Positions 1 through 22,268 of a stretch of 22,268 bases of DNA are shown here, piece by piece. Every line of letters starts with the position of its first letter. The first letter of the stretch is position 1. The DNA comes from a virus. The stretch lies in the IMG/VR virus record IMGVR_UViG_3300049783_000990, positions 1-22,268 of that record; one strand, given 5' to 3'. A program made the position numbers and the translations under genes. The notes under the pieces are model-generated. The model saw only the letters and a list, made by a program, of their open reading frames with translations, was not told the origin of the DNA and ran no database searches.

Positions 1-197
1 TCCTCAGTTTTATCATTTTGTGTTTTGAGGTTTCTTACATCAGACTTAACTTGTAACTCTTCTGCCCTCATTTCTTCTTCTATTAATTCTTCTTTTGCTA
101 CTGTAATTTGTCCGGTCAGTTTTTTGTCCTTTACAATCATATAAATCAACCAACCACTAAGGGCTAGTGAAATTATACCCATCACTAAAATAAACAT
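1..197 (-). CDS. Membrane-anchored coiled-coil protein, spanin-like (partial)
   Basis: The gene runs leftward off the window, so only the first 65 codons are visible. The product starts MFILVMGIISLALSGWLIYM, one hydrophobic membrane segment, followed by a charged, Glu/Lys/Gln-rich stretch (about residues 21-65) that looks like a coiled coil. An N-terminal inner-membrane anchor plus coiled coil is the layout of phage i-spanins (Rz), which act in host lysis; this is an inference from layout only. The start at 197 lies 10 nt after AAGGAG. A closer ATG at 202 gives only the five-residue peptide MKCLF before a stop, so 197 (or the internal ATG at 182) is the likelier start. It has its own sigma70-type promoter at 259-231. 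Confidence 0.55.
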   Translation of the reverse strand, partial: MFILVMGIISLALSGWLIYMIVKDKKLTGQITVAKEELIEEEMRAEELQVKSDVRNLKTQNDKTE

Positions 198-230
198 TTC
201 ATATTATCTCCTTTTTTATTTGATGGTGGC

Positions 231-259
231 ATATTAACCCACCACCGGTTGAATGTCAA
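231..259 (-). promoter_or_regulatory. Sigma70-type promoter for the spanin-like gene
   Basis: Read on the minus strand, TTGACA (259-254) and TAATAT (236-231) are separated by exactly 17 nt. This is a near-consensus early-type promoter. It lies just downstream of the stop codon at 266 and about 34 nt before the start at 197, so the spanin-like gene can be transcribed independently of the NAD operon. Confidence 0.65.
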
Positions 260-265
260 GCCTTT

Positions 266-583
266 TTAAGGTGATCTCTGAGTTACCCCAATTCCTAATG
301 AAATAGCACCCTCCAAGAACGTTGAACGATTACCACTATTAGTGAAAGTAGCACGGTACGTAGAGTTTAACGTGTCAAACTCTACCATACCCTCTGGGTC
401 AACACGTACTGCTACTAACGTAGATGTCTGTTTTAAGTCTTCTAGTATAATTCCATGTACTACCGGACCCCAGAATCTGGGATCTCTGCAATCCCATACA
501 GTCCTAGGCTCACCTTCTTTTCTAATTTTCTTGAGACTGAAAAAGTGTTGTTGTCTTTTAAGTTCGTTAGTTTCAAACATCAT
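266..583 (-). CDS. Hypothetical protein, 105 aa
   Basis: I do not recognise this protein. It starts with Met-Met after AAGGAAATTTA, a good ribosome binding site. It is soluble and mixed in composition: a basic N-terminal third (KRQQHFFSLKKIRKEGEPR), then WDCRDPRFWGP (about residues 30-40), then an alternating hydrophobic stretch suggesting beta strands. It is the last gene of the leftward operon and overlaps the end of the upstream membrane-protein gene by 11 nt, so translation is probably coupled. Position after nadV gives no clear functional hint. The coding call rests on the ribosome binding site, the overlap and the strand. Confidence 0.7.
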   Translation of the reverse strand: MMFETNELKRQQHFFSLKKIRKEGEPRTVWDCRDPRFWGPVVHGIILEDLKQTSTLVAVRVDPEGMVEFDTLNSTYRATFTNSGNRSTFLEGAISLGIGVTQRSP

Positions 584-836
584 TAAATTTCCTTGGTTTA
601 GCTAAAAAGAATGCATATATTCCCAGTGGTAACCAAAAGTGTAAAAAAACAAGCATCGCTAACATTTGTGCTATGGTGTTATTATGTTTTAATATCTTAT
701 CAACTACTGTCATAATATCCGAATATGATGGGTGTTCTGGGTGGTTAGACATGTATATTGCCGCACCAACTACCATAATCGCCGCAATACCACCCAACAA
801 CATATTAATAACATACAGTATCATAATGGCACTCAT
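573..836 (-). CDS. Small integral membrane protein, 87 aa
   Basis: This is a small hydrophobic protein with a strongly non-polar N-terminal segment (about residues 3-29, rich in Ile, Leu, Ala, Gly and Met), a polar middle (NHPEHPSYSD and following, 31-55) and a second hydrophobic block (about 56-78) that ends in the basic AKPRKFNDV. Two membrane helices are the simplest reading. The start overlaps the nadV stop as ATGA, so it is translationally coupled to the nicotinamide phosphoribosyltransferase. It could be a holin-like protein or an accessory to the NAD module; nothing in the sequence decides between these. Function unknown. Confidence 0.7.
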   Translation of the reverse strand: MSAIMILYVINMLLGGIAAIMVVGAAIYMSNHPEHPSYSDIMTVVDKILKHNNTIAQMLAMLVFLHFWLPLGIYAFFLAKPRKFNDV

Positions 837-2524
837 GAGTAATTATCAAAAGCTACTACTGCACGAATCTCAGCTAGTGTGGTTGTTCTGAGCATGACAC
901 CATCTTTGAACACAGTCTCTAAGAGACCACCCTTTTCTTGCTCACGAGTCTGCTCATCCAACATATACAGCTTACCATCATCATCGCAGTGAACACTCAG
1001 CAAACCTTTAGCAGATTTCTTGCTACGGTCAGTCTTTGGGTCTTTGAAGATTGGTACGTCAACACCATTCTTTAGAACGTTAGTTGCTTTCACCGCACTA
1101 CCGTGAGTGTCACGAGTGACCCCTTGGAAAGAGTAAGAACCAACACCAAGCACGATGCTAGGAACAAACCCTTTAGCGATTAGCTTGTCGAGAATCTCAC
1201 GCTGACGACCCAATGTGATAGCATCACCGTAGATTGCACCGATGTGACTGTCAAGCATCTTGTACCCTTCATAAGTAACAGTGCCACCGAACGTATCCCA
1301 CAAACATTCAATCAAACCTTTCTCTTCTGGTGAAAACTCACACGGACCAGACTTTACATTACACCAATCCTCAGCGTAGTAAAATTGTTTATCGTGTCTG
1401 TTCCATTCAATATCAAATTTTACAAAAGAAGGTTCACCTTGGATTAAACACTTACGAGACACCTCATATTCTCCACCATCACCGTGTGGTGTCTGATCTA
1501 GTACTTCGTCATAAAAATACTTCACAGCCTCTCTCAGACTACCAAAATCTAATGGACTTGCAGTACCACAGATCATATCAACAGGGTCACCACTGTCAGG
1601 ACGAACCACAACTTGACCATCACGCGCCATGATCTTATCTTTCATAGCAGGTAGCAGCACAGTGACGAATTCCCAGAAGTCCCATGTGTCAGCAACTACT
1701 GACAGGATACCTTTTTCTGCTGGGTATTCCATCAGGTAGTCAAGGAATGCTTCTTCTCCTTCTTCCATCCACGAGCAAGTAACGCTGTGCTCTGTGGCAT
1801 TAACAGATGCACCAACCAACTCAGTGTCAACATCAGCACCGTAGTATTTCTCTGCAAACAATACAGCAGGAATAGTATCAGTACCTGCAAACCCACTAGT
1901 CAGGTGCGCAAAGCCACTCATCGCAGCAGTGTGACGACTTGTCATTCCGCGCATAGAGAAGTCATGACACATGAACGGTAAGATTTCCATCGGACCACCA
2001 GTCTTGACAAACGCTTCTTTGAATGCTTTGAAGTACGCTGTAGATGTAGTTGATGTGGTTTGCATCATCCAGTTCTCACAACTAAACACAGTCTCAATCA
2101 TATTCGGCAACCACTGGAACCCCGGCAACGTATTGCGGAAGGTGATGGGTGCTACTTGGTAAGGAACAGCAGTACCTTCAGTAAGTGCTTTGATCTCTAG
2201 CGGTAAGTAGCCCAGTTCATGTAAGTCAATTAAGTACTGCACATTAACAGGGTAACCTAACATAGCTGACAGGATACGCTTGTGACGACCGACAGCAACG
2301 TCCAATGGTAGACTGAAGAAGCTTTCTTTCCACTCTTCAATCAGGTAATCCATAATGAAGTACTGCAGACCCACGAAGTTGACTGTATCGTTATCCTCGA
2401 TGTTGCTCCACTTACCACTGCGGCTTGTGAAGTTACTATACACCTCAGTAACATCTGGGTGGTAAGCGTGTACGTGGAACTCTTTATAAACGTCTTTCTG
2501 CATACTTGCTGCGCTAATTGTCAT
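833..2524 (-). CDS. nadV: Nicotinamide phosphoribosyltransferase (Nampt/NadV family)
   Basis: Family reaction: nicotinamide plus PRPP gives NMN, a step of NAD+ salvage in the cytoplasm. At 563 aa it is longer than the usual roughly 490. The conserved core is intact: YSNFTSRS (29-36), HDFSMRG (187-193, the nicotinamide-stacking Phe and phosphate-binding Arg), GTDT (214-217), ATEHSV (243-248, with His246 at the place of the phosphorylated catalytic His of human NAMPT) and VVRPDSGDP (306-314). The start overlaps the stop of the Prs-like gene as TAATG behind GGAGATAG, so the two are coupled. An important alternative is that phage NARP1 uses a Nampt-like enzyme (Namat) that joins nicotinamide to ADP-ribose pyrophosphate and makes NAD+ directly. 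Sequence inspection cannot separate the two activities. Confidence 0.93.
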   Translation of the reverse strand: MTISAASMQKDVYKEFHVHAYHPDVTEVYSNFTSRSGKWSNIEDNDTVNFVGLQYFIMDYLIEEWKESFFSLPLDVAVGRHKRILSAMLGYPVNVQYLIDLHELGYLPLEIKALTEGTAVPYQVAPITFRNTLPGFQWLPNMIETVFSCENWMMQTTSTTSTAYFKAFKEAFVKTGGPMEILPFMCHDFSMRGMTSRHTAAMSGFAHLTSGFAGTDTIPAVLFAEKYYGADVDTELVGASVNATEHSVTCSWMEEGEEAFLDYLMEYPAEKGILSVVADTWDFWEFVTVLLPAMKDKIMARDGQVVVRPDSGDPVDMICGTASPLDFGSLREAVKYFYDEVLDQTPHGDGGEYEVSRKCLIQGEPSFVKFDIEWNRHDKQFYYAEDWCNVKSGPCEFSPEEKGLIECLWDTFGGTVTYEGYKMLDSHIGAIYGDAITLGRQREILDKLIAKGFVPSIVLGVGSYSFQGVTRDTHGSAVKATNVLKNGVDVPIFKDPKTDRSKKSAKGLLSVHCDDDGKLYMLDEQTREQEKGGLLETVFKDGVMLRTTTLAEIRAVVAFDNYS

Positions 2525-3363
2525 TATACTATCTCCATGTTGTGGTTTGTTTCATAAATTGTGTTTGCAGACATTATCTTTGTAATACCTGCCTCATATA
2601 GTGGTGCTAAGCCCTTGGAAAATATTCCGTGGGTTACATATAATTGTACAGTATGTGCACCTGCATTGTAAAGCTCTTTCGTTAACCCTATGAATGTACC
2701 GCCACCGTCACATATATCATCGACGATAACTAGGTCGGCATCCACTACATCATTCAATACCCTAAAGCCAGATAATAACCCTGTTTCTAAATTTCTAGTT
2801 TTAAGACATTGTATAAACTCAGTTCCAAACTTCTCTATTTTCTTTGTGCTGCCTGCATCGGGTGCAACCACAGTTAGTACACCTGATTCTATATCAGATA
2901 GCAGTTGTGTCCCTTTGAGTATATCTCTACAACCTAGGTTAGTAACATTATCGAGTAACGCTGTGGCTACATCACTGTGGTTGTCTAACGTTTCAACTGA
3001 ATGAAACCCAGCGGAGTTTATAAGATTTACCACTACTTTTAAACCAAATGCCTCACCCGAATTACATACCCTATCTTGTCGGCTGTATGGCATGTAATGT
3101 AGTTCTAGTTTAACTGGGTTATTAGATACACGATCTAATGCATCCTTTATTAATAAACAACCTATGATCCCATCACTATCTCGGACCTTAACTTCCAACA
3201 CGTGTAATTCTGGAATCGGAGTCGGTAAATAAATGTTTGCAAGTGCCGCTACCATATCAAATTCCCTGTAGCCAAGGTTCTCAGGTATGCGTATGTTTAG
3301 TTCTCCACCGGGAAATTTAGATACCTCTAATAAAGTTCCGTTTAAAATAAATTCACTTTTCAT
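2524..3363 (-). CDS. prs: Ribose-phosphate pyrophosphokinase-like protein (Prs or NARP1 Adps type)
   Basis: The Prs family transfers pyrophosphate from ATP to ribose 5-phosphate, making PRPP, the co-substrate of NadV. At 279 aa it is shorter than housekeeping Prs (about 315). Visible motifs are FPGGELNIRI (17-26), YMPYSRQDR (90-98, ATP flexible loop), DNHS (127-130, where DLHS is usual), VVAPDAGSTKK (165-175) and the PRPP-binding signature VIVDDICDGGGTF (212-224). It has an AAGGATTAACA ribosome binding site, sits 2 nt after the glycosyltransferase stop and overlaps nadV by 1 nt. In NARP1 phages a Prs-like enzyme instead pyrophosphorylates ADP-ribose; the pairing here is compatible with either role. 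Family assignment is secure, substrate is not. Confidence 0.9.
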   Translation of the reverse strand: MKSEFILNGTLLEVSKFPGGELNIRIPENLGYREFDMVAALANIYLPTPIPELHVLEVKVRDSDGIIGCLLIKDALDRVSNNPVKLELHYMPYSRQDRVCNSGEAFGLKVVVNLINSAGFHSVETLDNHSDVATALLDNVTNLGCRDILKGTQLLSDIESGVLTVVAPDAGSTKKIEKFGTEFIQCLKTRNLETGLLSGFRVLNDVVDADLVIVDDICDGGGTFIGLTKELYNAGAHTVQLYVTHGIFSKGLAPLYEAGITKIMSANTIYETNHNMEIV

Positions 3364-3365
3364 TG

Positions 3366-3974
3366 TTAATCCTTAAAATTAAAGTTTCGCTTATATGCCA
3401 TTTTACTATCACCCTTAGATGCTCTATGGCATATAACGGTATCATTATTTGGGTCTGGTGCGTTTGCATTGAGCATTTTGAAATATTGCACTGGAAGTTC
3501 ATCTGTCCTTAAATTAGTAGATGATTCCTTGTGTTGCTTCCAAATAAGGTCTAATGATAATTCATCTGACCACTTCTCGTCAACTATTTTATCATTCCAT
3601 TCTTTTAAGAAGTCCATGGCACTTGGTGTGTAATTAAAATACATAGTACCTACATGCCATATTCTATCAGATGTTGTGGCTTTTTTCTTTGCTGCAAAAT
3701 CAAATGGGTAGTCTGCTTTGAATATCTCTGGCACTTTTAATATACTACCATCCACATCTATCCACAGTACCGGCCTTTTTAATTCAAGTAATGTTTCATA
3801 TATGAACTTCGGCTTCAAACGGGTGTTCTTTAGCCAATCTCGGGTGTCTGCCTTTTCAACGATATGGTGGTGTAACCCTAACCGAGTACAATCTCTTTTC
3901 ATAGCCGTCGCATAACTTGGGTATTCCCAATTTTGTGTATAAAAGCTTATTATTGTTGGGTAATCATCTCCCAT
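3366..3974 (-). CDS. GT-A-fold glycosyltransferase-like protein (nucleotide-diphospho-sugar transferase type)
   Basis: This 202-aa protein starts with a beta-strand pattern (YPTIISFYT, 5-13). A stretch reading KPKFIYETLLELKRPVLWID leads into the D-x-D motif WIDVDGSIL (71-79), where Asp73 and Asp75 would bind a divalent metal and the sugar nucleotide. AAKKKA and WHVGTMYFN (106-114) resemble the acceptor side of the nucleotide-diphospho-sugar transferase family. It is shorter than many GT-A enzymes but appears complete. It overlaps the upstream pyruvyl-transferase-like gene by 11 nt and lies 2 nt before prs. The acceptor may be DNA, a virion protein or a cell-surface glycan; the sequence does not say. 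Confidence 0.7.
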   Translation of the reverse strand: MGDDYPTIISFYTQNWEYPSYATAMKRDCTRLGLHHHIVEKADTRDWLKNTRLKPKFIYETLLELKRPVLWIDVDGSILKVPEIFKADYPFDFAAKKKATTSDRIWHVGTMYFNYTPSAMDFLKEWNDKIVDEKWSDELSLDLIWKQHKESSTNLRTDELPVQYFKMLNANAPDPNNDTVICHRASKGDSKMAYKRNFNFKD

Positions 3975-4731
3975 CTAGGTATTCCCCTAATACATTTACT
4001 ATCTTGTTAAGATCGATATCTATACCAACAGTGTATTTGAAATTCTGAAACTCATCAACTGTCATCTTTGTCTTAAAATTAGTACATGTCATGGGTAGGC
4101 CAACTGAATCAAAATGGTCTTGGAATTTAATACCATCACCATTCAACTTGTCTGAATGTTTTACCCATGTTGCAGGTATGTCGTAGGCATGTGCAATTAT
4201 TATGCCATGTAGTGAGCTACTAATTATATGCCTACATTTAAGCACTTGGTCAATAACCTTTAACGGGTCAGCATTTAATGGGTCTATTATTAGAACACTG
4301 TCATCATTCCCATACCATTTGGTTACTTGCGCAGTGTCTACGTAATGTGCAAATATCCCATACTCATAGGTCTTATCAACAATTGGTGCATATATTTTTG
4401 GCATAAGCAATGCTGGGTCACCAAAAACTGGTGGGCATTTAATCTTTCTCAATTTTAATTGGTTATAGGTGTGTGGTCCCCGAACTGAAAGATACGTTGC
4501 ATCCCGCTTTAATTGATCACTAGTTCGCATGAGGCCGCTGCCCCAAACTATAGATTTACCCTCAGCTTTAGATATAATACTACCAATGCCCAATAGGGTT
4601 GGTGTTTTATATGGTGGCTTTGTTAATATACATTCATGGTCAAATAGTTCTCTAACTATAAGTGGTGTTAATATGTCGCCAAAGTTTCCCGGCTGCGGCC
4701 CAGTTGACCACCATGCGTTTATTTTATACAT
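3964..4731 (-). CDS. Polysaccharide pyruvyl transferase-like protein
   Basis: This 255-aa protein matches the pattern of the polysaccharide pyruvyl transferase family (CsaB-like, GT-B-like fold). Near the N-terminus is QPGNFGDILTPLI (13-25, the family's N-x-GD motif). LLGIGSII and VWGSGLM follow (about 46-67), then SVRGPHTY (about 82-89) and PVFGDPALL (about 101-109). Near the C-terminus is ISSSLHGIIIAHAYDIPA, the conserved S-x-LHG-x-I-A motif. Family members add pyruvate ketals to surface sugars. It sits 6 nt after the AAA+ gene and overlaps the glycosyltransferase gene, so the three form one translational chain. The catalytic substrate in a phage is unknown; it might modify a glycan on the virion or host. 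Confidence 0.75.
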   Translation of the reverse strand: MYKINAWWSTGPQPGNFGDILTPLIVRELFDHECILTKPPYKTPTLLGIGSIISKAEGKSIVWGSGLMRTSDQLKRDATYLSVRGPHTYNQLKLRKIKCPPVFGDPALLMPKIYAPIVDKTYEYGIFAHYVDTAQVTKWYGNDDSVLIIDPLNADPLKVIDQVLKCRHIISSSLHGIIIAHAYDIPATWVKHSDKLNGDGIKFQDHFDSVGLPMTCTNFKTKMTVDEFQNFKYTVGIDIDLNKIVNVLGEYLDGR

Positions 4732-4737
4732 TTCACG

Positions 4738-5679
4738 TTAATCGCCTCGGTGGGTGAGGACGTGGGTGTTCCGGTTTATTTTTGGGTCATCAACACCACC
4801 GTGGTCGCCTCGAATCAACTTATCTAATGTCGCTATTGCATCTTCGAAATCATTACCAAATAACCTGACAGAAATTATCAATTCCTTTAAGTGTGCAACT
4901 GAATAACCTCCCGTCCTAGTGACCCACTCATCAATATTATCAACTGAATCACCTGATCTGCTGAGGACTTCTTCAATATACGCTTTGCGTGCTTCTGCAC
5001 CCGGCATACCAACATATTTTACCAAATCGAATCGACTTGGCCTGTTCGTTAATCGTGTGTCTAGGTTTTCAATATAGTTGGTTGTGGCAATAAACACAAT
5101 ATTATGTACTTGATATTCCCCGTCCAATAGATGTGTCAGCTTCTCATTATTTTCACTACCACTCTCAAGTATAATATCAATATCTTCTAAGACAACAATG
5201 ATGGGTCTTGTTGGCTCTATAGTACGTACTACCCCAAGTGCATTTGCGAGAACCGAAGGTGAGTCCGAATATATCACAATGCCGCCTTTAGCGATTAAAC
5301 TTTTGGCCGCAAGTTGTAATGTTGTTGTTTTGCCGCTACCGGGAGGTCCATACATAAGGATGCCCCGCTTCCAGATATACCCAAACTGTTTAAATCTATC
5401 TTCCATAGTCCAAAACTTATCAACATATTGAACCAATTCCTCTGCCACTGTATCATGAAGATTGATCATTGTGTCAAATGCGGTGTTATGATTTAAGAAG
5501 TACAGCCCACGCATAATGTCAACACCAATGGTATATTCTCCGGGTGGTAAACTTTCTCTAACATTCTGGACATCTGATGGGAAATAACTTTTATTATCAC
5601 CACTCACCCATACTGCTGAGTTTTTGTACATCCCGCCCTTAACACCTGTATCTAGGTCATCATCATCGTAATACGTCAT
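4738..5679 (-). CDS. AAA+ ATPase (BCS1-like)
   Basis: This 313-aa protein has an N-terminal region of about 100 aa without a recognisable fold, then a single AAA+ module: Walker A GPPGSGKTT (111-119), Walker B IIVVLEDID (160-168), sensor-1 IATTN (197-201) and RPSRFD (213-218, the arginine region). The order and the GYSVAHLKELI stretch near residue 260 resemble BCS1/FtsH-type AAA ATPases, which remodel or unfold proteins. The N-terminus is acidic (YYDDDDLD). It is the first gene after a strong promoter and has an AAGGA ribosome binding site. No protease or zinc-binding domain is fused. Its partner is unknown; linkage to sugar-transfer and NAD genes is unusual. Confidence 0.85.
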   Translation of the reverse strand: MTYYDDDDLDTGVKGGMYKNSAVWVSGDNKSYFPSDVQNVRESLPPGEYTIGVDIMRGLYFLNHNTAFDTMINLHDTVAEELVQYVDKFWTMEDRFKQFGYIWKRGILMYGPPGSGKTTTLQLAAKSLIAKGGIVIYSDSPSVLANALGVVRTIEPTRPIIVVLEDIDIILESGSENNEKLTHLLDGEYQVHNIVFIATTNYIENLDTRLTNRPSRFDLVKYVGMPGAEARKAYIEEVLSRSGDSVDNIDEWVTRTGGYSVAHLKELIISVRLFGNDFEDAIATLDKLIRGDHGGVDDPKINRNTHVLTHRGD

Positions 5680-5700
5680 AATTTATCCTTATATTTTGGC

Positions 5701-5730
5701 ATTATACTATAAATACTATTACACTGTCAA
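5701..5730 (-). promoter_or_regulatory. Sigma70-type promoter of the AAA+/glycan/NAD operon
   Basis: On the minus strand TTGACA (5730-5725) and TATAAT (5706-5701) are both perfect hexamers, 18 nt apart. The start codon of the AAA+ gene is 21 nt after the -10 box. No other promoter of this quality was seen before 259, so this one probably drives all seven genes down to 266. It overlaps a late promoter on the opposite strand. Confidence 0.75.
5708..5715 (+). promoter_or_regulatory. T4-type late promoter for the VEPDA-repeat gene
   Basis: TATAAATA is an exact match to the T4 late-promoter box recognised by gp55. It ends 28 nt before the start codon at 5743, the same spacing as three other copies in the window. 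It lies inside the spacer of the opposite-strand sigma70-type promoter. Confidence 0.7.
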
Positions 5731-5742
5731 CTAGGAGTAGTT

Positions 5743-6483
5743 ATGAAATTTATTAATGAGATAGCAAACAATTGGGAAGTAACATCTATTGTTGCTGAAA
5801 TGGATTCGGTACTTAAGCGGTACTCCAGAATAGTACGACTAACTGCACTACATGAAGGGCAACTAGATACAATCAGTGATGATGTTATTAGTGCTGTAAC
5901 CGAGATACAGAACAGGATAAATGTTATCAGTAAGGCAAGAGACTCGGTTGATGGTATGGCACCAGATGACCAATATAAGTTGGCACGGAATAAAAAGTTT
6001 ATCATGCTTGCGCTCAAACGTGTTAATGGTAGAATGGATCAATTTCAAGAGTTGACCAAAAGTGAGTTGGGTGTTACAGGTGATGAAACACTATCACGCC
6101 CTACTATGGTTGAACCTGATGCAGTTGAACCTGATGCAGTTGAACCTGATGCAGTTGAACCTGACAGTGATGCTGGTGCAGTTGAACCTGATGCAGTTGA
6201 ACCTGACAGTGATGCTGACAGTGATGTTGAACCAGTTGATATCGATGTGTATGGTAGACAGGCACCTTACCTATTAAATAAAGCTGCTGCTGGAACTTTA
6301 GAGGTGTACTCTGATACGTTTGATAAGTACCTAGATACTTTTGAAAACTTAGTCAGTGCTAAACTCTTAACACCATATGGTAAAATAACACCAGTTGGTA
6401 AAGCTTCACTTGCTGCTAGAAGTCCAGCTAAGAAAGGATCAATGTCATCATCTGCGCTCAGTGACTTGCTAAATATGGACTAA
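5743..6483 (+). CDS. Late protein with VEPDA repeats and winged-helix-like C-terminus
   Basis: A 246-aa protein of unknown function with an AGGAG ribosome binding site and a late promoter. Residues 1-120 are mostly helical. MKFINEIANN at the start contains I-N-E, resembling a gp21-cleaved head-targeting peptide. Residues 123-166 are a Val-Glu-Pro-Asp-Ala repeat, acidic and probably extended. The C-terminal part (about 170-230) ends in LVSAKLLTPYGKITPVGKAS, which looks like the recognition helix and wing of a winged-helix domain. The next gene has a similar module, so the two may be paralogous. Late expression suggests a virion or assembly protein rather than an early regulator. No homologous family recognised. 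Confidence 0.8.
   Translation: MKFINEIANNWEVTSIVAEMDSVLKRYSRIVRLTALHEGQLDTISDDVISAVTEIQNRINVISKARDSVDGMAPDDQYKLARNKKFIMLALKRVNGRMDQFQELTKSELGVTGDETLSRPTMVEPDAVEPDAVEPDAVEPDSDAGAVEPDAVEPDSDADSDVEPVDIDVYGRQAPYLLNKAAAGTLEVYSDTFDKYLDTFENLVSAKLLTPYGKITPVGKASLAARSPAKKGSMSSSALSDLLNMD
6109..6240 (+). repeat. 15-bp tandem coding repeat (VEPDA)
   Basis: The unit GTTGAACCTGATGCA repeats exactly at 6109, 6124 and 6139. Two longer units (6154-6180 and 6196-6225) carry a GACAGTGATGCT insertion, separated by another 15-bp unit at 6181. A degenerate unit closes the array at 6226-6240. The repeats are identical at the DNA level, not only in protein, which implies recent slippage or unequal recombination and likely copy-number variation between relatives. 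Confidence 0.9.
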
Positions 6484-6505
6484 GTGAAATTATTTTTAAT
6501 CTATG

Positions 6506-6534
6506 TTGACATTAGAGCAAGTACGATTTACAAT
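6506..6534 (+). promoter_or_regulatory. Sigma70-type promoter before the acidic winged-helix-like gene
   Basis: TTGACA (6506-6511), a 17-nt spacer and TACAAT (6529-6534) form a near-consensus promoter in the 77-nt gap after the VEPDA-repeat gene. The predicted transcript start near 6541 lies upstream of the TTG start chosen at 6561 but downstream of the alternative TTG at 6534, which supports the shorter gene. Confidence 0.6.
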
Positions 6535-6560
6535 TGGCTTATCTTATTCGGAGAACTATA

Positions 6561-6956
6561 TTGAAAATAGATAATGATAATAATGACATGACGACAATGA
6601 TTGATGGTAAATTGGACTTTAACATATTAACTTCTATGCATATTGGTGCATTGCGTAACATAGATCGTGGTAATTTTGATGAATATTCGGCATCAGATAG
6701 GATGATGAATACCGTATATGAGCTTGAGGGGTTTGGGTTAGTTGATAAACTATTTAACCTTACTCCCACCGGGGGAATCGCATTAGATATATCTTTTAAG
6801 GTTGGTGGTGCTTCTGAAAAGAGAAGAGCAGCCGAAATGTCCAATGTAATCCTTGAGTTGGACTTTGACTATAATAATATTAATCGGGATGATGATGATG
6901 ATGATGATGGGGATGATGGTGCCATGCCAGATTATCGACTAGGTGGTTATCGTTAA
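6561..6956 (+). CDS. Acidic protein with winged-helix-like module, 131 aa
   Basis: I do not recognise a family. The start chosen is TTG at 6561, 7 nt after GGAG; an in-frame TTG at 6534 would extend it by 9 residues but overlaps the -10 box. The middle of the protein reads like the C-terminal module of the preceding gene: a helical stretch with NFDEYSASDRMM, then LEGFGLVDKLFNLTPTGGIA, then ALDI, fitting a helix and wing. The tail contains DDDDDDDGDDG, encoded by a run of GAT codons at about 6889-6910. Acidic tails of this sort are common on DNA mimics and chaperone-like proteins, but nothing proves that here. It ends directly before a strong terminator. Confidence 0.7.
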   Translation: MKIDNDNNDMTTMIDGKLDFNILTSMHIGALRNIDRGNFDEYSASDRMMNTVYELEGFGLVDKLFNLTPTGGIALDISFKVGGASEKRRAAEMSNVILELDFDYNNINRDDDDDDDGDDGAMPDYRLGGYR

Positions 6957-6958
6957 AT

Positions 6959-6987
6959 AAAAAAGGGGGCTTAGCCCCCTTTTTTAT
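6959..6987. terminator. Bidirectional rho-independent terminator
   Basis: GGGGGC and GCCCCC form a six-pair GC stem around a 3-nt loop, flanked by an A run on the left and a T run on the right, so it works in both directions. It lies between the convergent ends of the plus-strand acidic gene (6956) and the minus-strand gp21 gene (6987), and separates the early/accessory region from the head genes. Confidence 0.93.
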
Positions 6988-7619
6988 TATAGTATCTTAC
7001 TAAAGAATTTAAGTATTTCTTTTTTCATATACTCTTGGGCTTTCGGGTCATGTTGTACCGCCTCAGCTAAGGTCAAAACTTTACGACCCTTTGCGTCTTG
7101 CTGCAATGACTCATATAACGGATCAGGCATTGCACCGGGGGCAGAAGGAGTAACTACCAAATCACATGTAACAAAGTTAAAACCATTTACATCACCATCA
7201 CTTCCAACATCACCAGTACCTCTACTAGAAACACCATACCGTGCACCACTTTCTGCTAGGATCTGTGCTATAAGGCCCATAGGCGTATCTAATAGCTCAG
7301 CTTTACCCATGGCATTAGCACCATCCATATACAATTCCTTGATTACATGAGATATTCTATCCATGTTAATAGTCAATGTTTGTGGATGATCTAGTTCACC
7401 AAATATACCACCGTGATCAGATATAATGGTGGCTGCATTATTTACGGCCTTGCTGATCTCATTCATCGGGTAATTTCTACCGTTTCTGTTTTTAATATCA
7501 GCCTGCATGTAGATACCTTTAAGATAGAATTTCTTCTTACCCTTCTTATCAGTAACTGCTTCAGTTATAATATTACCTTCATTCGGTTGAAGGGTTTCAA
7601 TTAATAGACCGGTTTTCAT
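6987..7619 (-). CDS. 21: Prohead core protease (T4 gp21-like)
   Basis: This serine protease cleaves scaffold and capsid precursors inside the prohead, in T4 after [L/I]-x-E. At 210 aa it is close to T4 gp21 (212 aa). Visible family features are YMQADIKNRNGRNYP (37-51), FGELDHPQ (73-80, with candidate catalytic His78) and YGVSSRGTG (128-136, with the candidate nucleophilic Ser). CDLVVTPSAPGA lies near residue 160. The N-terminus MKTGLLIE holds an L-I-E site, a possible autoprocessing point. It has an AAAGGTGG ribosome binding site and is the last gene of the head operon, ending in the bidirectional terminator. Confidence 0.92.
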   Translation of the reverse strand: MKTGLLIETLQPNEGNIITEAVTDKKGKKKFYLKGIYMQADIKNRNGRNYPMNEISKAVNNAATIISDHGGIFGELDHPQTLTINMDRISHVIKELYMDGANAMGKAELLDTPMGLIAQILAESGARYGVSSRGTGDVGSDGDVNGFNFVTCDLVVTPSAPGAMPDPLYESLQQDAKGRKVLTLAEAVQHDPKAQEYMKKEILKFFSKIL

Positions 7620-7629
7620 AATACCACCT

Positions 7630-8154
7630 TTATTTTTTGTCAGATTTTTTAGACTTGTCAGACTTGTTAGACTTGTCTTCCTTCTCGTCTACTTCACAGT
7701 CATCAACACCATCAGCTTCTTCTTTAGCTTCCGGTACGCACTTATTTACACGTTTGCCTTTATTTTTACCTGTGCCAGCCTGTGTGCCGTCTTTTTTGTA
7801 ACCATCCCAACACATTTCACCAGTGGACTCATCTATATTAAACCTGTCAGATAAGAAGGCGTAAAGTTGTTCAATGTCTTCGAATTCTTTAGAGAATTTT
7901 CCATCATCTGATACAAAATTAATACCAGAGTCCATATCACGGGCGTCAGATTTTATTTCTCCAACTTTCTTACCATTGATATTGACATCATCACCGCGTA
8001 GCTGGATACTACTATCACCGGTAAACTCTAATGCCATCTTAGTCTTTTCACTAATAAAGCTTTTAATATTGACACTTTCTTCGTCAGCATCCCCAGATGC
8101 AACAGCATCTACGAAAAGCGCCAATGATTCATATAATTTTTTCTTATCAGACAT
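7630..8154 (-). CDS. Putative prohead scaffold/core protein, 174 aa
   Basis: Lies directly upstream of gp21 in a head operon, a position held by core proteins in T4-like phages. It begins MSDKKKLYESL, containing L-Y-E, a potential gp21 site. The centre holds a small polar domain (VSDDGKFSKEFEDIEQLYAF and surroundings, to about residue 110). CWDGYKKDGTQAGTGKNKG follows, with KRVNKCV shortly after; I recall a similar Cys-Trp-x-Gly-Tyr...Cys-Val motif in other phage proteins without known function. The C-terminus is low-complexity Asp/Lys/Ser. The composition fits a disordered, proteolysed scaffold, but the role is inferred from place and composition only. Confidence 0.65.
   Translation of the reverse strand: MSDKKKLYESLALFVDAVASGDADEESVNIKSFISEKTKMALEFTGDSSIQLRGDDVNINGKKVGEIKSDARDMDSGINFVSDDGKFSKEFEDIEQLYAFLSDRFNIDESTGEMCWDGYKKDGTQAGTGKNKGKRVNKCVPEAKEEADGVDDCEVDEKEDKSNKSDKSKKSDKK
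7632..7677 (-). repeat. Degenerate coding repeat (Ser-Asp-Lys/Lys-Ser)
   Basis: The last codons of the 174-aa protein repeat a 9-12-nt unit around GACAAGTCT (read on the minus strand), encoding DKSNKSDKSKKSDKK. It makes a highly charged tail. Confidence 0.6.
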
Positions 8155-8170
8155 TACTAATTCTCCTTAG

Positions 8171-8413
8171 TTAATCGTTCGCTGCTACTGAAAGTTCCAT
8201 CCATTGACGGAATTTACGTGGGTTCAAGTATTCTTCACCATCATCACGTTCCAACTTTTCACAGTCTCGTTTTCGTTTTTGTGCCTTTCTGCTCTTACGA
8301 GTAGGGGCATCAACCTTTGTTAATTCATCATCTTCTTTATCTAGTACATTAGTAAATGGATCAAAATAATTATATTTTTCTGCTAAGTATGATTTAAATG
8401 ATTGTGTTTTCAT
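8171..8413 (-). CDS. Small basic head protein with capsid-targeting-like N-terminus, 80 aa
   Basis: Begins MKTQSFKSYLAEK, closely resembling the capsid-targeting sequence of T4 internal proteins (MKTYQEFIAEA in IPIII) and ending in the gp21-type site L-A-E. The remainder is highly charged, with the basic run RKSRKAQKRKRD (about 39-50) and an acidic/hydrophobic end. This is compatible with a small DNA-binding internal head protein or core component. The start overlaps the upstream gene's stop as ATGA, and a GGTGGTGG stretch can serve as ribosome binding site. Function inferred from the N-terminus and location; no family recognised for the body. Confidence 0.65.
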   Translation of the reverse strand: MKTQSFKSYLAEKYNYFDPFTNVLDKEDDELTKVDAPTRKSRKAQKRKRDCEKLERDDGEEYLNPRKFRQWMELSVAAND

Positions 8414-8592
8414 TCACCACCACCTTCACCAGAAGAGACTTCATCACCAATACCATATGTATCCTTGCGTTTCTTCCTAGGCTTCTTAGAAACCTTAGTT
8501 GAACCACCAGTGTATACATTGGGAATATTACCCCCCGATAGGTTGGTTTTATTACCACGAGATGATATATTTGTTATCTCTTCGAGTTTCAT
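8410..8592 (-). CDS. Small Gly/Lys-rich head-operon protein, 60 aa
   Basis: A 60-aa, apparently disordered protein: MKLEEITNISSRGNK, then a Gly/Asn/Thr-rich middle, a basic patch KKPRKKRK (about 36-43) and an acidic Gly-rich end. It is joined to both neighbours by overlapping codons (TAATG upstream, ATGA downstream), which is the main support that it is real. L-E-E at 3-5 fits the gp21 cleavage rule. Likely a prohead core or head accessory component by location; function unknown. Confidence 0.55.
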   Translation of the reverse strand: MKLEEITNISSRGNKTNLSGGNIPNVYTGGSTKVSKKPRKKRKDTYGIGDEVSSGEGGGE

Positions 8593-8747
8593 TACTCTTC
8601 ACTTTTCTCGGGAGCTTCTGTTAACTCACTGGTTGCACGTGCTGCTTTAGCGGCCATGACCGTATTAGATGCTTCCTGTGCAGCCTCGTGATCACCACGT
8701 GCCAACGCCATTACCATATTCCTAATTGTATCCTTATCTTCACTCAT
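8592..8747 (-). CDS. Prohead core protein, gp67/gp68-like, 51 aa
   Basis: A short gene that fills the gap between the 60-aa and 144-aa genes. The product reads MSEDKDTIRNMVMALARGDH, followed by EAAQEASNTVMAAKAARATS and an acidic end. It is a helical, Ala/Met-rich protein; GDHEAAQEASNTVMAAK follows the GD-x-x-x-A pattern I associate with small gp67/gp68-type prohead core proteins of T4-like phages. In T4 those genes lie between gp20 and gp21, as here. The start overlaps the end of the 144-aa gene by 8 nt and its stop overlaps the next ATG. At 51 aa it is shorter than T4 gp67 (80 aa). Confidence 0.7.
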   Translation of the reverse strand: MSEDKDTIRNMVMALARGDHEAAQEASNTVMAAKAARATSELTEAPEKSEE

Positions 8748-9174
8748 TGAATAATTCCTCCATATTGAGTTTGCCCTTTGTCAGGTCTGTATAAAAACTT
8801 TGTTCTAACTGTTCAACAATTTCTTGTCGTACATCTTCTGGGAACATATCTTCCCAAATCCTAGGTTCCTTACCTATATCCTTGGCATACCTTTTGGCAC
8901 CCTCGGTTACGATACGACCCCATGCTCTCTCTGCTAAGGTTGAATCATATTCACCCTTCTTCCAATGCTTATACAGTGTTCGCTTAATTGTGGGTATTTG
9001 CCCATTAAAGTAAGTGCTCTCACTAATAAATGATGCAAGTTCGTGTGTGATCCCTTCAACATCAAGGCTTTCTTTAATTGATTTCATTTTCTTGAATCCC
9101 CGAAGGTAATTGCCAAAAGATGCATCAACATCCTTATCTGTGCTTTCGGTAATGATATCGTTTAAAAATGACAT
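8740..9174 (-). CDS. Conserved head-operon protein, 144 aa
   Basis: Begins MSFLNDIITESTD, with the gp21-type site I-T-E at 8-10. The body is helical: HWKKGEYDSTLAERAWGRIV (about 70-89), then TEGAKRYAKDIGKEPRIWEDMF, a pattern I recall from uncharacterised proteins next to the portal in T4-like phages. GAGGGAAATTAA gives a good ribosome binding site, and a T4-type late promoter lies 33 nt upstream. It is the first gene of the five small genes leading to gp21. Probably a prohead assembly or head protein; exact role unknown. Confidence 0.75.
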   Translation of the reverse strand: MSFLNDIITESTDKDVDASFGNYLRGFKKMKSIKESLDVEGITHELASFISESTYFNGQIPTIKRTLYKHWKKGEYDSTLAERAWGRIVTEGAKRYAKDIGKEPRIWEDMFPEDVRQEIVEQLEQSFYTDLTKGKLNMEELFNE

Positions 9175-9206
9175 TTAATTTCCCTCGTAGATATGTCCAT
9201 ACTATT

Positions 9207-9214
9207 TATTTATA
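9207..9214 (-). promoter_or_regulatory. T4-type late promoter for the head-core operon
   Basis: TATAAATA on the minus strand, exact consensus, 33 nt before the start at 9174, in the 70-nt gap after the portal gene. It gives the prohead core genes a supply independent of the portal transcript, since core proteins are needed in more copies than the portal. Confidence 0.7.
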
Positions 9215-9244
9215 ATTAATTCACTACTTAAGTATAAAATGTGC

Positions 9245-10969
9245 TTATTTAGGTGCTGGCTTCTCTTCTGGTGGCGCAACTGCCTCTTCATCTTCACCGG
9301 TTGGGGTGTTACCGTCACCTTCTGGTCCAGCAGGATCATCTGGGTTATCAGCGTCCATATCGTCACCGCCGTCCATATCACCACCACCTTCTTCGCCACC
9401 TGATCCACCAAATGGTGATCCACCGCCCATCCCACCTTCAAACCCACCAGCCTCTGCATCTGCTGGGCGATACAACAATGGTAAGTCTCTATCGTCACCT
9501 GTGCCCTGTAACCCCTTTTCTTTACGTAGCATGTCTTCGTTCATGCGTATCTCATCTTTGGTTAGCCCTGCATATCGTTCAAGTATGAACCTCTTAGACA
9601 TATACTCAATACCTTCAACACTACCAAGGTTAGCAAGCATATCTGCGTCCATGGCCTGTTGTCTGGACTTGAAGTAATCAGATGGTTCTGGTAATGTTAT
9701 TCTGTAAATGGTTGGATCTATCTTTATCTCAGCCTCATACAACCAACGCTTAAATTCAGCATCAAGAACTTCTTCTAGGTATCGCTGTAGTCTTTGTATA
9801 TAGAGTGAGAATTTGATTTCCTGTAGATATGCTATGCCCACACGACCCTCATTACCAATAGCTTGGCCATCCTCAGTAGATGACCCAATATATGATGATG
9901 GTATGCGTAGTGCACGCCACATCTTTCTATAGAAATAATCCAGTTCTGTTAGTTCACCAAGTCCCTGACCACCCGGCAGTGTTTCTACCTTAGAACCCGA
10001 ACCATTTGGTCTAGTTGCAAAATAGAAATCTTCGTTTATACTTTGTGGGTTATATACCGACTCAACCTGTGATTTACCACCGTATCTACTAGGCACTTTC
10101 TTTTGCTTAATCTGATTGCGAAATTTTTCCAATACACCCGGAACTAGGTTGTCTGGGCGATTACCAACATCAATATAAAATACTCGTTTCTCTGGTGCCC
10201 TAGAAATTCTATAAATTAAAATAGAATCTTCTAATAGTTCTTTTTGTTTGAATACCTTATATGCTGGGCGTAATACTGAGATGCCAAACGGTGCCTCTTC
10301 CGACATATCATCTGATATGCAGAACCGGACAATCTTATCCTTATCCAATGGTCGTACATTCTTGTCGCCCATCTCACCAGTCGCCTGTGATTGGAAAGCA
10401 CCAGTGCTACCACCATTATTTGGATCATTATAGTCACCATTAACATACCAACCACGTATGTCAGTTATGTCATCCTCTGAAACAATAGCACCCACAACAT
10501 TCTTGGGGTGTATAAATTTAAAAGGTTTGTTTTTCTTATCATTACGTTCAAAGAAACAATCACCATACTTAATCATATTCCTAGCTACACTGAATAGACG
10601 CCCACCCTGCCAATTATGCACCTTAGTCCAAGTCTTGAGTGCTGCCCGTAATGTTGAAAAATGGTGTGATGGGATGTTTTCTTCTGATCCAGCCTCTATC
10701 ATCACATCCATAGGCAGTCTGGTCTTGGGGTTATTACCTGTCATTTCTTCGGCCATAATATCCAATGCACGGGAAACATCGATATCATTATCCATAATAT
10801 CATATTCTCGATAACGGGTTAGTCGGGTCGTAGATCCTTGGATGATTCGCTGATACCAACCATAGTTGCCATATAGCCCATTTGTGCCAGTAGAGTTCTG
10901 ATTATCAGATACTGACATATTTGGTGACTGGGGTGAAACTACTTTAAAATATGTGGTTAAGCTGCTCAC
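9245..10969 (-). CDS. 20: Portal vertex protein (T4 gp20-like)
   Basis: The portal forms the dodecameric ring at the unique head vertex, starts prohead assembly and is the DNA entry channel. At 574 aa it is slightly longer than T4 gp20 (524). Family features are YREYDIMDNDIDVSRALDI (53-71), the RAPEKRVFYIDVGN motif (257-270) and PGGQGLGELTELDYF near residue 330. The last 65 residues are a low-complexity Gly/Asp then Pro/Glu tail, not typical of T4. The start is GTG (10969), 7 nt after AGGA; an ATG two bases upstream is followed at once by TGA and cannot serve. A late promoter precedes it. Confidence 0.93.
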   Translation of the reverse strand: MSSLTTYFKVVSPQSPNMSVSDNQNSTGTNGLYGNYGWYQRIIQGSTTRLTRYREYDIMDNDIDVSRALDIMAEEMTGNNPKTRLPMDVMIEAGSEENIPSHHFSTLRAALKTWTKVHNWQGGRLFSVARNMIKYGDCFFERNDKKNKPFKFIHPKNVVGAIVSEDDITDIRGWYVNGDYNDPNNGGSTGAFQSQATGEMGDKNVRPLDKDKIVRFCISDDMSEEAPFGISVLRPAYKVFKQKELLEDSILIYRISRAPEKRVFYIDVGNRPDNLVPGVLEKFRNQIKQKKVPSRYGGKSQVESVYNPQSINEDFYFATRPNGSGSKVETLPGGQGLGELTELDYFYRKMWRALRIPSSYIGSSTEDGQAIGNEGRVGIAYLQEIKFSLYIQRLQRYLEEVLDAEFKRWLYEAEIKIDPTIYRITLPEPSDYFKSRQQAMDADMLANLGSVEGIEYMSKRFILERYAGLTKDEIRMNEDMLRKEKGLQGTGDDRDLPLLYRPADAEAGGFEGGMGGGSPFGGSGGEEGGGDMDGGDDMDADNPDDPAGPEGDGNTPTGEDEEAVAPPEEKPAPK

Positions 10970-10997
10970 ATTAAAATCCTATTCCTTGTATATGGTA

Positions 10998-11005
10998 TAT
11001 TTATA
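10998..11005 (-). promoter_or_regulatory. T4-type late promoter for the portal gene
   Basis: TATAAATA on the minus strand, exact consensus, 29 nt before the GTG start of the portal gene, in the 57-nt gap after the hub-like gene. Confidence 0.72.
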
Positions 11006-11026
11006 ATTCATAACTACATCTGTCAC

Positions 11027-12895
11027 TTATATTAAATCATCTGTTCTTTGGAGAGATAGATATTGATAAAAAGATCTACCCTTCCCCCCTCCAAACACAT
11101 TAACAACCCTAGTCATGTGGTAAAATTCATCAAAGTAAAACCTATTGGGAACATCATCGTTCTCAATCCCCTCTACATTAATTTGCGCTTCAAAAATTGT
11201 CAGCTTTACATACATTGGTTCAGTTTCTGGTTTAGGGTAGTAGTTAACTTCACCATCAACATCACTTACCACTTCTGCAGGATTCCTGTTCATATCTGAC
11301 ATGAGGTTGGGGTTTCCATGTATTATAAGGTCACATCTAGTCGTTTGGTCATATGAATCTGCATCTAATAATGTATAAATGTTTCCAGCCTGTTGTGCAC
11401 TTTCTAAACCATCTATCACGTGTGGGGCTGTCAAACTTCGCACACCACTATATAGTGTCTCATAAAACCCCAACTCCGGTGACCTTTCACTTGTTGATTG
11501 CTCCCTATCTGCAAACACGACACCTGCACCAACCGGACTCTCTTTTTGCTGCTCCAATACCACATCAGCAGACTGGTATCTTATGTTTGACCTCATTGAA
11601 ACAATATCAGTGTGCCTGCGCTCTGGGCCATCATTTATATAAAAATGTAAAGGATATATTCCAGTCCCCGGACCAGTGTTTGTTTTTTTGTCGGAAGGGT
11701 TGTTTGGTATTAAATATTTTCGAATTTTTATATTAATAACATATTCAGTTTTTGTCCTTATGGGTGTTATCGTAGTTTTGAAGGTTGTTTTATATTTAAC
11801 ACTTGCATCTTGGCCGATTGCCTTGGATAGGTACATGATCTTAGTTACAGCCTCGCATATAGTCGATCCTGCACTTATCGAGTAAACATTTATCCCCTTT
11901 TTATCTTGCACTACATCTGGTTGTTCGAATGGCATGTTTCGGTTATCTACTAAGTAATTTCTATATTCCTTATCCAAATCGACCTTAAATGTAAGTGGTA
12001 GGCTTTTATCTGGTCCTTTTTTTTGTTCCGGGGCTATTAGTATTTTATCCACAGTGTCACCACTTCGTATTTCACGAAGCCACAGTTGCAATTGCCCCTT
12101 ATGTGCGTACCTTTGTTGATTTAAATCTGCCTCAAACCCCTCAAATACATCCTGTAAGGTTACCATTGGTTTCGATAAATCTAACCGTTTCTTTCTTTCA
12201 GATGTATTAAATGTGTTATCGTCTGATCTAGTGGGAATCCCGCCGCCGCTTCCCTGAAACCCAGATGACGGTAACGTATTGTGGATGTTACCGTCTTTAT
12301 GTGTTATTGTGAACTGGTTCAATTCAGATAATGCTGGCAATAACCCAAGACTGTTTGATATACCAATTGCTTTCAATATGTGGTTTTTTGGTGTAGCGGA
12401 TTTTTTGGTTGGTAATGTTTCTATACTGTCTATATTAAAATAAAATGGCCGGGGGTAAATGTGGTCCTCATCACCATCCACATCCGAGTTAACCGAAAAT
12501 ATTGTCTTTAATACAAATGTTACATGTGATAATGATGTTCCCTTACCGAGGGTATCTAGAAGATTTACACGAAGAAAATCAAGAAACGAATACGCTACTC
12601 GCCTATCGGAAATAACTATTCTACCCACACTTGTTGATGTTATTATTCCTACTGTCGGGGCATAATTAAAATCCCACATAGCCTCCGATATACTAAACCG
12701 TTTATCATTTGTCTCATTCACAACCACCATGGTTTGGCCTACAAACGCATCACTTTTAAGCGGTTCCCCAACTATCGCTTTACCCGGATCAAAGCTTTCA
12801 AGTTTCACGGCATCCTCTGCGTATTCAAATGCTAAAAGTATGTGTCTGTGAGTTGATGTACCACCAACATCTAATGGGTTATTTGGTATAGACAT
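11027..12895 (-). CDS. Baseplate hub-like structural protein, 622 aa
   Basis: Third gene of a late unit that begins with a tube-cap-like gene and a gp53-like wedge gene. The N-terminal half has beta-rich segments (HRHILLAFEYAEDAV, RVNLLDTLGKGTSLSHVTFV). TICEAVTKIMYLSKAIGQDA (near residue 345) and TEYVINIKIRKYLIPN (near 385) resemble the domain pattern of gp27-type hub proteins. TTRCDLIIHGNPNLM (near 545) matches the diagnostic 'I-x-G-x-P' step seen in such hubs. It is much longer than T4 gp27 (391 aa), so gp27 identity is not certain. No lysozyme domain is evident. The ribosome binding site is weak; translation is probably coupled to the gp53-like gene ending at 12897. Confidence 0.55.
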   Translation of the reverse strand: MSIPNNPLDVGGTSTHRHILLAFEYAEDAVKLESFDPGKAIVGEPLKSDAFVGQTMVVVNETNDKRFSISEAMWDFNYAPTVGIITSTSVGRIVISDRRVAYSFLDFLRVNLLDTLGKGTSLSHVTFVLKTIFSVNSDVDGDEDHIYPRPFYFNIDSIETLPTKKSATPKNHILKAIGISNSLGLLPALSELNQFTITHKDGNIHNTLPSSGFQGSGGGIPTRSDDNTFNTSERKKRLDLSKPMVTLQDVFEGFEADLNQQRYAHKGQLQLWLREIRSGDTVDKILIAPEQKKGPDKSLPLTFKVDLDKEYRNYLVDNRNMPFEQPDVVQDKKGINVYSISAGSTICEAVTKIMYLSKAIGQDASVKYKTTFKTTITPIRTKTEYVINIKIRKYLIPNNPSDKKTNTGPGTGIYPLHFYINDGPERRHTDIVSMRSNIRYQSADVVLEQQKESPVGAGVVFADREQSTSERSPELGFYETLYSGVRSLTAPHVIDGLESAQQAGNIYTLLDADSYDQTTRCDLIIHGNPNLMSDMNRNPAEVVSDVDGEVNYYPKPETEPMYVKLTIFEAQINVEGIENDDVPNRFYFDEFYHMTRVVNVFGGGKGRSFYQYLSLQRTDDLI

Positions 12896-12896
12896 A

Positions 12897-13256
12897 TTAT
12901 TTACGTGGCCTGTTAGATGCGGACTTTCCTAATATTTCATAAAAAACCCTACTCTTTGACGGTAAAAATATTATCTTCCCCTCGGCTAATTCTTCATTTA
13001 TATCAACAATACTATTATACTGCAACACCAACCAACCAAGGTCATGTTTGCCATAATAGTCGAATGCAATCAAATCAGGCTTACCTGCGTATACCGTAGA
13101 TATGTTGTAGGTGACATCACTTGTATTATCTTTATCGTATGTTTTTCTCTCCCACCAACGTATAAACTTTTCACCAACGGAACTCTCCCCACCCTGAACA
13201 TACCGTGAGTTTTTCTTATACATTGATGATTTATCTGTGTAAAGTTTAAATGTCAT
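12897..13256 (-). CDS. 53: Baseplate wedge protein (T4 gp53-like)
   Basis: A 119-aa protein with the gp53 pattern: an N-terminal stretch with FIRWWERKTY (about 32-41), then PDLIAFDYYGKHDLGWLVLQ (56-75) and YNSIVDINEELAEGKIIFLP (76-95), a LysM-like fold ending in SKSRVFYEIL. T4 gp53 (196 aa) joins wedges around the central hub; this version is shorter, as in many distant T4 relatives. It lies 3 nt after the tube-cap-like gene and 1 nt before the hub-like gene, with an AGGATGG ribosome binding site. Confidence 0.8.
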   Translation of the reverse strand: MTFKLYTDKSSMYKKNSRYVQGGESSVGEKFIRWWERKTYDKDNTSDVTYNISTVYAGKPDLIAFDYYGKHDLGWLVLQYNSIVDINEELAEGKIIFLPSKSRVFYEILGKSASNRPRK

Positions 13257-13259
13257 AAT

Positions 13260-14006
13260 TTACCATCCTCTCAAATTTCCAACCTTAAATGCTGCTAGGT
13301 CAAACGAATTACCGGAGGTAGCATTTTGTGATATGGCGTTACCATCGGCGTCTTTACTTAGTGTGTATTTTAGGTCGTGAGACTCAATCAATGATATATC
13401 GATACTTTGTATTATTGGCACACTATATGCTCCACAATTTATATAGTCCACGTCGTCCGGGTAAGCTATACTAAAACTTGATAGTTGTACGGGTATCTCA
13501 TAAAATTGTGTACCGTATCCACTAAGTTTGAGTAATGGTGGTGATCCAAATGTCTCATGTTGTGACCTTATCGGTAACAACCAAGATCTTAATAAATTAA
13601 CGGCCAGATAGTTGGCCGTGGCCTCAGTTACACTCCTAGATACGAATTTTGCATTAATAGTAAACCTTCTATTATTAGTTACAGTGTATATTAAAATACC
13701 ACTTTCTCCCGGCAACCCAGAGTCTACATATTCTGCTTCCCTAGATTCAGAAATGGCTGGTGTGTGCTTAAATATAACAACATCATTTTTGTAAGATGCC
13801 TTATCCAGTGCCTCCTGTCCAGCTTGACTTCTTCTTCGTGTGAGATTGTTTTGAGCAGCAGCTAACCTATCAGGATATGCCAACCTATGAACATCATACG
13901 GTGTGTCTTTTATTTTTGCCAAATCCCGTTCAGCCCCAGCTACGTCAAAAATACGAGTTGCACGCCTTAACTGAACCTGTGTTGGTTCTATAGAGTTTGT
14001 GGCCAT
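13260..14006 (-). CDS. Baseplate tail-tube cap/initiator-like protein (gp48/gp54 type)
   Basis: A 248-aa protein. The C-terminal part has the order NLLRSWLLP...FGSPPLLKLSGYG...YEIPVQLSSFSIAYPDDVDY, which I associate with gp48-type tube-cap proteins of T4-like phages ('P-x-V-x-x-S-x-x-x-x-x-PDDVDY'). These proteins sit on the hub and start tail-tube polymerisation. It is shorter than T4 gp48 (364 aa) and gp54 (320 aa), so I cannot say which it replaces. It has a GAGGAATAG ribosome binding site, a late promoter 29 nt upstream and is the first gene of the baseplate unit. Confidence 0.65.
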   Translation of the reverse strand: MATNSIEPTQVQLRRATRIFDVAGAERDLAKIKDTPYDVHRLAYPDRLAAAQNNLTRRRSQAGQEALDKASYKNDVVIFKHTPAISESREAEYVDSGLPGESGILIYTVTNNRRFTINAKFVSRSVTEATANYLAVNLLRSWLLPIRSQHETFGSPPLLKLSGYGTQFYEIPVQLSSFSIAYPDDVDYINCGAYSVPIIQSIDISLIESHDLKYTLSKDADGNAISQNATSGNSFDLAAFKVGNLRGW

Positions 14007-14034
14007 TATTACTATTCCTCATTGAATACCATAA

Positions 14035-14042
14035 TATTTATA
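14035..14042 (-). promoter_or_regulatory. T4-type late promoter for the baseplate unit
   Basis: TATAAATA on the minus strand, exact consensus, 29 nt before the tube-cap-like start. No other exact box lies before 11005, so it probably drives all three baseplate genes. Confidence 0.72.
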
Positions 14043-14075
14043 ATTCGGAACAATAGTTATAAATTGTGAATAAGG

Positions 14076-14105
14076 TTGAACTTTCTTATACTTATATGGT
14101 ATAAT
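14076..14105 (+). promoter_or_regulatory. Sigma70-type promoter for the late sigma factor
   Basis: TTGAAC (14076-14081) and TATAAT (14100-14105) with an 18-nt spacer precede gp55 by about 60 nt. An early or middle promoter fits a factor that must be made before late transcription. A one-mismatch late box, TATAAATG (14130-14137), also lies upstream and could allow self-maintenance. Confidence 0.65.
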
Positions 14106-14113
14106 ATGGTAGT

Positions 14114-14128
14114 CCTTATAACATAAGG
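14114..14128 (+). repeat. Inverted repeat in the gp55 leader
   Basis: CCTTAT and ATAAGG are perfect 6-bp arms with a 3-nt spacer, starting 9 nt after the -10 box, at or just past the predicted transcript start. It could be an operator or a small hairpin at the 5' end of the mRNA. Confidence 0.45.
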
Positions 14129-14163
14129 GTATAAATGGAATAATAACAATAAAAAGGTAGTAA

Positions 14164-14727
14164 ATGACAACAGCTAAAGACGAAACCAAAAAGGTTGAAG
14201 AAATCCAAGAAGTAGTAGTTAAGCCAAAGAAGAAGAAAAATTATCTGAATAATAAGGATATGATGGCTGAACTTAGGAAATGTCATGAACAGGATAAGAT
14301 GACAGATGAATTTGCCAAGATGATTATGCTACTAGCAGAACGTTACGGTGGTCGATACGAATACTCTGACTATAACTCACATATCGAAGATATGAAAGCT
14401 GTCGCAGTTATCAATGTCGTCCGTGCTTGGCGTGGTTTCAATCTAGAACTATATAATAACCCATTTGCATACTTCACGCAAGCAATTAAACATACTTTTT
14501 GGCAATATGTTTCACAAGAAAAGAAACATAGGCTTAATCGAGACTCTATCCTAATAAGCTTAGGTGAATTACCATCTGACGCATACATGGACGATTACCA
14601 AAAAGAAATGGAACTTCTCAATGATGAAATGGCTGCACCTGATACATCTAACCTAGATGGTGTTGGGAGTCCTGATTTCAATCTAGACGACTTTGTTTAC
14701 GTTGAACCTGTAGCTGATGTAAAATAA
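14164..14727 (+). CDS. 55: Late-transcription sigma factor (T4 gp55-like)
   Basis: T4 gp55 binds host RNA polymerase core and recognises TATAAATA late promoters together with the sliding clamp and gp33. At 187 aa it is almost the size of T4 gp55 (185). The N-terminus is charged with a Lys run (about 20-25). DEFAKMIMLLAERYG (48-62), VAVINVVRAWRGFN (80-93) and NNPFAYFTQAIKHTFWQYV (98-116) followed by QEKKHR match sigma region 2 in order. The end, DFNLDDFVYVE, is acidic-hydrophobic and might be the clamp-binding tail (inference). Four exact late boxes in this window give independent support. Confidence 0.9.
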   Translation: MTTAKDETKKVEEIQEVVVKPKKKKNYLNNKDMMAELRKCHEQDKMTDEFAKMIMLLAERYGGRYEYSDYNSHIEDMKAVAVINVVRAWRGFNLELYNNPFAYFTQAIKHTFWQYVSQEKKHRLNRDSILISLGELPSDAYMDDYQKEMELLNDEMAAPDTSNLDGVGSPDFNLDDFVYVEPVADVK

Positions 14728-15306
14728 CTACACACTAATCCCAATGGTAGCATGTTTTAGTTTTTCTTGCCACCATTGGGGTTCTGTGCGAGTAGTCCAT
14801 ACTGCAAACCGACGCTTATCTTCCCAATAAAAATTTCGGTATGATTTTAATGAGTCACCAGAAACAACACACTCTGGATATTTTTTCATTGCTGGTGTTG
14901 GTTGGGTAAATGTTTTTGTGGTTGATATATTCTTTGGTGGTGTTGCAAGAATACATGAAAGCTTTACATATGATGCGTGATCTTTTCCGTATCGGTGCTT
15001 ATACTCGTTTGCTAGGTTAGACCACATGTTATATAACCAATTGTAATTAGCCTCAGATTCCCTAACCCATATGTTTGATGGGTGATTTACGTGACATGTA
15101 AGATACAAAGTATCATCTAATGTAGGATGGCTATACTTTTTAATGTTTCTATCGTTCTTAGATTTTGTTACATACATATTACCATCAACAACACGGTGGG
15201 CAGTTGAAAGTAACTGGGCATATTCTGTGCACATCTTCACTACATGTTTATCACAGTGTTGAATTGCACATTCATTTGCGTCTTGGTGTAAGTAGAATAT
15301 GTTCAT
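14728..15306 (-). CDS. Conserved phage protein of unknown function, 192 aa
   Basis: I recognise the pattern as a family found in many tailed phages but know no established function. It starts MNIFYLHQDANECA, then CDKHVVKM (18-25), AQLLSTAHRV (30-39), HPSNIWVRES (75-84), NYNWLYNMW (87-95), EYKHRYGK (101-108) and YRNFYWEDKRRFAVWTTR. The conserved His, Cys, Lys, Tyr and Trp residues suggest an enzyme. It is sometimes found near nucleotide-metabolism genes, but no activity can be assigned. The start codon overlaps the stop of the macrodomain-like gene as TAATG, so both are made from one mRNA. Confidence 0.8.
   Translation of the reverse strand: MNIFYLHQDANECAIQHCDKHVVKMCTEYAQLLSTAHRVVDGNMYVTKSKNDRNIKKYSHPTLDDTLYLTCHVNHPSNIWVRESEANYNWLYNMWSNLANEYKHRYGKDHASYVKLSCILATPPKNISTTKTFTQPTPAMKKYPECVVSGDSLKSYRNFYWEDKRRFAVWTTRTEPQWWQEKLKHATIGISV
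14740..14780. repeat. Inverted repeat after gp55
   Basis: CCCAATGGT (14740-14748) and ACCATTGGG (14772-14780) are perfect 9-bp arms, 23 nt apart, starting 13 nt after the gp55 stop and inside the 3' end of the convergent 192-aa gene. The long loop and lack of a downstream T run make a classic terminator unlikely; it may stabilise the 3' end of the gp55 mRNA. Confidence 0.4.
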
Positions 15307-16295
15307 TAGTTTAATAACTCAGTCATTTGATTATACCGGGAATTATCATAACATACAACTATTGGGTTTATACCATAAGACTTGGCAAGGCTTACTGTGG
15401 TCATAACTACTGATATTATATCATCATCTTTATTCCCGAATGCGCCACCACCAACAAAAGTTAAAAACAAATCTCGGTTCCCCGTAGTCTCAGCATTTAA
15501 TACGGCAGCATATACTGTTGCTTCATATGATTTTTTCAGAACTGCGTTTGCAAACAACCTAACACCATGTGACCCGCGTGCATTTTTCATATATGCTACT
15601 GGTATTGCTGAACAGTACACTTGTGTAACTCTATGTTTTGGTTGGCTATACACAACCTCAGTATCATACTGAATACCAACTTGCAAATTATCGAATATAA
15701 TTGCATCTTTTAATATGCGTTGATTGCTATTCATATACGTAACCCCCCAGTCGGTAAGCATACAATACCCGTTAGACATATTCCATAAGTTATCATGGTG
15801 CAATCTTTCACCAACATCTTTAAGACAATCAATTTGACTACTGTCACCCTGCACATTATAGTTTCGGTAGACAGTTCCTGCCGCGCATTCAATTGCACAC
15901 ACTGGGCCTTGAGTATGGTCGTTTGCATAATTAGTGATGCCATCTGATGGTTTATTATGGGGAGACATCATTTCTAATAGATTAAACTGTGATGCTGCTT
16001 GGAATGTGGCCCCACAGTTTTGCGTGTTGCGGTGCAATTCACTAACATCTGCCTTTATAACAGCACATGTCCCTTTGAAGGGGTATCTCTTTAATGTGTT
16101 GGCTGCATTACGCAGTTCTAATACTGAAGGAGTTTCTAATTTACCAACAGTGAAAGTTCTACCGTTCACATGGGAATGCATTGTGTTGGTAGTATCATCA
16201 AACGTGAGATTGGTTTGTACATTTTCTTGCCGTTCAAGAGCATCCCGCCCCTCTGCAAAGCCAAATAACTCTAAAAACCAATCATTATTATACAT
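15306..16295 (-). CDS. Macrodomain-like (PARG-type) protein, tentative
   Basis: A 329-aa protein. The start is ATG at 16295, 5 nt after AAGGAG; an in-frame GTG at 16301 lies inside that ribosome binding site. Conserved-looking blocks are CGATFQAASQFNLLEM, then TQGPVCAIECAAGTVYRNY, QIDCL, TQVYCSAIPVAY and, near the C-terminus, LFLTFVGGGAFGNKDDDIIS. The last two, with the helix between them, resemble the spp-x-P and LGxxGCGxFGN steps of microbial poly(ADP-ribose) glycohydrolase macrodomains, which bind or hydrolyse ADP-ribose. I recall similar uncharacterised proteins in other microbes. The fold is an inference. It is co-transcribed with the 192-aa protein. Confidence 0.45.
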   Translation of the reverse strand: MYNNDWFLELFGFAEGRDALERQENVQTNLTFDDTTNTMHSHVNGRTFTVGKLETPSVLELRNAANTLKRYPFKGTCAVIKADVSELHRNTQNCGATFQAASQFNLLEMMSPHNKPSDGITNYANDHTQGPVCAIECAAGTVYRNYNVQGDSSQIDCLKDVGERLHHDNLWNMSNGYCMLTDWGVTYMNSNQRILKDAIIFDNLQVGIQYDTEVVYSQPKHRVTQVYCSAIPVAYMKNARGSHGVRLFANAVLKKSYEATVYAAVLNAETTGNRDLFLTFVGGGAFGNKDDDIISVVMTTVSLAKSYGINPIVVCYDNSRYNQMTELLN

Positions 16296-16316
16296 GCCCA
16301 CTCCTTAGTTTCCATC

Positions 16317-16345
16317 AGGATACACCACTAGTTTAACAATGTCAA
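16317..16345 (-). promoter_or_regulatory. Sigma70-type promoter for the macrodomain-like gene
   Basis: On the minus strand TTGACA (16345-16340), 17-nt spacer and TATCCT (16322-16317). The predicted transcript start falls only about 15 nt before the ATG at 16295, giving a very short leader that still includes AAGGAG. Confidence 0.55.
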
Positions 16346-16375
16346 GCAAGTATTACATAACGTGCTTCTTTTTTA

Positions 16376-16400
16376 ACACCAATTGTGATATAATTGGTGT
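16376..16400 (+). promoter_or_regulatory. Extended -10 promoter of gp47/gp46 inside a perfect palindrome
   Basis: TATAAT (16389-16394) is preceded by TGA, giving an extended -10 (TGnTATAAT); no good -35 hexamer is seen. The box lies in a perfect inverted repeat, ACACCAATT (16376-16384) and AATTGGTGT (16392-16400), 9-bp arms with a 7-nt spacer. A dimeric repressor or activator site overlapping the promoter is the simplest explanation. Confidence 0.6.
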
Positions 16401-16419
16401 ATATTTAATAGGATATTAT

Positions 16420-17457
16420 ATGAAAAATAAAGCAGCAAGTTTTACAGATATTCATTGGGGTAGAAAGAACAACAGTGAACTACACAACCAAGATTGCATT
16501 AGATTCATGGAATGGTTTTGCAACAACGTTAAAGCAGACCCAACAATAGATCACATCGTGTTCATGGGTGATTGGTTTGAAAACCGTTCAGCTATCAATG
16601 GCCTTACATTAGACTATGCTTTAATTGGGGCTAAGATGCTTGACGCACTTGGACTACCAGTATATTTCATTGTTGGTAATCATGACCTATATTACAGAAC
16701 AACCCGCGAAGTATACTCGACTAACATGTTTGACTCATTAGGTTTTAATATGATCAACACACCCACCATCATTGAAGACTTGGGGCCAAAGGGTGCATTA
16801 GTTTGTCCATTCCTATTTGAGAGTGAGTATTCATTACTTGCACAATATTTAAAGACACCAGTGTGGTTTGGTCACTTTGAATTCAAAGGTTTCGTTATAA
16901 CTGGTGATACTAAAAAAATGGAACATGGGCCAGACCCCGAGAACTTTAAAAACCCTAGACGTATATTCTCTGGACATTTCCACAAAAGGCAAACCACAGG
17001 TAATATTACATACATCGGTAATACGTTCCCTGTAGACTTCAGTGATGCAAACGATACTAAGCGTGGAATGATGGTATACGATTATACATTAGATGATGTA
17101 ACGTTTAAGGATTGGGGTGAATGTCCAACCTACATAAGAACAGAGTTATCCGCGTTGATAGCTGATGCTAAATCTATTTTACGTGAGGATGCCGTTGTTA
17201 GTTGTGTTGTTGATACGGACATTAACTATGAGCAGAGTCTAAAGTTAAAGGCACAACTTACGAAGAAATATAAACTAAGAGAGATAACCCTACAAGAAAG
17301 TGCAGACAAGATGCGTGCTTTAGTCGATACTGGGATGGACAGGGAAGAATTGGCGAAGCTGGATACTACAACCAAACAAGTAGTGGCTATGCTTGGTAAT
17401 ATTAAAGCAGAGTCTATAGACAATGACAAACTAATAGCAATATTTGAGGAACTATAA
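16420..17457 (+). CDS. 47: Recombination endonuclease subunit, SbcD/Mre11-like (gp47)
   Basis: Nuclease subunit of the gp46/gp47 complex, which resects DNA ends for recombination-dependent replication. The start is ATG at 16420, with AGGATATT upstream and directly after the promoter; a longer in-frame start at 16339 would include the promoter and is rejected. The 345-aa product is close to T4 gp47 (339). Calcineurin-like phosphoesterase motifs are in order: FTDIHWG (8-14, with Asp10 and His12), MGDWFENR (49-56), GNHDLYY (86-92) and FSGHFHK in the middle (metal-binding His pair). The stop and the gp46 start overlap as TAATG, so the subunits are coupled. Confidence 0.93.
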   Translation: MKNKAASFTDIHWGRKNNSELHNQDCIRFMEWFCNNVKADPTIDHIVFMGDWFENRSAINGLTLDYALIGAKMLDALGLPVYFIVGNHDLYYRTTREVYSTNMFDSLGFNMINTPTIIEDLGPKGALVCPFLFESEYSLLAQYLKTPVWFGHFEFKGFVITGDTKKMEHGPDPENFKNPRRIFSGHFHKRQTTGNITYIGNTFPVDFSDANDTKRGMMVYDYTLDDVTFKDWGECPTYIRTELSALIADAKSILREDAVVSCVVDTDINYEQSLKLKAQLTKKYKLREITLQESADKMRALVDTGMDREELAKLDTTTKQVVAMLGNIKAESIDNDKLIAIFEEL

Positions 17458-19640
17458 TGTCAACACCAATTAAATTTAAAGAACTTACCATACGCAACTT
17501 CATGTCCTATGGTAATAACACAAATACCGTCAATCTTGATTTCAATGAGCCTGTGCTTATTATTGGTAAGAACCATGATGCTCAAGTAGAAGGCCAGCTT
17601 GACAGTAATGGTGCAGGTAAGAGTGCCATACTGGATGCTCTGGCTTTTGCAATATACGATAAAACCATATCCAAGAAAGAGAAGTCTGAACTCATTAACA
17701 ATGTTAATAAAAAGAACCTCGAAGTTAGTGTTACATTTGAAAAGGGTGGTGTTAATTACAAAGTAATACGTATGCGCAAAACAAAAACAAAAGCTGATGT
17801 TCAACTTCTTATTGAGCAGATTGATGGTACGTATAAAGATAAAACACCTGATAGTATCGCCAATGCTAACACCGAGATAGAAAGGATTGTTGGGCTACCA
17901 TTTGATGTGTTTGCTCGTATCATCGTATTTAGTGCAACGTTTGAGCCATTCCTTGACCTTCCTAGCCGACATGCAACTAAGGTTAGTCAGACAAGCATTA
18001 TGGAAGAGTTATTTGGCTATACTGAATTGACTGAGAAAGCGGAAGCTCTTAAAGAGAATATCAAGGGTGTTAAATCTGAGTTTACTCATCTTAAAGACTT
18101 GCAAGAACAGATTAACCTAGAAGTGGAGAGACATAATGCACAAATAGAAAATGCTACACGCAGATCTAGGGTATGGGATACTGAAAATCTAGAAGAAATA
18201 AAAAAAGCTAAGTCAAATTTAAAGACCCTATCTAAAATTGATATTGAAGGTGAGCGCGTTAAATTATCAGAGCTAGAGTCTATCAGGTTAACACTGGCTG
18301 ATAAAAAGTCTGAAGTTTCGCGATTGGTTGATGATGAAGATAGTCTTAGTTATAGAGTTAAGGCTGTTAATGTTAAGAATAAAAAAATAGAAACTGTTCG
18401 TTTGAAAATAGAAGAGATTGAAGAAACTATTGATTTCGACAAAGAACTAAAACTAATACAAGACCGTGAATTGGCATCCACAGATGTGGTGCGCTTGGAT
18501 GGTGAACTTGATAAAATCACCACTGAAACTCAGTCAAATGATAGTAAGTTATCAAAGCTTAAAAAACAAGCCGAACACCTTAAAGACGATGCCTGCCCAT
18601 ACTGTGAGCAATCGTTTGCTGGGGCCAAGGTTAAACTAGACGAAATTAGTGTTACTATTGTTGAGTTAAACAAAACTATAGAATTAGCTGATGCATTGGA
18701 AGATAAGCTTGAGGGTGAATTGGCTGATGTTAATGCCCGTATCTCAGCTATGAAAAAATCATCAATGTTTAATGGGGTTATGAGTGGTTTTGAACAAGCC
18801 AAGTCAGAATATGATACACTTAAAACCCAACTAGATTCTTATGTTGAGGACGATTTAGACCATGACATTGAGGATAAAATTGAAGCACTTCAACTTAGTA
18901 TTGCTGATGGGAAACTACAGCTGGTTACACTTATTAGTGATAAAGTTAAACTCGAAGAAGATTTGATATTTTCAAATGTAAGTGAACTAGAGAGAGCATT
19001 TGTAAAAATGGAATCATTATCAATTAACATAGATAAGATGGAAGCCACAATTAACCCACATGTAGAAACAGTAGATGAGCTTAAGTTGGTTGTGTTTGAC
19101 AACGATAAGTCTGACAAACTTAATGAGTTGGAAGAGACTTTGCGCCACCAAGAATTCTTACTTAAGTTACTGACAAAGAAAGATTCTTTTATACGCAAGA
19201 ACCTATTGGATAGTAGCCTACCATTCCTAAATAATCAACTTATGGAATATCTTGTGCAGCTTGGGCTACCACATAGAGTAGAGTTTCAGCCAGATATGAG
19301 TGCACATATATCTCAATTTGGAACTGAACTGAGCTTCACCAGCCTATCATCAGGCCAACGGGCTAGGGTTAACTTGGCACTGGCATTTGCGTTCAGGGAT
19401 GTCCTTCAGGCTACGCACGGTAAGATATCGTTCTGTATGTTAGATGAGTGTTTGGATACTGGTTTGGGTAATGTTGGTGTTCAACTAGCCGCTAAGATGA
19501 TCAGGAAGATAGCTACTGATGAGAAGATGTCAATGTTGGTTATTTCACATAGGGATGAAATTGCAGGCATGTTCAAAACTCAGATGGTTGTTGAGCTTAA
19601 GGATGGTTTCTCTAATATTACAAAAGAAGGTGGGGGTTAA
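17457..19640 (+). CDS. 46: Recombination endonuclease subunit, SbcC/Rad50-like (gp46)
   Basis: ATPase subunit of the gp46/gp47 complex. Motifs in order are Walker A DSNGAGKSAILD (49-60), two coiled-coil arms (about 190-375 and 385-590), zinc hook CPYC (380-383), ABC signature LSSGQRARVNLALAF (630-644), Walker B ISFCMLDE (658-665) and the His-switch VISHRDE (about 695-701). At 727 aa it is longer than T4 gp46 (560), the extra length being in the coiled coil. The ribosome binding site is GAGGAACTATA. The last codons form one arm of a hairpin shared with the convergent protease gene. Confidence 0.95.
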   Translation: MSTPIKFKELTIRNFMSYGNNTNTVNLDFNEPVLIIGKNHDAQVEGQLDSNGAGKSAILDALAFAIYDKTISKKEKSELINNVNKKNLEVSVTFEKGGVNYKVIRMRKTKTKADVQLLIEQIDGTYKDKTPDSIANANTEIERIVGLPFDVFARIIVFSATFEPFLDLPSRHATKVSQTSIMEELFGYTELTEKAEALKENIKGVKSEFTHLKDLQEQINLEVERHNAQIENATRRSRVWDTENLEEIKKAKSNLKTLSKIDIEGERVKLSELESIRLTLADKKSEVSRLVDDEDSLSYRVKAVNVKNKKIETVRLKIEEIEETIDFDKELKLIQDRELASTDVVRLDGELDKITTETQSNDSKLSKLKKQAEHLKDDACPYCEQSFAGAKVKLDEISVTIVELNKTIELADALEDKLEGELADVNARISAMKKSSMFNGVMSGFEQAKSEYDTLKTQLDSYVEDDLDHDIEDKIEALQLSIADGKLQLVTLISDKVKLEEDLIFSNVSELERAFVKMESLSINIDKMEATINPHVETVDELKLVVFDNDKSDKLNELEETLRHQEFLLKLLTKKDSFIRKNLLDSSLPFLNNQLMEYLVQLGLPHRVEFQPDMSAHISQFGTELSFTSLSSGQRARVNLALAFAFRDVLQATHGKISFCMLDECLDTGLGNVGVQLAAKMIRKIATDEKMSMLVISHRDEIAGMFKTQMVVELKDGFSNITKEGGG

Positions 19641-19648
19641 TCCCCCAC
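19630..19648. terminator. Hairpin in the shared gene ends
   Basis: GTGGGGG (19630-19636) and CCCCCAC (19642-19648) are perfect 7-bp arms with a 5-nt loop. The loop contains TTAA, which supplies the stop codon of gp46 on one strand and of the protease gene on the other. No strong T run follows in either direction, so it may stall or protect rather than terminate efficiently. Confidence 0.6.
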
Positions 19649-20179
19649 TGTATTACTCGCTAGCATAGAATTGCCATATTGGTACATGTGTGGTGTTGGG
19701 GTGTCTAACTCAAATATTAACATTTCTTCCATCTTGCTAATGTTAAGATATCCCGCCCGAACTACATTAAACGTATTACCATTAACCCTCCTATCAAACT
19801 CTACCTTATTGTATATGTCTTTTCTATTATTATCAAAACAGTAATTTAATGCACATACGATGACATGCCTATATCCATCGGGCCAACCACGCGTTGAACG
19901 TCTATCATATACTATTATTGATGGATCTGCACCAAGTTTCCATAGTTCATAATACACTGCGCTCGCAAAATCATCACAGTCACCACTTACGACATCACCA
20001 GATCCATAGTACGTAAATACCTCGTCTTTTGGGTTTCCTGTGGTATATGTGAATCTGTTTAGGACTGAATCGTGTATTTTTTCTAAAACTATCACAGGGG
20101 TTTCGACTTTGTAAATATGTTCGGATGCTTGGGTAGTAAGGCATAGAATTGCCAATATGGTGGCTATTAGGGTTTTCAT
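19637..20179 (-). CDS. Exported transglutaminase-like cysteine protease (BTLCP family)
   Basis: A 180-aa protein with a signal peptide: MKTLIATILAILCLTTQAS, probable cleavage after TQA near residue 18, so it would act in the periplasm. The catalytic pattern of bacterial transglutaminase-like cysteine proteases is present: SGDCDDFA (65-72, nucleophile Cys68), YRHVIVC (103-109, His105) and CFDN (114-117, Asp116). The best-known member, LapG, cleaves a large adhesin and releases cells from biofilm. Length and triad order fit. The substrate in phage infection is unknown; wall, adhesin or envelope proteins are candidates. The ribosome binding site is GGAGACCAC and a TATAAT promoter precedes it. 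Confidence 0.85.
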   Translation of the reverse strand: MKTLIATILAILCLTTQASEHIYKVETPVIVLEKIHDSVLNRFTYTTGNPKDEVFTYYGSGDVVSGDCDDFASAVYYELWKLGADPSIIVYDRRSTRGWPDGYRHVIVCALNYCFDNNRKDIYNKVEFDRRVNGNTFNVVRAGYLNISKMEEMLIFELDTPTPHMYQYGNSMLASNTVGD

Positions 20180-20207
20180 GTGGTCTCCAATTTATTGTAA
20201 GTATACT

Positions 20208-20237
20208 ATTATATATTGCACTGCACCATTTGGTCAA
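20208..20237 (-). promoter_or_regulatory. Sigma70-type promoter of the protease gene
   Basis: On the minus strand TTGACC (20237-20232), 18-nt spacer and TATAAT (20213-20208), about 28 nt before the ATG at 20179. It predicts early or middle expression of the protease. Confidence 0.65.
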
Positions 20238-20286
20238 CACTTTTTTAGAATACTTTTTTTCACCTCAAACATTAGTTATTTTCACT

Positions 20287-20297
20287 TATAATAAATA
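20287..20297 (+). promoter_or_regulatory. Possible late promoter for the ADP-ribosyltransferase gene
   Basis: TATAATAAATA contains AATAAATA, seven of eight bases of the late consensus, and ends 25 nt before the start at 20322, close to the spacing of the exact late boxes. It also contains TATAAT, but no -35 hexamer was seen at 16-18 nt. Confidence 0.4.
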
Positions 20298-20321
20298 CAT
20301 ATAATGTGAGGGTTTGGTTTT

Positions 20322-20915
20322 ATGCGATTAATTGATATTTTATTAGAGAACGACGACTATCGGGGTCAGCATAGGGCACCTACCAGTGATGCACATAATA
20401 CATTAGATGATCTCTCTGATATTTACCCAGACGATATCTATTCATCAGAAGGTGTGCGCTTTTATGGTGACCGGACATCTGCCGATCAAGAATCAATAAA
20501 TGTTATTCATATGGCTAAAGGTAAACCTAATAAATCAGTTACAGTATATCGTGCTGTTCCTTATGAAAAAAGTCCATCTGAACAACTATATGACCTCGAA
20601 ACAAATATGAAAGCATACAAACGTCGAGGTAACGTCCCTAGGTCTGAAACCAATGACCTAACGGGGTCTGAATGGTATAATGATGCATGGGATAGACGTT
20701 CAGAACTTGAAGCTAGGGTTGACGCCAAAGAGGGTAGTGCTGATACTCTAAGTATAAACCCCGGTGACTGGGTTACCACCAGTAGGCGATACGCCAAGTC
20801 ACACGGTGAATCTACATTGCGGGGTAAATATAAAATAGTTTCAAAGAAAGTTAAAGCTAATGAGCTTGCTACTGACGGTGACTCTATACACGAGTGGGGT
20901 TGGAACCCTATTTAA
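20322..20915 (+). CDS. Predicted ADP-ribosyltransferase (R-S-E type), possibly virion-packaged
   Basis: A 197-aa protein fitting the arginine-type ADP-ribosyltransferase pattern: VTVYRAVP (73-80, with Arg77 as NAD+-binding Arg), GDWVTTSRRYAKSHG (148-162, where VTTS takes the place of the S-T-S motif) and DGDSIHEWGW (185-194, with Glu191 as the probable catalytic Glu). Such enzymes move ADP-ribose from NAD+ to a target and release nicotinamide. The first residues, MRLIDILLEND, resemble the start of T4 Alt (MELITELFDED), a packaged ADP-ribosyltransferase, and contain L-L-E, the gp21 cleavage rule. It overlaps the convergent helicase gene by 8 nt. It could instead be a toxin-like domain; the target is unknown. 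Confidence 0.65.
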   Translation: MRLIDILLENDDYRGQHRAPTSDAHNTLDDLSDIYPDDIYSSEGVRFYGDRTSADQESINVIHMAKGKPNKSVTVYRAVPYEKSPSEQLYDLETNMKAYKRRGNVPRSETNDLTGSEWYNDAWDRRSELEARVDAKEGSADTLSINPGDWVTTSRRYAKSHGESTLRGKYKIVSKKVKANELATDGDSIHEWGWNPI

Positions 20916-22268
20916 CTTTTATAAATGCCTCTTTCCACCAATTAGGGGTTAGTTTTTTGAACTTATACCATAGAAAGTTAAAGGATTCGTCTAGAATGTA
21001 AACGTTACCCCAATCTTCAGCACTACGTACTACCCGACCACCACCCTGAATGATCGCTGTCATCGCCTGACGCTGATACCACTCATCTGACATGTCTAGC
21101 CTACGCTTCACCCATTCATCCCCCAAGAAGGGATAGGGCACCTTAGCGAAGATAGCAAATCGTGCCCTATCATCTTTAAGGTCAAGCCCCTCAGTCATTG
21201 ATGGTGATATTAACAACATTGGAACTTTGCCGTTGTTTTCATTAATCATCACGATGGCTTCATCCCTAGTGACATCACCATCCTGTGAGTGTGTGATAAT
21301 TTGATGCATCACCTTACCTTTTAGTTCTTTTTCTAGCCAGTTTGCAATTTGGAAACTACCCGTATGTATAATACCAGAATCATCTGCGTGCACTTCACAT
21401 AGCTCAACAATCTTCGATAGCATTTTGTCACGGGCATCAACCTTTGCCTTTTCAATACCATTCCAACCGTATGTCATCTTTGCAGTTGGCATGAAATATA
21501 CTGGCCTATTTTCAACATCAAATTCAGAATCTAATGAAATGATTTCGGTCTCTTCTACTGGGATACCTAGGTCACTTGCATATGCCTCAAAGTTAAGAAT
21601 TGTGGATGACATAAACAAAAACCGGTCACCCTTTGGTTCTAATATTCGTTTAAATAAATCAGCACCATAAATTTCCTTTAACTTGAACCCATGTTCTTCT
21701 TTAACCATAACATAGTAGTCCTGAATAGCATCTAGGGTTTTCATTGTTAGGCTTCGGACCAATACACGATGCCGAGCTATATCCTTATAGTCTTTTTTAG
21801 TCTTTAATTCTGACGGCAGTAGTGACCCAGAACTAAACTCATACTTTTCATCTATGATTCTATTCATTTCATGGAGCATGAAGTATTCTTTATCCACTGC
21901 TGGTTCATACATGGATTTCAACCATTCGTATGCATCTTTAATGGTTTTCGGCTTGTATGGTACTACATGCAACGACTCACATCTATATTTGCTAATGGAT
22001 ACCGCCCTGTGGTCAACAAGGTGCCCTTCAAGAGTATGGCACTCATCGAATACCATTAAGTCTTTAATTGGGAACATTTCACTTTCGCCGGGGAATAGCT
22101 CAGAGTATAACATCGCTAATTTGTAATTTAGTACTGTATGTGGCGTTGTACTGATGCTCTCAAATGCAGCCTTGGCTGGGCAATTATCACATTTTGGTTT
22201 AATGTCATTTCCTATATCACAGTTCAACCCAAACTTTGTATGGCACATATAGTTCGCTTTTCCATATA
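20908..22268 (-). CDS. DinG/Rad3-type DNA helicase (N-terminus outside window)
   Basis: A superfamily 2 helicase of the XPD/DinG group, cut by the right edge: the frame stays open to the window end, reading YGKANYMC, so the first Met inside (22248) is not the true start and Walker A is missing. Four cysteines (2, 10, 20, 23 counted from that Met) fit the iron-sulphur cluster domain. DECH (68-71) is the Walker B box. SSTIL lies near 215, and QGGGRVVRSAEDW near the C-terminus is motif VI with its Arg fingers. Members unwind DNA 5' to 3' in repair or replication restart. The end overlaps the ADP-ribosyltransferase gene. Confidence 0.85.
   Translation of the reverse strand, partial: YGKANYMCHTKFGLNCDIGNDIKPKCDNCPAKAAFESISTTPHTVLNYKLAMLYSELFPGESEMFPIKDLMVFDECHTLEGHLVDHRAVSISKYRCESLHVVPYKPKTIKDAYEWLKSMYEPAVDKEYFMLHEMNRIIDEKYEFSSGSLLPSELKTKKDYKDIARHRVLVRSLTMKTLDAIQDYYVMVKEEHGFKLKEIYGADLFKRILEPKGDRFLFMSSTILNFEAYASDLGIPVEETEIISLDSEFDVENRPVYFMPTAKMTYGWNGIEKAKVDARDKMLSKIVELCEVHADDSGIIHTGSFQIANWLEKELKGKVMHQIITHSQDGDVTRDEAIVMINENNGKVPMLLISPSMTEGLDLKDDRARFAIFAKVPYPFLGDEWVKRRLDMSDEWYQRQAMTAIIQGGGRVVRSAEDWGNVYILDESFNFLWYKFKKLTPNWWKEAFIKVK

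What the first reader, a model, noticed from the sequence alone, without database searches (positions are those of the whole stretch)
833..3363. Prs-like/Nampt-like pair: NARP1 or NARP2 NAD+ reconstitution?
Seen: a 279-aa Prs-family protein overlapping a 563-aa Nampt-family protein, both with intact catalytic motifs. Known: phages use pairs annotated as Prs and Nampt either to make NAD+ from ADP-ribose plus nicotinamide (NARP1, enzymes Adps and Namat) or to make NMN (NARP2 style), countering NAD+-depleting defences. Inference: this operon is such a counter-defence. The longer-than-usual Nampt-like protein, the short Prs and the DNHS in place of DLHS leave open which substrate is used, and no adenylyltransferase is visible in the window, which would be needed for the NMN route unless the host supplies it.
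Basis: partly seen in the sequence, partly recalled or inferred. Interest (0 to 1): 0.7.

Follow-up and report, generated by a model that had tools for sequence, protein, structure and literature searches.

The report
Phage NAD+ rebuilding gene pair (NARP1)
A large bacterial virus carries the two-enzyme NARP1 kit that turns the debris of destroyed NAD+ (ADP-ribose and nicotinamide) straight back into NAD+, a known way to undo bacterial suicide defences; it is a new member of a known kind, with one unusual residue in the pocket that sets substrate choice.

Summary
In detail: a 279-aa Prs-family gene (2524-3363, -) and a 563-aa Nampt-family gene (833-2524, -) overlap by one base and are intact. 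The open question (NARP1 or NARP2) can be answered from sequence: NARP1. The Nampt-like protein lies inside the Namat clade with SPbetaL1 and Felixounavirus (Bas63-type) enzymes, split 100/100 from human, Xanthomonas, KVP40-type and NadM-linked Nampts. It keeps nearly all NAD+-contact residues and the Namat clamp (RSGKW like Bas63 RSDKW; GSYSFQ-x-VTRD); its model matches Namat (9w5x) best. The Prs-like protein has the Adps signature (DDICDGGGTF, PDAGSTKK), not that of Prs (DDMIDTGGT). The 'long' protein and 'DNHS' are ordinary variation. No adenylyltransferase was found in the window or in about 38 kb more of the same virus. One oddity: clamp position 7, otherwise almost always a large side chain, is glycine (G468), with tryptophan (W39) in the opposing loop. 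The phage is a XacN1-like jumbo myovirus; XacN1 itself carries Nampt+NadM instead. Side finding: all 31 bacterial relatives fetched are Adps-Namat pairs near NrtR, the ADP-ribose-sensing repressor. Verdict: new member of a known kind.

The parts
2524..3363 (-). Adps-like gene (ADP-ribose pyrophosphate synthetase), 279 aa
   Evidence: TIGR01251 1.2e-36, phrog_619 2.8e-71; Adps signature; model pLDDT 91.3, best PDB matches PRPP synthetases
2692..2721 (-). 5'-phosphate-binding loop DDICDGGGTF (residues 215-224), Adps type; Prs has DDMIDTGGT
   Evidence: alignment of 73 Adps/Prs proteins
2974..2985 (-). D-x-HS motif as DNHS (residues 127-130)
   Evidence: second residue variable in Adps; N also in L264 and L291
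833..2524 (-). Namat-like gene (nicotinamide ADP-ribose transferase), 563 aa
   Evidence: phrog_448 3.3e-172; tree; best PDB match 9w5x Namat by sequence and by fold
2408..2425 (-). selectivity clamp loop (SCL) SRSGKW, residues 34-39; W39 at the stacking position as in Bas63 SDKW
   Evidence: rule from PMC12774641
1109..1141 (-). selectivity clamp helix (SCH) GSYSFQGVTRD, residues 462-472; Y464 at position 3, G468 (GGG) at position 7
1787..1789 (-). H246, the histidine of the ATEHS motif, aligned with the EHS histidine of human and Xanthomonas Nampt
   Evidence: alignment; PMC12774641 says the catalytic histidine is conserved
1325..1582 (-). 86-aa insert (residues 315-400), mostly low confidence in the model; length-variable in the family
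573..836 (-). 87-aa hydrophobic ORF overlapping the end of the Namat gene by 4 bases, probably same operon; function unknown
   Evidence: no Pfam match
3366..3974 (-). Nucleotide-diphospho-sugar transferase-like gene just upstream (operon neighbour, probably not part of NARP1)
   Evidence: PF03407 1.2e-5; kept next to a PS_pyruv_trans-like gene in L161-L164; no NAPRTase gene in the records of L161 and L163
3964..4731 (-). Polysaccharide pyruvyl transferase-like neighbour
   Evidence: PF04230 3.6e-16

Best explanation
The pair is a NARP1 module. The Prs-family enzyme (Adps) moves pyrophosphate from ATP onto ADP-ribose to give ADPR-PP. The Nampt-family enzyme (Namat) then joins ADPR-PP to nicotinamide and gives NAD+ directly. 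ADP-ribose and nicotinamide are what host NADase effectors (TIR, SIR2, SEFIR) release, so the phage rebuilds the NAD+ pool during infection and blunts abortive defence without an NMN adenylyltransferase. Shown here: both genes, their coupling, family placement, conservation of catalytic and NAD+-contact residues, clamp and Adps signatures. Inferred: the reactions, the preference for ADPR-PP over PRPP, and the counter-defence role.
For: Tree: window inside the Namat clade; 100/100 split from human, Xcc, VH7D, BL02, Aer25, phiCbK and Tunturi Nampts. 46.8% identity to SPbetaL1 Namat, 40.7% to Bas63, 58.8% to ICP1, 34.4% to VH7D Nampt; of the 20 NAD+-contact positions that PMC12774641 lists for SPbetaL1 (R40 included), only F392 (to Y), Y396 (to G) and R40 (to K, followed by W) differ. 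Clamp loop and helix of Namat type and length. Best PDB sequence and fold matches are Namat 9w5x/9w5w (403.7 bits; Foldseek 6.8e-54, TMt 0.94) ahead of human NAMPT (196 bits; 3.2e-41). Adps motifs in the partner. Adps near Namat in 73 of 80 further viral loci and in 31 of 31 bacterial loci; absent beside the five Nampt-clade phage genes read. No PF01467 in an overlapping 51-kb contig of the same virus.
Against: Clamp position 7 is glycine, seen in no other Namat examined here. The Adps is divergent (about 30-45% to all others), and its tree leaves it on an unresolved branch; that tree even places E. coli Prs among Adps on a 3.85-long branch, so it cannot prove membership. A bona fide NMN-linked enzyme (HdNadV) falls inside the Namat clade, so clade alone does not fix the substrate. 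No activity data.
Confidence: 0.86

Rival explanations
1. NARP2-type route: Prs makes PRPP, Nampt makes NMN, and an NMN adenylyltransferase of the phage or the host completes NAD+.
For: Namat retains NMN synthesis from PRPP in vitro at about half the human Nampt rate (PMC12774641). The nearest described phage, XacN1, has a true Nampt (GMGGKLLQADIDRD) and a NadM-Nudix, so this lineage does use that route. Loss of the second clamp aromatic could lower ADPR-PP preference.
Against: XacN1 has no Prs-like gene at all; the window has a different, Adps-signature partner and a Namat-type clamp. No adenylyltransferase was seen in the window, and none in about 38 kb more of this virus.
Confidence: 0.06
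2. Same NARP1 chemistry, but the selected benefit is general recycling of ADP-ribose and nicotinamide for phage replication, not counter-defence.
For: Chromosomal Adps-Namat pairs near NrtR in marine gammaproteobacteria show that the gene pair also has non-phage uses.
Against: The pair is variable cargo among phage relatives (no NAPRTase gene in 8 related records, most of them fragments), as expected for counter-defence; experiments on SPbetaL1 NARP1 show rescue from NAD+ depletion (PMC12774641).
Confidence: 0.15
3. A decaying or functionally shifted copy: the glycine at clamp position 7 signals loss of ADPR-PP selectivity.
For: G468 is unique among the Namats examined; the Namat end branch is 0.67 against 0.29 for its sister.
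Against: No frame break; 0 of 88 near-invariant Namat columns and 1 of 29 Adps columns altered. The GGG codon differs from TAC/TAT at all three bases, so not a simple read error. In SPbetaL1, single clamp mutations cost only about 1.3-1.7-fold. W39 may compensate (inference).
Confidence: 0.07

Closest known systems
NARP1 of Bacillus phage SPbetaL1 (Adps + Namat; Namat structures 9w5w, 9w5x)
   Same: gene order, tight coupling, Namat fold, NAD+-contact residues, clamp architecture
   Different: 46.8% (Namat) and 31.0% (Adps) identity; 86-aa against 15-aa insert; F392 to Y, Y396 to G, R40 replaced by K+W; SPbetaL1 Adps has the DDLSSFGGTF loop variant
NARP1 of Escherichia phage JohannRWettstein (Bas63)
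   Same: long Namat (593 aa), clamp loop RS-x-KW, DDICDGG-x-TF loop in the Adps of this phage group, adjacent genes
   Different: 40.7% and 38.1% identity; Bas63 has tyrosine at clamp position 7
Chromosomal Adps-Namat pairs near NrtR in Alteromonadales, Vibrionales and Oceanospirillales (L108-L138)
   Same: nearest cellular Namats (58-61% by tblastn), same pair order
   Different: near an ADP-ribose-responsive repressor; tyrosine or histidine at clamp position 7; Adps only about 35-45% identical
NARP2-type Nampt phages (Schizotequatrovirus VH7D; Nampt with NadM-Nudix in phiCbK and XacN1)
   Same: Nampt superfamily fold and catalytic residues
   Different: no adjacent Adps; Nampt-type GGGLLQ-like loop, no Namat clamp; separate clade (VH7D, phiCbK in the tree; XacN1 by motif)
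HdNadV of Haemophilus ducreyi plasmid pNAD1 (9ke8, 9keo)
   Same: falls in the Namat clade by sequence
   Different: no Adps on its 5.6-kb plasmid; clamp residues replaced (GAQTYQRNTRD)

Membership tests
NARP1 | Adjacent adps and namat genes | tested here: met
   one-base overlap TAATG
NARP1 | Namat-type enzyme: falls with characterised Namat, apart from Nampt | tested here: met
   100/100 split; 9w5x best by sequence and fold
NARP1 | Clamp helix GSX-Phi-X-Phi-X-Phi-TRD with aromatics at positions 3 and 7 (PMC12774641) | tested here: inconclusive
   GSYSFQGVTRD: length, GS, TRD and position 3 (Y464) met; position 7 is G468, not met. Accepted paired Namats also show M, L, C, H or A there, so the aromatic is a majority trait, not a strict requirement
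NARP1 | Clamp loop residue 3 R/K/Y, with a stacking residue at 4 if K or Y | tested here: met
   S-G-K-W, as Bas63-type S-D-K-W
NARP1 | Adps-type rather than Prs-type donor loop in the partner | tested here: met
   DDICDGGGTF against DDMIDTGGT; PDAGSTKK against PDIGGVVR; signature derived here by comparison
NARP1 | Partner clusters with characterised Adps in a tree | tested here: inconclusive
   deep branches unresolved, Prs on a 3.85-long branch
NARP1 | Makes NAD+ from ADPR, ATP and nicotinamide; rescues NADase defence | not testable with these tools
   needs enzymes and phage assays
NARP2 (Nampt with NMN adenylyltransferase) | Nampt of the PRPP-using clade (GGGLLQ-like loop) | tested here: not met
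NARP2 (Nampt with NMN adenylyltransferase) | NadM/NadR-type adenylyltransferase in the genome | tested here: inconclusive
   none among the window ORFs scanned with Pfam, none by PF01467 in the overlapping 51-kb contig; the rest of the genome is unseen
Housekeeping Prs / Nampt | DLHA and DDM-x-DT-x-GT motifs; grouping with cellular PRPP-using Nampt | tested here: not met

The most novel reading that the evidence does not exclude
The window enzyme is a re-tuned Namat. Clamp position 7 has lost its large side chain (G468) while the opposing loop has a tryptophan (W39). The pocket may have been rebuilt to hold adenine by a tryptophan-tyrosine sandwich, or loosened so that the enzyme uses both ADPR-PP and PRPP and the phage can draw on both routes.
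Probability: 0.15. Interest if true: 0.45.

Novelty: new member of a known kind. Interest (0 to 1): 0.32.

Why it matters
It places NARP1 in a jumbo T4-like phage lineage whose nearest described member, XacN1, carries the Nampt+NadM route instead, so related phages carry two different answers to NAD+ depletion. The natural G468/W39 clamp variant is a ready-made test of how Namat chooses ADPR-PP over PRPP. The side observation that all 31 bacterial relatives fetched sit near NrtR, whose ligand is ADP-ribose, suggests that NrtR-linked 'prs-nadV' genes of marine gammaproteobacteria are NARP1 rather than PRPP synthetase plus Nampt, and would make the open question of what bacterial NARP1 is for directly testable.

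Tried and rejected
DNA similarity of the window to known phages: only a 196-base patch. Exact DNA probe for a contig extending the left end: none. The Adps tree could not resolve deep branches and is not used as proof. Macro-domain search in the overlapping contig and relatives: only XacN1. The founding NARP1 paper (Nature 2024) and the NrtR paper of 2008 are not in the held library; their content is cited from other papers or from general knowledge. Rejected: that length or DNHS argue for a different substrate. In the Namat alignment and model the window reference started at the second codon, so Met1 is missing and residue numbers there are one lower; this has no bearing on the result.

Full report
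What was checked. The window is a 22,268-base viral contig. The Prs-like ORF (2524-3363, minus strand, 279 aa) and the Nampt-like ORF (833-2524, minus, 563 aa) are present as described. They share one base in TAATG, and each start has a Shine-Dalgarno-like stretch. Profile matches are far beyond chance: NAPRTase 4.9e-36, phrog_448 3.3e-172, ribP_PPkin 1.2e-36, phrog_619 2.8e-71.

Namat or Nampt? A maximum-likelihood tree of 62 proteins splits 100/100 into two parts. One holds human and Xanthomonas Nampt, the Nampt of Schizotequatrovirus VH7D, two other T4-like Nampts, and the phage Nampts beside an NMN adenylyltransferase or cytidyltransferase (phiCbK, Tunturi_5). The other holds SPbetaL1 Namat, the Felixounavirus representative (tootiki, standing for Bas63), ICP1, many viral contigs, bacterial chromosomal genes and the window. 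A 2025 paper treats the Schizotequatrovirus homologue as NARP2 (PMC12028318). Within the second part the window pairs with L009 (100/96). By PDB sequence search the best match is SPbetaL1 Namat (9w5x, 403.7 bits), far ahead of human NAMPT (196 bits). The AlphaFold model (pLDDT 88) also matches Namat best (6.8e-54, TMt 0.94) before human NAMPT (3.2e-41).

Clade alone does not decide the substrate. HdNadV of Haemophilus ducreyi (9ke8, solved with NMN) falls inside the Namat clade, but its 5.6-kb plasmid has no Adps gene and it has lost the clamp residues (GAQTYQRNTRD). The clamp therefore matters more. PMC12774641 defines it: a loop with R, or K/Y followed by a stacking residue, and a helix GSX-Phi-X-Phi-X-Phi-TRD with aromatics at positions 3 and 7. 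The window has S-G-K-W, matching the Bas63-type S-D-K-W, and GSYSFQGVTRD with Y464 at position 3. Nampts have GGGLLQ-like loops instead. Of the 20 NAD+-contact positions that the paper lists for SPbetaL1, the window alters only F392 (to Y), Y396 (to G) and R40 (to K, followed by W).

The one departure. Position 7 is glycine, codon GGG, three base changes from a tyrosine codon, so a simple read error is unlikely. In the aligned relatives it is Y, F, M or H; in a second set of 80 viral loci it is Y, F, H, M, L, C or, once, A. SPbetaL1 single clamp mutants lose only about 1.3-1.7-fold activity, and Y396K with F392G about 4.3-fold, so activity is probably kept. W39 is unique in its column among the 43 aligned proteins, though the Bas63 type also has W there. 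A compensating role is inference.

Adps or Prs? The NAR 2026 paper states that the structure of Adps is unresolved, so a signature was derived by aligning Adps-like proteins, including SPbetaL1 and the Bas63 type, with E. coli and another housekeeping Prs. Housekeeping: DLHA, PDIGGVVR/PDVGGVVR, DKRRPRAN/DKRRPKAN, DDMIDTGGT/DDMVDTAGT. Adps-like: D-x-HS, PDxGaxKK/R, K-x-R-x-x-x-TG, DDICDG-x-x-TF, with DDL-x-S-x-GGTF in the Gram-positive phages. The window has DNHS, PDAGSTKK, KTRNLETG and DDICDGGGTF. In Prs the D-T-x-G-T loop binds the 5'-phosphate of ribose 5-phosphate (general knowledge); replacing T by G plausibly makes room for the ADP part (inference). The Adps tree is unresolved at depth and is not used as proof. 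The Adps is less like its kin (34% to L009) than its partner (68%), so the two genes evolve at different rates or have different histories.

Pairing. An Adps-like gene was found in 73 of 80 further viral loci held with 3-kb flanks and in all 31 bacterial loci. The five Nampt-clade phage genes read have no Adps beside them.

Genome context. The portal protein is nearest to jumbo myoviruses: Xanthomonas phage XacN1 (384,670 bp, 55.1%) and two Stenotrophomonas phages (51%). XacN1 has a Nampt of the PRPP-using kind (GMGGKLLQADIDRD) and a NadM-Nudix, and no Prs-family gene. The window's pair follows a glycosyltransferase-like gene; L161 keeps that gene and its pyruvyl-transferase-like neighbour but has other small ORFs after it, and none of eight related records holds a NAPRTase gene. 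These records are mostly fragments. The pair thus looks like variable cargo. One of the eight, IMGVR_UViG_3300047667_000920, is 100% identical to window 9295-20969 and runs about 38 kb further to the right; it has no PF01467 adenylyltransferase. It ends before the pair, so its lack of a NAPRTase gene is expected. The left side and most of the genome remain unseen.

Side finding. The nearest cellular relatives (58-61%) are chromosomal genes of Pseudoalteromonas, Shewanella, Colwellia, Motilimonas and others. All 31 loci pair an Adps-like gene with a Namat and have an NrtR homologue nearby, mostly directly upstream of adps (Pfam NUDIX + NrtR_WHD confirmed for L110 and L130). NrtR is a known ADP-ribose-responsive repressor (cited in PMC9503650). 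PMC12774641 reports functional bacterial NARP1 and calls its role open. No held paper mentions both NARP1 and NrtR, and in Shewanella oneidensis overexpressing nadV alone barely changed NAD(H) (PMC6128845). This fits nadV being a Namat that needs Adps, but the S. oneidensis gene itself was not analysed here.

Verdict. NARP1, new member of a known kind, with an unusual clamp residue. Chemistry and counter-defence are inferred by homology and remain to be assayed.

Noticed in passing
L108-L138 (bacterial loci); NrtR e.g. L130:2217-2969, L110:2255-2977: All 31 fetched bacterial Namat homologues are Adps-Namat pairs with an NrtR (ADP-ribose-sensing repressor) homologue within the fetched flanks. 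Suggests that NrtR-linked 'prs-nadV' genes in these marine gammaproteobacteria are chromosomal NARP1.
   Followed up: partly
L317:3828-5315 (H. ducreyi pNAD1; PDB 9ke8, 9keo): HdNadV falls within the Namat clade but has no Adps partner and has lost the clamp aromatics: possibly a natural reversion from ADPR-PP to PRPP use.
   Followed up: partly
L156 (IMGVR_UViG_3300047667_000920), window 9295-20969: A second contig of the same virus, 100% identical over 11,675 bases, extends the genome about 38 kb beyond the window's right end.
   Followed up: partly
L151, L155 (XacN1): XacN1 carries Nampt plus NadM-Nudix and no Prs or Adps, while the related window phage carries NARP1: two NAD+ routes in one jumbo phage lineage.
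   Followed up: partly
window 2524-3363 against 833-2524: The Adps is only about 34% identical to that of L009 although the Namat is 68-70% identical to those of L009 and L083: strong rate or history difference between the two partners.
   Followed up: no
window 4738-5679: AAA ATPase gene with homologues in related phages (L157, L167) beside the cargo region; most of its PHROG matches are of unknown function.
   Followed up: no
window 5743-6483: A 246-aa protein between the prohead protease and the cargo genes carries a run of repeated VEPDA peptides.
   Followed up: no

What the first reader, a model, noticed from the sequence alone, without database searches (positions are those of the whole stretch)
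5743..9174. Shared N-terminal [L/I]-x-E tag on head-operon and late proteins
Seen: six neighbouring proteins have [L/I]-x-E within the first 12 residues: INE (VEPDA protein), ITE (144 aa), LEE (60 aa), LAE (80 aa), LYE (174 aa) and LIE (gp21). The predicted ADP-ribosyltransferase (LLE) makes a seventh. Of about 15 other proteins in the window only Prs (LLE at 11-13) has one there. Known: T4 gp21 cuts after [L/I]-x-E, and T4 internal proteins use MKTYQEFIAEA as a capsid-targeting peptide. Inference: a packaging/maturation tag marks the head cargo of this phage, and could be used to find unknown injected proteins across its genome.
Basis: partly seen in the sequence, partly recalled or inferred. 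Interest (0 to 1): 0.65.

Follow-up and report, generated by a model that had tools for sequence, protein, structure and literature searches.

The report
Capsid-packaging address tag on phage proteins
Several proteins of this T4-like phage begin with a short address label, ending in a cut site for the phage's own head protease, that most likely sends them into the growing virus head; the same label fronts dozens of unrelated enzymes in other viruses, so it can be used to predict what such phages inject into bacteria.

Summary
Six of eight proteins in 5743-9174, plus the ADP-ribosyltransferase-like protein at 20322, carry [L/I]-x-E in the first 12 residues; only Prs does among the 18 other proteins (Fisher 0.0003). 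Chance is about 13% per protein, so the bare motif is weak evidence. The window is a fragment of a T4-like phage related to XacN1. N-terminal [LI]xE is in excess across four relatives (z 2.4 to 4.3) but not in five phages without gp21. The informative form is hydrophobic-x-x-hydrophobic-[LI]-x-E, the spacing of T4's capsid-targeting sequence. In the ART family 11 of 12 members from T4-like-headed phages carry a tag, against 1 of 7 standalone members without head markers. Canonical tags precede at least 45 unrelated protein families in viral contigs. In a published virion proteome of a T4-like cyanophage, tags fit 5/13 cargo-like virion proteins, 0/36 tail proteins and 3/145 non-virion proteins (p = 8e-5). 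The best reading is T4-type capsid targeting plus gp21 cleavage, with two classes merged: cargo tags (orf144, orf80, ART) and short maturation sites in core proteins. The mechanism is known; its breadth and predictive use look new. No cleavage has been shown in this phage.

The parts
9145..9153 (-). ITE site (residues 8-10) of orf144 (8740-9174), MSFLNDIITES; full hydrophobic-xx-hydrophobic-[LI]xE pattern
   Evidence: relatives MKQSFLNEII, MKKSFLNEIISEN, MSKSVLNKMIFE
8740..9174 (-). orf144, 144 aa, first gene after the portal; predicted prohead core or internal protein
   Evidence: position between portal and gp21 in all close relatives; no Pfam or PHROG match
8592..8747 (-). orf51, small protein without the motif; looks like a gp67-type repeat unit, duplicated in relatives L008 and L011
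8578..8586 (-). LEE site (residues 3-5) of orf60 (8410-8592); short site, L-x-E at 3-5 kept in the homologues seen
   Evidence: MKLSEL, MKLREI, MKLHEI, MKLNEL, MRLLEY
8378..8386 (-). LAE site (residues 10-12) of orf80 (8171-8413), MKTQSFKSYLAE; closest in the window to T4 MKTYQEFIAEA
   Evidence: Glu12 invariant in 14 homologues; consensus SFKEYLxE
8128..8136 (-). LYE site (residues 7-9) of orf174 (7630-8154), a gp67-like prohead core protein with an acidic/lysine-rich tail
   Evidence: weak profile match to T4 gp67 residues 2-32, E 0.0008, probability 25%
7596..7604 (-). LIE site (residues 6-8) of gp21; T4 gp21 has LIE ending at residue 9
   Evidence: 21 of 23 non-redundant relatives keep [LI]xE here; PMC9026906
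7560..7568 (-). second [LI]xE in gp21 (ITE, residues 18-20), conserved in close relatives
6987..7619 (-). gp21 prohead protease, Pfam Peptidase_S77; the presumed cutter
   Evidence: PF03420 81.8-82.4 bits against cut-off 27; phrog_207 8e-54
5752..5760 (+). INE site (residues 4-6) of the VEPDA-repeat protein (5743-6483)
   Evidence: homologues MNLLNE, MNLLNE, MQLITE in G004, G002, G005
6561..6956 (+). orf122 with likely TTG start; no tag here, though homologues have one (XacN1 MKIQNILSE, RAS14 MKIKTLLE, G002 MQVKHVITE)
20340..20348 (+). LLE site (residues 7-9) of the ART-like protein, MRLIDILLEND; tag lies outside the folded domain
   Evidence: residues 1-11 pLDDT below 50, rest near 90
20322..20915 (+). 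ART-superfamily protein, predicted head cargo
9245..10969 (-). portal protein (gp20), Portal_T4
   Evidence: E 2e-85

Best explanation
The motif is the T4-type capsid-targeting and maturation signal in a distant, XacN1-related T4-like phage. Proteins bearing it are drawn into the prohead core through a short amphipathic N-terminal helix, and gp21, encoded in the same cluster, later cuts after the Glu of [L/I]-x-E and releases the mature protein inside the head. Two classes share it. (1) Cargo-type tags with hydrophobic residues at E-6 and E-3 (orf144, orf80, the ART-like protein); the ART-like protein would be injected with the DNA, as T4 Alt is. (2) Short sites in core or maturation proteins (gp21 itself, gp67-like orf174, orf60, VEPDA), as in T4 gp21, gp67, gp24 and Alt. 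Shown here: the sites, their conservation, the presence of gp21, the genome-wide N-terminal excess in relatives, the coupling of tag to T4-like heads in the ART family, and tag enrichment in a published virion proteome of another T4-like phage. Inferred: targeting, cleavage and injection in this phage. Prs LLE is a chance match.
For: Window counts above chance. Orthologues keep the sites. N-terminal [LI]xE excess over column shuffles: G002 38 vs 21, z 4.3; G005 37 vs 23, z 3.8; RAS14 72 vs 52, z 3.5; XacN1 65 vs 51, z 2.4; other motifs mostly null; phages without gp21 show none: SPO1 1.2, A511 -0.3, Twort 0.5, Phabba 0.0, Myrna -1.4. Positive control T4: IPII, IPIII, Alt, gp67, gp68, gp21, gp22 and gp24 are all among the carriers. 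ART family: tag in 11/12 records with gp20, gp21 or gp23, e.g. MKTFKQFITE, MKSFKQFIVEE, MYSFSEFINLAE, directly before the ART domain; mycobacteriophage homologues start at the domain (MSDYRG) (p = 0.0017). Canonical tag MK[TS]FK[QE]F[IL]xE: at least 120 contig stretches with E at the last position, 20 with K (nearly all one family), 13 with D; bodies fall in 45 unrelated clusters; gp21 in 15 of 26 long contigs. S-CREM2 virion proteome (PMC10665884 Table 3): strong tag in SAM hydrolase MKDFDSFLEE, kinase MKRFDAFLTE, NMNAT MKNFSSFLTE, ORF13 MKDLHSFLTE and ORF156: 5/13, against 0/36 tail and 3/145 non-virion, p = 8e-5. AlphaFold leaves only residues 1-11 of the window ART disordered.
Against: No virion mass spectrometry or cleavage data exist for this phage. 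Only 3 of the 7 window proteins have the full targeting pattern. Two cluster genes lack the motif. Orthologue retention is clearly high for G002-G005 (13/24) but not above control motifs for XacN1-RAS14 (15/54) or T4-Vibrio 1.081 (6/28); the pooled figure counts the same head genes repeatedly. In T4 the genome-wide excess is weak (z 2.0) and control motifs deviate too. In gp21 and gp67-like proteins the motif may be kept for structural reasons. ART starts in L191, L169 and L182 were set by reading the frames by eye.
Confidence: 0.78

Rival explanations
1. Structural conservation only: [LI]xE in gp21, the gp67-like protein and orf60 is part of the folded N-terminus (strand or amphipathic helix) and is not cut; the rest are chance.
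For: gp21 LIE and the gp67-like N-terminal helix are conserved with their surroundings across the family; the bare motif is common by chance.
Against: The same N-terminal pattern sits before unrelated domains, is mostly absent in ART homologues of phages without T4-like head genes, E is preferred over K or D, and it fits virion cargo in S-CREM2.
Confidence: 0.12
2. Chance and composition: short Glu- and Leu-rich phage N-termini produce the motif often, and the reader picked a cluster.
For: 13% background per protein; the cluster was chosen post hoc.
Against: Column-shuffle controls keep position-specific composition and still show excess in four relatives and none in five phages without gp21; conservation in orthologues.
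Confidence: 0.05
3. Targeting without cleavage: the amphipathic N-terminus docks proteins on the core, and [LI]xE is only part of the docking helix in this lineage.
For: In T4 IPIII residues 4 and 7 matter for targeting and Asp at 10 still allows targeting without cleavage (PMC9026906); some relatives have WLE, FKE or MAE in place of [LI]xE.
Against: Strong preference for E over D and K in canonical tags; gp21 is encoded in the same cluster.
Confidence: 0.08

Closest known systems
T4 capsid-targeting sequence of IPI, IPII and IPIII (MKTYQEFIAEA) and gp21 cleavage at L/I-x-E
   Same: N-terminal position, spacing of hydrophobic residues at E-6 and E-3, [LI]-x-E, gp21 (Peptidase_S77) encoded beside the core genes (PMC9026906)
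   Different: Core genes are unrelated in sequence or barely similar to T4's; additional small core paralogues; no cleavage data; orf60, VEPDA, gp21 and orf174 have only the short site
T4 Alt, head-packaged ADP-ribosyltransferase (MELITE, N-terminus removed by gp21)
   Same: Predicted ART with an N-terminal [LI]xE tag in a T4-like phage
   Different: Different, compact ART family (phrog_2579) with no detected sequence match to Alt; longer targeting-type tag; activity untested
Propeptides of phiKZ-like giant phages (S/A-x-E, often over 100 residues)
   Same: N-terminal propeptide cut after Glu by a prohead protease distantly related to gp21
   Different: Here short (5-13 residues) and [LI]xE, i.e. 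T4-like rather than phiKZ-like (PMC5694885)
Virion-associated enzymes of cyanophage S-CREM2 (SAM hydrolase, kinase, NMNAT)
   Same: Carry MKxFxxFLxE tags and were found in virions by mass spectrometry
   Different: The authors did not describe a shared N-terminus; the cargo differs from the window's

Membership tests
T4-type capsid-targeting sequence (CTS) | Within the first 10-20 residues of the protein | tested here: met
   Glu at residues 5-12 in all seven
T4-type capsid-targeting sequence (CTS) | L/I-x-E cleavage motif | tested here: met
T4-type capsid-targeting sequence (CTS) | Hydrophobic residues at E-6 and E-3 (T4 IPIII residues 4 and 7) | tested here: inconclusive
   Met by orf144, orf80 and the ART-like protein; not by orf60, VEPDA, orf174 and gp21 (sequences)
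T4-type capsid-targeting sequence (CTS) | Phage encodes gp21 (Peptidase_S77) | tested here: met
T4-type capsid-targeting sequence (CTS) | Tagged protein is packaged in the head | not testable with these tools
   Only by analogy: S-CREM2 virion proteome
T4-type capsid-targeting sequence (CTS) | Cut after Glu during maturation | not testable with these tools
   needs semi-tryptic peptides
ADP-ribosyltransferase superfamily (20322-20915) | ART fold | tested here: inconclusive
   Compact homologue L199: nearly all 30 structural matches listed are ART-superfamily chains, best Z 5.0 over 71 residues; Foldseek E not significant; window model weak
ADP-ribosyltransferase superfamily (20322-20915) | Conserved catalytic Arg and Glu | tested here: inconclusive
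   R77 and E191 invariant in 46 sequences; assignment to the active site is inferred
T4 gp67 prohead core family (orf174) | Profile similarity to T4 gp67 | tested here: inconclusive
   hhalign probability 25%, E 0.0008 over 31 columns; same genomic slot between portal and gp21

The most novel reading that the evidence does not exclude
The tag is a general, portable delivery code of gp21-encoding phages: genes for unrelated enzymes (ARTs, SAM lyases, zeta-type kinases, NMNAT, peptidoglycan hydrolases, nucleases) repeatedly acquire a 10-12 residue N-terminus that loads them into the head for injection, so the injected repertoire of T4-like and related jumbo phages can be read from N-termini alone.
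Probability: 0.6. Interest if true: 0.8.

Novelty: new member of a known kind. Interest (0 to 1): 0.62.

Why it matters
Which proteins a phage injects is hard to know without virion proteomics. Within T-even phages internal proteins have been found by their signal sequence, and T4 Ip1-3 turned out to block type IV restriction enzymes (PMC12373910). The evidence here extends the signal to XacN1-type jumbo phages and marine T4-like viruses, and shows it before at least 45 unrelated families, including an ART family that carries the tag almost only in phages with T4-like heads. It gives a cheap, falsifiable predictor of injected effectors and candidate anti-defence enzymes.

Tried and rejected
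Bare [LI]xE as a predictor: rejected as too noisy. Genome-wide test in T4 and Vibrio phage 1.081: weak and not specific. Orthologue retention pooled over many pairs: inflated by repeated head genes; the per-pair version is mixed. Homologues of the VEPDA protein by degenerate scan: none useful; found instead by reciprocal BLAST in relatives. Atu_ph07 virion data: the per-protein list is only in a supplement, not usable. RsoM2USA: too few proteins identified. XacN1 virion enzymes named in the text: the lipase (ORF279) N-terminus has no tag; the full list sits in a figure. Foldseek on the full window ART: dominated by an inserted helical hairpin. Pfam on ten tag carriers of relatives: mostly no match. 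Prs LLE: judged a chance match.
Full report
What the window is. The record is a 22,268-base virus contig encoding a T4-like portal (9245-10969, E 2e-85), the prohead protease gp21 (6987-7619, PF03420, about 82 bits), gp46/47, gp55, a helicase and NAD-salvage enzymes. The nearest annotated phages are Xanthomonas phage XacN1 (portal 55% identical) and Stenotrophomonas phage RAS14 (51%). A 51 kb contig encodes an identical portal and an identical ART-like protein, and contigs of 57-105 kb are 70-78% identical in the portal.

The cluster has eight genes, of which six carry [LI]xE; the 51 aa protein and orf122 do not. From interior positions of the window's own proteins the chance per protein is 13%. 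Cluster against rest gives Fisher 0.002, and 0.0003 when the ART-like protein is added. Because the cluster was chosen post hoc, I rested the case on relatives.

Conservation in relatives. In about 75 loci the genes between portal and gp21 keep the motif at the N-terminus although the sequences diverge. In non-redundant proteins of that interval, 34 of 69 have [LI]xE starting in residues 1-12 against 13-18 of 69 in later windows; gp21 has it in 21 of 23. In orf80 homologues the Glu is the one invariant column, with consensus SFKEYLxE, close to T4's MKTYQEFIAEA. The VEPDA protein keeps it in three homologues. orf122 has lost a tag that its homologues have.

Genome-wide excess. I called genes in four relatives, T4, a KVP40-like Vibrio phage and five phages without detectable gp21, and compared the number of N-termini (first 14 residues) with each motif to a null that shuffles each column among proteins. 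[LI]xE is in excess in G002 (38 vs 21), G005 (37 vs 23), RAS14 (72 vs 52) and XacN1 (65 vs 51); it is not in SPO1, A511, Twort, Phabba or Myrna (gp21 searched). T4 itself, as positive control, lists its known gp21 substrates among the carriers (gp67, gp68, gp21, gp22, gp24, IPII, IPIII, Alt), but also many by-chance carriers. Orthologue retention supports selection in G002-G005 (13/24) but not beyond controls in XacN1-RAS14, so the bare motif alone is not a marker.

The informative pattern. Clear carriers in relatives share hydrophobic-x-x-hydrophobic-[LI]-x-E, e.g. XacN1 MKTSFRQFLAES, MRFVQYLIEAS, MRFTSYLIETH, MKLHDIITEG, with RAS14 orthologues MSFVQFLIEN and MSFKTFLIEG. This is the T4 spacing: residues 4 and 7 of IPIII act in targeting, 8 and 10 in cleavage (PMC9026906). 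In the window orf144, orf80 and the ART-like protein have it; gp21, orf174, orf60 and VEPDA have only the short site, as T4 gp67 (MEGLIE), gp24 (MAKINE) and Alt (MELITE) do.

A natural experiment in the ART family. The protein at 20322 belongs to phrog_2579. Homologues in mycobacteriophages start at the domain itself (MSDYRG), and many others are domains inside long proteins. In 12 records with T4-like gp20, gp21 or gp23, 11 homologues have a short extension with [LI]xE: MRLIDILLEND, MYSFSEFINLAES, MKTFKQFITE, MKSFKQFIVEE, MKSFNQFLKE, MIKLKDILME, MKNFREWLLLRE and others; the exception is MRLNQLWLE. Standalone homologues without such markers have it in 1 of 7 (Fisher 0.0017). Starts in three records were set by eye after reading the frames. 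The AlphaFold model of the window protein has pLDDT near 90 except residues 1-11. That the family is an ART rests on invariant R77 and E191 and on a structural comparison of a compact homologue whose listed matches are nearly all ART-superfamily chains, though at low Z, 5.0 or less.

The canonical tag in viral contigs. The 125 tagged ORFs fall into 45 clusters of unrelated bodies. Pfam matches include ART-PolyVal, zeta toxin, SAM lyase, glucosaminidase, lytic transglycolase and GH19 chitinase, with weaker matches to methyltransferase, GNAT and phospholipase A2-like domains. gp21 is present in 15 of 26 long contigs, which are themselves fragments.

A test against published virion data. Table 3 of PMC10665884 lists 52 virion proteins of the T4-like cyanophage S-CREM2. 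I set the classes by genome position before reading N-termini. The strong pattern occurs in 5 of 13 cargo-like virion proteins (SAM hydrolase, APH/ChoK kinase, NMNAT, ORF13, ORF156), 0 of 36 tail or structural proteins and 3 of 145 non-virion proteins (p = 8e-5; bare motif 7/13 vs 13/145, p = 2e-4). The paper does not mention N-termini. NMNATs of P-SSM2 and S-SM2 begin MKSFSQFLTE and MKSFFQFLSE; S-SM2 is the closest relative of S-SCSM1, whose NMNAT was found in virions (PMC9602691).

Verdict. The window shows a T4-type capsid-targeting and maturation signal in a distant T4-like phage. The kind is known: T-even internal proteins were found by their signal sequence, and Ip1-3 inhibit type IV restriction enzymes (PMC12373910). 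The breadth of cargo and the predictive test appear new in the literature I could search. Cleavage, packaging and injection in this phage are inferred.

Noticed in passing
L448:7704-13331 (S-CREM2) and L388, L458, L459, L461: Cyanophage cargo enzymes share a second small domain right after the tag, roughly LGLxxDGHGxWxDxxGxxVAxTxxGxLxF (NMNAT of P-SSM2, S-SM2, S-B43; Cas9-like ORF12 of S-CREM2; L388). It may be a further packaging or injection module.
   Followed up: partly
L316:4015-4725 and related loci; P-TIM68, S-CREM2: The largest set of canonical-tag proteins includes SAM lyases of T4-like cyanophages (PF23780, E 5e-18), and one is a detected virion protein: a head-delivered SAM-degrading, possibly anti-restriction, enzyme.
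   Followed up: partly
L320:6505-9422: Four tandem genes each start with the same MKTFKQFI tag but have unrelated bodies: an island of tagged cargo.
   Followed up: partly
L008:12202-13603; L011:3192-4023: Close relatives carry two or three tandem copies of the small orf51-type protein (DKIREMVMALSRGDHEAAQ), resembling a gp67-like helix.
   Followed up: no
window 833-3363: NAMPT and Prs overlap as an NAD-salvage pair in a phage that also encodes an NAD-using ART-like protein.
   Followed up: no
window 4738-5679: AAA ATPase next to the head cluster, possibly BCS1-like; a role as head or core translocase has been proposed for BCS1-like proteins of jumbo phages (PMC7824862).
   Followed up: partly
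XacN1 AP018399.1 53927-54754 and its terminal-repeat copy: A 275 aa protein with a textbook tag (MKTSFRQFLAES) matches PHROGs annotated as virion structural protein.
   Followed up: partly
L413-L432: MK[TS]FKQFLNKRVLTVSALAKKHDV proteins resemble the tag but end in Lys and form a single family of mostly 64-91 aa; probably a different protein, not a tag.
   Followed up: no
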